NCBI RefSeq assembly: GCF_001598235.1
Contig: NZ_BCYO01000007.1
Location: 124,001-188,000 of the forward strand
Source: Polaromonas jejuensis NBRC 106434
GTDB lineage: Bacteria; Pseudomonadota; Gammaproteobacteria; Burkholderiales; Burkholderiaceae_C
Direction of reading: 5' to 3'
DNA: 64,000 nt
In this document: one piece after another, positions 1-64,000 of the stretch
Position numbering within the stretch: the first letter of the stretch is position 1
How the letters are laid out: each line of letters opens with the position of its first letter
Program-made: the position numbers and the translations under genes
Notes under the pieces: model-generated
What the model was told of the DNA's origin: nothing
Database searches by the model: none
What the model saw: the letters and a program-made list of their open reading frames with translations, nothing else

Positions 1-134
1 CCGCCGTGCAGGACGACGCCAGCGCGCAGGCCCTGATGATGGCCCAGCCCAGCGTCATCAAGCGCCCGGTGGTGAACTGGGGCCAGGCCGTCACGGTCGG
101 CTTTGATGCCGAGGACTGGGCCTCCCGGGTCTGA
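1..134 (+). CDS. C-terminal end of an ArsC/Spx/YffB-family protein (partial)
   Basis: The open frame entering the window encodes the last 43 residues of a protein and ends at TGA 132-134. It contains a PSVIKRPVV-type segment, which is the typical C-terminal signature of the ArsC/Spx/YffB thioredoxin-fold family (arsenate reductase-like; the Arg lies close to the active site in that family). The N-terminal Cys region lies outside the window, so neither the reaction nor the true length can be judged. The next gene starts 260 bp downstream on the same strand. The gap holds AT-rich promoter-like sequence but no gene I can support. Confidence 0.6.
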   Translation, partial: AVQDDASAQALMMAQPSVIKRPVVNWGQAVTVGFDAEDWASRV

Positions 135-394
135 GGCGCCCAAAGCCGGAGCCGGCGGTTTTGGCCGTTTTCCGGTCTTTTCATGCCTATTCCCGCGCTT
201 TTTCCGCGCTTTTCCGGCCTGACTCGCCGACCCCGGCAAGCTTTACAGCCGATTTACCGAACTCTGCGCGTCAAAACGACTCTGACTACCTAAAATTAGA
301 GTTATCGAAGCTGGCGCCTTCTCCCTTCTCATCAGGACAAGGCGCAGCCAGGGCGCCGGGACTTCAGCCAACAGGCCGGGAAGGAACTTGAATC

Positions 395-1075
395 ATGAAA
401 AAAGCACTTGTTATTTCCGCCGTCGCTGCCGCAGCAGGCCTTGCCGCTGTGCCCGCCTCGGCCACGGATATCCTGGCACGCGTCATTTCCAGCACGCCGG
501 TGGTGCAGCAAGTGGCTGTGCCGCGGCAGGTTTGCAGCAGCCAGCCCGTCATCACGCAGGCGCCCAAGTCGGGTGCGGGCGCCCTGATGGGTGCGCTGGC
601 CGGTGGCGCGGCCGGCAACGCGATTGGTAATGGCGGCGGGCGGGCGGCTGCCACCGTGATCGGCCTGGTGGGCGGCGCGATCATTGGCGACCGCATTGAA
701 GGCCCGAACACCCAGGTGCAAAACGTCCAGCAGTGCAGCACGCAGACCTATTACGAAAACCGCCCCAGCCACTACAACGTGGTGTATGAATACCAGGGCA
801 CGCAGTACAACGTGCAGATGGCCAACGACCCCGGCCCCTATGTGCGCCTGCAGGTCACGCCGGTCGGCGCGGTGACGCCTGCACCGCAGCCCCAGACCTA
901 CATCGAGCCGGCCCCGGTACAGCAGCAACCCGTCTATGTGCAGCCCGTGGCGTACCCCGCCTATTACCCTCAGCCCTACTACGCCCAGCCCTATTACCCG
1001 TATTACGCGCCCATCGGGCTGTCGCTGAGTTTCGGCTACAGCCGGGGTTTCGGCGGGCACCACCACTGGCGGTAA
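395..1075 (+). CDS. Glycine-zipper 2TM-domain outer-membrane/surface protein
   Basis: A 226-residue exported protein. An AT-rich upstream region and a GGAAGGA ribosome site precede the ATG. Residues 1-23 form a signal peptide ending at ASA. Around residues 54-95 there is a Gly/Ala-rich stretch with repeated GxxxG spacing (ALMGALAGGAAGNAIG and a second GGAIIGDRI copy), the glycine-zipper 2TM domain found in Rick_17kDa/SlyB-like envelope proteins. The C-terminal third is rich in Pro, Gln and Tyr with repeated PYY units and ends in a His-rich tail. The exact role is unknown; family members sit in the outer membrane and affect envelope integrity. It is a single gene followed by a strong terminator. 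Confidence 0.75.
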   Translation: MKKALVISAVAAAAGLAAVPASATDILARVISSTPVVQQVAVPRQVCSSQPVITQAPKSGAGALMGALAGGAAGNAIGNGGGRAAATVIGLVGGAIIGDRIEGPNTQVQNVQQCSTQTYYENRPSHYNVVYEYQGTQYNVQMANDPGPYVRLQVTPVGAVTPAPQPQTYIEPAPVQQQPVYVQPVAYPAYYPQPYYAQPYYPYYAPIGLSLSFGYSRGFGGHHHWR

Positions 1076-1091
1076 ACCTGCAGACATCAAG

Positions 1092-1119
1092 AAAAAGGGT
1101 GCATTCATGCACCCTTTTT
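1092..1119. terminator. Bidirectional rho-independent terminator
   Basis: A perfect 12-bp stem (AAAAAGGGTGCA paired with TGCACCCTTTTT) closes a TTCA loop. Its A-run and T-run make it usable from both strands, serving the glycine-zipper gene from the left and the LacI-type gene from the right. Confidence 0.9.
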
Positions 1120-1147
1120 CTTTGGCAGCGCCTGTAACTCCTAGGGC

Positions 1148-2158
1148 CTATGCGTGGCTCAAGGAAGTCGAGCGGCGCTCGATAATGCGGAAACCGACAT
1201 CAACGATGGGGTTCGCAATGGACGTCCCGTTGCAGCGGTCAATCACGAGCTTCGCGGCAAGCCTTCCAATCGCTGCGCCATCGACGTGCACCGTCGTCAG
1301 GGAAGGCTGCATGTGCGCCGCGAAGTCGGCATTACCGAAGCCGCAAACAGCCAGTTCTTCCGGCACGCGAATGCCGCGGGCAAGCGCCTCGGCCAATACA
1401 CCCTGCGCCAACTGGTCGGAGCTGCAGTAAACCGCCTGTAGCTTTGAATCCTTCGCAAGCAGTTCCGCCAGTGCCCGGCGGCCCTGTTCAAGGCTGCTCG
1501 GCGCAGGAACCACGGCGGTCGGGACATCCTTTCCGACGGCGGCCAGAAAGCCCTCCCGGCGCAAGGCGCCGCGGTGATCGTCACCGGTGGCAATACCCAG
1601 GCGCCGCCAGCCTTTCCCAAGGAAGTAGCCCGCGATGGCACTGCCCACCTTCACGTGGGAAAACCCCACCAGCATGTCCACAGGCCGGTCACTCAGGTCC
1701 CAGGTCTCGACCACGGGTATGCCCGCCCGCCGCAAGCGCTCCCGAGCCGTGGCCGAATGCACCAGGCCAGTCAACACGATGCCGTCCGGGCGCCGGCTCA
1801 TCATCGTGTTGATGAGCGCCTCTTCCCGCGCATGATCGTAGCCCGTCTGCCCCAGGATCAGCTGATAGCCGGCGTCCGAAAGCGCCTCCGTCAGCGACTG
1901 CACCGTTGGCAAAAACTGCGCCACCGAGATGGCGGGCACCAGGGCTGCCACCATCAGACTGCGTCTGGATTTCAGCCCACCTGCCAGCAGGTTCGGGATG
2001 TAGCCGATGGCTTGCGCCGCGGCCTGCACTTTCAAGATGGTGGTGTCTGAAACCAGTTTCGGGTTGGTCAGCGCCCGAGAGGCAGTAATCAAGGACACGC
2101 CGGCCTCGCGAGCGACATCGTGCAGGGTAGCGGCTTTGGATGGGACTGCGGTATTCAT
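1148..2158 (-). CDS. LacI/GalR-family transcriptional regulator
   Basis: A 336-residue repressor of the usual LacI length. Residues 11-35 form the helix-turn-helix with the family pattern TLHDVAREAGVS followed by TASRALT. The hinge helix (NLLAGGLKS) is at about residues 56-64. The rest is a periplasmic-binding-protein-like effector domain. It lies divergently from the Bug receptor and sugar-acid dehydratase genes, which makes it their likely regulator. The inducer is probably a sugar acid such as galactarate or talarate, by inference from the neighbour. Two palindromes in the shared upstream region match the centre of LacI-family operators, so it probably also represses itself. Confidence 0.9.
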   Translation of the reverse strand: MNTAVPSKAATLHDVAREAGVSLITASRALTNPKLVSDTTILKVQAAAQAIGYIPNLLAGGLKSRRSLMVAALVPAISVAQFLPTVQSLTEALSDAGYQLILGQTGYDHAREEALINTMMSRRPDGIVLTGLVHSATARERLRRAGIPVVETWDLSDRPVDMLVGFSHVKVGSAIAGYFLGKGWRRLGIATGDDHRGALRREGFLAAVGKDVPTAVVPAPSSLEQGRRALAELLAKDSKLQAVYCSSDQLAQGVLAEALARGIRVPEELAVCGFGNADFAAHMQPSLTTVHVDGAAIGRLAAKLVIDRCNGTSIANPIVDVGFRIIERRSTSLSHA

Positions 2159-2231
2159 GGGATGTGGGCCGGGACATGAAGTAAAGAACGAACGATTGAA
2201 ACCTTAACAAACTGTCGCGCGCCTGAGATTC

Positions 2232-2245
2232 TGACAACGTTAGCA
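2232..2245. promoter_or_regulatory. LacI-family operator-like palindrome, copy 1
   Basis: TGACAACGTTAGCA is an imperfect 14-bp palindrome centred on AACGTT, the core typical of LacI/GalR operators. It lies 74 bp upstream of the regulator's start codon. Confidence 0.6.
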
Positions 2246-2357
2246 TTTTACGGATATATATGTCTGGGGCCTTTTGCTTTCGGGCTCACGCTTCAATGGT
2301 GCTTCATAAGCGAAACACAAGGGAAAACCCCATGAAAACATGGGTTTATGCTCGAAT

Positions 2358-2371
2358 TGACAACGTTATCA
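2358..2371. promoter_or_regulatory. LacI-family operator-like palindrome, copy 2
   Basis: TGACAACGTTATCA shares 12 of 14 bases with copy 1 and is more symmetric. It lies 75 bp upstream of the Bug receptor start. The centres of the two copies are 126 bp apart, which equals twelve helical turns and suits a looped repressor complex. Confidence 0.65.
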
Positions 2372-2445
2372 TTCGTTCCGCGCGCTGAGCTTTGCCACTT
2401 CCATTCGAAACGCGGCGCCTCGGCGTCAAACCACTGGAGACCTGA

Positions 2446-3405
2446 ATGAAAAAATACCTGACCGCTGTTGCTCTCGGCCTGTCCATTCTCGGCGCCCATG
2501 CCCAAGCCTGGCCCGAAAAAGCGGTGACCCTGGTCGTTCCTTTCCCACCGGGCGGCTCGACCGACCAGGTCGCTCGCGCGGTCGGTCCGAAAGTCACCGA
2601 GAAGTTCAAGCAAGGTTTCCTTGTCGACAACCGTGCCGGTGCAACGGGCACCATAGGCGCCACGTTCGTCAAACGCGCCGCACCCGATGGCTACACCTTC
2701 CTCGTGACTTCGCTCGGCCCTTTGGTCATCACGCCGCACCTGATCAAGGGCATGCAGTACGACCCGCTGAAGGACTTCGACCTCATCACGGTCGCGGTGC
2801 AGTCGCCCAACGTGCTGGTTGTCCCCGCCAACTCGCCGCACAAAACCGTCGCCGACGTCATCGCCTTCGAAAAAGCCCACCCCGGCAAGATGAGCTTTGC
2901 CTCGGCAGGCAACGGCAGCAGCGACCACCTGACCGCCGAGCTGTTCTGGCAACAGACCGCAACCACCGGCGTGCATGTCCCCTACAAGGGCGGCGCGCCG
3001 GCCCACACCGACTTGATCGGTGGCCAGGTCGATGCTTCATTCCAGAACATCAATGCCGTGGTCCAGTACATCAAGGGAGGAAAGATGCGCGCCCTTGCCA
3101 TTACCAGCGCCAAGCGCTCCGCGGCATTGCCTGATGTTCCGACCTTGGCCGAAGCGGGCGTGCCCCATGTGGAAGTCACATCGTGGCAAGCCATCGTCGC
3201 GCCCAAGGGCCTGCCTGCAGCCATTCACGAAAAAGCGCATGCCGCATTCGTCGAAGCCCTGAACGACCCCAAGGTGAAAGGCCAGTTCACCTCCATCGGT
3301 TTCGAAATGGTCGCCAACACGCCGGCGCAATTCGCCGCCTTTCAGCAGCAGGAATATGCCCGCTGGAAGAAAGTCATCGAGACTGGCAGGATTTCCATCG
3401 AATGA
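2446..3405 (+). CDS. Bug/TctC-family periplasmic solute-binding receptor
   Basis: A 319-residue Bordetella-uptake-gene (Bug/TctC) receptor. A signal peptide ends near AQA (residues 19-21), followed by the family start WPEKAVTLVVPFPPGGSTD. The later family segments LPDVPTLAEAG and VAPKGLPA are also present. CTGGAGAC is a ribosome site before the ATG. Such receptors feed carboxylates to tripartite tricarboxylate (TctAB) carriers, but no tctA or tctB gene is nearby, so it is an orphan receptor as most Bug genes are. Its place between the LacI regulator and the dehydratase suggests it binds the same sugar acid; that is inference. Confidence 0.92.
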   Translation: MKKYLTAVALGLSILGAHAQAWPEKAVTLVVPFPPGGSTDQVARAVGPKVTEKFKQGFLVDNRAGATGTIGATFVKRAAPDGYTFLVTSLGPLVITPHLIKGMQYDPLKDFDLITVAVQSPNVLVVPANSPHKTVADVIAFEKAHPGKMSFASAGNGSSDHLTAELFWQQTATTGVHVPYKGGAPAHTDLIGGQVDASFQNINAVVQYIKGGKMRALAITSAKRSAALPDVPTLAEAGVPHVEVTSWQAIVAPKGLPAAIHEKAHAAFVEALNDPKVKGQFTSIGFEMVANTPAQFAAFQQQEYARWKKVIETGRISIE

Positions 3406-3469
3406 GTTTTTACAGCGGCGGCCTGTGGGTCGCTGCCGGAACGCTCGCATTTTTCTGAAAACACTACAC

Positions 3470-4618
3470 ATGACCACCACTACCTCCATCTCCGCGGACA
3501 GCATCGCCTGGGTTCGCATCTCCTCGTGCTATCTGCCGCTGGCCAATCCCATCAGTGATGCCAAGGTCCTGACCGGCCGACAGAAGCCGATGACCGAGAT
3601 TGCCATGCTCTTTGCGGAAATCGAGACCAAGGACGGCCACAAGGGCCTGGGCTTCAGCTATTCCAAGCGCGCCGGCGGCCCCGGCCAGTTCGCGCATGCC
3701 AGGGAAATCGCACCGGCGCTCATCGGCGAGGACCCGAGCGACATCTCCAAGCTCTGGACCAAACTGCAGTGGGCTGGCGCATCCGTCGGCCGCAGCGGCA
3801 TGGCCGTGCAGGCGATTGGTGCCTTTGACGTGGCCCTTTATGACCTGAAAGCCCGCCGTGCAGGCCTCTCGCTCTCGAAGCTGTTGGGTTCGCAACGCGA
3901 CTCGGTCCGCTGCTACAACACGTCCGGCGGCTTCCTTCACACGCCACTGGACCAGCTGCTGGTCAACGCCGCTGCATCGCGCGAACGCGGCATAGGCGGC
4001 ATCAAGCTCAAGGTCGGCCAGCCCGACCAGGCGCTCGACATCCAGCGTGTCGAAGCCGTGCGCAAGCACCTGGGCGAGCACACGCCGCTGATGGTCGACG
4101 CCAACCAGCAATGGGACCGGCCCACCGCGCAGCGCATGTGCCGCATCTTCGAGCAGTTCAACCTGGTCTGGATTGAAGAGCCCCTGGATGCGTACGACAA
4201 CGAAGGCCACGCCGCGCTGGCCGCGCAGTTCGACACGCCCATCGCCACCGGTGAAATGCTGACATCCGCGGCAGAGCACGCCGAGCTGATTCGCCACCGC
4301 GCGGCCGACTACCTGATGCCGGACGCACCGCGCGTGGGCGGCATCACACCCTTCCTGCGCATCGCCGCGCAAGCCGAGAACGCCGGCCTGGCCCTCGGCC
4401 CGCACTTCGCCATGGAACTGCATGTGCACCTCGGCGCCGTCTATGCGACGGAGCCCTGGGTCGAACACTTCGATTGGCTCGAGCCTCTTTTCAACGAGCG
4501 CCTGGAAATCAAGGACGGCCGCATGCTGGTGCCGACCCGCCCCGGCCTCGGCCTGAGCCTCAGCGAGCAGGCCAGGGCGTGGACGCGCGAAGTCGCCGAA
4601 ATCGGCAAGCGGGCTTGA
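3470..4618 (+). CDS. L-talarate/galactarate dehydratase (enolase superfamily)
   Basis: A 382-residue mandelate-racemase-subgroup enzyme of the enolase superfamily, which dehydrates acid sugars to 2-keto-3-deoxy products. The first good ATG (3470) was chosen because the longer frame upstream has no family similarity. Visible landmarks are the KxK catalytic motif in GGIKLKVGQ, the metal ligands VDANQQW (Asp), WIEEPL (Glu) and ATGEM (Glu), and GPHFAMELH with the catalytic His near the C-terminus. The N-terminal capping domain and overall length fit talarate/galactarate dehydratase. From memory the sequence closely resembles the structurally studied Polaromonas sp. JS666 enzyme. It probably forms one transcript with the Bug receptor 64 bp upstream. 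Confidence 0.85.
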   Translation: MTTTTSISADSIAWVRISSCYLPLANPISDAKVLTGRQKPMTEIAMLFAEIETKDGHKGLGFSYSKRAGGPGQFAHAREIAPALIGEDPSDISKLWTKLQWAGASVGRSGMAVQAIGAFDVALYDLKARRAGLSLSKLLGSQRDSVRCYNTSGGFLHTPLDQLLVNAAASRERGIGGIKLKVGQPDQALDIQRVEAVRKHLGEHTPLMVDANQQWDRPTAQRMCRIFEQFNLVWIEEPLDAYDNEGHAALAAQFDTPIATGEMLTSAAEHAELIRHRAADYLMPDAPRVGGITPFLRIAAQAENAGLALGPHFAMELHVHLGAVYATEPWVEHFDWLEPLFNERLEIKDGRMLVPTRPGLGLSLSEQARAWTREVAEIGKRA

Positions 4619-4718
4619 TCTGACCGGCCCCGGACCGCCCGGGTGCCCTAAAATCGGGGGTTCACGGCCTGGCCCCAAGCGGCAGCCGGCACTTTTCATC
4701 ACCCACCCCATCCCATCC

Positions 4719-6402
<1,684 letters not shown>

Positions 6403-6457
6403 GAACCGATAAACTCAAGAAAAAATGGCTGCAGCCCATGTTTGACGGGCGCAATTA

Positions 6458-6474
6458 GCTATTAAAACAATAGC
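6458..6474. repeat. 17-bp dispersed palindrome, copy A
   Basis: GCTATTAAAACAATAGC: a 6-bp perfect stem and a 5-base centre. It is the first of seven elements of exactly 17 bp that share the GCTAT...TAGC frame in this window (see findings). Confidence 0.7.
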
Positions 6475-6495
6475 AATCACCAGCCATCACGAAAC

Positions 6496-6518
6496 AAGCC
6501 ACCGCCAGGTGGCTTTTT
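6496..6518 (+). terminator. Rho-independent terminator after argG
   Basis: AAGCCACC and GGTGGCTT form an 8-bp stem with a GCCA loop followed by a T-run. It ends the ppnP-argG transcript, about 95 bp past the argG stop. Confidence 0.88.
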
Positions 6519-6635
6519 CATGTCAGTCCATTTCTAATTCAATGAGAGAGTAGACGCACCGCCACAGACAGTGCTCTGGTGCGTTTCGGGCTCATGCTGC
6601 GCGGGCCGCAGTAAGCGATTCGCGGGTCGTTTCAC

Positions 6636-7313
6636 TCATGGGCTCAGGCACCAAGGTGCCGTGTTGTGCGCCAAGCCCATCCACAGCCCCCACAAGGAGG
6701 TCACGGACAAAGCCAGACCCGCCAGACGCACAGCCCATTGGCCTGAACCTTGCCCGCGCAGCCGCAGCCAGAGCCATGGCCCGGCCATCAAAGAAACACT
6801 GCTTCCCAGCGCAAACAGCCCCATGACGGCGGCACCCTCAAGCATGCTGCTGGTCAGCGCCGCCACCAGCAAGGCCGAGTACAGCAGCCCGCAAGGCAGC
6901 AGCGCCCACAAAACACCCAGCAGCAGCGGGGCCCCGCCGCGCGAACCCTGGGTGACTTCGCGCACCCTGCCCCAGACCTTGCGCGCGGTGTTCTCCAGCC
7001 AGACCGGCTGGCGCGCCTGCCACAGCAGCATCAAACCCAGCAGCGCGGTGGCCGCGTGGAACAGTGTCCATAGGGGTCGAAGGGCTGCCGATTGAACGCT
7101 GAGCCAGCCCAGGCCCTGCATCGAAGCCGCGGCGATACCGCCCAAGCTTGAATAGCCTACGACCCGGCCCGCCTGAAAAACCCACAGGGAGCGTGTGCTC
7201 TTACGGCCACCAGAACGCCCGATGCCGGCACACGCGGCGCCGCACATGGCAATGCAGTGGGGCCCACCGGCAAGCCCCATCAGCAAAGCGGTTGCGGCGA
7301 GCGTGGTCTGCAT
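6636..7313 (-). CDS. Sulfite exporter TauE/SafE-family membrane protein of the cbb3 assembly block
   Basis: A 225-residue integral membrane protein with about six hydrophobic segments. The N-terminal GGPHCIAMCG motif (residues 16-25) is typical of the SafE/UreH/DsbD-like transporters often coded next to cco genes. A second LLPCGLLYSAL motif is near residue 136. In related cbb3 clusters such proteins (CcoH/SafE-like) are thought to aid copper or thiol-linked oxidase maturation; the substrate here is not proven. Its ATG overlaps the hemN stop by one base (TGATG), so it is translationally coupled to hemN on the same transcript. Confidence 0.8.
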   Translation of the reverse strand: MQTTLAATALLMGLAGGPHCIAMCGAACAGIGRSGGRKSTRSLWVFQAGRVVGYSSLGGIAAASMQGLGWLSVQSAALRPLWTLFHAATALLGLMLLWQARQPVWLENTARKVWGRVREVTQGSRGGAPLLLGVLWALLPCGLLYSALLVAALTSSMLEGAAVMGLFALGSSVSLMAGPWLWLRLRGQGSGQWAVRLAGLALSVTSLWGLWMGLAHNTAPWCLSP

Positions 7314-8695
7314 CAGATGATTTTTGAGAACCGCGCACGGTTGCGGTCTGCCTGCAAATAGCGGTCAAACACCATCGCAACCGCCCGCACAAAAAACCAG
7401 CCTTTGGCCGTCACCTCCATACCGGAATCATTCAGGCTGAGCAACCCCTGCCCGGCCAGCACGTCCAGCGCTTCCAGCTCAGGCGCAAAGTAAGTCCGAA
7501 AATCGAGCAGGTAGGCCAGCTCGATCGACTCGAACTGCAAGGCCCCCTGGCACATCAAGGCCATGATCACCGCACGCCTGACCAGGTCATCGCGCGACAA
7601 GGCCAGGCCGCGCACGACCGGCAGCCGCCCCTGATCCAGATGGTCGTAGTACTCGGCCAGGGTCTTGGCATTCTGGCTGTAAGCAGCCCCCACCCGACCG
7701 ATGGCCGAGACACCCAGTGCAATCAGGTCGCAATCAGGCTGGGTGCTGTAGCCCTGAAAATTGCGGTGCAGGCGGCCCTGGCGCTTGGCTATGGCCAGCG
7801 CATCGCTGGGCAAGGCGAAATGGTCCATGCCCACATACACATAGCCCGCCGCATCAAACAAGGCCAGCGAGCGGGCCAGCATGGACGTTCTGGCAGAAGC
7901 CGAGGGAAGCTCGGCCGTCACAATGCGGCGCTGCGGCTTGAAACGTTCCGGCAAATGCGCATAGGCGTACAAGGCCACACGGTCCGGGCGCAGTGCTGTT
8001 ACCTGGGCCAGGGTGCGCTCAAATGATTCCGGTGTTTGCCGGGGCAAGCCGTAAATCAGATCCACGTTGATTGACTCAAAGCCCTGCCGCCGGGCCGTTT
8101 CAACCAGCGCAAACACCTGCTCTGCGGGTTGAACGCGGTGTACGGCTTTTTGCACCGCCGGATCAAAGTCCTGCACGCCAAAGCTCAAACGGTCAAAACC
8201 CAACTCGGCCAGCACGGCAAGCCGGCCTTCATCCACGGTTCGCGGATCCACCTCGATCGAATACTCACCCCCGGGAGCCAGGGAAAAACTGCGGCGCAGC
8301 ATGGCCATCAGGGCCCGCAGCTCATCATCGCTTAAAAAAGTCGGGCTGCCGCCACCCAGGTGCAACTGGCTGACCACCTGGCCCAAGCCGACGTGAGCCG
8401 TGTGCAGGTCGACCTCGCGGCTCAGGTAGCGCAAATACGGCTCGGCCCGTTCGTGGTGCTTTGTGATGATTTTGTTGCAGGCGCAGTAGTAGCACAAGGA
8501 CTCACAAAACGGAATGTGAACATACAGCGACAGTGGCAAAGACATCGCGGCGACCCCGCTGCGGCGCTGTTTGAGGGCCTGAACGTAATCATCCGCAGCA
8601 AACGCTTCCACAAACCGGTCGGCCGTCGGGTACGAGGTGTACCGCGGTCCGGTCAGGTCAAATTGGCGCAGCAAGTCAGGCGAAACAACACTCAT
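7313..8695 (-). CDS. hemN: Oxygen-independent coproporphyrinogen III oxidase
   Basis: A 460-residue radical-SAM enzyme that decarboxylates coproporphyrinogen III to protoporphyrinogen IX without oxygen. The cluster motif PFCESLCYYCAC (C-x3-C-x2-C) lies near residue 68. Upstream is the family's N-terminal GPRYTSYPTAD, and LHLGGGSPT follows the cluster motif. The length agrees with E. coli HemN (457). I chose the ATG at 8695; a TTG two codons upstream would also be in frame. An FNR box centred about 60 bp upstream, shared with the divergent fnr-like gene, fits anaerobic induction. Confidence 0.95.
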   Translation of the reverse strand: MSVVSPDLLRQFDLTGPRYTSYPTADRFVEAFAADDYVQALKQRRSGVAAMSLPLSLYVHIPFCESLCYYCACNKIITKHHERAEPYLRYLSREVDLHTAHVGLGQVVSQLHLGGGSPTFLSDDELRALMAMLRRSFSLAPGGEYSIEVDPRTVDEGRLAVLAELGFDRLSFGVQDFDPAVQKAVHRVQPAEQVFALVETARRQGFESINVDLIYGLPRQTPESFERTLAQVTALRPDRVALYAYAHLPERFKPQRRIVTAELPSASARTSMLARSLALFDAAGYVYVGMDHFALPSDALAIAKRQGRLHRNFQGYSTQPDCDLIALGVSAIGRVGAAYSQNAKTLAEYYDHLDQGRLPVVRGLALSRDDLVRRAVIMALMCQGALQFESIELAYLLDFRTYFAPELEALDVLAGQGLLSLNDSGMEVTAKGWFFVRAVAMVFDRYLQADRNRARFSKII

Positions 8696-8749
8696 GAACA
8701 AATCCCTTGGGCGAGCACCCTACTCTGCCGTCAATTGCCAAGTCATACC

Positions 8750-8763
8750 TTGACATGGATCAA
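8750..8763. promoter_or_regulatory. FNR box between hemN and fnr
   Basis: TTGACATGGATCAA matches the FNR consensus TTGAT-N4-ATCAA at 9 of 10 fixed positions. It sits 55 bp from the hemN ATG and 52 bp from the fnr ATG, so one site may serve both divergent genes, with autoregulation of fnr. Confidence 0.85.
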
Positions 8764-8814
8764 GTCCCGGGCAGGCAGGCAAGAGGACAATCGAAACCAC
8801 GTCAGGAGTCCGTC

Positions 8815-9618
8815 ATGTTCGATAGCGCCATAGTCCCTGCAACCAACACCGAAGCGGAAAATTTGGAGAAGCCACCCGGCTCCGTCAAAATAGCCCGAAT
8901 GGACAAAGAATTCGTCAAGGTCGCCTGCTCCAACTGCAATTTGCGCGAACTGTGCATGCCCGTGGGCCTGAATGCCGAGGAACTAAGCCGCGTGGACGAA
9001 CTGGTTGCCACGCGGCGAAGCATCAAGCGCGGCATGTCCCTGTTCCACAATGGCGAGAAATTCACCTCGCTGTATGCCATCCGGACCGGTTTTTTCAAAA
9101 CCAGCGTGACCGCGGAAGACGGGCGCGACCAGGTCACGGGCTTTCAGATGGCCGGCGAGATCATTGGCCTGGACGGCATCGTCAATGACCGGCACACCTG
9201 CGATGCCATTGCGCTTGAAGACGCCGAAGTGTGCGTCATGCCTTTTGACCGCATCGAGGAAATCTCACGCGAGGTCAATGCGCTGCAGCACCATGTCCAC
9301 AAAATCATGAGCCGCGAAATTGTGCGGGACCATGGCGTGATGCTCTTGCTGGGAAGCATGCGGGCCGAGGAACGGCTGGCGGCCTTCCTGCTCAATCTGG
9401 TGCAGCGGCTGCAGGCGCGCGGTTTTTCAAGATCAGAGCTGGTGCTGCGCATGACGCGGGAAGAAATCGGCAGTTATCTGGGTATGAAGCTTGAAACCGT
9501 GAGCCGGACCTTCTCAAAATTCGCCGACGATGGCCTGGTCGAGGTCAAGCAGCGCCATATCCAGATACGGGATGCCGAGGCACTCAAGCGCATCGTCAAT
9601 CCGCAAGTTTGTCGCTGA
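8815..9618 (+). CDS. fnr: FNR-type oxygen-sensing transcriptional regulator
   Basis: A 267-residue Crp/Fnr regulator. The N-terminal CSNCNLRELC motif (C-x2-C-x5-C) plus a further Cys in the RHTC segment provide the four ligands for an oxygen-labile [4Fe-4S] cluster, as in FNR. A cyclic-nucleotide-like beta-roll follows. The C-terminal helix-turn-helix carries E-x2-S-R (LETVSRTFSKF), the FNR-type DNA-recognition pattern that binds TTGAT half-sites. The ATG at 8815 follows CAGGAGT; the upstream in-frame extension crosses the FNR box and was rejected. It sits beside hemN and the cbb3 genes, its likely targets. Confidence 0.93.
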   Translation: MFDSAIVPATNTEAENLEKPPGSVKIARMDKEFVKVACSNCNLRELCMPVGLNAEELSRVDELVATRRSIKRGMSLFHNGEKFTSLYAIRTGFFKTSVTAEDGRDQVTGFQMAGEIIGLDGIVNDRHTCDAIALEDAEVCVMPFDRIEEISREVNALQHHVHKIMSREIVRDHGVMLLLGSMRAEERLAAFLLNLVQRLQARGFSRSELVLRMTREEIGSYLGMKLETVSRTFSKFADDGLVEVKQRHIQIRDAEALKRIVNPQVCR

Positions 9619-9892
9619 TTTTTGATCCTCTTAATCCATTTCCCTGTTCCGGTTTAGCCAGCCATAAAACCAACCCGCTGCAAGCCATGCTGATCAGCCA
9701 GAAGCTGAAAAACGCCATCGCGTAACCGCCCTGGCGCGACGGCTGGAAAGTGGGTCCCGGCCAATGCACCTCGCCCGGGTCCACCATGGCAAACACCAGC
9801 GCCTCCAGCAGGCAAGCCGCCAGGAATGCTGGCCAGATGACGAGCACCCAATACCTGACTTTCGACATCTCATTCGACTCAAGGTTGTTCAT
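9596..9892 (-). CDS. Small two-TM membrane protein at the end of the cco operon
   Basis: A 98-residue protein starting at ATG 9892, which follows GGGAGGC. It has two hydrophobic stretches (residues 12-34, with WVLVIWPAFLAACLLEALVF, and about 61-82, with MAFFSFWLISMACSGLVLWL) joined by a Pro-rich loop with HWPGPTF. No characterised family was recognised. It overlaps the fixH-like gene by 14 bp, so it is translationally coupled to the cco transcript, and its 3' end overlaps the convergent fnr gene by 23 bp. It may be a small accessory protein of the cbb3 oxidase, by position only. Confidence 0.6.
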   Translation of the reverse strand: MNNLESNEMSKVRYWVLVIWPAFLAACLLEALVFAMVDPGEVHWPGPTFQPSRQGGYAMAFFSFWLISMACSGLVLWLAKPEQGNGLRGSKISDKLAD

Positions 9893-10172
9893 CGCGTTTG
9901 CCTCCCGTTGCACTGTGGTTGCGCCCCGTCAGTGCGGGCTGCATGGGCGGTCGCGCCGTCTGCACTTTCTGGCTGATCGCGATCCCTTCCCGGTAAGCAT
10001 CATCCGAAACCAGCGCCTCCGGCCCCTGCATGATGTACACCGCCGTGACCGCACAAGCCAGCACCGCAGACAGTGGCCCGGCAATCACCAGCCAGACATA
10101 AGGCTCCTTCCACCAAGGGGGGGCCGTGGAGATCCGCGAAACATGGCGGGCGGTTTTGTTAACAGGATTCAT
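9879..10172 (-). CDS. ccoH: FixH/CcoH-like cbb3 oxidase assembly protein
   Basis: A 97-residue protein with one membrane segment (about residues 25-48) after a short basic N-terminus with the PPWWKEPYVW motif seen in FixH-family proteins. FixH/CcoH stays with the cbb3 oxidase and supports its assembly. It is shorter than rhizobial FixH (about 150-170 residues), and the periplasmic part is reduced to about 50 residues. It lies 24 bp after ccoG on the same strand, as in other cco accessory operons. The assignment rests on position and the short motif. Confidence 0.7.
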   Translation of the reverse strand: MNPVNKTARHVSRISTAPPWWKEPYVWLVIAGPLSAVLACAVTAVYIMQGPEALVSDDAYREGIAISQKVQTARPPMQPALTGRNHSATGGKRDEQP

Positions 10173-10196
10173 GCTTTGCCTTATTGAGCCAAATGT

Positions 10197-11675
10197 CTAA
10201 CGGGGTACCAGGAAGACTGATTTTTCGGTCACCTTATCGGCCGACGTAGTGATCACGAATTCAATCGGGTGCGAGCCGGCCGTGGCCGCGTTGGGCGGTG
10301 CCTGCACGCGCACCGGCACCCAGCGTGAAGTGGCGGCATCCACCACCACCGCCGCGTCCGACGCCATCCTGACCCCGTCAATCCCGTTCACACGAATCGC
10401 ATACTGCTGGCTGTGTTCGGTGGCATTCATGATTTGCAGGCGGTAGACGTTTTCGATCTGGCCCTGCCCCACCATGCGGGCCATCACCCCGCGGTCGCGC
10501 ACCACATCCACCTTGAAGCTGGCGCGGGTCAGCAGGCTTCCCAGCAGCCCCAGGCTGACCGCCGCGAGAACCGCGGTGTAGATCAGCACCCTGGGGCGCA
10601 GCACCCGGCGAAACATGGCCGCCCGGGACAACTTTTGACTGATGCCGTTTTGCGTACTGTTGCGAATCAAACCGCGCGGGTAATGCATCTTGTCCATGAC
10701 CCCGTCACACACATCAATGCAGGCCGCGCAACTGATGCATTCATACTGCAGGCCGTTGCGGATGTCGATGCCGGTCGGGCACACCTGCACGCACAGGCCG
10801 CAGTCAATACAGTCCCCTAGCCCTTTGGCCTGGTAGTCGGCTGGCTTGTCACTGCGCGGACGTGAGCCTCGGCCTTCGCCCCGGGCTGCGTCATAGGTAA
10901 CGATCAGCGTGTCGCGGTCAAACATGGCACTCTGAAAGCGTGCATACGGGCACATGTACTTACAGACCTGCTCGCGCATCCAGCCCGCGTTGCCATAGGT
11001 GGCAAAGCCATAAAACAGCACCCAGAACAATTCCCACGGCCCCAGCGAAAAACTGAGGACCGAAGCCGCCAGTTCCTTGATCGGCGTGAAATAGCCGACA
11101 AAAGTAAAGCCGGTCCATAAGCCGATCGCGATCCACGCCGCGTGCTTGGCGCTTTTGCGGGCCAGCTTGGCAGCCCCCCAAGGGGATTTGTCCAGCCGCA
11201 TCCGCGCCACCCTGTCGCCCTCGATTTTGCGCTCCACCCACATGAAGATTTCGGTGTACACCGTTTGTGGACAGGCGTAGCCGCACCACAGCCGCCCGGC
11301 CACCGCCGTGAACAGAAATAGCGACAGCGCGCTGATGATGAGCAGGCCCGTCAGGTAAATCAGGTCCTGCGGGTACAGCACCAGATTGAAAATGTAGAAA
11401 CGCCGGGCACCCAGGTCAAACAACATGGCTTGCCGCTCATTCATGGACAGCCAGGGCAGCCCGTAAAACACCAGCTGCGTCACCCACACCATGGCCCAGC
11501 GCCACTGGTTGAACCAGCCCGAGACACTGCGGGCATAGATCTTTTGCTCAGACTGGTACAGCGACACCACGGCCGAAGAGTCGTCTTCTGCTGCCCTACC
11601 GGCAGCCACACCGCCCACCGCCACAATCGGAATGACGCGTTTCGGCAAGCGGGAAGTGCTGCTGGGAGATGTCAC
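10197..11675 (-). CDS. ccoG: cbb3 oxidase accessory protein CcoG (FixG), polyferredoxin
   Basis: A 492-residue membrane polyferredoxin needed for copper handling during cbb3 oxidase assembly. The N-terminal half carries several membrane helices. The centre has CGYACPQTVYTE and two [4Fe-4S] motifs, CIDCGLCVQVCPTG and CISCAACIDVCD. The C-terminal third is a periplasmic Ig-like domain typical of FixG. The start is a GTG at 11675. It lies 12 bp after ccoP and 24 bp before the ccoH-like gene, all on the minus strand in one operon. Confidence 0.95.
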   Translation of the reverse strand: MTSPSSTSRLPKRVIPIVAVGGVAAGRAAEDDSSAVVSLYQSEQKIYARSVSGWFNQWRWAMVWVTQLVFYGLPWLSMNERQAMLFDLGARRFYIFNLVLYPQDLIYLTGLLIISALSLFLFTAVAGRLWCGYACPQTVYTEIFMWVERKIEGDRVARMRLDKSPWGAAKLARKSAKHAAWIAIGLWTGFTFVGYFTPIKELAASVLSFSLGPWELFWVLFYGFATYGNAGWMREQVCKYMCPYARFQSAMFDRDTLIVTYDAARGEGRGSRPRSDKPADYQAKGLGDCIDCGLCVQVCPTGIDIRNGLQYECISCAACIDVCDGVMDKMHYPRGLIRNSTQNGISQKLSRAAMFRRVLRPRVLIYTAVLAAVSLGLLGSLLTRASFKVDVVRDRGVMARMVGQGQIENVYRLQIMNATEHSQQYAIRVNGIDGVRMASDAAVVVDAATSRWVPVRVQAPPNAATAGSHPIEFVITTSADKVTEKSVFLVPR

Positions 11676-11687
11676 GCCAACCGTCCC

Positions 11688-12662
11688 TTAGTTCGGCTTG
11701 ATGCCCGGTGCCGCGGCCCCGGAACTCGCCGGAAAGCTGCTGCCCGACAAGCTCAGCACATAAGCCGACACCACATGAATCTGCTCGGCCGTCAACTTGG
11801 GCGACTGGGCCGGCATGACGTTGGTCTTGCCGTTTTTGACGATGTTGGCAATCGCGGCCTCGCCCCAGCCGTGCAGCCAGTAGTCATCCGTCAGATTGGG
11901 GGCGCCCAGCGCCTTGTTGCCTTTGCCGTCCACGCCATGGCAGGCGGCACAGGCCGAAAACTTTTTCTTGCCGCTGTAGGCCTTGATCTCGTTATGCGGG
12001 CTGCCCGACAGCGACAACACGTAATTGGCCAGCTCACTGATCTCGGCCTCGCCGCCTATGGCCGCCCCCATGGGCGGCATCACGCCGGTACGGCCGTTCG
12101 TCACCGTCTGCACGATGTGCTCGGCACTCCGTTGGCCCAGCCATGCGGCATTGGCATTGGTGAGATTGGGGTAGGACTTGCTGCCGCGCCCGTCGGAGCC
12201 GTGGCACTGCGAGCAATTGTTCATGAACAGCCGCTCGCCGATGGCCATGGCGCGCGGATCTCTTACCAGCGCTTCAACGGGTTGCGCGGTGAACTCGGCA
12301 TAGAGCGGTGCCACTTGAGCGCGGACCTGGCGGACATCCTGCGTGTGCTCGGCCTCGGTCGACCATTTCAACAGCCCCGGAAAACTGCCCAGGCCGGGGA
12401 AAACCACCAGATAACCCAGCGCAAAAACCACCGTCAGAATGAACAGCCACATCCACCACAGCGGCAGGGGGTTGTTCAGCTCCCGCAAGTCCTCGTCCCA
12501 GACATGGCCGGTGGTGTTGTCGCTCGCCTGCCCTGACTGCCCCGGATGCGCGCTGACCCTGGCTTTGCCGGCTACCCACAGCAACCAGGCGCAGGCAAGA
12601 ATCGACACCAGGCTGATGGCCGCCACATACCAGGGCCAGAATCCGTTCGTGAAATCGCTCAT
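11688..12662 (-). CDS. ccoP: cbb3-type cytochrome c oxidase subunit III (CcoP)
   Basis: A 324-residue di-haem subunit that passes electrons from cytochrome c towards CcoO/CcoN. The N-terminus has two hydrophobic helices (about residues 9-30 and 68-90) and the CcoP_N pattern HVWDEDLRELNNPLPLWW. Two haem c motifs follow, CSQCH and CAACH, each with a downstream Met ligand in VMPA/VMPP-type segments. The two-helix N-terminus is the beta-proteobacterial form. It is 11 bp from ccoQ. Confidence 0.96.
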   Translation of the reverse strand: MSDFTNGFWPWYVAAISLVSILACAWLLWVAGKARVSAHPGQSGQASDNTTGHVWDEDLRELNNPLPLWWMWLFILTVVFALGYLVVFPGLGSFPGLLKWSTEAEHTQDVRQVRAQVAPLYAEFTAQPVEALVRDPRAMAIGERLFMNNCSQCHGSDGRGSKSYPNLTNANAAWLGQRSAEHIVQTVTNGRTGVMPPMGAAIGGEAEISELANYVLSLSGSPHNEIKAYSGKKKFSACAACHGVDGKGNKALGAPNLTDDYWLHGWGEAAIANIVKNGKTNVMPAQSPKLTAEQIHVVSAYVLSLSGSSFPASSGAAAPGIKPN

Positions 12663-12673
12663 CGTGACTGCTC

Positions 12674-12811
12674 CTATTCAGACCGGAAGGGCAGTTGCGC
12701 CGCATCGTCAAACTGCGCTTTTCTGGCGGGCAAACAAACCCACACCAGAATCCCGATGAAGACGGCAAACGCGGCCACGGTGACCAAGCTGCGCAGTAGG
12801 TTGATATCCAT
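12674..12811 (-). CDS. ccoQ: cbb3-type oxidase subunit CcoQ
   Basis: A 45-residue single-helix protein (hydrophobic residues 10-27) starting at ATG 12811. CcoQ is a short membrane subunit found between ccoO and ccoP; it stabilises the complex. The order ccoN-O-Q-P and the 11-bp gaps on both sides support the call, and the small helix followed by a polar tail fits. Confidence 0.88.
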   Translation of the reverse strand: MDINLLRSLVTVAAFAVFIGILVWVCLPARKAQFDDAAQLPFRSE

Positions 12812-12822
12812 GGTGAGTCCTC

Positions 12823-13428
12823 TTATTTCAGTGCCAGGCCCAGGCCCTGCAAATACGCCACCAGCGCATCCAGCTCGGTCTTGCCTTTGACCTCTTCGGG
12901 CGCGCTGGCGATTTCGGCATCGGTGTAAGGCACGCCTACCGAGCGCAGGGCTTTCATGCGGCGCTGAACGGATTCGGCATCGGCCGGGGCTTTTTCCAGC
13001 CAGGGATAGGCCGGCATGATGGATTCGGGCACCAGGTCGCGCGGGCTCACCAGGTGCAGGCGCTGCCATTCGTCGCTGTACTTGCCGCCCACGCGGTGCA
13101 GATCGGGACCGGTGCGCTTGCTGCCCCACTGAAACGGGTGGTCGTACACAAACTCACCGGCCACGGAATAATGGCCGTAGCGCAGGGTCTCGGCCACCAG
13201 CGGCCGGATCATTTGCGAGTGGCAGTTGTAGCAGCCTTCGCGCACATAAATATCGCGGCCCACCAGCTTCAGGGGCGAGTCCGGCACCACCCCCTTGATG
13301 GCTTGCGTGGTGGACTTCTGGAAGAACAGGGGAACAATTTCAACCAGACCGCCGACGGCCACGACGATCAGAACCAGAACAATCATCAACCAGTTGCTGG
13401 TTTCAATTTTTTCGTGTGAAAAAGACAT
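12823..13428 (-). CDS. ccoO: cbb3-type cytochrome c oxidase subunit II (CcoO)
   Basis: A 201-residue membrane-anchored monohaem cytochrome. One N-terminal helix (residues 12-34) is followed by EGCYNCHSQMIRP, the haem c site with the CcoO-specific QMIRP extension, and by FQWGSKRTGPDL. The second ATG (13428) was chosen because GAAAGAAG precedes it. The upstream ATG at 13449 would overlap ccoN and has no ribosome site. Confidence 0.95.
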   Translation of the reverse strand: MSFSHEKIETSNWLMIVLVLIVVAVGGLVEIVPLFFQKSTTQAIKGVVPDSPLKLVGRDIYVREGCYNCHSQMIRPLVAETLRYGHYSVAGEFVYDHPFQWGSKRTGPDLHRVGGKYSDEWQRLHLVSPRDLVPESIMPAYPWLEKAPADAESVQRRMKALRSVGVPYTDAEIASAPEEVKGKTELDALVAYLQGLGLALK

Positions 13429-13441
13429 AAGGGCGCTTCTT

Positions 13442-14920
13442 TCAGGCATGTGCCAGACTGCGTGGAATCGTGGTGCTGGACGGCTTGCCGGCCAGCGCCG
13501 TCATGGCGACGTTCCAGGCCATCAGCACCATGCCGCTCAGGTACAGCAGACCGCCCAAAAAGCGCACCACATAAAACGGGTAGGTCGCCTTGACGCTCTC
13601 CACAAAGGTGTAGGTCAATGAGCCATCGGTGTTGATGGCGCGCCACATCAGGCCCTGCATCACGCCGGCAATCCACATGGCGGCGATGTACAGCACGATG
13701 CCAATCGTGGCCATCCAGAAATGGACCTCGATGGCCTTGACGCTGTGCATTCTGGTTTGCCCAAACAGGCGCGGCACCAGGAAGTAGAGCGCGCCCATCG
13801 AAATAAAACCGACCCAGCCCAGCGTGCCGCCATGCACATGGGCAATGCCCCAGTCGGTGTAATGCGACAAGGCGTTGACCGTCTTGATGGACATCATGGG
13901 CCCCTCGAAGGTGGCGATGCCGTAGAAGGACAGGGCCACAATCATGAAGCGGATGATCGGGTCTTCACGCAGCTTGTGCCAGGCGCCCGACAGGGTCATC
14001 ACGCCATTGATCATGCCGCCCCAGCTGGGGGCCAGCAGAATGAGCGAGAACACCATGCCAATGGACTGCGTCCAGTCGGGCAGCGCGGTGTAGTGCAAAT
14101 GGTGCGGGCCGGCCCACATGTAGGTGAAGATCAGCGCCCAGAAATGGACGATGGAAAGCCGGTAGGAATACACCGGCCGCTCGGCCTGCTTGGGAATGAA
14201 GTAATACACAATCCCCAGAAAACCGGCCGTCAAAAAGAAGCCCACGGCGTTGTGGCCGTACCACCACTGCACCATGGCGTCCTGCACGCCGGCGTAGGCC
14301 GAATAAGACTTCATCCAGCCTGCAGGCACGACCGCGCCGTTGACGATATGCAGCAGCGCAACGGCGATGATGAACGCACCATAAAACCAGTTGGCCACAT
14401 AGATATGCCTGACCTTGCGCAGGCCAATCGTGCCGAAAAACACCATCGCATAAGCCACCCAGGTCAGGGCAATCAAAATCGCGATCGGCCATTCCAGTTC
14501 GGCGTATTCCTTGCCGCGGGTAAAACCCATGGGCAGCGAGATGGCGGCCCCGACAATCACCGCCTGCCAGCCCCAGAAGTGAAAGGCCGCCAGCTTGTCC
14601 GAAATGATCCGAACCTGGCAGGTGCGCTGCACCACGTAGTAGCTGGTGGCAAACAGCGCGCAGCCGCCAAACGCAAAGATGGCGGCATTGGTGTGCAGCG
14701 GGCGCAGGCGCCCGAATGACAGCCAGGCAATGCCGAAGTTGAGCTCGGGCCAGGCCATTTGCGCCGCGATGAACACGCCGACCAGCATGCTGACGACACC
14801 CCAGACCACGGCCATCACGGCAAACTGGCGCACGATCCTGTCGTTGTACTGCGTGGCGTGCGAAGCTGCCCAGCCCGATTGGGATGCCCGCATCGCGGGG
14901 GTTGAAAGTACGGCACTCAT
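13442..14920 (-). CDS. ccoN: cbb3-type cytochrome c oxidase subunit I (CcoN)
   Basis: A 492-residue haem-copper oxidase subunit of C type with about 12 hydrophobic helices; it contains the haem b / b3-CuB oxygen-reducing centre of this high-affinity oxidase. The expected His-rich segments are present, for example NAAIFAFGG and LRPLHTNAA near the first haem ligand, [18 protein letters not shown] with the CuB His, and [11 protein letters not shown] for the last haem ligands. The ATG at 14920 was preferred to the TTG one codon upstream. An FNR box lies 60-73 bp upstream, inside ccoS. Confidence 0.97.
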
Positions 14921-14949
14921 CAAGCAGTCCTCGGTGACCTAAGTTAACT

Positions 14950-15165
14950 TCAGTGTGCCGCTGGGACGTGATGCGCGTGTTGATATGGATCAATAGAGAT
15001 CAAGTCTGCTGATTCACCGGACGTCATCGCTTCATCCTGGAAAATGCGTTGCCCTTCGCTTTCCATGTCTTCAAACTGACCCGACCAGACCGCCCATGCC
15101 AGCACCCCCAGCACCGCCAGCGCCAGCAACACCGACAGGGGAACCAGAAGAAACAAAACATCCAT
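14950..15165 (-). CDS. ccoS: cbb3-type oxidase assembly protein CcoS
   Basis: A 71-residue protein with one N-terminal helix (residues 3-29) and the WAVWSGQFEDME motif typical of CcoS, which is needed to insert haem and copper into CcoN. The C-terminal 25 residues are longer than in the shortest homologues; this is where the FNR box of ccoN lies. It starts 6 bp after the ccoI stop, so the two are probably co-translated. Confidence 0.92.
   Translation of the reverse strand: MDVLFLLVPLSVLLALAVLGVLAWAVWSGQFEDMESEGQRIFQDEAMTSGESADLISIDPYQHAHHVPAAH
14980..14993. promoter_or_regulatory. FNR box upstream of ccoN (inside ccoS)
   Basis: TTGATATGGATCAA is a perfect match to TTGAT-N4-ATCAA. Its centre is about 66 bp upstream of the ccoN ATG, within the ccoS reading frame. 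Confidence 0.88.
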
Positions 15166-15171
15166 GACAAC

Positions 15172-17508
15172 TCAGCTTTTTTCTTTCAGACGCGACAAAC
15201 GCGCCGCATTGGCAATGACCAGCAGCGAACTGAGCGCCATGCCGAATCCGGCCAGCCAGGCCGGTAGCCAGCCCATCAGGGCTAAAGGCACGCAGATCGC
15301 GTTGTAGGCAGCGGCCCACCAGAGGTTTTGGCGCACGACGCGCAGGGTCTGGCGCGCGTGGGCCAGCATGGCGGGCAACATCAGCAACTGCCCGCCCGGC
15401 ATGACGAGGTCAGACTGGGCCTGCGCCAGCGGCACGGCCTGCCCGAGGGCCACCGAGACATGGGCACGGGCCAGCACCGGTCCGTCGTTCAGGCCGTCCC
15501 CGACCATGAGCACCTTGCGGCCCTGTTGCTGCAAGGCCTGCAAGCGCTCCAGCTTGTTCTGGGGTGTGCAATCGCCCTGCACTTCTTTGATGCCCAGCCG
15601 GCCTGCTGCCCGCCTGGCCGCGGCATCGTTATCGCCCGACAGCATCTGCGCCTCAAGTCCCATCTTTTGCAAGCGGGTGACGGCTTCATGAGCATCAGGG
15701 CGAAGCACTTCGTCAAGGTCAAACCCGGCCAGCCAACCCGAATCGTCGGCCAGGTAGACCCGCAGGCTGTGGTGCGGGCCATCGAGCCGGCAAAACCGGG
15801 CCGAGCCCAGGCGCACCAGGCCCAGCACACCCGGCACAGGCAAATCGGTGAGTCGGCCCTCAAGCCCCTGGCCCGCAAACTCCCGCACATCGAAGACCTT
15901 CTGCGTTCCGGGCGTGAAGACCGGACCCGCCGCCTGCACCAATGCGCGCGACAGCGGGTGCAGCGAGTGTTGGGCCAGCGCGCACGCCAGTTGCAGCGCC
16001 TGCTCGGCCGTCATGCCCCTATGGGTGCTCACGCCGCGCAAGCCCATGCGGGCTTCGGTCAGGGTGCCGGTTTTATCAAAAATCACCGTGTCTATGCTGG
16101 CCAGATCTTCAAGCGCCTGCAAACGGCGCACCAGCACGCCATGCCGCGCCAGCAGGCCTGCGGAAGTCAGCATGGCGGTGGGCGTGGCCAGCGACAGCGC
16201 ACAGGGGCAGGTCACCACCAGCACGGCCACCGCCGCCATCAGGCCTCGGGCGGGGTCTGTGTTCCACCAGTACGCGGCGGCCAGAACTGCGGCCAACAGC
16301 ACAAAGCCCAAAAAAGGCTTGGCCACCCGGTCGGCCAGCAGCGCCAGTCGGGGCTTGTCTACGGCAGCCCGTGCCATCAGGGCCACAATCTGCGCGTAAC
16401 GGGTGCTCTCGCCGATGTTGTCAACGCGCACCTCCACGGCGGCCGACAGGTTGTGGCTGCCGGCCAGCACCGATGCGCCCAGCGGGCGGGCGACGGGACG
16501 GGATTCACCGGTCAGCAGCGCTTCATCGGCAAAGGTGTCGCCCAGGACAATCGTGCCGTCGGCCGGAAAAGCCTCCCCGGGCAGCACACGAACCAGATCA
16601 CCGGACACCAGCCGGCGCACGGCCACCCGCTCAAAGCCGCCGTGGGCCTGCTGCCGCTCCACGCTGTCGGGCAGCCGCTGCATCAGGCTGTCAAGGGCAC
16701 CGGCCGTGCGCGCACGCAGGCGCTGCTCCAGCCAGCGGCCGGTGAGCAGAAAAAAAACGAACATCGTCAGCGAATCAAAGTAAACCTCCTGCCCCCACCG
16801 GCCCTGTGGCTCAAAGGTGGCGGCGCTGCTGATGGCGAAGGTCATGACAATGCCCAGCGCCACCGGCAAATCCATGCTGATGCGGCGCTGCCTCAAATCG
16901 CGCAGCGCATTGCCAAAAAACGGCGCGCAGGAAAAGAACACCACGGGCAGGCTCAGCACCCAGGAGGCCCAGCGCAGCAGGCTTTGAATGTCGGGTGTGA
17001 TATCACCCGGCCCCGCGATGTAAGCCGGCGTCGCGTACATCATGACCTGCATCATGCAAAACCCGGCCACCAGCCAGCGCCACAGCGCCAGCCGCGCGAC
17101 CCTGCGGCCGTGCCGGAGCGCAAACGCATCGGCAGCGGGCAGCAGCCGGTAGCCCAAGGCCAGCGGCGCAGCCATCCACTCGGAAGGCCGGGTCAGCGCC
17201 GCCGCCCAGACAATGCTGGCGCGCTGACTCGCCGCACTGACCTGGGCAGCGCTGACGCCAGGAACCTCCAGCAGCGCCTGCTCCAGCGTGAGCGAACAGG
17301 CCGCGCAGTGCATGCCACGCACCACTACCTGCGACTCCCACAAGTCCGTCGTGTCCGCTGAGGCTTTGCCCGGGGTTGGCTCGGCGGGTTGGCTAAAAGT
17401 GGCCCACTCCTCAGGGTCGTCAAACACGGCAAGACGGCCGGGCCCGGTTTCCCGGATCACCCCAGGACCGGGCTCGGGCAACTCAGCTAGGAGGTCAGCG
17501 GCTTGCAT
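15172..17508 (-). CDS. ccoI: Copper-transporting P1B-type ATPase for cbb3 oxidase assembly (CcoI/FixI)
   Basis: A 778-residue P-type ATPase that exports copper for incorporation into CcoN. An N-terminal HMA domain carries GMHCAAC at about residue 66. Membrane helices include the CPCALSLATP ion-binding motif. Cytosolic landmarks are DKTGTLTEA (phosphorylated Asp), the HP locus in QHSLHPLSRAL, and GDGLNDGPVLA. The N-terminal Cys-rich extension seen in some FixI proteins is reduced here. It is the first gene of the cco transcript, with an FNR box about 35 bp upstream of its ATG. Confidence 0.95.
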   Translation of the reverse strand: MQAADLLAELPEPGPGVIRETGPGRLAVFDDPEEWATFSQPAEPTPGKASADTTDLWESQVVVRGMHCAACSLTLEQALLEVPGVSAAQVSAASQRASIVWAAALTRPSEWMAAPLALGYRLLPAADAFALRHGRRVARLALWRWLVAGFCMMQVMMYATPAYIAGPGDITPDIQSLLRWASWVLSLPVVFFSCAPFFGNALRDLRQRRISMDLPVALGIVMTFAISSAATFEPQGRWGQEVYFDSLTMFVFFLLTGRWLEQRLRARTAGALDSLMQRLPDSVERQQAHGGFERVAVRRLVSGDLVRVLPGEAFPADGTIVLGDTFADEALLTGESRPVARPLGASVLAGSHNLSAAVEVRVDNIGESTRYAQIVALMARAAVDKPRLALLADRVAKPFLGFVLLAAVLAAAYWWNTDPARGLMAAVAVLVVTCPCALSLATPTAMLTSAGLLARHGVLVRRLQALEDLASIDTVIFDKTGTLTEARMGLRGVSTHRGMTAEQALQLACALAQHSLHPLSRALVQAAGPVFTPGTQKVFDVREFAGQGLEGRLTDLPVPGVLGLVRLGSARFCRLDGPHHSLRVYLADDSGWLAGFDLDEVLRPDAHEAVTRLQKMGLEAQMLSGDNDAAARRAAGRLGIKEVQGDCTPQNKLERLQALQQQGRKVLMVGDGLNDGPVLARAHVSVALGQAVPLAQAQSDLVMPGGQLLMLPAMLAHARQTLRVVRQNLWWAAAYNAICVPLALMGWLPAWLAGFGMALSSLLVIANAARLSRLKEKS

Positions 17509-17542
17509 GGGCCAAGACTACCGGCAGCACAGGCCGGATACC

Positions 17543-17556
17543 TTGACATGGATCAA
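17543..17556. promoter_or_regulatory. FNR box upstream of ccoI
   Basis: TTGACATGGATCAA is identical to the hemN/fnr box and lies 35-48 bp upstream of the ccoI start codon. Confidence 0.85.
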
Positions 17557-17714
17557 GGACCGGGTCATCGGGGAGGTCTGGCAGGCGGCTGAAATGCCTC
17601 GGAACGGAGTCCGCCGATTTGCGGCCTCAAGCGTCCATCTCAGGCCGCTATTTTTTCACCAGACGTAAGCCAAGTAATCACCATGCGCGGAGCCGACGGG
17701 TTGCGTAAAAAGAG

Positions 17715-18758
17715 TTAACTCGTTCTTTGGCCCGCGAAATCAGTCCAGCACTGCTGCTCAAAATCGTAAAGTTTGCAGCGTCTGGCCGTCTCAAAATACC
17801 AGGCCCAGGAAAAGGGCTGAATCACGATGTGGCCGGGCAGTTTGGCTTCCAGCAGCGCCTGTGCCTGCTTGAGGCGATACAGCGGCACGCCCATGTCGAC
17901 ATGGTGCGCCGTGTGTTCCATGATGTGGTGCAGCGCGTTGCCAATGCCTGCACCAAAGGTCAGATGGACGGTGGTCGAAACAAAGGGGCTGGCCGCTGAC
18001 CAGTCTTTCTTTTGCGCATACCAGGCCACGCGGGTGTGGGTGTGATGCACATAGACGACAAAACCGATCAGGGCATTCCACACCAGCAAAGGCAGCAAAA
18101 ACCCGACACTTAATAGCCACCACGGCGACTGGCCGGTGGTGTAGGCCGCGTAGACCAGTGCGGTAACCCAGGCCATTGCTACGCCAGTGACCAGCAGGCA
18201 GTCGGCCGTAAAAATGCCTCGGCGTGTCGGCATCAGCTTTTTTGACGGGAAGTACATGCGCTTGAACCAGATTTCAAGCCCGTAGTAAAGCCACGGTGCC
18301 CAGCCGCTGCGGTACACCTGTTCCAGCACTCTGCGCCAGGCGGGAAGGCGCCGGTAAGCGTCGAGTGAATACGGCTGCCACACAAAGTCGAAGTCCTTGA
18401 GGTTGGTGTAGCCGTGGTGCACGACGTTGTGGCCCACGTCCCACAGGCTGTAGGGTGTGAGCGAGGGCAGGAACACCAGCCGCCCCAGCCAGCGGTTGAG
18501 CCGGCGGTGCGGCGTAAGGCTCTGGTGGCAGGCATCGTGACCCAAAATAAACAGCCGACCTATGACCAGGCCTGTGACGATGCCGGCCAGCACCTGCAGC
18601 GCGGGCTGGGCCAGCAAAACGGCCGCGCTGAACGCCAGCCCAAACAGCAGCAGATCCATCACCACCAGGCAAATGGCGTAAGCCGTGTTTTTGGTGACGA
18701 TGGGCGCAAGCCATTCTCGAATGATTTTGCGGTGCGGGATGACTGTAGCTTGGTGCAT
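17715..18758 (-). CDS. Membrane fatty-acid desaturase
   Basis: A 347-residue integral membrane di-iron desaturase that uses O2 to introduce a double bond into acyl chains. The three His boxes are present: HDACHQS (about residue 76), HNVVHHGYTN (about 110) and HHIMEHTAHH (about 270), with two pairs of hydrophobic segments between them. The ATG at 18758 was chosen; the longer frame would cross the FNR box. It follows the cco genes on the same strand but has its own promoter region with an FNR box, suggesting oxygen-dependent control of membrane lipids. Confidence 0.88.
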   Translation of the reverse strand: MHQATVIPHRKIIREWLAPIVTKNTAYAICLVVMDLLLFGLAFSAAVLLAQPALQVLAGIVTGLVIGRLFILGHDACHQSLTPHRRLNRWLGRLVFLPSLTPYSLWDVGHNVVHHGYTNLKDFDFVWQPYSLDAYRRLPAWRRVLEQVYRSGWAPWLYYGLEIWFKRMYFPSKKLMPTRRGIFTADCLLVTGVAMAWVTALVYAAYTTGQSPWWLLSVGFLLPLLVWNALIGFVVYVHHTHTRVAWYAQKKDWSAASPFVSTTVHLTFGAGIGNALHHIMEHTAHHVDMGVPLYRLKQAQALLEAKLPGHIVIQPFSWAWYFETARRCKLYDFEQQCWTDFAGQRTS

Positions 18759-18819
18759 AAGTTGAATATGAGCGCCCAGGGCGAAGCTTTTGAGCTTAGC
18801 GTCGGGAGCTCGCTGCGTG

Positions 18820-18833
18820 TTGATCCACGTCAA
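18820..18833. promoter_or_regulatory. FNR box upstream of the desaturase
   Basis: TTGATCCACGTCAA matches the FNR consensus at 9 of 10 fixed positions (right half GTCAA) and lies 62-75 bp upstream of the desaturase ATG. Confidence 0.75.
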
Positions 18834-18885
18834 GCACTGCTGAGGCCCTATGAGCGGTTGCGCAATGTGCCCGGCACTGGCATGG

Positions 18886-18908
18886 AAAAAAGCCACCAGG
18901 AGGTGGCT
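18886..18908 (-). terminator. Rho-independent terminator of the DCC-family gene
   Basis: AGCCACC and GGTGGCT form a 7-bp stem with an AGGA loop, followed on the minus strand by a run of six T. It lies about 80 bp past the stop of the DCC-family gene. Confidence 0.85.
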
Positions 18909-18986
18909 TTGTGCAAGGAAACGGGCGCTCTTCTTTCAGCCCGGCCGCTGGGCGCAGCGCCTGCGCCTTGTCGATACTCTCTGGAA

Positions 18987-19376
18987 TCAGTCCAGAAAGC
19001 GCTGCGCGTAGTCGGCCGGCGGCAGCAGGCAGGTCTCACTGCGGCCAAACCACTGGTAGCGATGCCGCGCCAGAAAGCGGTAGAGCGCATCGCGCAGCGG
19101 GGCCGGTATGAGCCAGGCCAGCCACGCCAGGCGCCAGGGGCCGCCCAGGGCATGACACATGCGCAAAAGAGCCGCCGTGTGCTGCAAGATGCGGTCGCCA
19201 TCGACCAGCAGCAGCGTCTGCAGGCCTTCGACCTTCAGCCCGGCCCGCGCCAGAAGGGCCTGGCCGTGCGCGCCCTGTATGGACGCAAAACGCAGCACGC
19301 GGCGTTGGTCATGGCGCAGCAGAAACCGCACCCAGCCATTGCAGAGCAGGCATTGCGCATCAAACACAACAATCAT
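18987..19376 (-). CDS. DCC-family (DUF393) thiol-disulfide oxidoreductase-like protein
   Basis: A 129-residue protein whose start MIVVFDAQCLLCNGW carries the D-x2-C-x2-C motif that names the DCC family (DUF393), a thioredoxin-like fold of unclear role. The central segment RFASIQG and a C-terminal RYQWFG are also usual. The inner ATG at 19376 is preferred because the family starts there; a frame of 161 codons is open upstream. It is a stand-alone gene with its own terminator. Confidence 0.82.
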   Translation of the reverse strand: MIVVFDAQCLLCNGWVRFLLRHDQRRVLRFASIQGAHGQALLARAGLKVEGLQTLLLVDGDRILQHTAALLRMCHALGGPWRLAWLAWLIPAPLRDALYRFLARHRYQWFGRSETCLLPPADYAQRFLD

Positions 19377-19511
19377 GGCCTGCGCCGCGGCCCGGCATGC
19401 AACCGCCTTATTCCATTGCTCATTCGGTGCGAGATTAGGCGCTCCGCCGCAGACAGTGCTGCAGCACGGCAAGGCGGGGCAACGACATATCGCATTGAAG
19501 TAGACATGGAA

Positions 19512-20579
19512 TCAAACGACCACCGGCTCCGGCTCCAGCCGGATGCCGAAGCGCTCATACACGCTGGTCTGTATGGCCTTGGCCAGCGTCATCACTTCGC
19601 CGCCGGTGACCGGGTTGGCCTCACCGCCGCGATTGACGAGCACCAGCGCCTGTTTGTCGTACACGCCGGCGTTGCCTATGGACTTGCCCTTCCAGCCGCA
19701 GGCGTCAATCAGCCAGCCCGCCGCCAGCTTGACAGAGCCGTCGGCCAGGTGGTAGTGCACGATCTTGGGATCGCGCTGGATGATGTCGGCGCATTGCTCG
19801 GCCGAGACGGTGGGGTTTTTGAAGAAGCTGCCGGCATTGCCTATGAGCTGCGGATCGGGCAGCTTGGCCCGGCGAATATCGCAAATCCACTCATAAATTT
19901 GTAGCGCACTGGGCGCGCTCACCCTGGACTGCAGCATTTTTTTATCGATATCCGCATAGCCCAGCACGGGTTTCCAGGGCTTGGGCAGTGAAAAGCGCAC
20001 CCGGGTGATCAGCGCCTTTTCCGCCAGGCCCAGGCCTTGCGCGCCCGACGCTTCGCCCGGCTTGCTGGCGTGCTTGAACACCGAATCGCGGTAGCCAAAC
20101 GCACACTGCGCGGCATTGAGCGTGAAAGGCTGGCCGGTGCTCAGGTCCACGGCATCGAGTGATTCAAAGCGGTCCTGCAGTTCCACCCCGTAGGCGCCAA
20201 TGTTCTGCACCGGCGAGGCCCCTACCGTGCCGGGAATCAGCGCCAGGTTTTCCAGGCCGGGGTAGCCCATTTGCAGGGTCCAGGTGACCAGATCGTGCCA
20301 GTTTTCACCGGCGCCGGCTTCGACAATCCAGGCCTTGGCGGTCTCGCTGACGAGGCGTTTGCCCATGATTTCGACCTTGAGCACCAAAGGCTTGACATCG
20401 CCGGTCAACACGATGTTGCTGCCCCCGCCCAGCACGAACTTGGGCTGCACACGCAAGCCGGCATCCTGCAGCACGGCGGCAATATCGGCTTCGCTGCTCA
20501 CCCTGACCAGGGTGAGTGCCTTGGCCATGATGCCGAAGGTGTTGGCTTGCTGGAGTGGAACGTTTTTCTCGACTAACAT
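19512..20579 (-). CDS. murB: UDP-N-acetylenolpyruvoylglucosamine reductase
   Basis: A 355-residue FAD enzyme that reduces UDP-GlcNAc-enolpyruvate to UDP-MurNAc in peptidoglycan synthesis. The N-terminal NTFGI (residues 13-17), the FAD-binding LGGGSNIVL, the [15 protein letters not shown] segment, the RDSVF catalytic region and [10 protein letters not shown] (with the general-acid Ser) are all present. The length fits the type I E. coli class (342). It is divergent from yajQ, with only 55 bp between the start codons. Confidence 0.97.
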
Positions 20580-20634
20580 CTCAGGATTGTCTCACCCCCC
20601 GTGTCACCTCTTTTTTCTTAGCAAAGCCCACACC

Positions 20635-21120
20635 ATGCCTTCCTTTGATACCGTTCTTGAAACCGATATGGTCAAGGTCAAAAACGCCGTTGAAAACACC
20701 AGCAAGGAAATCGGCACCCGATTTGACTTCAAGGGCACCGCCGCCGCCATCGAGCTGAAGGACAAGGACATCACGCTGACAGGCGATGGTGATTTCCAGA
20801 TCGACCAGATCCACGACATCCTGCGCAACAAGCTCACCAAGGCCGGCGTTGACGTGCGCTTCCTGGACATCGGCAAGGTCGAAAAAATCGGCGGCGACAA
20901 GGTCAAGCAGGTCACCAAGGTGCGCGACGGCATCGAAACCGAGCAGGCCAAGAAAATCCAGCAGCTCATCAAGGGCCACAAAATGAAGGTGCAGGCCGCC
21001 ATCCAGGAGGGCAAGGTGCGCGTGACGGGCGCCAAGCGCGACGACCTGCAGGCCGCGATGGCCCTTATCCGGGCCGAAATCAGCGACCTGCCGCTGAGCT
21101 TCGACAACTTTCGGGACTAA
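20635..21120 (+). CDS. yajQ: YajQ-family nucleotide/cyclic-di-GMP-binding protein
   Basis: A 161-residue protein of two ferredoxin-like repeats. Family hallmarks are the MPSFDTVLE start, [16 protein letters not shown], the second-domain [19 protein letters not shown] and the C-terminal PLSFDNFRD. Members bind cyclic di-GMP and nucleic acid in some species. The start at 20635 was chosen because longer frames run into the murB control region. The next gene follows after 6 bp. Confidence 0.95.
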
Positions 21121-21126
21121 ATCCCC

Positions 21127-21798
21127 ATGCCCGCCACGCCTGCCATGGCACGCGCTTTAGCCCTGGGCCTGGGCTTTGCGCTCATGCTGGGCGCCTCCAG
21201 CGTCCAGGCGCAATCCGTGGCGTTGGCCGGCATGCTGGGCAGCAAGGCCCTGCTGGTGGTGGACGGCGGTGCGCCCAAATCCGTCGCCGCCGGGGAAACC
21301 TACCAGGGCGTCAAGGTCATTTCGACCTCGGGTGACCAGGCCGTCATTGAGCAGTCGGGCAAACGCCACACCTTGCGGGTCGGCGAGGCCCCGGTAAGCA
21401 CCGGCGGCAACACGGCGGCGGCTGGCCGGGGCACCCGCATTGTCCTGACCGAAAGTGGCGGTGGTCATTTCATGACGGCAGGCCAGATCAACGGCCGTGC
21501 CGTGCAGTTCATGGTGGACACCGGCGCCACCAGCGTGGCCATGAGCACCGCCGATGCGGACCGTGCCGGCATCAGCTACCAGAACGGGCAGCCCGTGCGC
21601 ATGTCCACCGCCAACGGCATCACCCAGGGCTTTCGCGTCCGGCTCAATTCGGTGCGCGTGGGCGACGTGGAGGTCTACGACGTGGACGCCGTGGTTGTTC
21701 CCCAGGCCATGCCCTACATGCTGCTGGGCAACAGCTTTTTGTCCCGCTTCCAGATGAAGCGCGAAAACAACCTGATGACGCTGGACAAGCGCTACTAG
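21127..21798 (+). CDS. Exported retropepsin-like aspartic protease (TIGR02281 type)
   Basis: A 223-residue protein with a signal peptide (cleavage likely after VQA, about residue 28). The C-terminal half is a clan AA aspartic protease: MVDTGATSVAM carries the catalytic DTGA motif near residue 138, and MLLGNSFLSRF is the usual closing motif of the TIGR02281 group. Such proteins work as dimers in the periplasm; substrates are unknown. It starts 6 bp after yajQ, in the same transcript. A start at the inner ATG 21145 is also possible. Confidence 0.85.
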   Translation: MPATPAMARALALGLGFALMLGASSVQAQSVALAGMLGSKALLVVDGGAPKSVAAGETYQGVKVISTSGDQAVIEQSGKRHTLRVGEAPVSTGGNTAAAGRGTRIVLTESGGGHFMTAGQINGRAVQFMVDTGATSVAMSTADADRAGISYQNGQPVRMSTANGITQGFRVRLNSVRVGDVEVYDVDAVVVPQAMPYMLLGNSFLSRFQMKRENNLMTLDKRY

Positions 21799-21815
21799 CG
21801 CCCGGCGATGAATTC

Positions 21816-21832
21816 GCTATCTATTTGATAGC
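21816..21832. repeat. 17-bp dispersed palindrome, copy B
   Basis: GCTATCTATTTGATAGC: a perfect 6-bp stem and a 5-base centre. It lies 17 bp after the protease stop, between convergent genes. Confidence 0.7.
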
Positions 21833-21894
21833 TCACCACGCTTGTTTTTCCTGGGTTGCAGGCCATTTTCACTTGAGAAAACCGCCCGAGCGAC

Positions 21895-22533
21895 CTATTT
21901 GGCAGGTTTTTTGGAAGCCCCCAGCTTGGACTCTGTCCCCTTGAGCAGCTTGTTGATGTTCTCGCGATGGCGGTACACCAGCAGTACGGCGATGGCGAAC
22001 ACCACCACCAGAATGCCCTTGTCGACATACCAGGCGGCCCGGTCGCCGAACAGGTAATACAGCGGCGCAAAGACCGCCGCCACAATCGCCGCCAGCGAGG
22101 AGTAACGCGAGAAATACGCCACGATCAGCCAGGTGGCCAACGTCGCCAGGCCCAGCAGCCAGCTGATGCCCAGCAGTACCCCCGCCGCCGTGGCCACGCC
22201 CTTGCCCCCCTTGAACTGAAAAAATACCGGGTACAGATGGCCGAGAAAGGCCGCCAGGCCAACCGCCGCCACGGTACCGTCACCCAGGCCGTAGTCCGCG
22301 CCAAACCACTTGACCAGTACCACGGGCAGCCAGCCTTTCAGGCCATCGAGAAAAAGGGTGGTCACCGCCGCGGCCTTGCTGCCGGAGCGCAGCACGTTGG
22401 TGGCGCCCGGGTTCTTGCTGCCGTAGCTGCGTGGGTCCTTGAGGCCCAAGGCCTTGCTGACAATCACCGCAAATGACAGCGAGCCGAGCAGATAAGCCAG
22501 CAGCGCGGCACCCATCGAGTACAGGTATTCCAA
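21895..22533 (-). CDS. plsY: Acyl-phosphate glycerol-3-phosphate acyltransferase
   Basis: A 212-residue membrane enzyme with about five helices that transfers acyl groups from acyl-phosphate to glycerol-3-phosphate, the first step of phospholipid synthesis. Family motifs are visible: LLGSLSFA at the start, KNPGATNVLRSG (second motif) and FKGGKGVATAAG (glycine-rich third motif). The start is TTG 22533, six bases after GGGAG; translation is continuous from there with no better ATG. Confidence 0.94.
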   Translation of the reverse strand: MEYLYSMGAALLAYLLGSLSFAVIVSKALGLKDPRSYGSKNPGATNVLRSGSKAAAVTTLFLDGLKGWLPVVLVKWFGADYGLGDGTVAAVGLAAFLGHLYPVFFQFKGGKGVATAAGVLLGISWLLGLATLATWLIVAYFSRYSSLAAIVAAVFAPLYYLFGDRAAWYVDKGILVVVFAIAVLLVYRHRENINKLLKGTESKLGASKKPAK

Positions 22534-22554
22534 AATCGTCTCCCATTGTTTCTG

Positions 22555-23046
22555 TTATTCGGCCAATGCACAGTGCACCGGCTTTGCGCCCAGCAGCGTG
22601 ACGCACACCTGCGGATCAATGCCCACCAGGTAGCCGCGCCGGCCGCCATTGATGGCGATTTTAGACAGGGCCAGAATGCTTTCCTCGATGTAGACCGGCA
22701 TCGCCTTGCGCGTGCCGAAAGGCGAGGTGCCGCCGACCAGGTAACCGCTGTGGCGGTTGGCGACTTCGGGCTTGCAGGGCTCGACCGATTTGGCGCCGAT
22801 CTGGCGCGCGAGGTTCTTGGTCGAGACCTTGCGGTTGCCGTGCATCAGCACCAGCAGGGGTTTGGCATCCTGGTCCTGCATCACCAAGGTCTTGACGACG
22901 GTGAAAGGGTCAAGCCCCAGCACCTCTGCGCTGTGCTGCGCACCGCCATGCTCCACGTAGGCGTAAGCATGCTCGGTGAAGGCCACGCGCTGCGCTTTGA
23001 GCAGTTGGGTGGCCGGTGTCTCGGAAATATGCTCTTGTTTGGCCAT
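22555..23046 (-). CDS. ybaK: Cys-tRNA(Pro)/Cys-tRNA(Cys) deacylase, YbaK/EbsC type
   Basis: A 163-residue editing protein that hydrolyses Cys mischarged on tRNA-Pro. The YbaK fold is visible in KTLVMQDQDAKPLLVLMHG, the Lys of NRKVSTKNLAR, and the GYLVGGTSPFGTRKAMPVYIE substrate loop. The length is normal (E. coli 159). It lies 21 bp upstream of plsY on the same strand, so the two are probably cotranscribed. Confidence 0.93.
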   Translation of the reverse strand: MAKQEHISETPATQLLKAQRVAFTEHAYAYVEHGGAQHSAEVLGLDPFTVVKTLVMQDQDAKPLLVLMHGNRKVSTKNLARQIGAKSVEPCKPEVANRHSGYLVGGTSPFGTRKAMPVYIEESILALSKIAINGGRRGYLVGIDPQVCVTLLGAKPVHCALAE

Positions 23047-23165
23047 ATATGAAATTTCTGGTCTTCACCGCAGCAACGTTTGTGACATCTTCCGCTGCGG
23101 TGCAGTGGATGGTCTTTGTGAATCTAGTGCAGTGCTTGATGTTGCCGACTTCATTGAGCGGCACG

Positions 23166-23849
23166 TCAACCCATGATGACCCGTTGGACATCGTTCTGCA
23201 GGCTGCGCAAATGGGCCCGCATGGCGCCCTTGGCGCCCTCCACGTCCTTCTTGCGCAGGGCGTGGATGATTTCGCCGTGTTCGTGGTGGTTTTCTTTCTG
23301 GCGGTGCAGCGGACTGTGCAGGCGGAACAGGCGTGAGTCGTCGCGCAATTGCTGGATCAGCCGGGGCAGCACGACGTTGCCGCTGGCCTGGGCAATGAAG
23401 AGGTGAAAACGGTCGTCGAAGTGCCAGTGCTCGGTTTCGGTATGCTGGCCCGTATTGAGTGCGTCCACCTCTGCAGCCAGGCTCACCAGGTCCGCCTCAT
23501 CGATGCGGTTGATGGCCAGGGCGATCGCCTCGCACTCCAGCAGTTCGCGCGTGCGCATGGAGTCGAAATATTCCTTGGTGCCCACGCTGCGTACCGAATA
23601 CGACCGCGCATCGCGCCGCACCAGCAGGCCTTCTCCGGCCAGCCGACCGAGAGCCTCCCGCATGGGGGTTCGGGAGATACCCAGCTCGTCGGCAATCTTC
23701 CCCTCCAGCAGCGTGCTGCCGGCAGAGATTTTCCGGTCCAGGATCAGCTCGCGCATGCGGATGTAGGCCTGCTCGGACAGGCTGGCCGAGCGCACTTCCA
23801 GTGCTCCCAGCGGGGGCATGGCAGAGGGCGATTCCAGAACGCTCGACAT
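23166..23849 (-). CDS. GntR-family regulator, FCD subfamily
   Basis: A 227-residue regulator. The N-terminal winged helix (about residues 25-85) carries GSTLLEGKIADELGISRTPMREAL. The C-terminal all-helical FCD ligand domain has the metal-binding His set in DDRFHLFIAQASGN and ENHHEHGEIIHAL. It is the last gene of the minus-strand arm of the catabolic unit, 49 bp after the hydantoinase. The palindromic GTATAC site between the two arms (28035-28060) is its most likely operator. Confidence 0.9.
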   Translation of the reverse strand: MSSVLESPSAMPPLGALEVRSASLSEQAYIRMRELILDRKISAGSTLLEGKIADELGISRTPMREALGRLAGEGLLVRRDARSYSVRSVGTKEYFDSMRTRELLECEAIALAINRIDEADLVSLAAEVDALNTGQHTETEHWHFDDRFHLFIAQASGNVVLPRLIQQLRDDSRLFRLHSPLHRQKENHHEHGEIIHALRKKDVEGAKGAMRAHLRSLQNDVQRVIMG

Positions 23850-23898
23850 GTTTGGGTTTACCTTATGGTTGGATGGCTATCTCGCCGGGATTATCTCC

Positions 23899-25353
23899 TT
23901 ACAGCCATTTTGCCAACGGGCTGCCGGCGACCGGCTCACGCGGCCGCAAGCAAGGTTGGAACTGGCCGTCACCCGCCTGGGCCGTGAACACGCCGTCGCG
24001 CCACACCGTGCGCCCGCGTGACAGCGTAAGCGCTGGCCAGCAGCGCAGCGTCTGGCCTTCGTAAGGCGTGTAGTCGCAGGCGCTGTGCAGCATCGCGTGG
24101 GTAAGAGCCTGCTCTTGCCCGGGCTCGAACATGTTCCAGACCACCAGGTCTGCATCACTGCCCACGGCAATAGTGCCCTTCTTGGGATACAGGCCGTACA
24201 GCCGGGCCGGGTTGGTGGAGGTGAGTTCGACAAAGCGGTGGATGTCGATACGCCCGCCCAGCACGCCCGCACTCAACAGCAGCGGCAACCGGGTCTCTAC
24301 CCCCGGAATGCCGTTGGGTACCTGGTTGAACGGCGCCTGTTCCCCAGCCAGGCGTTTGCCCCGCGGGCCGTGGTAATTGAAGGGTGCGTGGTCGGACGAG
24401 ACGATGGTGAACAGGCCATTGGCCAGGCCGTTCCAGATCACCTGCTGGTTGCCCTTGTCGCGTGGTGGCGGGCTGCAGATGCAGCGCATGCCGTGGGCGT
24501 GGTCATCTCCCTGGGGCTGCAAGTCGTCGGCACTCAGGAACAGATACTGCGGGCAGGTCTCGGCATAAATCGGCAGGCCGCGGCCGCGCGCCCAGTGGAT
24601 TTGCTCGACCGCTTCCTGGCCCGACACATGGACGATCAGGATCGGCGTGTCCACCAGCTCGGACAGGGCGATGGCGCGGTGAGTGGCCTCCCGTTCCACG
24701 ACCATGGGCCGGGAGTTGCCGTGGTAGCTGGGCGCGGCCAGCCCGGCGGCCAGCAGATGCTCGGTCAGCCAGCCTATGCAATCGCTGTTCTCGGCATGGA
24801 CCATGGTCATTGCCCCATGCTGGCGCGCCGTGGCCAGCACCTCGATGATCTGCCGGTCGCCCAGCTTCATGTCGTCATAGGTCATGTAGATCTTGAGCGA
24901 GGTGTAGCCCTGGCTGATCAGCCGGGGCAGTTCTTCGCGCGTGACCGCGTGGGTGGCGTCCGACACGATGAGGTGGAAGGCATAGTCGATCACCGCCTTG
25001 CCGTCGGCGCGGCGGTGGTAGTCGTCCACGGCCTCCTGCAGGGAATGGCCTTTTTGCTGCGCCGCAAACGGAATCACCGTGGTGGTGCCGCCGCAGGCCG
25101 CCGACCGGGTGCCGGTGAAGAAGTCGTCGGAAAACACCGCGCCATCGCTGGTGGGCTGGTCCAGGTGCACATGGCCATCCACGCCGCCGGGAGTGACCAG
25201 GCGCCCCAGGGCATCGATCACCTCGCCCGCCTCGCCGGACAGGTCCTTGGCGATGGCGACGATGCGCCCGGCGCGTATGCCGATGTCGGCCTGGTAGCGG
25301 TCGCCCGAGGTGGCGATGTCGGCGTTTTTAACGATCAGATCGTAAGTGTCCAC
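23899..25353 (-). CDS. D-hydantoinase/dihydropyrimidinase-type cyclic amidohydrolase
   Basis: A 484-residue amidohydrolase-superfamily enzyme that opens cyclic imides or diamides such as hydantoins and dihydropyrimidines. The zinc ligands are seen in GGVDGHVHLD (H-x-H, about residues 61-63), the carboxylated Lys in SLKIYMTYDD (about 150), the bridging His residues in VHAENSD and LIVHVSG, and Asp in SSDHAPF. GTG 25353 is preferred as start because AGGAGG precedes it by seven bases; a TTG two codons upstream is too close. It follows the ABC permease by 27 bp. The real substrate is unknown; other cyclic amides are possible. Confidence 0.88.
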   Translation of the reverse strand: MDTYDLIVKNADIATSGDRYQADIGIRAGRIVAIAKDLSGEAGEVIDALGRLVTPGGVDGHVHLDQPTSDGAVFSDDFFTGTRSAACGGTTTVIPFAAQQKGHSLQEAVDDYHRRADGKAVIDYAFHLIVSDATHAVTREELPRLISQGYTSLKIYMTYDDMKLGDRQIIEVLATARQHGAMTMVHAENSDCIGWLTEHLLAAGLAAPSYHGNSRPMVVEREATHRAIALSELVDTPILIVHVSGQEAVEQIHWARGRGLPIYAETCPQYLFLSADDLQPQGDDHAHGMRCICSPPPRDKGNQQVIWNGLANGLFTIVSSDHAPFNYHGPRGKRLAGEQAPFNQVPNGIPGVETRLPLLLSAGVLGGRIDIHRFVELTSTNPARLYGLYPKKGTIAVGSDADLVVWNMFEPGQEQALTHAMLHSACDYTPYEGQTLRCWPALTLSRGRTVWRDGVFTAQAGDGQFQPCLRPREPVAGSPLAKWL

Positions 25354-25380
25354 GTGCAAGCCTCCTATTGCTGACGTTGG

Positions 25381-26106
25381 CTAGCGTTGTTCCATCATCT
25401 CGGCAGCGCGTATCGGCGCCGGCCCTTCGCTGGCATTGCCGTAGGCGCGGCCGTAGTAGGCCTCGATGCGGCGCTGCACAAAGTCCCATATGGATGTGAG
25501 CAGCAGGTAGTACAGCGCCGCGACCAGGAACAGTTCCAACACCATGAACTTTTCCTGGATCAGCACCTGGGTGCGGCGCAGCAGCTCTTCCATGGAAATC
25601 ACCGAAGTCACCGAGGTGGTCTTCAGCAAGCCGTTGATGCTGTTGCCCAGGGTCGGCACGATCAGGCGCATGGCTTGCGGCAGGATGATGTCGCGCAGGG
25701 TCTGGGCCCCGGTGAAGCCCATGGCCCGGGCGGCGTTGGTCTGACCGACTGGAATCGACTGGATGCCGCCCCGTACAATCTCGGCCAGGTAGGCGGCCTC
25801 GTTCAGGATCAGGCCCAGCAGCGCGGATTCGATCACCGAGAACTTCAGGCCCAGTTGCGGAAGGCCGGTGTAGATGATGATCAGCTGCACCATCAGCGGC
25901 GTACCGCGAAACAGCCAGATGTAGAAGTGCGCGGGCGCGTTCAGCCAGCGGTTCCTGGACAGCCGGGCCAGGGCGAGCAGACAGCCCAGCACCAGCCCCC
26001 CGGCAATCGCCGCCAGCGTCAGCCAGACGGTGGTGACCACGCCCCCCAGGATGAACGGGTTCAACAGATATTCAAAAAAGCCCGACCAGCTCCAGCCTTG
26101 TCCCAT
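25381..26106 (-). CDS. Amino-acid-type ABC transporter permease (HisM/GlnP family)
   Basis: A 241-residue inner-membrane permease with about five helices. The family loop that contacts the ATPase is present as AARAMGFTGAQTLRDIILPQA (EAA-like, about residues 142-162). The ATG at 26106 follows AGGAG; an upstream in-frame ATG lacks a ribosome site and would add 15 unrelated residues. It pairs with the binding protein 90 bp upstream and probably with the ATPase of the opposite arm (32370-33104). Confidence 0.93.
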   Translation of the reverse strand: MGQGWSWSGFFEYLLNPFILGGVVTTVWLTLAAIAGGLVLGCLLALARLSRNRWLNAPAHFYIWLFRGTPLMVQLIIIYTGLPQLGLKFSVIESALLGLILNEAAYLAEIVRGGIQSIPVGQTNAARAMGFTGAQTLRDIILPQAMRLIVPTLGNSINGLLKTTSVTSVISMEELLRRTQVLIQEKFMVLELFLVAALYYLLLTSIWDFVQRRIEAYYGRAYGNASEGPAPIRAAEMMEQR

Positions 26107-26195
26107 TGCATTTCTCCTGACTTTCATGCACTTGGGGGCAGAGCACCCCAAGCCATGAAAGTTGTTTCACGTTAAAGGGAATGTGCGGTTGATCT

Positions 26196-27023
26196 TCAGT
26201 TCGCCGGGCCTTTGACGACGATGGCGCCGTCAATCGGCTTCACGCCGTAGCTGGTGAACAGCTTCTGAAAGCTGCCATCGGCGCGCATGTCGTTCAGCAC
26301 CTTGGCCACGGTGTCGGCCAGTGGCTTGTTCTTCAGCGCGACCGCCACGGGGGTGGGGAACAGGCCCGACAACACCCGTTCAAAATCGCCACGCTTCTGG
26401 TATTCGGCGCCGGTGGAGTCGATCGACAACGCCACCTCGACCTGGCCTGCGCGCAGCGACTGGAAGGACATGGCAAAGTTCTCGAAGGTGCGGATGTTCA
26501 TGCCCTTCAAGCCCTTGTCGGTCAGTTGCTTGTCGAGTTCGCGGGTCTTGCGCTCCTCGAAGCCGCCGAGCTCCACGCCAATGGTTTTGCCCGAGAGGTC
26601 TTCCACCTTGCTGATCTTGCCGGGATTGCCCTTGGCGGTGGAGATGCTGATGGCCTGGTCTTCATACGCCAACATCTGCATCAGCTTGGCGCGCTCATCG
26701 GTGTAGAAAATGCCGGTGTTGATCATGTCCCAGCGCCCGGCCTGCAGCCCGGGCACCATGGCCGAAAACTCGATGCGCACGTATTCCGGCTTGAGGCACA
26801 GGCGTTTGGCGATTTCTTCGCCCAGCTCCACCCGCATGCCCTTGAGCGTGCCGGTCTGGTCCACGTACTGCAAGGGCGGCAGCGTGGGGTTGACGGACAT
26901 GGTCAAGGTGCCTTTCTTCACCAGCTGTGACTCGGGCACGCTGTATTTGCAGTCCTGCGCCTGGGCCTGGGTGGCCCCCAAGATGGCGGCGATGGAAACG
27001 AGGGCAAGCGAAAACTTCATCAT
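26196..27023 (-). CDS. Amino-acid-type ABC transporter periplasmic binding protein
   Basis: A 275-residue receptor with a signal peptide (cleavage after AQA, about residue 22). Family 3 binding-protein features include GTLTMSVNPTLPPLQYVD, the G-x-RVELGEEIAKRL segment and GKTIGVELGGFEE. AAGGAA precedes the first ATG. It probably captures an amino acid or a derivative for the permease coded just downstream; the ligand is unknown. Confidence 0.92.
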   Translation of the reverse strand: MMKFSLALVSIAAILGATQAQAQDCKYSVPESQLVKKGTLTMSVNPTLPPLQYVDQTGTLKGMRVELGEEIAKRLCLKPEYVRIEFSAMVPGLQAGRWDMINTGIFYTDERAKLMQMLAYEDQAISISTAKGNPGKISKVEDLSGKTIGVELGGFEERKTRELDKQLTDKGLKGMNIRTFENFAMSFQSLRAGQVEVALSIDSTGAEYQKRGDFERVLSGLFPTPVAVALKNKPLADTVAKVLNDMRADGSFQKLFTSYGVKPIDGAIVVKGPAN

Positions 27024-27085
27024 GGTGGTTCCTTTGGTAGCGGTTGGAGGTGGTTAAGGCAAGGGCGGCGAGATCTGGCAGAGGT

Positions 27086-27982
27086 TCAACGGGAAATCGA
27101 GTTCAGCAGGCCCAGCTTGTCGAGCGCGCGGCGCAGCTCGGCCGCGTCGGCTGCAGGCAGGGGCAGGCGCGGCGCGCGGGGCTTGCCCACCGGCAGACCC
27201 ATCATGTCCAGCGCGTCTTTCGAGGCGGCCACATAGCGGTGGCCGCCGACCCACTTCACGATGGGCAGCATTTTTTGGTACAGGGCCAGGGCCTGGTCCA
27301 TGTCTTTTTCGTCGGCCACCAGCTCGAACAGGCGGGCTGACATGTGTGGAATCAGGTTGGAGCAGACCGCCACCCAGCCCTGGGCGCCCAGCCAGAAAGA
27401 TTCGTAGCCCAGAATGCCGGCAAACACCGTCATGCGGTCGCCGCACAGGTCGATGATGTCGCGCACGCGGGTGACTTCCAGCGTGGACTCCTTGATATAG
27501 CAGCAGTTGTCGATCTGCGCCAGGCGCGCCACGATAGGCGGCGTCAGGTCCACATTGGCCGTGGCCGGATTGTTGTACAGCATGATGGGAATGCTGATCG
27601 CCTCGCCTACCTTGCGGTAGTGCGCAAACAGCTCGTCTTCCGTAGGGCACGAATAGAAAGGCGGAATGACCATCACGCCATCGGCGCCCATCTCCTGCGC
27701 CTCCTTGCTGAGACGGACGCATTCATCGGTCCACTCCGCGCCGGTACCGATCAGCACCGGCACCCGCTTGTTCGCGGTCTTGATGCAGGTGTCGATGACC
27801 AGTTGGCGTTCACCCGGCGTCAGCGACAGGAACTCCCCCGTGCTGCCCAGTGGAATCAGCCCGTGGATGCCCTGCTCTATCTGCCAGTCCACCAGCCGCT
27901 GCAGGGCGGGCACATCGACATGCTTGCCGTCCGCCGTCAAAGGGGTGATCAGGACGGTGTAGGTACCGCGGAATTTGCTCAT
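27086..27982 (-). CDS. Dihydrodipicolinate synthase (DapA)/N-acetylneuraminate lyase-family enzyme
   Basis: A 298-residue class I aldolase-fold enzyme. The Schiff-base Lys is in CCYIKEST (about residue 163), the catalytic Tyr in IMLYNNPATAN, and the pyruvate-binding loop in PLGSTGEFLSL. It need not be DapA itself: catabolic homologues include Delta1-pyrroline-4-hydroxy-2-carboxylate deaminase and keto-deoxy-sugar lyases, and its neighbours (oxidoreductase, hydantoinase, importer) argue for catabolism. The ATG at 27982 was chosen over a GTG four codons upstream because the family pattern SKFRGTYTVLITP begins there. It is the first gene of the minus arm, facing the GTATAC palindrome. Confidence 0.9.
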   Translation of the reverse strand: MSKFRGTYTVLITPLTADGKHVDVPALQRLVDWQIEQGIHGLIPLGSTGEFLSLTPGERQLVIDTCIKTANKRVPVLIGTGAEWTDECVRLSKEAQEMGADGVMVIPPFYSCPTEDELFAHYRKVGEAISIPIMLYNNPATANVDLTPPIVARLAQIDNCCYIKESTLEVTRVRDIIDLCGDRMTVFAGILGYESFWLGAQGWVAVCSNLIPHMSARLFELVADEKDMDQALALYQKMLPIVKWVGGHRYVAASKDALDMMGLPVGKPRAPRLPLPAADAAELRRALDKLGLLNSISR

Positions 27983-28034
27983 GTTTGGCTTCACTTCTGG
28001 TGTGGAAAGCAGTTTTTGCGACTTGCTTTTTTGA

Positions 28035-28060
28035 TGTATACGTGTAGTATACGTATACGT
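28035..28060. promoter_or_regulatory. Candidate GntR/FCD operator between the two catabolic arms
   Basis: The stretch contains GTATACG, then AGTATACGTATACGT. GTATACGTATAC (28047-28058) and ACGTATACGT (28051-28060) are both perfect palindromes. It lies 53 bp upstream of the DapA-like start and about 39 bp upstream of the fused oxidoreductase, where the divergent promoters must lie. Confidence 0.65.
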
Positions 28061-28098
28061 TTCACCAAGTCAAGCCTGTTTACAAATATTCGTCCACC

Positions 28099-31047
28099 AT
28101 GGCGGCGCACCTCACCCACCCCCTGATACCTTGCACCGGCACGCCCCTGCACTTCTCTTACGACGGCCAGGCCGTGCCGGCCTTGGAGGGCGAAACCATT
28201 GCCGCCGCCCTGGCTGCCAGCGGCATCCAGGCCTTGCGCCGCACCCGGGATGGTCAGCGGCGCGGCCTGTACTGCGGCATGGGGGCCTGCCATGAATGCC
28301 TGGTCACCGTGGACGGCCTGGCCAGCCAGCGCGCCTGCATGACCAAGGCGCAAGCCGGGCAAATCGTGCAATCCGCAAGCTCGCCAGTGACAGAGAACGC
28401 CCCCCAGCTGCATCCGCTAACGCCACCGCCCCATGCGGCGCCGGCCGCCATCACGGTTGATGTGCTGGTAATTGGCGCCGGCCCGGCGGGCTTGTCCGCC
28501 GCCATCGCAGCATGCAAAAGCGGTGCCAGCGCCACGGTGCTGGACGAACGCCTGCAGACCGGCGGGCAGTTTTACAAGCCGCTGGCGCTCTCGCACCAAG
28601 CCGCCAAACCAGCTGACAAGCAGTTCGCCGGTGGTCTTGCGCTGACCCGGGAAGCGCAGGCGGCAGGGGTGGATATCCGGCAAAGTGCCCAGGTATGGGC
28701 CGCGTTTTCGGCCACCGAAGTAGGCGCCATCATCGAAGGCCGCGCCACGGTATTCCATTGCAAGCAGTTGGTCATTGCGCCGGGTGCGTACGAGCGGCCC
28801 GTTTCCTTTCCCGGCTGGACCTTGCCTGGCGTGATGAGCACCGGCGCGGGTCAGACCCTGGCCCGCGCCTACCGCGTGTCACCCGGCCAGCGCGTGGTGA
28901 TCGCCGGCAACGGCCCCTTGAACCTGCAACTCGCGGCCGAGTTGCTCGCAGGAGGCGCCAAGGTACTGGCCGTGCTGGAAAGCGCCCCCCGGCCCGGCTT
29001 TGCGCAATGGCGCGAGCTGGTTCAGGCCAGCCGCACCGGGCCGGACTTGCTGCTGGACGGCGCCCGCTACCTGGCGTTACTGCGCCGCCACGGCGTCCCG
29101 GTGCTGTGGGGCCACGCGGTGGTCGCGGCCGAGGGCAAGGACAGCCTGCACACCGTGCATGCGGCGCGGCTCGATGCGCAGGGCCAGGCCGTGGCGGGCA
29201 GCGAACAGCGATTCCAGGCCGACGCCTTGTGTGTGGGCTACGGATTCATCCCCTCCACCGAACTGGCCCGCATGCTGGGCTGCCAGCACCGGTTGGTAGC
29301 GCGCCACCTGGGCTACTTGGCCACCGTGACCGACGAAGACGGGCGCACCAGCATCCCCGGCGTCTTTGTGGTGGGCGACGGCGCCGACCTGGGCGGCTCG
29401 CGCGTGGCATTGGCGCGCGGCAGCTTGGCAGGCTGCGCCGCCGCACGCCAGCTAGGCCATGCCGCACCTCCACCGGCGCACAGCCTGCAGGCGCTGCAGC
29501 GGGGACTGGCCTTCCAGCACGCGCTCTGGTCGCTCTACCAGGCGCCGCCGGTCAGTCTGCGGCAGGTACCCGACGAGACCTTGCTGTGCCGCTGCGAAGA
29601 CATCACGTTCGGCTCGGTACGCGCCCAGATTGCGGCGGGCCGCGACACCCTGGCCGCCATCAAGCGCAACACCCGCCTGGGCATGGGCCGATGCCAGGGC
29701 CGCTACTGCGCCAACGTGGCGGCGCGCCTGGTGCACGAAATCACCGGCCGGCCCAACAGCGTGGAACAGTACTTCGCCCCGCGCGCGCCGACCCGGCCCG
29801 TGCCCGCGGGCGCCCTGGGCTTCGAAAAGCCGGAATGGGGCGGCCACCGCCCGGCCATCACGCCCAATCTGGCCCACCCGGTGGAAGACGCACCGCTGGC
29901 GGAGAAAAAAGTCGATGTGCTGGTGATTGGCGGCGGCGTGCTGGGGGCCAACCTCGCCTACTTTCTCGCGCGCGCAGGCCAGGACGTGCTGGTGGTGGAC
30001 CGCGACGACATCAACCTGCAGGCCTCCGGCGCCAACGCGGGCAGCCTGCATGTGCAACTGCTCTCGTTCGACTTTGGCGCCAAAGCGCAGGAAGGCGGTG
30101 GCCCGGCCGCTGCCACGCTGCCGCTGGGACCGCTGTCGGTCAAGCTGTGGCAACAGATCCAGGAAGATTGCGGCGAAGACCTGGAAGTCAAAATCACCGG
30201 CGGCCTGATGGTGGCCGACAGCGCCCAAGGCATGGCATTCCTGCAGGCCAAGGCGGCGCTGGAGCGCAGCCACGGCATAGAAGCCCATGTGGTGGACGGC
30301 AACGAGTTGCGCCGCCTGTCCCCGGCCTTGTCGCCCAGCTTGCTGGGCGCCGGATGGTGCCCGATGGAAGGCAAGATCAACCCCTTGCGTGCCACCTATG
30401 CGGTGGCGGCCAAGGCGATGCAGCGCGGCGCCCGCTTCATCCGTGGCTGCAACGTGGAGCGGATCGAGCGCCACGCAGGCGATGGCGCGGGCTTCACCGT
30501 GCACACCTCGCGCGGCACGATACGCGCCGGCCGCATCGTCAACGCCAGCGGCGCCTGGTCCAGCGCCGTGGGTGCGATGCTGGGCGTCAAAGTGCCGGTC
30601 AAGGGCGCGCCGCTGCAGATGATCGTGACCGAACCGGCGCCGCCCCTGGTCAGCCACCTGATTGCCCACGCCGACCGCCACCTCAGCATGAAACAGGCGG
30701 CCACCGGCGGCCTCATCATCGGCGGCGGCTGGACCGCGGCGTTTGATGCCGGCATGCGCCTGAACCACGCCGAACGCAGCAGCATCGAAGGCAATCTGTG
30801 GGTGGCCAACCAGGTGCTGCCCGCCCTGGCCGGCCTGCATGTGGTCCGCTGCTGGGCCGGCATGAACGTCAACATCGACGGCGCCCCCATCCTGGGCGAG
30901 GTGCCTGGCGTGCCGGGCTTCTTCAACGCCGTCACCTCGAACGGCTACACCCTGGCGCCGATCGCCGCCAGCCTGGTGGCCGACCTGCTGGTGCGCGGGC
31001 GTACCGACATCGACATCCAACCCTATCGCATCGAACGTTTCAACTAA
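28099..31047 (+). CDS. Three-module fusion: [2Fe-2S] ferredoxin - FAD oxidoreductase with BFD-like cluster - DAO-type FAD oxidoreductase
   Basis: A 982-residue protein. Module 1 (residues 1-100) has a ferredoxin-type C-x4-C-x2-C-x12-C set (Cys59, 64, 67, 80), like HcnA/LhpF-type small subunits. Module 2 (about 119-590) is a pyridine-nucleotide-disulfide-like FAD protein with VIGAGPAGLSA at 124-134 and a second dinucleotide fold, ending in a BFD-type [2Fe-2S] set (CRC near 496 and CQGRYC near 532), like HcnB/OoxA. Module 3 (about 604-982) is a DAO-family oxidoreductase with VIGGGVLGANLAYFLA. In hydrogen cyanide synthase, opine oxidase and D-hydroxyproline dehydrogenase these are separate subunits; here they are one chain. 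It probably oxidises an imported amino acid or secondary amine to an imine. It is the first gene of the plus arm and its stop is 5 bp before the M20 gene. Confidence 0.88.
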   Translation: MAAHLTHPLIPCTGTPLHFSYDGQAVPALEGETIAAALAASGIQALRRTRDGQRRGLYCGMGACHECLVTVDGLASQRACMTKAQAGQIVQSASSPVTENAPQLHPLTPPPHAAPAAITVDVLVIGAGPAGLSAAIAACKSGASATVLDERLQTGGQFYKPLALSHQAAKPADKQFAGGLALTREAQAAGVDIRQSAQVWAAFSATEVGAIIEGRATVFHCKQLVIAPGAYERPVSFPGWTLPGVMSTGAGQTLARAYRVSPGQRVVIAGNGPLNLQLAAELLAGGAKVLAVLESAPRPGFAQWRELVQASRTGPDLLLDGARYLALLRRHGVPVLWGHAVVAAEGKDSLHTVHAARLDAQGQAVAGSEQRFQADALCVGYGFIPSTELARMLGCQHRLVARHLGYLATVTDEDGRTSIPGVFVVGDGADLGGSRVALARGSLAGCAAARQLGHAAPPPAHSLQALQRGLAFQHALWSLYQAPPVSLRQVPDETLLCRCEDITFGSVRAQIAAGRDTLAAIKRNTRLGMGRCQGRYCANVAARLVHEITGRPNSVEQYFAPRAPTRPVPAGALGFEKPEWGGHRPAITPNLAHPVEDAPLAEKKVDVLVIGGGVLGANLAYFLARAGQDVLVVDRDDINLQASGANAGSLHVQLLSFDFGAKAQEGGGPAAATLPLGPLSVKLWQQIQEDCGEDLEVKITGGLMVADSAQGMAFLQAKAALERSHGIEAHVVDGNELRRLSPALSPSLLGAGWCPMEGKINPLRATYAVAAKAMQRGARFIRGCNVERIERHAGDGAGFTVHTSRGTIRAGRIVNASGAWSSAVGAMLGVKVPVKGAPLQMIVTEPAPPLVSHLIAHADRHLSMKQAATGGLIIGGGWTAAFDAGMRLNHAERSSIEGNLWVANQVLPALAGLHVVRCWAGMNVNIDGAPILGEVPGVPGFFNAVTSNGYTLAPIAASLVADLLVRGRTDIDIQPYRIERFN

Positions 31048-31051
31048 GCCC

Positions 31052-32311
31052 ATGACAACTATGAAAACCCAGACCCCGCCATCCGCCAAAGACGCCATGC
31101 GTGGCTTCATAGAGCAGCATTTTGAAGAGCAGGTCCGCGCCCTCGCCCGCCTGGTGCAATGCCCGTCCGACAACCCGCCCGGCGACTGCGCACCGCATGC
31201 GCTGGTCACGGCGCAGTGGCTCGCGGAGATGGGCTTTGCGGTGGAGCGCCATGCGGTGCCGCAGGCCCTGGCGCAGCAGCACGGCATGCAGAGTGTCACC
31301 AACCTGATCGTGCGGGAAAAGTTCGGCGACGGTGGCCCGGTGGTGGCCATGAACGCCCATGGCGATGTGGTTCCCCCGGGCGAGGGCTGGACCGCCAGCC
31401 CCTACAGCGGCGAGATCCGCGACGGCTGGCTGTACGGCCGCGGCGCGGCCGTGTCCAAGTCGGACTTCACCACCTACGCCTACGCCTTGCGCGCGCTGAA
31501 ATCCCTCTCCGGCGTGGCGCTCAAGGGCCAGGTGGAGCTGCACTTCACCTACGACGAGGAAACCGGCGGCATGACCGGCCCGCACTGGATCCTGCAGCAA
31601 GGGCTGTCCAAGCCCGACTACGTGCTGTCGGCGGCCTTCTCGCACCATGTGGTGACCGCGCACAACGGCTGCCTGCACCTGGAAATCACGCTGCGCGGCC
31701 GATCCGCCCACGCCGCCTGGCCCGAGACCGGCAGCGACGCCATCGAGGCCAGCGTGCCCTTGCTGGCCGCGCTGTACCGCTACCGCGACAGCCTGGCCGA
31801 TCGCCCGTCCCGCACCCCCGGCATCACCCACCCGACCCTGGTGGTCGGGCTGGTCAAGGGCGGCATCAACACCAATGTCGTGCCCGATATGGTGACCCTG
31901 CGCGTCGACCGCCGCATCGTGCCCGAGGAAGTGCCGGAGCAGGTCGAAGCCGAGTTGCGCGAGGTGGTTGCCGCGTCGGTGCGCCAGCTCGCCGGCATCC
32001 AGGTCGAGGTCACGCAAATCCTGCTGGCCCGGCCGTTCAAGCCCGTGGCCGGCGCGCAGGCCCTCACCGATCTGGTGTGCCGCGAAGGCAGCGCCGTGCT
32101 GGGCACACCGGTGACACCGATAGGCGTACCGCTGTACACCGATGCCCGGCTCTACAGCGAAGCCGGCATTCCCACCGTGATGTACGGCGCCGGCCCGGCC
32201 ACGCTGCTGGCAGCCAACGGCCACCGCGCCGATGAGCGAGTGCCGCTGCTGGAACTGCAACAGGCCACGCAGGTGGTGGCCAACGTCCTGCTGGAACTGC
32301 TGACCGGCTGA
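31052..32311 (+). CDS. M20-family metallohydrolase (ArgE/DapE type)
   Basis: A 419-residue di-zinc deacylase/peptidase. Visible ligands are [12 protein letters not shown] (His-x-Asp), [11 protein letters not shown] (bridging Asp replaced by a Ser/Lys-rich version; family usually GRGxxDMK), YDEETGG (catalytic Glu pair) and H in [10 protein letters not shown] of the lid domain. It resembles ArgE/DapE rather than N-carbamoylases. It probably deacylates an amino acid derivative in the same pathway as the hydantoinase. The start ATG at 31052 almost touches the previous gene, so the two are translationally linked. Confidence 0.85.
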
Positions 32312-32369
32312 AGCCGCAGCTGCACCGCAGGCCCCCTCAACCGCTCAGGACCGCACAGAAAGTATTGAA

Positions 32370-33104
32370 ATGATCAACATCAACAATGTCAGCAAATGGT
32401 ATGGCAGCTTCCAGGTGCTGAGCGACTGCAGCACCCGGATCCGCAAGGGCGAGGTGGTGGTGGTGTGCGGCCCGTCGGGCTCGGGCAAATCCACCCTCAT
32501 CAAATGCGTCAACGCGCTGGAGTCGATCCAGCAAGGCGACATCGTGGTGGACGGTGTCTCGGTCACCAACCCCAAGATCAACCTCAACCAGCTGCGCTCG
32601 CGCGTCGGCATGGTGTTCCAGCATTTCGAGCTGTTCCCGCACCTGTCGATCACGGAGAACCTCACCTTGCCGCAGATCCGGGTCCTCAAACGCAGCGAGA
32701 GCGAAGCCCGGCGCAAGGCCCTGGTCTTACTGGAACGTGTCGGCCTGTCGGCCCATGCGCACAAATTTCCGGCCCAGCTCTCGGGCGGCCAGCAGCAACG
32801 GGTGGCGATTGCCCGGGCCCTGGCTATGGACCCCATCGCCATGCTGTTTGACGAACCCACCTCGGCGCTGGACCCCGAGATGGTCAACGAAGTGCTCGAC
32901 GTCATGGTGCAGCTCGCCAGCGACGGCATGACCATGATGTGCGTGACCCACGAAATGGGCTTTGCACGCAAGGTGGCGCACCGCGTCATCTTCATGGACC
33001 GGGGTGCGATTGTGGAGGACTGCGACAAGGAATCGTTCTTTGGCAGCCCCCACGCCCGCAGCGAACGGGCACAGCAGTTTCTATCCAAGATACTTCAGCA
33101 TTGA
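32370..33104 (+). CDS. Amino-acid-type ABC transporter ATP-binding protein (GlnQ/HisP family)
   Basis: A 244-residue ATPase with all motifs: Walker [11 protein letters not shown] (residues 34-43), Q-loop [10 protein letters not shown], signature [17 protein letters not shown], Walker [13 protein letters not shown] and H-loop VTHEMGFAR. The polar amino-acid importer type is clear. It closes the plus arm; its permease and receptor lie on the minus arm 6 kb away, so the transporter genes are split across the divergent unit. Confidence 0.94.
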
Positions 33105-33195
33105 TAGAACCGACATGGTTTTGGGGTACCTCATGCAGGTGCACATGCGCCGCATAGGCTTTAGGCCGCCAGCACTTATTCCGCCTATGTCAGAA

Positions 33196-33212
33196 GCTAT
33201 TCAATCAATAGC
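33196..33212. repeat. 17-bp dispersed palindrome, copy C
   Basis: GCTATTCAATCAATAGC: a perfect 6-bp stem with a 5-base centre. It lies between the convergent ABC ATPase and aldo/keto reductase genes. Confidence 0.7.
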
Positions 33213-33219
33213 AACCGGC

Positions 33220-34284
33220 TTACAGGGCCGGGTCGCGTGCTTCCCAGCGGATCTTGTCAATCTCGGCCAGCACTTCAGGTGACAGGGTGGTGCCGTGAGC
33301 ATCCAGGTCTTCATCGAGTTGCGCCACGGAAGTCACTCCGATGATGGTGCTGGCCACCTGCCATTTGGTGTAGCAAAACGCCAGCGCCAGCTGCGAGGGC
33401 GTGAGGCCATGCGCACGCGCCAGGGCGTTGTAGCGCCGCGCGGCGGCCAGCGCCTCGGGACGGCCCCAGCGCTGCATGCGCACCGATTCAAACTTGGCGA
33501 TGCGCGCATCTTTGGGCGCATCGGGGCCGTCAATGCCCGACTGGTCGTATTTGCCGGTCAGCAGGCCAAAGGCCAGCGGCGAATAAGCCAGCAGCGAGAC
33601 GCCCAGGCGGTGCATGGTTTCGTCCAGGCCGTTTTCCACCGTGCGGTTGACCAGGCAATAGGGGTTTTGCACGGTGGCCACGCGCGGCAGGCCGTGCTGC
33701 TCGGCCAGGCGCACAAACTCGTGCACGCCATAAGGCGTTTCATTGGACAGGCCTATGGCGCGCACCTTGCCCGCCCTGACGAGGCCGGCCAGCGCTTCGA
33801 GCTGCTGATGAATCGACGACACCGCCTTGTCCTTGGCCGGGTCGAAGTACAAGGCGCCAAACGCCGGCACATGGCGTGCCGGCCAGTGAATCTGGTAGAG
33901 GTCAATCACATCGGTCTTCAGGCGCTTGAGGCTGTCATTGCAGGCGCCCACGATGTCTGCGGCGGTGAGGTCGGTGCTGCCGTTGCGAATCCAGGGCATG
34001 CCGCGCGCCGGGCCGGCCACCTTGCTGGCCAGCACCAGCTGGCCGCGGGCGGAGGGATGTTTGGCGAACCAGTTGCCGAGTATGGTCTCGGTGGCGCCAA
34101 AGGTTTCGGCCCGTGCCGGCACCGAATACATCTCGGCGGTGTCGAGAAAATTGATGCCCCGCTCCAGCGAGCGGTCGAGTATGCGATGGGCAGTGGCTTC
34201 ATCGACCTGCTCGCCAAAAGTCATGGTGCCCAGGCAAATGGGCGTGACGTGCAAATCACTGCTGCCGAGTTGAACTTTATTCAT
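33220..34284 (-). CDS. Aldo/keto reductase, Tas-like
   Basis: A 354-residue NADP(H)-dependent TIM-barrel oxidoreductase. Family pieces are LGTMTFGEQV at the start, the catalytic Tyr/Asp region NFLDTAEMYSVPARAETFGATE, DLYQIHWPAR with the catalytic His, and the coenzyme-binding IIGVTSVAQLDEDL near the C-terminus. Close relatives (Tas, YghZ) act on small aldehydes; the native substrate is unknown. It is a stand-alone gene. Confidence 0.9.
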   Translation of the reverse strand: MNKVQLGSSDLHVTPICLGTMTFGEQVDEATAHRILDRSLERGINFLDTAEMYSVPARAETFGATETILGNWFAKHPSARGQLVLASKVAGPARGMPWIRNGSTDLTAADIVGACNDSLKRLKTDVIDLYQIHWPARHVPAFGALYFDPAKDKAVSSIHQQLEALAGLVRAGKVRAIGLSNETPYGVHEFVRLAEQHGLPRVATVQNPYCLVNRTVENGLDETMHRLGVSLLAYSPLAFGLLTGKYDQSGIDGPDAPKDARIAKFESVRMQRWGRPEALAAARRYNALARAHGLTPSQLALAFCYTKWQVASTIIGVTSVAQLDEDLDAHGTTLSPEVLAEIDKIRWEARDPAL

Positions 34285-34503
34285 GGGAATGAGGCTGGAA
34301 ATTAGTGAACAGTCCCCCGTGAAGAGGAGACAGACGATCGGTGACGGAACTCACAAAGCCTTAGTTTAAGGCCTTGAATGACCATTTGCGGCTCAGCAAT
34401 TCGCGCCCTTGTCTTACAACACCTGCGCATTTGAGCAGTAGGATTCCTCCATCAGCGGTGTTAACTCGCCCTGTCCCATTTACCCATTCCGAGGAGCATC
34501 TTC

Positions 34504-35160
34504 ATGAAAACACCCTTCATCACATCCCTGATCTGCGCTGCACTGGCCCTGACGGCCTGCGCCGACATGAGCCAAACACAGCAGGACACGGCCAAGGGCG
34601 CCGGCATTGGTGCCGTCGCTGGTGCCCTGCTGGGTGCGGCGACCGACGGCTCCAAAGGCGCCGCTACCGGAGCCGTGCTGGGCGGCGCCCTGGGCGCCGG
34701 CGGCGGCTACATCTGGTCCAAGAAAATGCAGGACCAGAAAGCGGCCATGGAGAAAGCCACCGCGGGCACCGGTGTCGCCGTCAGCCAGACCGCCGACAAT
34801 CGCCTGAAGCTGGACATCCCCAGCGATGTGTCGTTTGACGTGGGCCGCGCGGCCATCAAGCCCAACTTCGCACCGGTGCTGAACCACTTCGCCACCAGCC
34901 TGAACCAGAATCCGGTCACCACGGTGACCATCATTGGCCATACCGACAACACCGGTACCGACGCCATCAACAACCCCCTGTCCTTCGACCGTGCCAATGC
35001 GGCCCGCGACTACCTCGTCAGCCGTGGTGTGGCCGCAACCCGCATCGCCACGGACGGACGCGGTTCGCGCGAACCGGTCGCCGACAACAGCACGCAGGCC
35101 GGCCGTGACAAAAACCGCCGCGTCGAAATCTATGTGGCGGAGCGGGTCGCAGGCCGATAA
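34504..35160 (+). CDS. OmpA-family peptidoglycan-binding lipoprotein (YiaD-like)
   Basis: A 218-residue lipoprotein. The signal peptide ends in ALTACAD, a lipobox with Cys19. A Gly/Ala-rich glycine zipper (about residues 32-66) follows, then an OmpA-like domain with VTIIGHTDNTGTDAINNPLSFDRANAARDYL (key residues Asp and Arg that hold diaminopimelate) and NRRVEIYV at the end. It probably tethers the outer membrane to peptidoglycan. GAGGAG precedes the ATG. Confidence 0.93.
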   Translation: MKTPFITSLICAALALTACADMSQTQQDTAKGAGIGAVAGALLGAATDGSKGAATGAVLGGALGAGGGYIWSKKMQDQKAAMEKATAGTGVAVSQTADNRLKLDIPSDVSFDVGRAAIKPNFAPVLNHFATSLNQNPVTTVTIIGHTDNTGTDAINNPLSFDRANAARDYLVSRGVAATRIATDGRGSREPVADNSTQAGRDKNRRVEIYVAERVAGR

Positions 35161-35185
35161 TCCCGGCGCCCCGCGCTTCCTTCTC

Positions 35186-35207
35186 AAGCACCTTCGGGTG
35201 CTTTTTG
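35186..35207 (+). terminator. Rho-independent terminator after the OmpA-family gene
   Basis: AAGCACC and GGTGCTT form a 7-bp stem closed by the very stable TTCG tetraloop, followed by a T-run. Confidence 0.9.
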
Positions 35208-35308
35208 TTTTGCAGGATGGCAACCCAACCGATCGGTGCCAGTTCCAATGCGGATTTTTATCTCGAATTGCGACAGCGAAAAAGCGGCACTCGGGCGCGC
35301 ACAAGACC

Positions 35309-36007
35309 TCACGGCAGCCCGAGCACGCCGCGCAATTCGGACTTGGCGGCGGCGAAGTCCCGGCGGTACTCGGCGTTCTGCTGCGCGAGCACCGCGATCA
35401 TCACGGCCAGCTGCCGGCCCGCTTCGACGTCGCTGGGGTAGTGAACGCCGCCCAGCACCCGGTTGTCGCCGAATTCCTTGGCGCGCTCGAAGATCTGCGT
35501 CCGTTTCTCCGGCACCATGTCGGCCAGCGCAATGCCGGTGAGAAAGCCAAACGTGGAATGCCCGCTCGGGTAAGACCCGCTGTTGGAATACTTGGCGACC
35601 GGTTCGAGGCGTTTGTCGACCACGGGCGGACGCGGGCGCGCCCACATGTCCTTGCCCTGCTTGTTGAACGCGCTCTCGGTCTTGTAAAGCCTTTTGAAGA
35701 ACTTCGCCGCCGCCGGCAGGTTTTGCTCGGTGAACGCCGGCCCCATGACATCCGCGAAACGGAAGACGCTCTGTTCCAGGTCGGCCGCCGACCGGGCCGC
35801 CTGCTCCGGCGTCCGCTTCTTCTGCAGATCCAGCATCCATTCGATTTCCCGGCGTGCAACCTCCGCGCTTGGCGGTGGCGCCAGGAAGCGGGTCGAATCG
35901 AGCTGTTCCACGGAAAGATAGAGCGACTGCTCCTCTTTCGCCAGCACGGCCGTGCTTCCAAAAGCCACGAAGGCGCCACACAACAGCAAATTGGCCAGTC
36001 TCCTCAT
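35309..36007 (-). CDS. Class A non-specific acid phosphatase (PAP2 superfamily)
   Basis: A 232-residue exported phosphatase. The signal peptide ends near VLA (residue 23). The PAP2 signature is complete: KDMWARPRPP (Lys/Arg site), SYPSGHSTFGF (phosphate loop and His) and DNRVLGGVHYPSDVEAGR (nucleophile-side His and Asp), as in PhoN-type acid phosphatases. It is a single gene; the periplasmic substrate range is probably broad. Confidence 0.93.
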   Translation of the reverse strand: MRRLANLLLCGAFVAFGSTAVLAKEEQSLYLSVEQLDSTRFLAPPPSAEVARREIEWMLDLQKKRTPEQAARSAADLEQSVFRFADVMGPAFTEQNLPAAAKFFKRLYKTESAFNKQGKDMWARPRPPVVDKRLEPVAKYSNSGSYPSGHSTFGFLTGIALADMVPEKRTQIFERAKEFGDNRVLGGVHYPSDVEAGRQLAVMIAVLAQQNAEYRRDFAAAKSELRGVLGLP

Positions 36008-36126
36008 TCATCTCTCCTTCGGTCTACGCTTATGCATCAGCCGCCAACCGGGCGGCGCGGAATTCCTCACAAGACGGGTCAAAACAAAATATCGCCAGCG
36101 ATCACGGTGCGGACGCGCTCAGAGGC

Positions 36127-36264
36127 TGAGAGTTTTTCGAAGCGACGGTATTTCCTCCCTCGCCCCTTTGGGGAGAGGGGCCGCGCGCCCCTGTCGTGGC
36201 CACTCGCCGGCCCTCACCCCCGCCCTCTCCCAGAGGGAGAGGGAGTGAAATCGAAAAACTCTCA
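36127..36264. mobile_element. MITE-like element with 14-bp terminal inverted repeats
   Basis: TGAGAGTTTTTCGA (36127-36140) and its exact inverse (36251-36264) flank a GC-rich core holding two inverted CCCTC/GAGGG-type hairpins. The 138-bp element has no coding capacity and ends six bases before the LysR stop codon. Confidence 0.6.
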
Positions 36265-36269
36265 CGCGC

Positions 36270-37154
36270 TCAGTGCGACACCCCCCAGATGGTCCGCAGC
36301 TGCGACAGGGTCGCGATCACCGCCGGGTCGTGCTCCGCGGTTTTGGGGTAAATGAAGCTCAGCAGCGCCGCCACGCGCGTGTGCGGCCAGATCACCACCT
36401 CGTCGCGCTCGCTGGCCGGCACCGCGATGTCTTCGCGCAGCAACGCCAGGCCCACACCCGAACGCACCAGGCTGTGCGGCGAGGCGGCCTCATCCGACTC
36501 CAGCACGGTATTGGGCGTCAGCCCCTGGCGGGCGAACATGTCCTTGAGCAGGGTCTGCGCATGGTGCTGGGCCGGCGCGCCTATCCACGGCATGCCGGCA
36601 ATCTCGCGCCAGCCCGCATGCAGCAGGCGCGGGCGAAAGCCGAACGGCCCCGCAATGCGGTACTGGATGGTCTGCAGCGGCACGCCCAGCACTTCGCGCG
36701 GGATATTGGGCCCGATGTAGAACGCGCCCTGCAGCGCTTCGGCCGCCACGAGATCACGCAGCTCCTCGGCATGGCCGTGGCGCGTCTTGATGTCGAGCAA
36801 GGGCAGCGTCCGCACCAGCGAGTTGAGCAGCGAACCCAGCCGCAATGAATCCGGGTCGCCGACCGTGCCGATGACGAGCGAGCCCGTGACCTTGCCTTTC
36901 AGTTCCATGGCCTTGCCGAGCAGCGACCCGGCCGCGGCCAGCACCTGCTCCGCGTCGGCCAGCATCAGCTCGCCCGCCTTGGTCAGCGTGATGCGGCCCG
37001 GCCGCCTGTCGAACAGGGTGAGGCCCAGTTCCTCCTCCAGCGCCTTGATCTGGGCCGTGACGGCCGGCTGCGTCACGTGCAGCACTTCGGCGGCCCGTGT
37101 CAGATGGCCCAGCTTGGCCACGGTGACGAAGGCGCGCAGTTGGTAGATTTCCAT
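36270..37154 (-). CDS. LysR-family transcriptional regulator
   Basis: A 294-residue LysR regulator. The N-terminal winged helix is typical (QLRAFVTVAKLGHLTRAAEVLHVTQPAVTAQIKALEEELG), followed by a substrate-binding domain of two lobes. It lies 23 bp after the ABC ATPase gene on the same strand, so it is probably cotranscribed with the importer and may control it. The effector is unknown. Confidence 0.92.
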   Translation of the reverse strand: MEIYQLRAFVTVAKLGHLTRAAEVLHVTQPAVTAQIKALEEELGLTLFDRRPGRITLTKAGELMLADAEQVLAAAGSLLGKAMELKGKVTGSLVIGTVGDPDSLRLGSLLNSLVRTLPLLDIKTRHGHAEELRDLVAAEALQGAFYIGPNIPREVLGVPLQTIQYRIAGPFGFRPRLLHAGWREIAGMPWIGAPAQHHAQTLLKDMFARQGLTPNTVLESDEAASPHSLVRSGVGLALLREDIAVPASERDEVVIWPHTRVAALLSFIYPKTAEHDPAVIATLSQLRTIWGVSH

Positions 37155-37177
37155 GAGCGGCGACGCGGGGTCGTCGT

Positions 37178-38278
37178 TCAGTTGTCGAGAAAGCGGACCT
37201 GCGTCGGCTCGATGCCGAGCCGCACCTCGGCGCCTGGCGGGAACATGGCCAGCCCCGAGTAGTGCGCCTGGTCGGCCACCATGGCCACCTCGCCCACGCG
37301 CACGCGGTAGCGCGAGAACTCGCCGAGGAATTCGGAGCTTTCCACGCGCCCCTCGACCCAGACGCGGGAAGCGTCCACCTGCTCGTCGCGCACCCGGATG
37401 CTGACCTGGTGCGGCCTGAACGCCATGGCCGCCGCGCCGGGGCGCAGGGTCGATTCGGGCGGATGCGGGAAGGTCAGCGGGCCCAGGCCGTTCACGTTGA
37501 AGCTCATGGTCTCGCCATTGACATGGCTGATGTGGCCCTCCAGCAGGTTGGCCGTGCCGACGAAGCCCGCCACGAAGCGGTTGCCCGGGAAATCGAACAG
37601 CCCGGCGGCGGTGCCGACCTGTTGCAGGATGCCCTTGTCGAGCACGGCCATGCGGTCGGCCGTGGTCATGGCCTCTTCCTGGTCGTGCGTCACGAAAATC
37701 GTCGTGATGCCCAAGGTGCGCTGCAGGTTCTTGAGCTCCTCGCGCATTTGCACGCGCAACTGCTTGTCCAGGTTGGACAAGGGCTCGTCCAGCAGCAGCA
37801 CCTGCGGCTCGATCACGATGGTGCGCGCCAGCGCGACGCGCTGCTGCTGGCCACCCGACAGCATGGAAGGCCGCCGCTTGGCGTACTGTTTCAGGCCCAC
37901 CAGGTCCAGCGCATCCTCGACTTTCTGCTGGATGGTTTTCTTATCAACTTTCCTCTCCACCAGGCCGAACGCGACGTTGTCCCAGACGGTCATGTGGGGC
38001 CACAGCGCGTAGTTCTGGAACACCATGCCGACGTTGCGCAGGTGCGGGGGTGTGCCCGAGACGTCCTTGCCGTCGATCAGCAGCGAGCCGCCCTGGTGCT
38101 GGTTGAAGCCGGCGATCAGGCGCAGCAAGGTGGACTTGCCCGAGCCGCTGGGGCCCAGCAGCGCGAAAAACTCGCCGGGCTCCACCGACAGGGTGATGTC
38201 TTTCAGGACTTCGGTTTTTCCGTAGCTCAGGGAAAGGTGTTTGGCAACAACGCCCACTTTTTTCAAGGGTTTCAACAT
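37178..38278 (-). CDS. ABC transporter ATP-binding protein (Fe3+/phosphonate/spermidine type)
   Basis: A 366-residue ATPase of the FbpC/PhnT/PotA class. Walker [12 protein letters not shown] (about residue 40), Q-loop VFQNYALWPHMTV, signature [14 protein letters not shown], Walker B VLLLDEPLSNLD and H-loop FVTHDQEEAMT are intact. The C-terminal ~100 residues form a TOBE-like regulatory domain. The importer's substrate is not settled: iron(III), 2-aminoethylphosphonate or an organic anion are all possible for this class. Confidence 0.92.
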   Translation of the reverse strand: MLKPLKKVGVVAKHLSLSYGKTEVLKDITLSVEPGEFFALLGPSGSGKSTLLRLIAGFNQHQGGSLLIDGKDVSGTPPHLRNVGMVFQNYALWPHMTVWDNVAFGLVERKVDKKTIQQKVEDALDLVGLKQYAKRRPSMLSGGQQQRVALARTIVIEPQVLLLDEPLSNLDKQLRVQMREELKNLQRTLGITTIFVTHDQEEAMTTADRMAVLDKGILQQVGTAAGLFDFPGNRFVAGFVGTANLLEGHISHVNGETMSFNVNGLGPLTFPHPPESTLRPGAAAMAFRPHQVSIRVRDEQVDASRVWVEGRVESSEFLGEFSRYRVRVGEVAMVADQAHYSGLAMFPPGAEVRLGIEPTQVRFLDN

Positions 38279-38287
38279 GGTTTACTC

Positions 38288-40027
38288 TCAGTCTTCGTGG
38301 CGGGCGGCCGTGCGCGCATTGGAGCGCTCAGCCACCCAGTGGGATAGATAGGTGCCCACGGCGACGACCACCACGGCGATCACGCCCAGGGCCGAGCCGG
38401 GGCCGCGGCCCGAGACGCTCTGCATGTACAGGTAGATGCCGTAGCTCATGGGCGCGTTCGACTCGGTCGTGGTCAGCATGATGGTGGCCGACAGTTCCAC
38501 GGCAGCGGTGATGAAGCTGGTGACAAAACCGGCAAGGATACCGCCGGCCATGAGCGGCACCACGATGCGGCGTATCGTGCTGAGCCGGTTGGCGCCCAGG
38601 CTCTGGGCCGACTCCTCCAGCGAGATGTGCACCTGCTGCAGCGCCGCGTAGCAGGAACGCAAGGCGTAGGGCAGGCGTCGCACGGCATAGGCAATCATGA
38701 TCAGCACCCAGGTGGCGGTGATGGGCGTGTCGCTGAACGGAACCGCCATGCCCTTGAAGATGCGCAGGTAGCCAATCGCCAGCACCAGGCCGGGAATCGC
38801 CAGCGCAATCGACGAGGCCCAGTCCAGCCACTGGCGCGCCGGCAGCCGGGTGCGCAGGATCAGGTAGGCAATGGCCGTGCCGATGACCACGTCCAGCCCG
38901 GCGGCCAGGCCGCAGTACAGCAGCGTGTTGTGGATCATCCGACTGGAGTCGCTGAACACGGTAGCGTAGTGCTGCAGCGTAAAGGCATCCGGCAGGACGG
39001 AAAAACTCCAGACCTTGGCAAAGCTCATCAGCAGGATGCCCAGGTGCGGCGACAGCACCACCACCAGCACCAGCCCTATCCAGAAGTAGGCGATGGCGGA
39101 CTGCCAGGCCGTCAGCTTGCGCCGCTGGATGCTGTTGCCGCCCTTTTGCAGGGTCGAGTAGTCGCGCCCCTTCATGACCCGGGCCGCCAGCCACATGGCC
39201 AGGATGGAAAAGGCAATCATGATGACGCTGATCACATAGCCCAGCGGGTCGTCCACGCCCACGGACGTGATGCGCAGATAGGCCTGGGGCGCGAGCATAT
39301 TGGTCGTGCCCATCACCAGCGGCGTGCCCAGGTCGTCGAACACCTTCACGAAGACCAGGGACGCCCCCGCCAGGAAGCCGGGCATGGCCAGCGGGAAAAT
39401 CACGCGGCGGAACAGCCTGAAACCGGTGCAGCCCAGGTTTTGCGCGGACTCTTCCATGGCGCCATCGATGTTGCGCAGGGACGCCACCAGGTTCAGCAGG
39501 ATGAACGGGAAGTAGTGCAGGCTCTCGACGAAGATGATGCCGCCCAGGCCTTCCATGACCGGGATGGTGAAGCCGAACCATTGGTCGAGCAGCAGGTTGA
39601 CCGAGCCGCTGCGCCCGAAGATCAGCTGCAAAGCCACGGCGCCCACGAAGGGCGGCATGATCAGCGGCAGGATGCCCAGCGTCTGGATGACCAGCGCGCC
39701 GCGGAACTCAAAACGCACCGTCAGGTAGGCCAGGGGGATCGCGATAAGCGAGGCGAACACCACGGAGAACACGGCCACCAGCATGCTGTTGACGAAGGAC
39801 TCCCTGAACAGGGACTGCCCGAAGAAGTTGGCGAAATGGCCCAAGGTGAGCCGCCCCTCTTCCGTCACGAAGGCGGTGTAGATCACCGACCCGACGGGCG
39901 CGAGCAGAAACAGCGCCAGGAAGGCGAAGATGATGAGGCCGGCCAGCCAGGCGCCCAGCCCGCCCGGCAGCCGCCAGGTGCGGGGTTGTGCCAGCAGCAC
40001 CGGCGAGTTCACGGTTGAAGAAGTCAT
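38288..40027 (-). CDS. ABC transporter permease, duplicated FbpB type
   Basis: A 579-residue permease containing two tandem BPD-transport domains with about 12 helices in total, as in FbpB-type permeases. Each half has its EAA loop: EESAQNLGCTGFRLFRRVIFPLAMPG and EESAQSLGANRLSTIRRIVVPLMAGG (shown in parts). The start is ATG 40027. It lies 9 bp upstream of the ATPase gene. Confidence 0.93.
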   Translation of the reverse strand: MTSSTVNSPVLLAQPRTWRLPGGLGAWLAGLIIFAFLALFLLAPVGSVIYTAFVTEEGRLTLGHFANFFGQSLFRESFVNSMLVAVFSVVFASLIAIPLAYLTVRFEFRGALVIQTLGILPLIMPPFVGAVALQLIFGRSGSVNLLLDQWFGFTIPVMEGLGGIIFVESLHYFPFILLNLVASLRNIDGAMEESAQNLGCTGFRLFRRVIFPLAMPGFLAGASLVFVKVFDDLGTPLVMGTTNMLAPQAYLRITSVGVDDPLGYVISVIMIAFSILAMWLAARVMKGRDYSTLQKGGNSIQRRKLTAWQSAIAYFWIGLVLVVVLSPHLGILLMSFAKVWSFSVLPDAFTLQHYATVFSDSSRMIHNTLLYCGLAAGLDVVIGTAIAYLILRTRLPARQWLDWASSIALAIPGLVLAIGYLRIFKGMAVPFSDTPITATWVLIMIAYAVRRLPYALRSCYAALQQVHISLEESAQSLGANRLSTIRRIVVPLMAGGILAGFVTSFITAAVELSATIMLTTTESNAPMSYGIYLYMQSVSGRGPGSALGVIAVVVVAVGTYLSHWVAERSNARTAARHED

Positions 40028-40041
40028 TGACGGGGCAGTCC

Positions 40042-41385
40042 TTATTTGAGGAGCGCGGACGCTTCACCGGCCAGCTGTTCGGCGCGGGCGTAGTTGGCTT
40101 TAGCTTTGGAGTTCCAGAGCTCTTCCAGGCCGGTAAGCTGCTTGGCGACGGCCACGTCTTTTTTGTTCTTGCGGAAGATTTCCAGGAACTGCTTGTCGTT
40201 GACGTTCTTCTCGTCCACCAGCGGCGTGTAGGCAAAGCTGCGCGCCTGCTTGAGCAGCTCGGCGGCGCGCGGGTTGGGCTTGGCGGCCAGCTTGCGTTCA
40301 GCCTCATGAATGGCCTTGGTCGCCGCCTGCAGCTCTTTCAGCCGGAAGGTGACGGTCTGGTCGAACAGGCTGGTCACCAGCGCGTAGCGCGCCTCGGACA
40401 GCTCCGAGTCGAACTTCACCTTGGACTTGCGCGCGATGTCGTAGATGTTGGGGTAGTCGTGCGGCACCTTCAGGCCCGCGACAGAATACGGAAGCACCGG
40501 CATGCGGCTGATCTTGGGATCGAAGAGCAGCTCCTGGCCTTCCGTCGACAGCGAGTAGGCGATGAACTTGCTGGCCTCGGCGGTATTCTTGCCGCCGGCA
40601 ATCATCGCAATGCTGGCGGGCACGACCGACGTGACGCTGGGATACACAAAGTCCACCGGGAAGCCCGAATACCGGCCCGCCAGGCCAAAGAAGTCAATGA
40701 CCAGGCCTATGCCGAACTGGCCGTTGTTCACGCCGTCGGGTACGCCGAAGCTGCGGTCGGTGACGGCGGCGCAGTTGCCGCCGATCTGCAACAGCTGGGT
40801 CCAGCCCTTTTCCCAGCCTTCACCCTGCAGGATGGTTTCCACCGTGAGATGGGTAGTGCCCGAACGCGAGGGCGACGACAGCGCCACATGGCCGTAGTAA
40901 ACGCCCTTGGTCAGGTCAGCCCATTCCTTGGGTGCAGGCAGCTTGTTGGCCTGCATATAGCGCTTGTTGGTCATGATGCCGTAGCCCGACAAGGCCTGGC
41001 CAAAGTAAAAGCCCTCCGGATCGTTGACCGGGTAGTTGCCGATTTTTTTCGGCACCAGCGGGTTGCCGGCCTCGGGCACCTTCTGCAACAGCTTGTCGCG
41101 CGCCAGCACCTCAAAGGCCACCACGTCCGACGACCAGAACACATCGGGGCGCTGGCCGGCCGCGGTTTCGCGGATGTAGGGAATGGAGGCGGTGCCGCTT
41201 TTGTTCAGTATCTCGAGCTTGATCGTGGGGTTTTTGGCCTCGAACGCCTTTCTGTAGGTGTCCGTGATTTCTTTCGGGAAAGAAGTGATTACGGTGACCG
41301 TGCCGGCCTGGGCGGCCGCGTAAATGGACAGGCCTAGGGCGAGCGCCAGGGCCGTGACTACCGGCTTGAATGCAATGCTGCGCAT
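40042..41385 (-). CDS. ABC transporter periplasmic binding protein, FbpA-like with long C-terminal extension
   Basis: A 447-residue receptor. The signal peptide ends near AQA (about residue 27). The first part, TVTVITSFPKEITDTYRKAFE, the segment GQRPDVFWSSD and the GLVIDFFGLAG region resemble type 2 ferric/phosphonate-binding proteins. The C-terminal ~100 residues (rich in Lys, Ala and Glu, probably helical) go beyond the usual ~340 residues. The ATG at 41385 follows AAGGAGA. It is the first gene of the importer operon. Confidence 0.9.
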   Translation of the reverse strand: MRSIAFKPVVTALALALGLSIYAAAQAGTVTVITSFPKEITDTYRKAFEAKNPTIKLEILNKSGTASIPYIRETAAGQRPDVFWSSDVVAFEVLARDKLLQKVPEAGNPLVPKKIGNYPVNDPEGFYFGQALSGYGIMTNKRYMQANKLPAPKEWADLTKGVYYGHVALSSPSRSGTTHLTVETILQGEGWEKGWTQLLQIGGNCAAVTDRSFGVPDGVNNGQFGIGLVIDFFGLAGRYSGFPVDFVYPSVTSVVPASIAMIAGGKNTAEASKFIAYSLSTEGQELLFDPKISRMPVLPYSVAGLKVPHDYPNIYDIARKSKVKFDSELSEARYALVTSLFDQTVTFRLKELQAATKAIHEAERKLAAKPNPRAAELLKQARSFAYTPLVDEKNVNDKQFLEIFRKNKKDVAVAKQLTGLEELWNSKAKANYARAEQLAGEASALLK

Positions 41386-41492
41386 GGATGTCTCCTTCGG
41401 GTTGTTGAGTTGTGCCCGAAGGTTACGCACGACGCCGCCGGCTGACCAATCACAGTTTTTGATGCCTCCCATCAGCAGCAACAGGCGTCGGG

Positions 41493-43274
41493 TTAACCCT
41501 CGGCGGCCTTGAAGCGGGCTTCCTCCTGCAGCCGCAGCACCCGGCGCTGCACTTTGCCGGTGGTGGTCATGGGCAAGGCGTCGATGAATTCGATTTCCTT
41601 GGGGTATTCGTAGGGCGCCAGCAGGTTTTTCACATGGGCCTGCAGCTCGGCGATCATTTGCAGCTCAAACTGACCTTCAGCCCCCGTCGAACCGGCGCGA
41701 GAAGCTATGAAATCAGGAGCAAGCACAACATAGGCCTTGACCACGGCGCCGCGCTCGCGGTCCGGCTTGGGCACCACGGCGGCATTCACGACGGCCGGGT
41801 GCTTGATCAGGCAGTTCTCGATTTCACCGGGGCCGATGCGGTAGCCGGCTGCCTTGAAGACATCGTCGGCGCGGCCCTCGTACCAGAGGTAGCCGTCGGC
41901 ATCGCGGCGCGCCAGGTCGCCGGTGCGGCACCAGTCGCCGCTGAACTTGGCGCGGGTGGCTTCGTCCTTGCGCCAATAGCCCAAAAAGAAGATCGGGTCC
42001 GGATCGCCGTGCACATCGAAACGGTTCACGGCCACATCGCCGGGCACGCCGACGGCGCATTCACGGCCTTCGTCATCCAGCACGGCGACACGATGACCGG
42101 GGTAAGCCTTGCCCATGCTGCCCGGCCTGGCAGGCCAATACCGGGAACAGTTGCCGACGATGTAGTTGACCTCGGTCTGGCCAAACATCTCGTTGACGGT
42201 CACGCCCAGCTGCTCGCGGCAGTAGGCAAACACCGCATCGCCGACCGCTTCGCCCGCGCTCATGAGGCCTTGCAGCCTGAGCCTGAACTGCCGGCGCGGC
42301 TGCGGATAGGCCTTCATCATGGCCTTGAGCGCCGTGGGAAACAGAAAGCTGTGCGTCACCCCTTGCTCGGCCATCAGGCTGAAGGCCAGCTCGGGACTGA
42401 AGCGGCCATTGAAGGCCACGATGGGCCGGCCGAAATACAGCGTGGGCAGCAGCGCATCCATGAGGCCACCGGTCCAGGCCCAGTCGGCCGGGCTCCAGAA
42501 CACGGCGTCGGACGCCGCATTGGTCTTGCCGTCAAAGCCAAACCAGTTCTGGCTGCAGACAAAGCCAGGCAGGTTGCCTATCAGCGCGCGATGCGCCAGC
42601 AGTGCCCCCTTGGGCGGGCCGGTGGTGCCGCTGGTGTAGATCAGGATGGCCGCCTCGTCGGCCTTGGTCTTCACCGCCGTGAACGAGCGCTGCTGCGCGG
42701 CAAGGGCAGACTCGTAATCAACATCGCCCTGCCCCACCGCCGCGCCGGCCGCCACCACGGTGCGCAGCGCCGGGCAGTCGGTGCGTATGGACTTCACGCT
42801 GGCAATGGCGCTCTCGTCGCAAATCGCGACCACCGCCTCGCTGTCCTGCAGGCGAAAGGCCAGCGCGTCGGGACCAAACAGCATGGACAGCGGCATGGCC
42901 ACCGCCCCCATCTGAAAAATCGCCATGTAGGCCACGGCGGTTTCAAAGCGCTGCGGCATCACGATGGCGACCCGGTCGCCGCGCTGCACGCCCAGGCCAG
43001 CCAGCACATGGCTGAGCGCATCCGCCGCCCGCTGCAGCTCTGAATAAGTATGAAACAGGGTCTCAGCGCCCGGCCTATGGGTGCGAATAGCTATTCTTTT
43101 GGTAGCAGGCAGCGCGTCATCTTCAGCGCGGGCCCAGCGGCCGCAGCAGGCCTCGGCGATGTTGAAGTGCTCGTCGACCTGCCAGCGAAAATTGCGATGC
43201 ATGGCCGCGTAATGGTCGGCGGGCCGGCTGCCGGGCGCCTGGCCCGGCGTGTCCCTGTCTTGACTGCGCTTCAA
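41493..43274 (-). CDS. Acyl-CoA synthetase (AMP-forming)
   Basis: A 593-residue adenylate-forming enzyme that activates a carboxylic acid with ATP and CoA. Motifs are YTSGTTGPPKGALL (P-loop), MFGQTEVNYI, the hinge Asp region in GYLWYEGRADDVFKAAGYRI and the A10 Lys in TTTGKVQRRVL. A TTG start at 43274 is chosen because AAGGAG precedes it by seven bases; there is no ATG in that place. Two 17-bp palindromes of the dispersed family lie inside it and add the pieces ATKRIA and PDFIAS. The substrate is unknown; medium-chain or branched acids are possible. Confidence 0.85.
   Translation of the reverse strand: MKRSQDRDTPGQAPGSRPADHYAAMHRNFRWQVDEHFNIAEACCGRWARAEDDALPATKRIAIRTHRPGAETLFHTYSELQRAADALSHVLAGLGVQRGDRVAIVMPQRFETAVAYMAIFQMGAVAMPLSMLFGPDALAFRLQDSEAVVAICDESAIASVKSIRTDCPALRTVVAAGAAVGQGDVDYESALAAQQRSFTAVKTKADEAAILIYTSGTTGPPKGALLAHRALIGNLPGFVCSQNWFGFDGKTNAASDAVFWSPADWAWTGGLMDALLPTLYFGRPIVAFNGRFSPELAFSLMAEQGVTHSFLFPTALKAMMKAYPQPRRQFRLRLQGLMSAGEAVGDAVFAYCREQLGVTVNEMFGQTEVNYIVGNCSRYWPARPGSMGKAYPGHRVAVLDDEGRECAVGVPGDVAVNRFDVHGDPDPIFFLGYWRKDEATRAKFSGDWCRTGDLARRDADGYLWYEGRADDVFKAAGYRIGPGEIENCLIKHPAVVNAAVVPKPDRERGAVVKAYVVLAPDFIASRAGSTGAEGQFELQMIAELQAHVKNLLAPYEYPKEIEFIDALPMTTTGKVQRRVLRLQEEARFKAAEG
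41704..41720. repeat. 17-bp dispersed palindrome, degenerate copy D (intragenic)
   Basis: GCTATGAAATCAGGAGC has the 17-bp length and the GCTAT...AGC frame but three stem mismatches. It is inside the acyl-CoA synthetase gene and is read on the minus strand as APDFIA. Confidence 0.4.
43090..43106. repeat. 17-bp dispersed palindrome, copy E (intragenic)
   Basis: GCTATTCTTTTGGTAGC, followed by AGGCAGCGC. It is inside the acyl-CoA synthetase gene near the N-terminus and is read as ATKRIA. Confidence 0.55.
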
Positions 43275-43287
43275 CTCGAGTCTCCTT

Positions 43288-44307
43288 ATGATGAAAGCAA
43301 TGTACAAAGAAAAACGCTCTTCCCGCAGCGAGTTTGTCCCTATACGCGGACTCAACTACCACGTACGCATCTGGCAGGCACCCCAGACCGACGCCAGGGC
43401 CGCCAGCGCCGGGCCGCCCCAAGCAAGGCCAGCCCCCTCGGGGGGCAGTGAACCACACGCAGTGGGGAACGTGGGGGTACCACTTGTCCTGGTGCACGGC
43501 TGGATGGACGTGGCGGCGTCCTGGCAGTTCATGGTGGATGCCTTGTCCGACGCTTTTGCGCAGGACCGGACCATCATCGCGCCCGACTGGCGCGGCTTCG
43601 GGCAAACCGGTACCGGCCCGGCCGGCGCCCAGGTCGACCATTACTGGTTTGCCGACTACCTGGCCGACCTCGACTTTCTGCTCGACCATTACGCAGCGGG
43701 CCAGGCGGTGGACCTGGTCGGCCACAGCATGGGCGGCAATGTGGCCATGCTGTATGCCGGGGTGCGGCCCGAACGCATCCGCAAGCTGGTCAACCTGGAG
43801 GGCTTCGGCCTGCCGGCCAGCAGGCCCAGCCAGGCGCCCGGGCGTTATGCCAAGTGGATGGACGAGCTCAAAAGCCTGCACCGCGGCGATCTGGACCTCA
43901 AGCCCTACAACGACCAGGACGGCGTGGCGCGGCGGCTCATGAAGACCAACCCCCGCCTCTCCCCCGACAAGGCCGACTGGCTGGCCAGCCACTGGGCCCG
44001 CCCCGATGCGGCGGGAAAATGGCGGATCCTGGGCGAGGCGGCCCACAAAATCACCAGCGCCCAGCTCTACCGCCTCGATGAAGTACTGGAAATCTACCGG
44101 CGCATCAGCGCGCCCACCCTGGCCATTGAGGCCTCCGACGATTCCCTGGGCAGCTGGTATCAGGGGAAATACACCCTGGCCGAGTACCACGAAAGACTTA
44201 AAAACCTGCCCCAGGCAAGGGTTGCCGTGGTTAAGGACGCCGGCCACATGCTGCACCACGACCAGCCCGAGCAGCTGGCGCGCCTGATTGAGGGCTTTCT
44301 GGACTAA
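43288..44307 (+). CDS. Alpha/beta hydrolase
   Basis: A 339-residue alpha/beta-hydrolase. The oxyanion strand LVLVHGWMD is at about residues 66-74, the nucleophile elbow GHSMGG near 149-154, and the catalytic His in AGHMLHHD near the end, with the acid in the EASDDSL segment. Epoxide-hydrolase or esterase activity is possible. Residues 39-65 come from a GC-rich inserted element. The start is uncertain (43288, 43291 or 43300) and none has a clear ribosome site. The start codon is only 13 bp from that of the divergent synthetase. Confidence 0.85.
   Translation: MMKAMYKEKRSSRSEFVPIRGLNYHVRIWQAPQTDARAASAGPPQARPAPSGGSEPHAVGNVGVPLVLVHGWMDVAASWQFMVDALSDAFAQDRTIIAPDWRGFGQTGTGPAGAQVDHYWFADYLADLDFLLDHYAAGQAVDLVGHSMGGNVAMLYAGVRPERIRKLVNLEGFGLPASRPSQAPGRYAKWMDELKSLHRGDLDLKPYNDQDGVARRLMKTNPRLSPDKADWLASHWARPDAAGKWRILGEAAHKITSAQLYRLDEVLEIYRRISAPTLAIEASDDSLGSWYQGKYTLAEYHERLKNLPQARVAVVKDAGHMLHHDQPEQLARLIEGFLD
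43409..43482. repeat. GC-rich dispersed-type element inserted in frame in the hydrolase gene
   Basis: The stretch carries GGGCCGCCCC, a GCCCCCTCGGGGGGC palindrome (43432-43446), then AGTGAACCACACGCAGTGGGGAACGTGGGGG in parts. It looks like a multi-copy extragenic element recalled from related genomes and is translated as a Pro/Ala/Ser-rich insert. Confidence 0.55.
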
Positions 44308-44380
44308 GTCTTTTCCGGTCGTGAGAAAATGAAGGGTTAGCCAACTTCGGCCCCACCCCATTCAGGATTGAACACTCATC

Positions 44381-45485
44381 ATGGAAGCAGAACACATCAA
44401 CGCCATCGGCAACCAGCTTGCGGACCTGAGCAACCGGGTGAATGAACTTCGGGGGTATCTTTGACTACCCTGCCAAGGAACGCAAGCTAAACGAAGTCAA
44501 CGCCGCGCTGGAAGACCCCAAGGTCTGGGACAACCCCAAGCGCGCCTCGGCCCTCGGCCAGGAAAAAAAATCGCTGGAAGACGTGGTTCATGTGATTGAC
44601 CGCCTGGACCAGGAACTGTCCGACAACACCGAGCTGTTCGAAATGTCCAGGGGCGAAGGCGACGAAGCCGGCATGCGGGCGATTGAAGCCGAAGCCGCCA
44701 CGGTCGCCGCCGAGGTCGAAAAAATGGAATTCCGCCGGATGTTCAACAACCCGGCCGACCCGCTCAACGCCTTCCTCGACATCCAGGCCGGCGCCGGCGG
44801 CACGGAAGCCTGCGACTGGGCCAGCATGCTGCTGCGCCAGTACCTGAAGTACGCGGAACGCAAGGGCTTCAAAACCACGGTCGAAGACGAATCGCCCGGC
44901 GACACCGCCGGCATCAAGGGCGCGACCATCAAGATCGAAGGCGAATACGCCTTTGGCCTGCTGCGCACCGAAACCGGCGTGCACCGCCTGGTGCGCAAGT
45001 CGCCGTTTGACTCCTCGGGCGGCCGCCACACCTCGTTTGCCTCGGTGTTTGTCTACCCCGAAATTGACGACTCGATCGAGATCGAGATCAACCCGTCGGA
45101 TGTGCGCACCGACACCTACCGCGCCAGCGGCGCCGGCGGCCAGCACATCAACAAGACCGACTCGGCCGTGCGCCTGACGCACATCCCGACCGGCATCGTG
45201 GTGCAGTGCCAGGACGGCCGCAGCCAGCACAGCAACCGCGACGTGGCCTGGAAGCGCCTGCGTTCCCGGCTGTATGACTTCGAGTTGCGCAAGCAGCAGG
45301 AAGCCCAGCAAAAACTCGAGGACACCAAAACCGATGTGGGCTGGGGCCACCAGATCCGCAGCTATGTGCTGGACAACAGCCGCATCAAGGACTTGCGCAC
45401 CAACGTCGAAATCTCGGCCACCCAAAAGGTGCTGGACGGCGACCTCGATGCCTTCATCGAGGCCTCCTTGAAACAAGGCGTCTGA
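44381..45485 (+). CDS. prfB: Peptide chain release factor 2 (programmed +1 frameshift)
   Basis: A 367-residue release factor that reads UGA and UAA. Frame 0 runs from ATG 44381 to CTT, followed by an in-frame TGA at 44462-44464; skipping one base (T44462) continues in the +1 frame from GAC 44463 to the stop at 45485. The main part shows the SPF anticodon-like tripeptide (KSPFDSSGG) and [15 protein letters not shown] with the peptidyl-hydrolysis GGQ motif. Taken without the shift the gene would start at 44442 and lack its first 27 residues. It is an autoregulated single gene. Confidence 0.96.
44449..44465 (+). promoter_or_regulatory. Programmed frameshift site of prfB
   Basis: TTCGGGGGTATCTTTGAC contains an SD-like GGGGG, the slippery CTT and the TGA-C stop context (44462-44465), as in E. 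coli prfB, where slow UGA reading by RF2 itself favours the +1 shift. Confidence 0.9.
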
Positions 45486-45555
45486 CGGCGATCTGCGCCG
45501 TCATGCGGGTGGGTGAATTTTCAGAACGTTTTACGAGTTTTCTAGGAAAAAAAAC

Positions 45556-48285
45556 ATGTTGCAAATGATGGATGATCGAGGAACTGGACCGGGGACCGCC
45601 GCGGTCATCAAGCGCGCCGATTACATCGCCCCCGCGTACTGGATCGACACCGTCGATCTGTGCTTTGACCTGGACCCGGCAAAAACGCGCGTGCTCAACA
45701 AGATGACGCTGCGCCGCAACCCGGATGTGCCGGCGCAGGCCCTGAAACTCGACGGCGAAGAACTCAACCTGGCGCGCGTGCTGGTCAATGGCCAGGGCAC
45801 CTCGTTCAAGATGGAGGGCAAGCAGCTGGTGCTGGACAACCTGCCCGATGCATTCGAGCTGGAAATCTTCACCACCACCTGCCCGGCCAAGAACACCCAG
45901 CTGATGGGCCTGTATGTCAGCAACGACTCCTTCTTCACGCAGTGCGAGGCCGAAGGTTTCCGGCGCATCACCTACTTCCTGGACCGCCCCGACGTGATGG
46001 CCAGCTACAGCGTGACGCTGCGCGCCGACAAGGCCCAGTACCCGGTGCTGCTGTCCAACGGCAACCTGGTGGCGCAAGGCCCGCTGGAAGATGGCCCCAA
46101 TGGCGCGCGGCATTTTGCCAAATGGGTGGACCCGCACCGCAAGCCCTGCTACCTGTTTGCGCTGGTGGCCGGCCAGCTGGTCTCCAGGGAGCAGCGCATC
46201 ACCTCGCGCGCCGGCAAGGACCATGTGCTGCAGGTCTATGTGCGCCCCGGCGACCTCGACAAGACCGAGCACGCGATGAATTCGCTGATGCATTCGGTGG
46301 CCTGGGACGAGGCGCGCTTTGGCCTGCCGCTGGACCTGGAACGCTTCATGATCGTCGCCACCAGCGACTTCAACATGGGCGCGATGGAGAACAAGGGCCT
46401 GAACATTTTCAACACCAAGTACGTGCTGGCGAATCAGGCCACGGCCACGGACCTTGATTTTTCCAATATCGAAAGCGTGGTCGGCCACGAATACTTCCAC
46501 AACTGGACCGGTAACCGCATCACCTGCCGCGACTGGTTCCAGCTCAGCCTGAAGGAAGGCCTGACCGTCTTCCGCGACCAGGAGTTTTCGCAAGACCTGG
46601 CAGGCGTTGCCTCGGCCCGCGCCGTCAAGCGCATTGAAGACGTGCGCGTGCTGCGCACCGCCCAGTTCCCCGAAGACGCGGGTCCGATGGCGCACCCGGT
46701 GCGGCCCGACAGCTACATCGAAATCAGCAACTTCTACACCGTCACGATTTACGAAAAAGGCGCGGAAGTGGTTCGCATGATGCAGACCCTGGTCGGCCGC
46801 AAGGGCTTTGCCAAGGGCCTGACGCTGTACTTCGAGCGGCATGACGGCCAGGCCGTGACCTGCGACGACTTCGCGCAAGCCATTGCCGATGCCAACCCCA
46901 CGTCCGACCTGGCGCGCCTGCTGCCGCAGTTCAAGCGCTGGTACAGCCAGGCCGGCACACCGCGCGTGCACGCGCAAGGCGTGTACGACGCCGCCGAACG
47001 CACCTATACCCTGACGCTGGCGCAAAGCTGCGCGCCGACGCCGGGCCAGCCCGTCAAGGAACCGTTTGTCATTCCCGTCGGCCTGGGCCTGCTGGGCGCG
47101 GACGGAAAAGACCTGCCGCTGCAACCGGCCGGCGAGACCGATGCCGTTGCCGGAACACGCACCGTCGTGCTGACGCAGGCCAGCGAAACGCTGACCTTCA
47201 TCAACATAGCCGCCGAACCCGTGCCCTCCATCCTGCGCGGCTTCACCGCCCCCGTGGTGCTGGAGTTTGACTACACCGACGCCCAGCTGCTGCATCTGCT
47301 GGCGCACGACAGCGACCCCTTCAACCGCTGGGAAGCCGGGCAACGCCTGGCCGTCAACCGGGCCGTCAATGCTATCAAATCGATAGCTTACAGCGCAGGC
47401 GGTTCGGACGCCAGCGTGCTGGATGATGCCTATCTGGAGGCCATGCGCCAGGTGTTGCTCCACCCCACGCTGGACGCCGCCTTCAAGGAACTGGTGCTGA
47501 CCCTGCCGTCTGAAACCTACCTGGCCGAGCAACTGGACGTGGTCGATCCCCAGCGCATCCACGCGGTGCGCGAAGCCATGCGCCAGCAACTGGCCACGGC
47601 CCTGGCGGCCGACTGGGAAGCCACGTACCAGGCCCACCACGACACCGGCGCCTACGCGCCCGATGCCGCATCCTCGGGGCGCCGCGCACTGGCCGGCATG
47701 GCACTCACCCATCTGTGCCTCGCGGCACAAGCCAGCGGCGATGCCGTGTGGCCAGGCAAGACCCTGCAGCGCTTCAAGGACGCCGGCAACATGACGGACC
47801 GCTTCAATGCCCTGAGCGCCCTGGTGTCCAGCGGCCACGCGCTGGCGGCCGAGGCGCTGCCGCGCTTTCATGCCATGTTCAAGGACGAGGCGCTGGTCAT
47901 CGACAAATGGATGGGCCTGCAGGCCGGCGCGCCCGACCGCGGCGGCAATATCCTGCCAGCAGTCAAGCAGCTCATGAAGCATCCCGATTTCAGCCTGCGC
48001 AACCCCAACCGCGCGCGCAGCGTGATCAGCACCTTTTGCCAGGGCAACCCGGCGGCGTTTCACCGCGCCGATGCCGCAGGCTATGTGTTCTGGAGCGATC
48101 GCGTGATCGAACTCGACGCCATCAACCCCCAGGTGGCCGCCCGCCTGGCCCGTGCGCTGGACCGCTGGAGCAAACTGGCAGAACCCTACCGCAGCGCCGC
48201 GCGCGAAGCCATTGTCCGCGTCGCCGCCAAGACCGATCTGAGCAAGGACACGCTTGAAGTTGTCACCCGCGCATTGGCGGATTGA
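45556..48285 (+). CDS. pepN: Aminopeptidase N (M1 family)
   Basis: A 909-residue zinc metallopeptidase that removes N-terminal residues from peptides. The exopeptidase motif GAMENKGLN lies near residue 274, and the zinc motif [11 protein letters not shown], with the second Glu ligand in the following [12 protein letters not shown], near 310-340. The C-terminal half is the helical domain of the PepN subclass. The ATG at 45556 follows AGGAAAA. A copy of the 17-bp palindrome at 47371-47387 is read as AIKSIA. Confidence 0.95.
47371..47387. repeat. 17-bp dispersed palindrome, copy F (intragenic, pepN)
   Basis: GCTATCAAATCGATAGC has a perfect 6-bp stem and is followed by TTACAGCGC. It is translated in frame as AIKSIA within the C-terminal domain of PepN. 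Confidence 0.6.
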
Positions 48286-48332
48286 GCCCATTGACGCGAG
48301 CCGACGCATCCACCCACCGAGAGGAACCCCTT

Positions 48333-49340
48333 ATGTCCCACAACATCTCCCTCACGCGCTACCTGGTCGAGCAGCAGCGCATGGACGGCCACATTCCGCC
48401 CGAGCTGCGCCTGCTGCTTGAAGTCGTCGCCCGCGCCTGCAAAAGCATCAGCCAGGCCGTCAACAAGGGTGCGCTGGGCGGCGTGCTCGGCACCGCCGGC
48501 AGCGAAAACGTGCAAGGCGAAGTGCAGAAAAAACTCGACATCATCGCCAACGAAGTGCTGATCGAAGCCAACGAATGGGGCGGCCACCTGGCCGCCATGG
48601 CCTCGGAAGAAATGGACAGCATCTACCTGGTGCCCAACCGCTATCCGCAGGGTGAATACCTGTTGATGTTTGACCCGCTCGACGGCTCCAGCAACATCGA
48701 TGTGAATGTCAGCATTGGCACCATCTTCAGCGTGCTGAAAAAGCCCGAAGGTCACGCCGGCGTCGGGGAAAAAGACTTCCTGCAGCCCGGCAGCCAGCAA
48801 GTGGCCGCAGGCTACTGCGTGTATGGCCCGCAAACCACCCTGGTACTGACCGTGGGTGACGGCGTCGCCATGTTCACGCTTGACCGCGAGCAAGGCTCGT
48901 TCGTGCTGACCGAAGAAAACGTGCAGATTCCCGAGGACACCCAGGAATTCGCCATCAACATGAGCAACATGCGCCACTGGGATGCCCCCGTCAAACGCTA
49001 CATCGACGAGTGCCTGCAGGGCAAGGAAGGCCCGCGCGGCAAGGACTTCAACATGCGCTGGATCGCCTCCATGGTGGCCGACGTGCACCGCATCCTGACC
49101 CGCGGCGGCGTGTTCATGTACCCCTGGGACAAGCGCGAGCCCGAAAAGGCCGGCAAGCTGCGCCTCATGTACGAAGCCAATCCCATGAGCTGGCTGGTCG
49201 AGCAGGCCGGCGGCGCCGCGACCAATGGCAGGCAGCGCATCCTGGACATCCAGCCCGGCAAGCTGCACGAACGCGTCAGCGTGATCCTCGGCTCGAAAAA
49301 TGAGGTCGAGCGGGTCACCGCCTATCACTCCGGGCTATAA
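48333..49340 (+). CDS. fbp: Fructose-1,6-bisphosphatase, class I
   Basis: A 335-residue gluconeogenic/Calvin-cycle phosphatase. The metal site is [14 protein letters not shown] (residues about 110-123), followed by [14 protein letters not shown]; the substrate site includes the [17 protein letters not shown] segment and [10 protein letters not shown]. The start ATG (48333) follows GAGGAAC; the longer frame upstream runs into the pepN 3' end. It is followed at once by tRNA-Thr. Confidence 0.95.
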
Positions 49341-49352
49341 TGTGAAGATTAC

Positions 49353-49428
49353 GCCGGTGTAGCTCAGTCGGTAGAGCAGCTCATTCGTAATGAGAAGGTC
49401 GGGTGTTCGATTCATCTCTCCGGCACCA
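49353..49428 (+). tRNA. tRNA-Thr (anticodon CGT)
   Basis: The 76-nt cloverleaf runs from GCCGGTG to the encoded CCA (ending 49428). The anticodon stem CTCAT/ATGAG encloses TTCGTAA with anticodon CGT, giving Thr (ACG codons). The T-arm reads GGGTG-TTCGATT-CATCT. The acceptor stem has one U-U mismatch at position 6-67. tRNA 3' ends of this kind often serve as attachment sites for islands, which fits the sequence to the right. Confidence 0.95.
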
Positions 49429-49436
49429 ATAGATAC

Positions 49437-49475
49437 AAGGGTTTGCTGCTATTAATTTAGTAGCAAGCCCTTTTC
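49437..49475 (+). terminator. Terminator of tRNA-Thr, containing 17-bp palindrome copy G
   Basis: AAGGGTTTGCT pairs with AGCAAGCCCTT (one G-U pair), followed by TTTTCTCTTT. The loop holds GCTATTAATTTAGTAGC (49448-49464), a seventh member of the 17-bp palindrome family. Confidence 0.85.
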
Positions 49476-50029
49476 TCTTTGTGGTCATGTAGCCACTATG
49501 TAGCCAGCGGTACGCGTTTTTGTACCTTTTCGGCTTGCAGCATCCAGAAAAAGACCCGCACGCGGCGGGTTGGGGGGTCTGGTGGTTTTCGCCCTGCTGC
49601 TCGTTCCTATGCGCTCGATTTCTGAAGTGGGGCTATGAATTGAAGTAGCGGCCAAACTCTGGAATTCAAATGCAGCAGCTCCGGTTAATTTCGACAGTCT
49701 GCATTACGGTCGCCCGCAAGCCCGCCGCTCCCACTTGTCTTTAGCTTTACCAGCGGCTACCTGTTGTAGTGATACCCAGCATCTACTCCTTTTGGTACCC
49801 CCTCCATTTTCAGCCGCGCCGATCATGCGGAAAACCTGCACGCGGCGTCCCGAAAAAGGCCATGGACAGTGGCAGCACCCGCTTCTTAAACTGCATGCCG
49901 GGTAAGCATTGGCCCCGATATTCGAACAACGGAGACAAGATGAAAGCCAAGACTGAGGCGCAAAAAATTCAGATGCGTGTCGGCGCAAGCTGGCGCGACG
50001 CTGGGGACTATGAGGCTGTGCACGACCCT
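49476..50029. other. Gene-poor debris region next to tRNA-Thr
   Basis: About 550 bp without a gene I can support. It holds a repeated CATGTAGCCACTATGTAGCC unit (49485-49505), an ACCCGC-ACGCG-GCGGGT hairpin near 49555, and a short open start at ATG 49940 with GGAGAC before it that encodes about 24 plausible residues (MKAKTEAQKIQMRVGASW...) before running into the transposase fragment. That start may be the 5' end of a gene broken by the insertion. Confidence 0.4.
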
Positions 50030-50224
50030 TGCCGCGGTCCGTGTGGTGGATGCACCCGATCGGTGGCTTGCGGCTCTGGACCGCAGAGCGCAGTGCCGCA
50101 AAGGCGAGAGGTGTGTCGATACACCGCGAGATCGCATAGCCAACGACCTTGCGGCTGCAGGCATCAAGAATGGCCACCAGGTAGCAGAAGCCGATCTCGA
50201 TGCGGATGTATGTGAAGTCAGCAT
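50030..50224 (-). pseudogene. Fragment of an IS3-family transposase (OrfB, integrase core)
   Basis: On the minus strand the stretch translates to an integrase-core piece: DFTYIRIE, then LVAILDACSRKVVGYAISR, and PPIGCIHHTDRG. These match the catalytic-domain strands around the DDE residues of IS3-family OrfB transposases. Similarity stops at HHTDRG (the next family residues, SQYAS, are missing) and at its left end the frame is fused to an unrelated ORF near 50224. No inverted ends are visible; it is a dead fragment of about 65 residues. Confidence 0.75.
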
Positions 50225-50935
50225 GAGTTGGTCATGCACCAGGTCAATCACTTCGCCAAAGTGAGGCTGGTTCGCGCGCAGCGCTGCCAGTGATTCGAAT
50301 GCGTTTTCTGGGGCGGCGATATTGCGCAGGATGCCTCGGCTTGTCAGCTTCCTGCCAACCTCTTCGTCTTGTTTACGTATTTCCTTGTCCGGCATAGCCA
50401 GGGCCGTTTTGGCGAACAGCCTGGATGGTGCGTCCGGCGCATAGACTGGGTGCATCAGCCGGGGGGCGTAGTCCTCGTCGGCCACAAGCGGCGGGAGGGG
50501 TGTCGGGGCCGGAGGTGCGCCGACACCAGAGCGATTTTTGTTGTGGAAGGATTCATCTTCATCTTTTCTTCGCGCTCTGCGTTCTTCAAGCTCGCGTTGC
50601 TCTTCTTCTCGCGCGTCGGCGATGCGCCGTTCGAGCCCCTGCTTTTCTTGAAGGTCCAGGGCGCGCCTGGTCGCCGTGTTCGGCTCAGCGCGCAGCGGGT
50701 AGCCCGTTGCGTCCGGATGTTGCGGTGATGGGGCGGAGTTTCCACGTGCATCACTGCCGCAACAATCGTAATGGATTGTTCGCGCGCGGCGCTTGCGGCC
50801 AGTGATGCTGATGCGCCAACGACCGCCACGGTTCCCGGTCGACAAGTTTGGTCGGAATCTGGCCCCGGCTACCTTGACTTCTGTAATACGCGCACCTATT
50901 GTGCGTCGATGGTCACCGAATGAGGCGGTCTTCAT
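50225..50935 (-). pseudogene. Truncated ORF, possibly the N-terminal part of an AAA+ ATPase gene
   Basis: The minus-strand frame from ATG 50935 stays open into the transposase fragment and is cut there. Its middle (about residues 90-135) is a charged, probably coiled-coil region rich in Glu and Arg. Near the cut, NIAAPENAFESLAALRANQPHFGEVIDLVHDQL resembles the segment that precedes the P-loop in some AAA+ ATPases, but the ATPase core itself is missing. The first 70 residues match nothing I know. I treat it as the remnant of a gene broken by the IS3 fragment; the function is a guess. Confidence 0.35.
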
Positions 50936-51060
50936 GATTGCGAGCAGAGATAAAGGGTATCACCAAGAGCTGCCGACGCTGAGATCGACGCGGTTCCTGA
51001 ATTCGATCAAGCCATGCTTCCCGCTGGGCAGTTTTCAGATTCTCGACGTAGGAGAAAAAC

Positions 51061-51726
51061 ATGAGCAAGCCGCAGGCAAGCACAACTCGCAATGGGCTAC
51101 CGGGTCGCGCGCCGAGCGAACAAGGTCGACTGCTGATCGCCGTGGCAATGGCGTGCCTCGGTGCTTCGGGCGCAGTGCATGCGCAGAGCACTTCGACTGC
51201 TGAAGCGCAGCAGTGGAGCGAGGTCTACTCGGTGCTGACTCACCCGCGCTGCCTGAACTGCCACACCGCCACCAACTATCCCCGGCAAGGGGACGACCGG
51301 CATCGGCACAAGTTCGGTATTGTGCGCGGGCACGATGGCAAGGGTGTGCCAGGTGCACTGTGCGTGGCCTGTCATCAAGCGAGCAACAACTCGGCAAGCG
51401 GGGTCCCTGGCGGCCCTGGATGGCACATCGCGCCCCTGAGCATGTCGTGGGAGTCCAAGCCTGGCGTTGCCATGAGTAGCGCCACCTTGTGTTCGACCCT
51501 CAAGACGCGTGCGAAGAACGGCAACCACAGCCTGGCCGAACTCACCGAGCATCACAAGAAAGAGGCGCTCGTGCTGTGGGCCTTCGAGCCAGGCACACGG
51601 TCCGACGGCACACCGCGAGCTTCTCCGCCTATGACGCATGCCGAGTTCGTCGCCGTTTTTGAAAAATGGGCGCAAGCTGGCGGGCCATGCCCGGCCCCTG
51701 CCAAGATGGCGGGTCAAGCCAAGTGA
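51061..51726 (+). CDS. Exported di-haem c-type cytochrome-like protein of the molybdenum-enzyme operon
   Basis: A 221-residue protein. Residues about 22-42 form a signal peptide (GRLLIAVAMACLGASGAVHA). Two haem c motifs, CLNCH (about residue 64) and CVACH (about 101), make it a periplasmic electron acceptor. The rest (WHIAPLSMSWE, HHKKEALVLWAFEPG) is of a kind found with isoquinoline-1-oxidoreductase-type genes. It lies 46 bp before iorA, so it probably receives electrons from that enzyme. Confidence 0.8.
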   Translation: MSKPQASTTRNGLPGRAPSEQGRLLIAVAMACLGASGAVHAQSTSTAEAQQWSEVYSVLTHPRCLNCHTATNYPRQGDDRHRHKFGIVRGHDGKGVPGALCVACHQASNNSASGVPGGPGWHIAPLSMSWESKPGVAMSSATLCSTLKTRAKNGNHSLAELTEHHKKEALVLWAFEPGTRSDGTPRASPPMTHAEFVAVFEKWAQAGGPCPAPAKMAGQAK

Positions 51727-51772
51727 TGCAGGCTGCAGCAAGCCCCTCTTCGTCCATCAAGGAGAGATCCAA

Positions 51773-52231
51773 ATGATTGCCCTTCAGATCAACGGCCGTA
51801 CCGTACAAGTCGATGCCGCGCCCGACACACCGTTGCTATGGGTTATCCGGGAGAACCTCAAGCTGACCGGGACCAAGTATGGCTGCGGCGTGGCCGCTTG
51901 CGGCGCCTGCACGGTTCACGTCGGTGGGCACGCCGTGCGCTCGTGCTCGTACCCCTTGTCCGCCGTAGGCCAGCAGCCCGTCACCACTATCGAGGCCATT
52001 GGTGCCGACCCGGTCGGCAAAGCGGTGCAGCTTGCATGGATCAAGCACGACGTGCCGCAATGCGGCTATTGCCAAAGCGGGCAAGTGATGACGGCGGTGG
52101 ATTTTCTCAAGCGCAGGCGGCACCCCACCGAGGCCGAGGTGGTCGACTCGATGGGGAGTAATCTGTGTCGCTGCGGCACGTATCAGCGGATCAAGGCTGC
52201 GGTGCTTGATGCATCCAAGTCGCTGACATAA
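51773..52231 (+). CDS. iorA: Isoquinoline 1-oxidoreductase-type alpha subunit, [2Fe-2S] protein
   Basis: A 152-residue two-domain iron-sulfur subunit of xanthine-dehydrogenase-family hydroxylases. The ferredoxin domain has GCGVAACGACTV (C-x4-C-x2-C) plus a later Cys, and the C-terminal all-helical domain has QCGYCQSGQ and LCRCGTYQRI. Length and order (small [2Fe-2S] subunit then large molybdenum subunit, no FAD subunit) match Ior-type or aldehyde dehydrogenase enzymes. The start ATG 51773 follows AAGGAGAG. Confidence 0.88.
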   Translation: MIALQINGRTVQVDAAPDTPLLWVIRENLKLTGTKYGCGVAACGACTVHVGGHAVRSCSYPLSAVGQQPVTTIEAIGADPVGKAVQLAWIKHDVPQCGYCQSGQVMTAVDFLKRRRHPTEAEVVDSMGSNLCRCGTYQRIKAAVLDASKSLT

Positions 52232-52241
52232 GGAGTGCACC

Positions 52242-54455
52242 ATGTCATCCGAACAAATCAGTAGGACTGTCGTGACCGACTTCAGCGAGCCGACCGCGTC
52301 GCGTCGCCAATTTCTGCAGGCGTCGGCCTTGGCGGGAGCCGGCCTGGTCATCGAGTTCTTCGTCCCGTCAATGGGTCGCGTGGCCAACGCCCAGACGCCA
52401 GCTACGAAGGTCTCTGTACCCAACGCATTCTTGCGCATAGCACCGGACAATTCGGTCCTGGTCCAGGTGTCGAAGGTGGACATCGGTCAAGGCACTTTGA
52501 CGGCGTTGCCGATGCTGCTGGCAGAGGAGCTGGATTGCGACTGGAAGGACGTGCGGGCCGAATTGGCCAAGGGTGAAGACGCCTATCGCGACGTCGTCTA
52601 TGGCATACAGATGGTCGGGGGCTCAAGCAGCATGGCCAATACCTTCCAGCAGTACCGCGAGATCGGCGCCCGTGCGCGCAGCATGCTGGTCGCAGCGGCT
52701 GCCCGCCAGTGGCAGGTCGACCCGGCAGCCTGCAAGACGGCGGCCGGGGTCATTACGGGGCCTGCCGGACAGCGGGCGAGCTACGGCTCGGTCGCCGACG
52801 CGGCGATGCAGATGCCTGTGCCACCGACGGTCGAGCTGAAGGATCCAAAGCAATTCAAGATCATTGGCAAGGCCACACCGCGCCTGGACTCAGCGGCGAA
52901 GTCAAGCGGACAGCAGAAGTTCGGCATCGACGTTGACGTGCCCGGGATCAAGGTGGCCCTGGTGGCCAGGCCAGCGCCTTGGGGCGCCAAGGTGGCCAAG
53001 CTCGATGATGCGGTGGCCACGGCCATGCCCGGGGTGCGCAGTATCTTCAAGATTCCCGCCATTCGGGGCGGCGAGGCCATCGCGGTGGTCGCCGATGGCT
53101 ATTGGGCCGCCAAAAAGGCCCGCGATGCGCTGAAGATTGACTGGGACTTCACCGGTGTCGAACGCGTCAGCACCGACAAGCAGTTTGAAGACTACAAGGC
53201 GATGTCCATGAAGCCGGGCATCCCGGCCGAGAGGGCCGATGTCTCTGGCATTGGTGCTTCGGCCAAGATGATCGAGGCGGTCTTCGAGTTCCCCTACCTG
53301 GCGCATGCGATCATGGAGCCGTTGAACATGACGCTGCACTTCACCGGCGACGCCTGCACCGTGTGGGCGGGCTCGCAATTCCAGTCCGCCGATCGGGAGG
53401 CGATTGCCAAGGTCCTGGGCCTGGCTGTCGACAAGGTGGAGTTCAACACCATGATGGCCGGCGGAGGCTTCGGGCGGCGCGCCATGCCGAGTTCCGAGAA
53501 TGCCGTGGAGGCGGCGCATGTGGCCAAGGCCATGCGGGGCACGCCGGTCAAGCTCATGTGGTCGCGCGAGGATGATCTCAAGGGTGGCTACTACCGACCC
53601 ATGCATGTGCACCGGGTGCGCATAGGCTACGACGCGGCGGGCAAGATCAACGCCTGGGATCACGTGATCGTCGGCCAGTCCATCATCTCTGGCACTGCTT
53701 TCGAGTCGTTCATGGTCAAGGACGGCGTCGACGAGACGATGGTCGAAGGCGTGCGTCACTCACACTATGCGATCCCCAACCTGGCGCTGGCCGTGCACAA
53801 CATGAAGACCAATGTCCCGGTGCTGTGGTGGCGCTCGGTGGGTCACAGTCACAGCGCCTTTGTCATGGAAACCCTGATCGACGAGATCGCAAGGTCGGTC
53901 GGCCGGGATCCGGTGGAGTACCGAAAGACGCTGCTGTCGGGTCAGCATGGCGAACGCAGCAGGCAGGCGCTCGACCTGGCCGTGGCACGCTCGGGCTACG
54001 GCAAGCGCAAGCTGCCCAAAGGGCGGGCCTGGGGGGTGGCAGTCCACCATGCGTTCAACACGTCGATCGCCTATGTCGCCGAGGTGTCGCTCGTCGAGGG
54101 GCAGCCAAAGGTGCACCGCGTGACGGCCGGTGTTCACTGCAACATGCCCATCAATCCGCGGACGATCGAGGCGCAGGTGCAGGGCGGTGTCGTTTTCGGG
54201 CTGTCCGCCATCTTGCCGGGGTTCGAGATCACCCTCAAGGACGGTGTGGTGCAGCAATCGAACTTTTCCGACTACACGCCGGCCTACATGGCCGAGGCGC
54301 CGACCGTCGACGTGCATGTCGTGCCCAGCAGTGACCCGCCCACAGGCATGGGGGAGCCGCCCGTGCCGCCGATTGCGCCGGCCATCGCCAACGCCGTGGC
54401 GGCCTTGACCGGCAAGCGCTTGCGCAAGCTGCCGTTCGATGCGCTGATGGTCTGA
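52242..54455 (+). CDS. iorB: Isoquinoline 1-oxidoreductase-type beta subunit, molybdopterin-binding
   Basis: A 737-residue molybdenum hydroxylase subunit. The N-terminus has a twin-arginine signal (ASRRQFLQASALAGAG), so the enzyme is exported folded, with IorA riding along. Molybdopterin-site motifs include GGGFGRRAM, the tandem Gly-rich segments near residues 120-140, and GMGEPPVPPIAPA near the end, with the catalytic Glu of the family. It probably hydroxylates an N-heterocycle or oxidises an aldehyde in the periplasm, passing electrons to the cytochrome coded upstream. The substrate is unknown. Confidence 0.88.
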   Translation: MSSEQISRTVVTDFSEPTASRRQFLQASALAGAGLVIEFFVPSMGRVANAQTPATKVSVPNAFLRIAPDNSVLVQVSKVDIGQGTLTALPMLLAEELDCDWKDVRAELAKGEDAYRDVVYGIQMVGGSSSMANTFQQYREIGARARSMLVAAAARQWQVDPAACKTAAGVITGPAGQRASYGSVADAAMQMPVPPTVELKDPKQFKIIGKATPRLDSAAKSSGQQKFGIDVDVPGIKVALVARPAPWGAKVAKLDDAVATAMPGVRSIFKIPAIRGGEAIAVVADGYWAAKKARDALKIDWDFTGVERVSTDKQFEDYKAMSMKPGIPAERADVSGIGASAKMIEAVFEFPYLAHAIMEPLNMTLHFTGDACTVWAGSQFQSADREAIAKVLGLAVDKVEFNTMMAGGGFGRRAMPSSENAVEAAHVAKAMRGTPVKLMWSREDDLKGGYYRPMHVHRVRIGYDAAGKINAWDHVIVGQSIISGTAFESFMVKDGVDETMVEGVRHSHYAIPNLALAVHNMKTNVPVLWWRSVGHSHSAFVMETLIDEIARSVGRDPVEYRKTLLSGQHGERSRQALDLAVARSGYGKRKLPKGRAWGVAVHHAFNTSIAYVAEVSLVEGQPKVHRVTAGVHCNMPINPRTIEAQVQGGVVFGLSAILPGFEITLKDGVVQQSNFSDYTPAYMAEAPTVDVHVVPSSDPPTGMGEPPVPPIAPAIANAVAALTGKRLRKLPFDALMV

Positions 54456-54497
54456 ACTGCTTTGGGGACCTCTGTCCATTGTGTTCCGCGACGGCTC

Positions 54498-54810
54498 TCA
54501 AGGCAGCATGGCGTCCTCCATGCGCGCCACGATGGTGGCGGCGTAGCCCAACAGGTAGGCCAAGTTGGGTAGTTTCTCGAAGAACTTGGGACGCGGCAGC
54601 ATCACGACCAGACGGGCCGCATTGTAGTCGCTGAGCCGGGCGGCCGGCTTGTGGAAAATCGGGTCACCCTGGGCGGCCGAGTCGAAACGCGCCAGCGCAG
54701 CCACCGCGCTGGCCTGACCGCTCATCATCGAAGCCGTTAGATGCACCAGCGCGTCCCAATGCAACTCGACCGGCGACGGGGCGACGTTGTCTACATTGAA
54801 AGTACGATTA
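54498..54810 (-). pseudogene. Unrecognised 3' ORF remnant
   Basis: A minus-strand frame of about 104 codons with features of a real C-terminus (DPIFHKPAARLSDYN, then MLPRPKFFEKLPNLAYLLG and a stop). It has no start of its own: it is joined to the GMC fragment in a frame that is not the GMC frame. I do not recognise the family. Confidence 0.35.
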
Positions 54811-55015
54811 CCCCGGCTCGGGCTCTGTACGGTACATGAAGGACCGATGATGCGCACAAAGGTCGCCGGCACATGAATAAAAGGGTGATTATCCGGCGGG
54901 CCGGCCTCCAGCAGCATTACCGATTTGCCCGCAGCAACCAGCCGTTGCCGTGATCACACAACCGGCCGAGCCGCCGCCGATAACCACATAGTCCACCGTA
55001 CTGGTATTCGTCATT
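54811..55015 (-). pseudogene. Frameshifted remnant of a GMC-family oxidoreductase
   Basis: From ATG 55015 the minus strand reads MTNTSTVDYVVIGGGSAGCV, the FAD-binding start of GMC (choline dehydrogenase-type) enzymes. The frame then shifts to LVAAGKSVMLLEAGPPDN and IHVPATFVRIIG, and again to FMYRTEPEPG with a stop. Each part fits the GMC N-terminus (family order: GGGSAGCV, LLLEAG, IHIPAGF, YxxEPQP) in a different phase, so there are at least two frameshifts and the remaining ~450 residues are gone. Confidence 0.8.
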
Positions 55016-55142
55016 GCGCGGCCTTCTGCGCAGCGCCAACATCTGCCTGGTCAGCCGTGGTTGTTTCTTGCCCCATCGTCATCTCCATTTCTTGAACCTT
55101 CCGTGCCCGGCATTACGACTCCGAAAATCCCTGGCGCCTAAA

Positions 55143-55182
55143 TAGTTGCACTTATCCACGATATAGTTTATATTTGCAACTA
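55143..55182. promoter_or_regulatory. MarR-type operator candidate upstream of the catabolic operon
   Basis: TAGTTGCA (55143-55150) and TGCAACTA (55175-55182) form an exact inverted repeat, and a third half-site (TAGTTTA, 55164-55170) lies inside. It ends 20 bp upstream of the nitronate monooxygenase ATG, where a repressor would block transcription. The MarR gene at 63123-63668 is the likely partner. Confidence 0.55.
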
Positions 55183-55202
55183 ATTAATCAGGAAGCGTAT
55201 TA

Positions 55203-56186
55203 ATGAAAACCCGTATCACCGAGTTGCTCGGCATCGACCACCCCATCCTGCAGGCGGGCATGAGTTGGGCCTCGTCCAGCTCAGCACTGCCTGCGGCCGT
55301 GTCCAATGCCGGCGGCCTGGGCGTGGTTGCAGCCGGCCCCATGTATGTACAGGACTTCTGCAGCGTGCTCGACCAGATGGCCGTCCTCACGGACAAGCCC
55401 TTCGCCGTCAATATCCCGCTCTACCGGCCGCAGGTTGGCGAGATCCTCGACGCCATGCATGCGCGACGGGTGCCGGTCATCATCGCGTCGCAAGGTGGTC
55501 CCAAGGCGCACCTGCCGCGCTTTCGCGACTATGGCGCCAAATGGATTCAGGTCGTCTCCACACTTGAACACGCGCTCAAGGCCGAGGCCGCCGGAGTCGA
55601 TGGGCTGGTCGTCGTCGGCACCGAGGCCGGCGGCCACCCGCCGGCCAACGAGGTAAGCACCCTGGTCACCGTGCGGCAAGTGCTGCGCCAGGTGTCCCTC
55701 CCGGTGATTGCCGGCGGCGGCGTGGCCGACGGCTGGGGCATTGCCGCGCTGCTGGCCCTGGGGGCCGACGCGGTCCAGCTGGGCACGCGGTTTTTGATGA
55801 CCCATGAAGCCACCGTGCACTCCGCATATAAGAAAGCGGTGCTGGACGCGGGTGTGGCGGACCCGGTGCTGGTCGGCCGCCGGAGCTTGCCGGTGCGTAC
55901 ACTCAACAACAAGTTTGCCCAGAGCATCTTCGACGCCGAACAGCGCAACGCGCCGGCCAATGAATATGAAGCGCTGTTCAAAAAAAGCACGCTCAGGCAG
56001 GCCGCGCTCGACGGTGACGTCGATTGGGGCAAGGTCGAGGCGGGCCAGTCAGCCGGGCTGGTGCACCGCATCGATTCCGCCAGTGAAGTGATGCAGGCGC
56101 TGGTCAGCGAGTTAAGCGAAGCCTTCGCCCGCATTCGGGCCATTGCCGGCGTGCCACAGGCCGTGACTGAAACTGTCGCCACCTGA
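55203..56186 (+). CDS. Nitronate monooxygenase-type FMN enzyme
   Basis: A 327-residue TIM-barrel flavoprotein of the 2-nitropropane dioxygenase/NMO class. The N-terminal start is IDHPILQAGMSW, the FMN-phosphate region is GGVADGWGIAALLALGADAVQLGTRFL, and GTEAGGHPP holds the catalytic His of class I NMOs. In CoA-ester operons similar proteins also act as enoyl reductases (FabK/2-enoyl type), so the label is a family name only. It is the first gene of the operon under the inverted repeat; GGAAG precedes the ATG. Confidence 0.85.
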   Translation: MKTRITELLGIDHPILQAGMSWASSSSALPAAVSNAGGLGVVAAGPMYVQDFCSVLDQMAVLTDKPFAVNIPLYRPQVGEILDAMHARRVPVIIASQGGPKAHLPRFRDYGAKWIQVVSTLEHALKAEAAGVDGLVVVGTEAGGHPPANEVSTLVTVRQVLRQVSLPVIAGGGVADGWGIAALLALGADAVQLGTRFLMTHEATVHSAYKKAVLDAGVADPVLVGRRSLPVRTLNNKFAQSIFDAEQRNAPANEYEALFKKSTLRQAALDGDVDWGKVEAGQSAGLVHRIDSASEVMQALVSELSEAFARIRAIAGVPQAVTETVAT

Positions 56187-56215
56187 AACCCAACAACCCC
56201 GAAACACCACAATCC

Positions 56216-56956
56216 ATGACCCTCCTCATCGAAGACCGCGGCGCCGTCCGCCTGCTGACTCTGAACCGGCCCGACAAACATAACGCGCTCAACACAGAGC
56301 TGACGCAGGCGCTGCTCGACGCCCTGCGCGCGGCCGATTGCGACGATGCCATCCACGCTGTGGTGCTGACCGGCGCCGGCAAGTCTTTTTGCGCCGGCGC
56401 CGACACGACCGAGTTCTCGGCACTCGTGCCCGAAGACCCGGGTGCTGTAACCCGTCGCGCCGATCTCACCACTTCGCTGCACCTGGTGTTTTCGCAGATG
56501 TCCAAGCCAGTGATCTCGGCCGTGCGCGGCAACGCGCTGGGCGGCGGCGCGGGCCTGGCCGTCGCCTGCGACATGGTCGTAATGGCCGATACCGTGCGTT
56601 TCGGCTACCCTGAACTGAAGCATGGCATCGTTGCCGCCGTGGTGCTGGCCAACCTGGTACGCCAGGTCGGCAAGAAGCAGGCGTTCGAACTGGTCGCCAT
56701 GGCTGACGCCATCGACGGCCCGCGCGCCCTGGCCCTCGGCATCTGCAACCGGGTCGCAGCAGATGGCGAAGTCGTCACCGTCGCGCTGCAGATCGCCGAA
56801 CGGCTGGCCGGCTGGAGCCCGATCGCGATGGCGACCACCAAGCGCACCTTCCACCGCGTGGCCGATCTGTCGCTGGCCCAGGCGTTGGACGTGGGCCGTG
56901 ATGCCAACGTGATGATGCGCGGCTTTCGCAAGGCAAAATCAGAGGCCGCCAAATAA
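56216..56956 (+). CDS. Enoyl-CoA hydratase/isomerase-family protein (atypical active site)
   Basis: A 246-residue crotonase-fold protein. The oxyanion-hole loop GKSFCAGADTTE and the second loop NALGGGAGLAVACDMVV are present. The first catalytic Glu of hydratases (in GGGCELA-type motifs) is replaced by Gly (GAGLA), while the second (GYPELKHG) is kept, so a plain hydratase is doubtful; an isomerase or other crotonase reaction is as likely. Its stop codon overlaps the next start by one base (TAATG). Confidence 0.85.
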   Translation: MTLLIEDRGAVRLLTLNRPDKHNALNTELTQALLDALRAADCDDAIHAVVLTGAGKSFCAGADTTEFSALVPEDPGAVTRRADLTTSLHLVFSQMSKPVISAVRGNALGGGAGLAVACDMVVMADTVRFGYPELKHGIVAAVVLANLVRQVGKKQAFELVAMADAIDGPRALALGICNRVAADGEVVTVALQIAERLAGWSPIAMATTKRTFHRVADLSLAQALDVGRDANVMMRGFRKAKSEAAK

Positions 56957-58167
56957 TGCGCCCGCTCGAAGGCCTTACCATCCTCGACCTCTCGCGCGTA
57001 CTGGCCTGCCCGTTCGCGACGCAGATACTGGCCGAGCTTGGCGCCACCGTCATCAAGGTCGAGCAGCCCGTCACCGGCGACGAGACCCGCAGCTATGAGC
57101 CCGTGGTCCACGGCAAGGACAAGGACGGCAACGACGGCGACGTGTCGGCCTACTACCTGGCCTTTAACCGCAGCAAGCAATCCATCACCGTCAACCTGCG
57201 TTCGCCTGAAGGCCAGGATGTGATCCGTAAGCTCGCCGCGTCAGCCGACGTATTGCTGGAAAATTTCCCCGTCGGTACCCTGAAGAAATACGGACTCGAC
57301 TACGAGACTATGGCCGCTCTGTACCCGCGCCTGGTTTATGTGTCCTGCACCGGCTTCGGAATGGACGGCCCCTACGCCAGCCGCAAGGGATACGACACCA
57401 TCTTTCAGGCCATGGGCGGGCTGATGAGCCTGACCGGCGAGCGCGGTGGCGGTCCGGTGAAACCTGGCTTGCCGATGGCCGACCTCACCTCGGGTTTGTG
57501 GGTCGCCATCAGCATCCTCTCTACCCTCATCGGCCGGCAGAAGACCGACGCCGGTTGCCACGTCGATTTCTCGATGCTTGACGGCCAGGTCGGCTTGCTG
57601 TCACTGGCAGCCGCGCGCTACTTCACGCTCGGGGAAGTGCCGCCACGCATGGGCACCGAGCACCCAGGCCGAATTCCCTCGGCAGCCTTCGTCTGCGGCG
57701 ATGGCAAGTGGGTACAAATCACTGGCGCCGACCAACATTGGGCGCTGCTGTGTAACCTGCTGGGCCTCGAAGCTTGGGCGACCGATCCAACCCTGGTCAA
57801 GAATGTCGACCGTATCGCGCGCCGCGAGGAGGTCATGGCCGGCCTGTCCAAGGCTATCGCTCTGCTAACCCGAGACGAGGTCTGTCGTCGCTGCGACGCC
57901 GTGGGTGTTCCGGCCGGTCCCATCCTCAACGTTGATGAAGTACTGGCCGATCCACATGTGACCGCGCGCGGCATGGTGGGCGAGTACGACCACCCGCTCA
58001 TCGGCCGCTTCAAGGGCCTGCGCGTGCCTTTCAAGTTCGAGGGCTTCGACGACCCGGTCATGAAGCGACCGCCACTGCTCGGCGAGCACACTGATGCCAT
58101 CCTTCAAGAACGCCTGGGCCTGAGCGCCGAACAGGTCGCCACCTTGCGCACACAGCGCGCCATCTGA
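56956..58167 (+). CDS. CoA transferase, family III (CaiB/BaiF)
   Basis: A 403-residue enzyme that moves CoA between carboxylates. The start LEGLTILDLSRVLACPFATQ, GFGMDGPYASRKGYDTIFQAMGG, and the catalytic Asp in PMADLTSGLW (about residue 176) are typical of the formyl/oxalyl- and carnitine-CoA-transferase family. It starts inside the previous stop codon, so the genes are translationally coupled. It probably charges the pathway substrate using another CoA ester. Confidence 0.92.
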   Translation: MRPLEGLTILDLSRVLACPFATQILAELGATVIKVEQPVTGDETRSYEPVVHGKDKDGNDGDVSAYYLAFNRSKQSITVNLRSPEGQDVIRKLAASADVLLENFPVGTLKKYGLDYETMAALYPRLVYVSCTGFGMDGPYASRKGYDTIFQAMGGLMSLTGERGGGPVKPGLPMADLTSGLWVAISILSTLIGRQKTDAGCHVDFSMLDGQVGLLSLAAARYFTLGEVPPRMGTEHPGRIPSAAFVCGDGKWVQITGADQHWALLCNLLGLEAWATDPTLVKNVDRIARREEVMAGLSKAIALLTRDEVCRRCDAVGVPAGPILNVDEVLADPHVTARGMVGEYDHPLIGRFKGLRVPFKFEGFDDPVMKRPPLLGEHTDAILQERLGLSAEQVATLRTQRAI

Positions 58168-58206
58168 AACCCTGTTCCCCACGCGCAGGACATCCGGAGA
58201 CAAGAC

Positions 58207-59214
58207 ATGACCTTCAACAAGACATTTTCCCTCATACCCACGGCGGCTTCCGTCATCACCGCGATCTCGGCACTGTCCGGCCTCGCTTTTCTGCCGCTCA
58301 CGGCAGCAGCGCAAGCGTTCCCGACCAAGACCATTACCCTCGTCAACCCCTACGCCGTGGGCGGCCCCGCCGACCAGCTGGCCCGTGTACTTGCGAAAGG
58401 CCTGGGCGAACAGCTGGGCCAGCCCGTCATCGTCGAGAACAAGGCCGGCGGCGGCGCTTCCATCGGTGCGGCCTTTGTCGCGAAGGCGCCGGCCGACGGC
58501 TACACACTGCTTTACGGCACCTCGGCCGCGCACGTCGTCACACCCGCCGCTACCAGAGTACCCTATGACGGCATCAAGGACTTCGACTTCATCGGCATCG
58601 TCGCCAACGTGCCCAACGTGCTGACCGTCCACCCCGGGATCAAGGCCAACAACGTCAAGGAATTCATTGCCTTGGTCAAGAGCCAGCCGGGCCTGCTTAG
58701 CTATGCCTCGGCCGGACTGGGCAGTTCGCCACACATCGGCATGGAGATGTTCAAGTACAGGACTGGGACCTTTTTGCTGCACATTCCTTACCGTGGCGCA
58801 GCTCCCGCAACCACCGACATGGTCGCGGGCACGGTGCCGGTGGGTATGCTCAACATCTCGGGAGTACAGACCTTCATCAAGGCCAACCGCTTACGTGCAT
58901 TGGTCTATGGCGGCAGAAAGCGTTCGCCCAGTCTGCCCGATGTGCCGACCTTCGCCGAAGCTGGAATTCCCAACTTCATCTCGGGCAGCTGGTATAGCCT
59001 GGCCGCGCCGGCCAAGACGCCCGCGCCGGTGCTGGACCGCCTGACCAAGGCGCTTACCGCCGTGCTGGTCAGCCCTGAATTCGTCAACACCGCCGCCCAG
59101 CAAAGTGCTGAAATCTACAACTTCACACGTGCCCAAACCCGGGCCTTTGTGCAGGAAGACGCCAAGACCATGAGCGAGCTCATCAAGGGCACAGGCATAA
59201 AACTCACGGACTGA
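58207..59214 (+). CDS. Bug/TctC-family periplasmic solute-binding receptor
   Basis: A 335-residue receptor with a signal peptide (cleavage after AQA, about residue 37) and the Bug signature FPTKTITLVNPYAVGGPADQLAR. LPDVPTFAEAG and AAPAKTPAPV are also present. It sits in the middle of the CoA operon, 39 bp from the CoA transferase, and probably delivers the growth substrate or senses it; no TctA/B carrier is nearby. CCGGAGAC is the ribosome site. Confidence 0.93.
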   Translation: MTFNKTFSLIPTAASVITAISALSGLAFLPLTAAAQAFPTKTITLVNPYAVGGPADQLARVLAKGLGEQLGQPVIVENKAGGGASIGAAFVAKAPADGYTLLYGTSAAHVVTPAATRVPYDGIKDFDFIGIVANVPNVLTVHPGIKANNVKEFIALVKSQPGLLSYASAGLGSSPHIGMEMFKYRTGTFLLHIPYRGAAPATTDMVAGTVPVGMLNISGVQTFIKANRLRALVYGGRKRSPSLPDVPTFAEAGIPNFISGSWYSLAAPAKTPAPVLDRLTKALTAVLVSPEFVNTAAQQSAEIYNFTRAQTRAFVQEDAKTMSELIKGTGIKLTD

Positions 59215-59235
59215 CCACCAAGCATCAACATCACC

Positions 59236-60036
59236 ATGAACACTTACGATACCCTGCTGTTCAAGGTGGACGACCACGTCGCCACCCTGACCCTGAACCG
59301 CCCCGACAGCCGCAACGCTCTCAATTTGCAGATGTGCCGTGACATCGTGGCAGCTTGTGAACGCGCAGGCGCCGACGCTAATATCCGCGTGCTGCTCATC
59401 AAGGCCGCCGGCAAGGTCTTCTGCGCCGGCGCCGATCTCAAGGAACGCCAGGGCATGACCACCGCCGACATGGTCGCGCGCCGTGTCGAGGGATTCACCG
59501 CCTACGCCGCCATCGAAGACCTGGCGATCCCCGTCATTGCCGTCGTGCAGGGTGCAGCCTTCGGTTCGGGCGGCGAGATCGCCGCGGCCTGCGACTTCGT
59601 GCTGGCCAGCACCGAGGCCGCTTTCAAGTATCCCGAAGTCGGCTGGCGCACCGTAGGGGCCACGCAACGCCTGCCGCGAATCGTCGGCCGCCGCATGGCC
59701 AAGGAACTGCTCTACACCGGGCGCATGGTCGATGCCGCCGAAGCGCAATCGCTGGGACTGGCTAACCATGTCTACGCGCCCGATCAACTCGGTGCCGAAG
59801 CTGACGCCATGGCCGCGGCCATCGCCCAGAACAACCCGCTCACCGTACGCCTGACCAAGCACAGCATCGACACCGGCCTGGAAACCACCCGCCAGGGCGC
59901 CATGGCCGTCGAATTGCTCGCAATACAGGAAAACCTGCGCCACAGCGACTGGAAGGGCGCCATCGCCAAGTTCGGCAATGACAAAGACCCCAAAGCCAAC
60001 CAGCTCGAAACAACCGAGACTAAACATGCCGCTTGA
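59236..60036 (+). CDS. Enoyl-CoA hydratase
   Basis: A 266-residue crotonase. Both catalytic Glu positions are kept: GSGGEIAAACDFVLA and FKYPEVGWR. The oxyanion loop is KVFCAGADLKE and the C-terminal helix is normal. It differs in sequence from the atypical homologue at 56216, so the operon has two crotonase steps. Its stop overlaps the start of the next gene by 11 bp. Confidence 0.93.
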   Translation: MNTYDTLLFKVDDHVATLTLNRPDSRNALNLQMCRDIVAACERAGADANIRVLLIKAAGKVFCAGADLKERQGMTTADMVARRVEGFTAYAAIEDLAIPVIAVVQGAAFGSGGEIAAACDFVLASTEAAFKYPEVGWRTVGATQRLPRIVGRRMAKELLYTGRMVDAAEAQSLGLANHVYAPDQLGAEADAMAAAIAQNNPLTVRLTKHSIDTGLETTRQGAMAVELLAIQENLRHSDWKGAIAKFGNDKDPKANQLETTETKHAA

Positions 60037-61663
60037 CCCGACCACCGCCGCCGCGACACTGCGGACCACCGCCAGCCAGTTCGGCACGCAGGATGCCTAC
60101 GTCGGCCCCGGTGAGCGCCTGAGCTGGAATGACATCGCGGCAGGCGCCCGCCGCACCGCCGCCGCGCTGCATGCCGCCGGCGTCCAGCATGGCGACCACG
60201 TCGGCGTCTTGATGGGCAACAGCGGTGCGTGGATTCAAACCTTCCTTGGCATCGCCAGCATCGGCGCGGTCACCGTACCGGTCAACACCCGCTTTAAGAC
60301 CGAAGAGCTGCGTTTTTGCCTCAAGCAGGCCGACGTGCGCCTGCTAATCTTTACCGACGAATTCCTGGGCATCGATTTTCGCGAGTTGCTGCAATCCGCC
60401 GAGCCAGCTGCCGCCAGTACCTTGCCCGGCGCCGAGTTACCCGAGCTGCGCCAGGCCGTGATGATCGGCAGGGGCGCCTTGCCGGCGGGTTGTCGCGCGT
60501 ATGCCGACTTCATCACGGCGGGCGAGAGCGTCGAGCCAGATGCACTCGATACGCTGGCCGAAGCCGTCAAGGCGGACGACGTGCTGCTGATCCAGTACAC
60601 CTCGGGCACCACTTCCTTCCCCAAGGGGGTGATGCTCAGCCACGCGAATATGCTGCTCGATGCGCAGGCGGCCGCCAAACGCATGGGTGTGCGCGCCGAC
60701 GACCGTTACTTCAGTATCCGGCCTTTCTTCCATGTCGCCGGCAGCACGCTGTCGGTGCTGGTCAGTCTCAGCACCGGCTGCTGCTTGCTTTCGCTGCCCA
60801 AGTTCGACGTGGCCGAGAACCTGGCCATCCTGGACCGTGAGCGGTGCAGCCTGATCTCCGGCAACGACACCATCTTTTTGATGCTTATGGGCCACCCCGG
60901 CTTCGACGCCAGCAAGCTCCACCTGCGCGGCGGCTGGGCCGCGGCCGGCCCCGAGGTGATGGAGCAGATCCATTCGCGTATGCGCGTGCCGGGCCTCTGT
61001 AACGCCTACGGTCAGTCCGAGGCCGCGCCAAACGTGCTGCTATCGTCTTTTGATGACCCACTGCCGCTGCGTATCAACGGCTTCGGCTTTCCGCACCCCG
61101 GCACCGAAGTTCGTTTAGCTGACCCCGATACCGACCGGCCCAAACCGGCAGGCGAGCACGGCGAGATCCAGGTGCGTGGCTGGAACGTCATGCGCGGCTA
61201 CTACAAGATGCCCGAAGCGACCGCCAAGGCCTTCAGTCAAGACGGCTGGCTGAAGACCGGCGACCTCGGCGAGATGAACAGTGAAGGCCGTGTGCGTATG
61301 GTCAGCCGCCTGAAAGACATGTACCGTGTTGGCGGTGAAAACGTCGCCCCGTCGGAGGTCGAGGAAGTGCTGCACGCCCACCCGGCTGTGCGCCAAGCCC
61401 AGGTCATCGGCGTGCCTGATGCGCGCCTGGGTGAAGTCACCGGTGCCTTCGTGTTGTTGAAGGAGGGCGAAGAAGTCAGCCGCGAAGCGCTAGTCGAGTG
61501 GTGCAAGGAACGCGCCGCCAATTTCAAGGTGCCGCGTTACCTTGAGATTGTCGAGACCTTTGAGAACATAGGTATGACCGGCAGCTCGAAAGTGCAAAAG
61601 AACAAGCTGCGCGAACACGCCATCCAGCTGTGGAACCTGGCACCGACCAAGGCGGCACCATGA
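60026..61663 (+). CDS. AMP-forming acyl-CoA synthetase
   Basis: A 545-residue adenylate-forming enzyme. Motifs are YTSGTTSFPKGVMLSH, CNAYGQSEAAP, the hinge segment GRVRMVSRLKDMYRVGGENV and the A10 Lys in TGSSKVQKNKL. It is closest in pattern to fatty-acid/cyclohexanecarboxylate-type CoA ligases. The ATG at 60026 lies within the end of the enoyl-CoA hydratase gene, and its TGA overlaps the next ATG (ATGA), so both ends are coupled. It probably activates the acid brought in by the Bug system. Confidence 0.92.
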   Translation: MPLDPTTAAATLRTTASQFGTQDAYVGPGERLSWNDIAAGARRTAAALHAAGVQHGDHVGVLMGNSGAWIQTFLGIASIGAVTVPVNTRFKTEELRFCLKQADVRLLIFTDEFLGIDFRELLQSAEPAAASTLPGAELPELRQAVMIGRGALPAGCRAYADFITAGESVEPDALDTLAEAVKADDVLLIQYTSGTTSFPKGVMLSHANMLLDAQAAAKRMGVRADDRYFSIRPFFHVAGSTLSVLVSLSTGCCLLSLPKFDVAENLAILDRERCSLISGNDTIFLMLMGHPGFDASKLHLRGGWAAAGPEVMEQIHSRMRVPGLCNAYGQSEAAPNVLLSSFDDPLPLRINGFGFPHPGTEVRLADPDTDRPKPAGEHGEIQVRGWNVMRGYYKMPEATAKAFSQDGWLKTGDLGEMNSEGRVRMVSRLKDMYRVGGENVAPSEVEEVLHAHPAVRQAQVIGVPDARLGEVTGAFVLLKEGEEVSREALVEWCKERAANFKVPRYLEIVETFENIGMTGSSKVQKNKLREHAIQLWNLAPTKAAP

Positions 61664-62649
61664 GCTCGGGAGTTGTGTTGAATGCCATGGATTCAGACCG
61701 CGACGTGATGCTTTGCGAATGCTTTGCTCGCGATGGCTTGCAGCATGAAATCGCCATTCTGGGTGCCGCGCGGAAGGTCGCTCTCATCAGCCGATTTGCC
61801 GAGATCGGCTTCCCGCGGGTCGAGGCGACCTCGTATTCCAATCCGAAGGTGATCCCCCAGTTCGGCGACGCCAGCGAGGTGCTGCGAACCCTTCCGCGCA
61901 AACCCGGCGTGTTCTACAAAGCCACCTGCGCCAATGTCCGCGCCGTCGAACGCGCCGTGACCGACCAGGCGCAAGGTTTCGGAGCCAACGAGATCAGCCT
62001 GCTGGTCAGCGCCACCGATTCCCATTCGCTCAAAAACCTGGCGCGCTCCCGCGAAGACCAGTGGACCAATATCGCCGCCATGGTCGCTGCAGCCGGCGGG
62101 CGCTTTCGCCTTGTCGGCACCATTTCCATGGCCTTCGGCTGCCCCTTCGAAGGTCATGTGAGCCCGGACTCGGTTATGAGAGACGCCGCGCGCTTTGCCG
62201 CGCTCGGCGTGCGCCATGTCACCTTGGGCGATACCACAGGCGTTGCTACGCCGCTGACCACCCGTGCACTGTTCAAACGCATGCAGGCAGAACTGCCCGG
62301 GGTCGAGGCCATTGCTCATTTCCATGACACACGCGGCACCGGTATCGTTAACTACGTCGCCGCGCTGGAAGCCGGCGTGCGATATTTCGACTGTGCCTTC
62401 GGCGGTGTTGGAGGCCACCCGGTCAAGGTCAAGTACGGCGGTGGACACACCGGAAACGTCACTACCGAAGATCTGGTCGACCTGTTCGAGGCCATGGGCG
62501 TTCGCACCGGCATCGACCGTGCGCAGTTGCTCACTGTCGCCGCTGAATGCGAGGCCGCGTTAGGTCGCGAACTACAGGGCAGGGTCACACGCAGTGGGCT
62601 CAATCCGCTGAACACCTTGCCTTTGATGGGTGCCGTTCCGCATGAGTGA
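61660..62649 (+). CDS. Hydroxymethylglutaryl-CoA lyase-like enzyme lacking the usual loop Cys
   Basis: A 329-residue DRE-TIM metallolyase. CFARDGLQHE gives the Arg-Asp metal/substrate site, HFHDTRGTG the metal His pair and CAFGGVGGHPVKVKYGGGHTGN the flexible loop region, followed by VTTEDLVDLFEAMG. In HMG-CoA lyases that loop reads GGCP with a catalytic Cys; here the position is His (GGHP), so the true substrate may be a related 3-hydroxy-3-methyl acyl-CoA or another aldol-type cleavage. It starts with ATGA coupling from the synthetase gene. Confidence 0.88.
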   Translation: MSSGVVLNAMDSDRDVMLCECFARDGLQHEIAILGAARKVALISRFAEIGFPRVEATSYSNPKVIPQFGDASEVLRTLPRKPGVFYKATCANVRAVERAVTDQAQGFGANEISLLVSATDSHSLKNLARSREDQWTNIAAMVAAAGGRFRLVGTISMAFGCPFEGHVSPDSVMRDAARFAALGVRHVTLGDTTGVATPLTTRALFKRMQAELPGVEAIAHFHDTRGTGIVNYVAALEAGVRYFDCAFGGVGGHPVKVKYGGGHTGNVTTEDLVDLFEAMGVRTGIDRAQLLTVAAECEAALGRELQGRVTRSGLNPLNTLPLMGAVPHE

Positions 62650-63046
62650 GCAGGGGTACTTAGACGTTGCACCTTTCACCGAGTGGATGGGCGTTACCTT
62701 GATGTCGGCCGAGGCCGGCCAGGTGCGGCTGCAAGTGGTGCAGAAGACTGACCTCAACAATCGTCGCGGCGTTATTCACGGTGGGGTGCTGGCGACTTTG
62801 CTCGATAGCGCCATGGCCCGTGCCGCACGCACCATGGAAGAGGGCCTGGAACTCGGCGGCACGGTTGACCTGCACGTGCAGTTCATGGCGCCGGCCGCCG
62901 GCACGCTGACAGCCACTGGTTTTGTCGATTCTCAGTCGCGGAGCTTGGCGTTCTGCCGGGGCGAGGTGCGCGACACAGACGGCGTTCTGGTCGCCACGGC
63001 CATGGCCACCATGCGGCTGCGCCGGGCCGGCGCGAAGGCACGTTGA
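62642..63046 (+). CDS. Hotdog-fold PaaI-type acyl-CoA thioesterase
   Basis: A 134-residue hotdog protein. The PaaI signature NNRRGVIHGGVLATLLDSAMARAA carries the conserved HGG and the catalytic Asp region; the DLHVQFMAPA strand follows. It starts 8 bp inside the lyase gene end (ATG 62642). It probably frees CoA from a product or a dead-end ester of the pathway. Confidence 0.9.
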   Translation: MSEQGYLDVAPFTEWMGVTLMSAEAGQVRLQVVQKTDLNNRRGVIHGGVLATLLDSAMARAARTMEEGLELGGTVDLHVQFMAPAAGTLTATGFVDSQSRSLAFCRGEVRDTDGVLVATAMATMRLRRAGAKAR

Positions 63047-63122
63047 TGGATGACTGGCTGCCCAAGCGACGTTCAGAGTCGAATTGACGCGAGAAACCAC
63101 GCAAAACGGAGGCCTATCCACT

Positions 63123-63668
63123 ATGCTATCGCCTAACTTCCAACCGACAGCCAGCGTTGCCACCCGAATGACCTCTCCCGATCGCCAGCCGCCCGCAAAT
63201 CTCAAGGAGCTGTTTTCCTTCCGGCTCAACGTGCTGGCCTACCTGTCCAGCAAGATCGCCGCCCTTGTCAACGAACAGGAGTTCGAACTCGACTCTCGCG
63301 AGTGGCGAATCATCGGCCTGCTTGGCGCCTTTTCTCCTTTCTCGCTGCAGGCACTAGCCCGCGAGGTCAATGTCGACAAAAGCCAGGCCAGCCGTATCGT
63401 TTCCGCCTTGATCCAACGCGGCCTCCTGCAACGCGGCGCCGACGAAAATGACGGCCGCGGCGTGCAGCTGTCCCTCACGCCGCAAGGTAAATCCGTCTAC
63501 CGCAAGGTCTTTCCCAAGGCCGTCAAACGTAATGAGGCCTTGCTCTCAGTGCTCAGCGAAGACGACCGGCAATGCCTCGAGCGCATCCTGGCGCAGCTGA
63601 CCGACCGGGCGGGCGAAATGCTGGACGAGGCGCGACAGAAGGCGACAAAAAATAGACACAGTACCTGA
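63123..63668 (+). CDS. MarR-family transcriptional regulator
   Basis: A 181-residue winged-helix regulator. LQALAREVNVDKSQASRIVSALIQRGLLQR is the MarR helix-turn-helix, followed by the wing residues DENDGRGVQLSLTPQG. The start ATG 63123 is fair; GGAGG lies about 14 bp upstream, so an inner ATG at 63168 is possible. It closes the CoA operon and probably represses it through the inverted repeat at 55143-55182, with a CoA ester or the free acid as inducer. Confidence 0.9.
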   Translation: MLSPNFQPTASVATRMTSPDRQPPANLKELFSFRLNVLAYLSSKIAALVNEQEFELDSREWRIIGLLGAFSPFSLQALAREVNVDKSQASRIVSALIQRGLLQRGADENDGRGVQLSLTPQGKSVYRKVFPKAVKRNEALLSVLSEDDRQCLERILAQLTDRAGEMLDEARQKATKNRHST

Positions 63669-63780
63669 CGGCTATGAACCAAGAATCAGCACATTCAGGC
63701 AGATGATGCCAATCTGGAGCCAAACTCTCGCTGTTACGGCAGGATTACGAGGTTTGGCTAGCACAGCAAGGAGCACGGTG

Positions 63781-64000
63781 ATGGCCCGATATAGCGAAAT
63801 TACCGAAGAAGGCAGCACCAACGTCTACGCCGACCTGGGTTATGGCGACGCGGCCGAGATGCAACCCAAGTCCCAACGCGCGGGCGAGATCGCCCGCGCG
63901 ATCAAAGCACGCCGTCTGACGCAAGACGGTGCCGCCGCGTTGCTCGGCATCGATCAGTCGAAGGTGTCGCGCATCACTCGAGGACAGTTCCGCGGCGTCA
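63781..64000 (+). CDS. XRE-family helix-turn-helix protein (HigA/antitoxin-like, partial at window end)
   Basis: The first 73 residues are in the window. The helix-turn-helix spans AGEIARAIKARRLTQDGAAALLGIDQSKVSRITRGQF, as in XRE-type antitoxins and phage-like repressors. AAGGAG precedes the ATG by eight bases. The 5' gap (63669-63780) holds no intact toxin gene that I can support, so a partner, if any, would lie to the right. The gene is cut by the window edge. Confidence 0.75.
   Translation, partial: MARYSEITEEGSTNVYADLGYGDAAEMQPKSQRAGEIARAIKARRLTQDGAAALLGIDQSKVSRITRGQFRGV

Follow-up and report, generated by a model that had tools for sequence, protein, structure and literature searches.

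A divergent gene unit of Polaromonas jejuensis with a predicted role in the import and breakdown of an amino compound

The locus and its divergent spacer

The window, that is the whole 64-kb stretch of Polaromonas jejuensis NBRC 106434 (NZ_BCYO01000007.1) that was analysed, contains eight genes in two divergent arms, between which lies a spacer at 27983-28098 (Table 1). The minus arm encodes a GntR/FCD regulator, a hydantoinase (HYD), a permease, a solute-binding protein (SBP) and a DapA-like lyase, and the plus arm a fused 2Fe-2S/FAD/DAO oxidoreductase (OX), an M20 homologue and an ABC ATPase. The positions given for all eight genes in the original prediction for this DNA were confirmed, with domain scores far above chance. 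The open reading frame of the permease (25381-26151) opens at a TTG at 26151; the ATG at 26106 is the probable start on sequence comparison, since a Rhodoferax relative begins at the matching Met. From domain and family calls, and from the fold of the SBP, the three components of the importer (SBP, permease and ATPase) are all of the polar amino acid class, and the importer is indeed divided over both arms as had been proposed, with the ATPase alone on the plus strand. The GntR/FCD protein is likely to be the local regulator of the unit.

Table 1. Features of the divergent unit (positions are those of the window)
Feature	Position	Strand	Basis
GntR/FCD regulator, 227 aa	23166..23849	-	Pfam GntR 3.2e-14, FCD 6.1e-23
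HYD, hydantoinase/dihydropyrimidinase, 486 aa, TTG start as called	23899..25359	-	TIGR02033, PRK13404
Amino-acid-type ABC permease	25381..26106	-	BPD_transp_1 1.3e-25
SBP, periplasmic, 275 aa	26196..27023	-	SBP_bac_3 1.2e-28
DapA-like class I lyase, 298 aa	27086..27982	-	DHDPS 3e-60
Predicted operator, three GTATAC boxes	28036..28058		conservation in divergent spacers
OX, 982 aa	28099..31047	+	Pfam, DAO 6e-69
M20-fold protein, 419 aa	31052..32311	+	Pfam Peptidase_M20, M20_dimer
ABC ATPase of amino-acid importer, 244 aa	32370..33104	+	ABC_tran 3.8e-35

GTATAC boxes begin at 28036, 28047 and 28053, with no others in the window, such that a GTATAC-N5-GTATAC pattern spans 28036-28052. When up to two mismatches are allowed this pattern has two matches in the window, both in the divergent spacer, against a shuffle mean of 0.11, a number reached in one of 100 shuffles. 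The box itself is found in 63 of 68 DapA/OX spacers (shuffles: mean 3.0, maximum 8). The exact pattern has one copy in the Polaromonas genome, and in seven of eight other genomes it is likewise single and at the locus, the eighth having none; a second regulon site is therefore not apparent. The only further site of the Polaromonas genome at one mismatch (C9:81969) was set aside as chance, a reversed control pattern having given three at the same setting. The operator overlaps a promoter-like -10 element on the minus strand (28051-28046), although one such site against a shuffle mean of 1.2 is no enrichment. We infer that the GntR protein is paired with GTATAC-N5-GTATAC as its operator, and so clear a predicted operator makes the inducer searchable by means of a reporter.

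Proteins of the unit

OX carries its modules in the order 2Fe-2S (15-93), FAD/NAD-type (about 121-433), Fer2_BFD (496-546) and DAO (606-963) according to Pfam, which bears out the multi-module FAD/Fe-S oxidoreductase that had been predicted. Its kin are sarcosine oxidase alpha/beta and P. horikoshii 1y56 A/B, members of the sarcosine/proline-type dehydrogenases, to which the HcnABC and OoxAB complexes also belong. These enzymes have in common with OX the DAO, FAD and 2Fe-2S electron-transfer modules, held in separate subunits in the heteromeric HcnABC type, whereas in OX all of them lie in one chain, which is moreover genetically coupled to a DapA-type lyase.

In the DapA-like protein the Schiff-base lysine that had been noticed is identified by alignment as K164, and Y136 is also present. 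Its score against TIGR00674 (209.3) is just above the NCBIfam dapA cut-off of 206.15. The position of E. coli Arg138, which we take to be functionally important in dihydrodipicolinate synthase, is occupied by Thr141, whereas the housekeeping-like copy of the same genome (L106) has Arg. The gene should not be annotated as one of lysine biosynthesis.

HYD scores 531 bits with TIGR02033 (D-hydantoinase, cut-off 393) and 761 with PRK13404 (cut-off 647). Residues H63, H65, K156, Y161, H188, H244, S296, D323 and N349 align with those of PDB 1yny which presumably make up the active site, the metal-site ones including the Lys, and each is conserved in 62 or all of 63 rows; a single gapped row and a single Y161D account for the rest. 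As judged by these alignments, HYD is a canonical D-hydantoinase/dihydropyrimidinase with its active site intact.

The M20 homologue is a different matter. The metal ligands of M20A enzymes are His, a bridging Asp, Glu, Glu and His, as given in PMC11511702. H103, E169/E170 and H391 are kept, but the bridging Asp is replaced by V134 in all four PDB alignments, and one Glu ligand by A194 in three of the four, with a gap in the fourth; the two canonical ligands are absent both from the window's protein and from all 37 relatives examined. The M20 fold and dimerisation domain are nevertheless present according to Pfam, and a structure model with a pLDDT of 84.6 matches the fold of 3pfo best. Thus, of the M20 deacylase originally predicted, the fold stands, whereas the label ‘deacylase’ is unsafe, on account of the two missing ligands, and the gene should not be annotated as such. 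The second-best fold match of the model, to 5-nitroanthranilate aminohydrolase, is suggestive of unusual M20 chemistry.

The SBP model (AlphaFold2, pLDDT 90.5) has the fold of amino-acid SBPs. F106, R111 and D202 are identical in all 72 rows, R111 being the carboxylate Arg, which is kept. Phe106 and Ile201 (70 of 72 rows, Leu in two) occupy the positions at which Thr and Asp of GlnH and AncQR are aligned, and the customary ammonium ligands appear to be missing from the SBP there, a reading which hangs on a one-residue choice of alignment, with the invariant D202 adjoining. The substrate of the unit is likely to be carboxylated and possibly N-blocked or cyclic. The Phe-x4-Arg spacing resembles an ectoine-binding motif; an ectoine-type substrate was dropped, however, since two EhuB sequences have Ser at the aligned place (a literature search on EhuB binding residues found no paper).

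Conservation in relatives

Relatives were found by a search with OX, which hence anchors all 77 loci; these were taken from the best 80 of 141 OX matches, many of them from Variovorax, such that the counts are not independent. Among the 58 loci that extend 9 kb or more to each side of OX, the SBP, permease and DapA genes are each retained at 57, the GntR regulator at 53, HYD at 48, the ABC ATPase at 38 and the M20 homologue at 33. Import, oxidation and lyase therefore form the core, and HYD (48/58) and M20 (33/58, against 57/58 for the core) are accessory, in a sense that applies to the locus only. The gene set and its divergent layout are found again in three classes of Proteobacteria and in dozens of genomes; in other words, the comparison of gene neighbourhoods proposed with the original prediction finds the same genes clustered elsewhere, contrary to the refuting case named there. 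DapA and OX distances are correlated with r=0.96 over 2485 locus pairs, to which shared phylogeny also contributes. Many of the loci belong to root- or plant-associated genera, and the unit is a conserved feature of widespread soil- and root-associated bacteria, one which gives the ligand-poor M20 homologue and DUF3830 a definite metabolic context. Literature searches on the gene set returned no paper recognisably about such an operon, and those on DUF3830 and on dihydropyrimidinase/Variovorax/hydroxyproline found none.

The HYD tree requires the in-locus label to have been gained or lost at least four times, and starred branches force every one of these changes. Besides the HYD gene of the locus, the Polaromonas genome has two others that are 65% identical to it, so that it is not the sole copy. 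In all ten genomes searched that have HYD-less loci (an eleventh, that of L085, was left out) a HYD-family gene lies elsewhere, at 38-65% identity. In one of these HYD-less cases, Variovorax ginsengisoli (L042), a 65% copy lies about 20-25 kb from the locus, on its contig.

A predicted pathway and its alternatives

The reading that we prefer, at a probability of roughly 0.55, is of a self-contained catabolic unit under one operator, with import, oxidation and lyase as its core and ring opening as a means of widening the range of usable substrate forms. The GntR protein would bind GTATAC-N5-GTATAC and repress both arms until substrate or product releases it, and the compound brought in by the importer would be small, nitrogen-containing and carboxylated. 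In HYD-bearing strains a cyclic amide or ureide form could be opened to an N-carbamoyl-type (N-blocked) acid; no recognisable decarbamoylase is seen in the unit, and the M20-like protein may aid in unblocking or in another step, a part that in other lineages may fall to DUF3830 or PTE-family proteins. OX would then oxidise a D- or N-substituted amino acid at the C-N bond beside its carboxylate and pass the electrons on towards respiration, following which the DapA-like enzyme would form a Schiff base with the 2-oxo or imino acid so produced and carry out cleavage or elimination, giving pyruvate-like products such that no further enzyme of the regulon is needed. The order of these steps is one that we infer. 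The original prediction of one catabolic unit for an amino compound, sharing a divergent control region, is upheld by the conserved layout and operator; its linear sequence of ring opening, deacylation, oxidation and lyase is not, HYD and M20 being accessory at the locus and the M20 ligands lost. A bolder version, which we put forward only tentatively, is of an undescribed pathway for a widespread plant or soil cyclic nitrogen compound, in which the altered M20 or DUF3830 proteins unblock the compound or handle the ring between HYD and OX.

A substrate-specific version of the preferred reading, and one that overlaps with it, is the catabolism of opines or N-carboxyalkyl amino acids, including ring-closed sugar-damage products of arginine, where OX would act on a secondary amine and HYD would open the ring. 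The amine-oxidising sarcosine-type relatives of OX, the apparent lack of the usual ammonium ligands in the SBP and the origin of many loci from root- or plant-associated genera are consistent with it, as is the presence of the opine binders OccJ, SocA and NocT among the close SBP folds. Ordinary amino-acid SBPs score equally well, however, such that no claim of an opine substrate is made from these binders, and opine pathways are not, to our knowledge, in need of a DapA-type lyase or a hydantoinase. Overall, opine use is doubtful.

Classical hydantoin use is rather unlikely, although it too overlaps with the preferred reading. Here a D-5-substituted hydantoin would be converted to the N-carbamoyl-D-amino acid, the D-amino acid and the 2-oxo acid, with the DapA-like enzyme reserved for a special side chain. 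The canonical HYD is common to the unit and to such systems, and the stereochemistry would fit a D-amino-acid-type DAO domain. Hydantoin utilisation systems, however, comprise hydantoinase, racemase and carbamoylase, and neither a hydantoin racemase nor a carbamoylase family is seen among the eight genes (Pfam; for the M20 protein, the best 25 of 55 NCBIfam matches). HYD is, moreover, an accessory to an oxidation-lyase core, absent from the locus in 10 of 58 cases, and one of the further HYD copies of the genome already adjoins a hydantoin racemase family gene, with an MFS gene nearby.

A hydroxyproline-type route without an epimerase, in which OX acts on a D-hydroxyproline-like imino acid, the DapA-like protein serves as pyrroline-4-hydroxy-2-carboxylate deaminase and HYD and M20 release blocked forms, is improbable. 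According to PMC6608401, L-hydroxyproline operons (S. coelicolor SCO6289-6293) contain a three-subunit D-hydroxyproline dehydrogenase (Lhp), and the Streptomyces and Pseudomonas operons share the unit's classes, that is 2Fe-2S/FAD/DAO dehydrogenase modules, a DapA-family lyase and a GntR regulator. The unit differs in its fused modules, in its additional hydantoinase, M20-like protein and amino-acid ABC importer, and in that no epimerase gene was found: Pro_racemase (PF05544; 4-hydroxyproline 2-epimerase) has no match in the Polaromonas genome, and a racemase query from L124 has none in the 77 loci. Pfam finds no 2-oxoglutarate semialdehyde dehydrogenase among the eight genes. YNNP, KES and a PRLPL-like tail are common to the DapA-like protein and DapA-type genes that adjoin racemase-family genes, four of which are 32-36% identical to it, but the genome's own housekeeping-like DapA (33%) is as close to it as are three of the four. 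Between the OX DAO domain and four subunits encoded next to racemase genes, at loci which are taken as hydroxyproline operons from their gene content, identity is only 23-30% (41-112 bits), and a fifth stretch (L129) gives no match, against 42% and 233 bits to a gene of a Roseicitreum antarcticum plasmid locus (L101). With no racemase match in the genome or the 77 loci and a DAO domain distant from the subunits next to racemase genes, pyrroline-4-hydroxy-2-carboxylate is not the likeliest substrate of the DapA-like enzyme, and the original view that this is not the standard hydroxyproline route is probably correct. The Roseicitreum locus likewise has a divergent pair of DAO and DapA-family genes (the latter 41%), but with separate subunits, a sugar-type ABC importer, glycine dehydrogenase halves, an IclR-type regulator and no hydantoinase annotated within the stretch shown.

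Finally, that two unrelated operons face each other by chance, for which only the differing accessory gene set could be adduced, is highly improbable and was rejected, given the recurrent gene set, the layout conserved across classes, the co-varying distances and the conserved GTATAC operator of the divergent spacer.

Gene content and occurrence of the unit

The unit is real and widespread, and has one shared control site. All eight of its genes, with the domains that the original prediction had named, were present at the predicted places in the window, in two divergent arms separated by a 116 bp spacer, and the flanking genes belong to families unrelated to it. An antisense open frame of 632 codons overlapping two genes of the plus arm was rejected as a gene, such frames being common at high GC content.

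Features of the unit and its surroundings, in window coordinates
Feature	Position	Strand	Place
Glycerol-3-phosphate acyltransferase	21895-22533		left flank
Whole unit	23166-33104		
GntR/FCD regulator (GntR)		-	minus arm, fifth from spacer
Hydantoinase/dihydropyrimidinase (HYD)		-	minus arm, fourth
Permease		-	minus arm, third
Periplasmic solute-binding protein (SBP)		-	minus arm, second
DapA family, class I lyase (DapA-like)	ATG 27982	-	minus arm, first
GTATAC-N5-GTATAC	28036-28052		spacer
Fused 2Fe-2S/FAD/DAO oxidoreductase, 982 aa (OX)	ATG 28099	+	plus arm
M20 family (M20)		+	plus arm
ABC ATPase		+	plus arm
Antisense open frame (rejected)	29452-31350	-	overlaps OX and M20
Aldo/keto reductase	33220-34284		right flank

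To collect relatives, named genomes were scanned once with an alignment of OX; the best 80 of 141 were kept, which gave 77 loci. Their source genera include Rhodoferax, Variovorax, Pseudacidovorax, Xenophilus, Ramlibacter, Caballeronia, Paraburkholderia, Azospirillum, Jiella, Martelella, Belnapia, Prosthecomicrobium, Erwinia, Pantoea and others; the closest named locus is that of Rhodoferax sp. OV413 (OX identity 91%). OX matches of at least 60% identity were found, among the matches listed from 149 genomes (own included), only in the own genome (5.1 Mb, window on contig C7) and in three genomes of the same genus, G030, G018 and G023, such that the unit seems sporadic within the genus, many of the genomes searched being incomplete.

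Counts refer to the 58 of 77 loci with at least 9 kb on each side of OX, the remaining 19 being excluded, and gene presence was scored by bit-score thresholds of our own setting. SBP, permease and DapA-like genes each occur in 57/58 loci, bearing out the expectation that the set clusters around the 982-residue protein elsewhere, followed by GntR (53), HYD (48), ATPase (38), M20 (33), DUF3830 (16), a second M20 type, M20b (5), and a phosphotriesterase-family gene, PTE (3). The core of the unit is import, oxidation and a Schiff-base lyase, to which HYD and the M20-like protein are recurrent accessories. In this regard, of the original ‘ring-opening, deacylation, oxidation and lyase’ pathway for an amino compound, oxidation and lyase stand within the core, whereas HYD (48/58) and M20 (33/58) become accessory. 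We infer the order of the pathway, the nature of its products and the pairing of regulator with operator. No ABC ATPase gene turned up in the vicinity of OX in 20/58 loci (L023, L024, L029, L037, L039 and others) and, since SBP and permease are nearly always kept, the importer may borrow its ATPase there.

All 33 M20-bearing loci carry HYD and none carries DUF3830. Seven of the 58, Variovorax ginsengisoli (L042) among them, have neither HYD, M20, M20b, DUF3830 nor PTE. Within the 58, PTE was seen only in HYD-less loci; both are present in L090, which lies outside the 58 owing to its short right flank. In this Acidiferrobacteraceae MAG stretch (1-12925), HYD, DapA and OX are ringed by amidohydrolase, phosphotriesterase-family, CoA-transferase, enoyl-CoA hydratase and M20 genes. 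Azospirillum, Aureimonas and Agrobacterium vitis plasmid records hold the set without M20 and with an annotated dihydropyrimidinase and DUF3830, all genes running in the same direction in the latter two. The DUF3830 genes, as in L098 (6551-6967), L099, L100, L058, L088 and L097, are situated near the hydantoinase or OX gene, and this family of unknown function gains metabolic context from the loci carrying the unit; it has no match in the own genome.

The predicted control site

A shared divergent control region had been proposed, and the spacers agree with it. In a set of 68 divergent DapA/OX spacers (window included, ends taken from protein matches), 63 contain GTATAC, with 155 copies in total, against a mean of 3.0 and a maximum of 8 spacers in 100 dinucleotide shuffles; the five without it include Phreatobacter (L069), Prosthecomicrobium (L079), Belnapia (L082) and Dankookia (L085). 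The own genome has a single exact copy of GTATAC-N5-GTATAC, in the window; allowing one mismatch adds one further place, compared with three for the reversed control pattern. In seven of eight other genomes it likewise occurs once, by contig ranges in the locus spacer each time, and the eighth, V. paradoxus (L034), lacks an exact copy but carries a variant in the spacer; controls gave none in all eight. The GntR protein would be the binder of this predicted operator. A promoter-like minus-strand site overlaps it, the frequency of such sites being not above that in shuffles.

Core proteins and the hydroxyproline comparison

OX unites modules known from the alpha and beta chains of sarcosine-oxidase-type enzymes and from the P. 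horikoshii 1y56 complex. Arg917 of its DAO domain, which we take to bind a carboxylate, is kept in 16/16 aligned family rows. The DapA-like protein has the claimed Schiff-base lysine (K164), plus Y136 and GSTGE; its residue 141 is Thr, against Arg at that place in the own housekeeping-like DapA. It passes the dapA equivalog cut-off narrowly (209.3 versus 206.15), and on the DHDPS profile another own-genome copy scores 330 bits versus its 204. Pairwise DapA and OX distances correlate (r=0.96, 2485 pairs), a value uncorrected for phylogeny and including shared kinship.

The SBP model (24 rows, pLDDT 90.5) is of the amino-acid type. R111, F106 and D202 are invariant in 72/72 rows and I201 is kept in 70/72; Thr and Asp stand at the F106 and I201 places in GlnH and in ancestral AncQR, and residues vary there in the other SBPs aligned. 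From these alignments the ammonium site is likely lost, and we put this no higher because the invariant D202 stands one residue off. The key residues do not differ between loci with HYD and loci without it, suggesting a single transported compound common to both.

PMC6608401 describes a Streptomyces operon of epimerase, three-subunit dehydrogenase, DapA-type deaminase and GntR regulator. Five racemase-containing stretches (L124-L127 and L129) served as yardsticks; in L124 the racemase, DAO, 2Fe-2S, FAD and DapA genes are consecutive, and L129, where DAO and DapA were sought without a match, was excluded from the comparison. The OX DAO domain is 23-30% identical to the four racemase-stretch DAOs versus 42% to that of L101, the closest split relative among the stretches compared. 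The original prediction had seen no hydroxyproline epimerase nearby, and there is no racemase-family match in the own genome or the 77 loci. On L101, a Roseicitreum plasmid stretch, the divergent DAO (42%) and DapA-family (41%) pair (3884-6006) adjoins glycine dehydrogenase halves and a sugar-type importer.

Accessory proteins

M20A enzymes hold zinc ions by two His and two Glu, bridged by Asp (PMC11511702). In an alignment of 38 rows, the window protein plus 37 relatives, HxD, DEETGG and NGH all survive as motifs (H103, E169/E170, H391), yet Val134 takes the place of the bridging Asp throughout, and it pairs with that Asp in 4/4 PDB alignments. Opposite the second lost ligand, a Glu, three PDB alignments put Ala194 and the fourth a gap, and this Ala is present in 38/38 rows. 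The L090 M20 has Asn and Ala at the two places, while M20b of L058 and L072 retains Asp and lacks the Glu pair. An AlphaFold2 model built from 17 rows (pLDDT 84.6) shows the M20 fold, with 3pfo as best match and 5-nitroanthranilate aminohydrolase second; two parts of the metal site are modelled at lower confidence, residues 101-120 (about 60-64) and 389-393 (below 50). Since both ligand places are altered, the homologue, though well conserved (60-95% identity among 16 relatives), is on sequence grounds no standard di-zinc deacylase, and the deacylase originally predicted is not supported in that form.

HYD exceeds two NCBIfam model cut-offs, and residues 11-467 can be aligned to D-hydantoinase 1yny; of 63 rows, 62 or 63 conserve the residues presumed to form its metal and substrate sites. 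On a maximum-likelihood tree of 46 rows of our choosing (25 in-locus, 21 elsewhere), the in-locus label needs four gains or losses, four being forced by starred branches; the label is also clustered, since shuffled labels need 15.4 changes on average. Four long rows (L065, L090, L140, L144) are of unsure placement. For HYD-less loci, a HYD-family gene lies elsewhere in all ten searchable genomes (38-65% identity). The own genome has two additional HYD copies at 65% identity; one of them, on contig C9 (L184, 8020-12393), precedes a gene of the Asp/Glu/hydantoin racemase family, with an MFS gene nearby, and this is a separate hydantoin-type locus.
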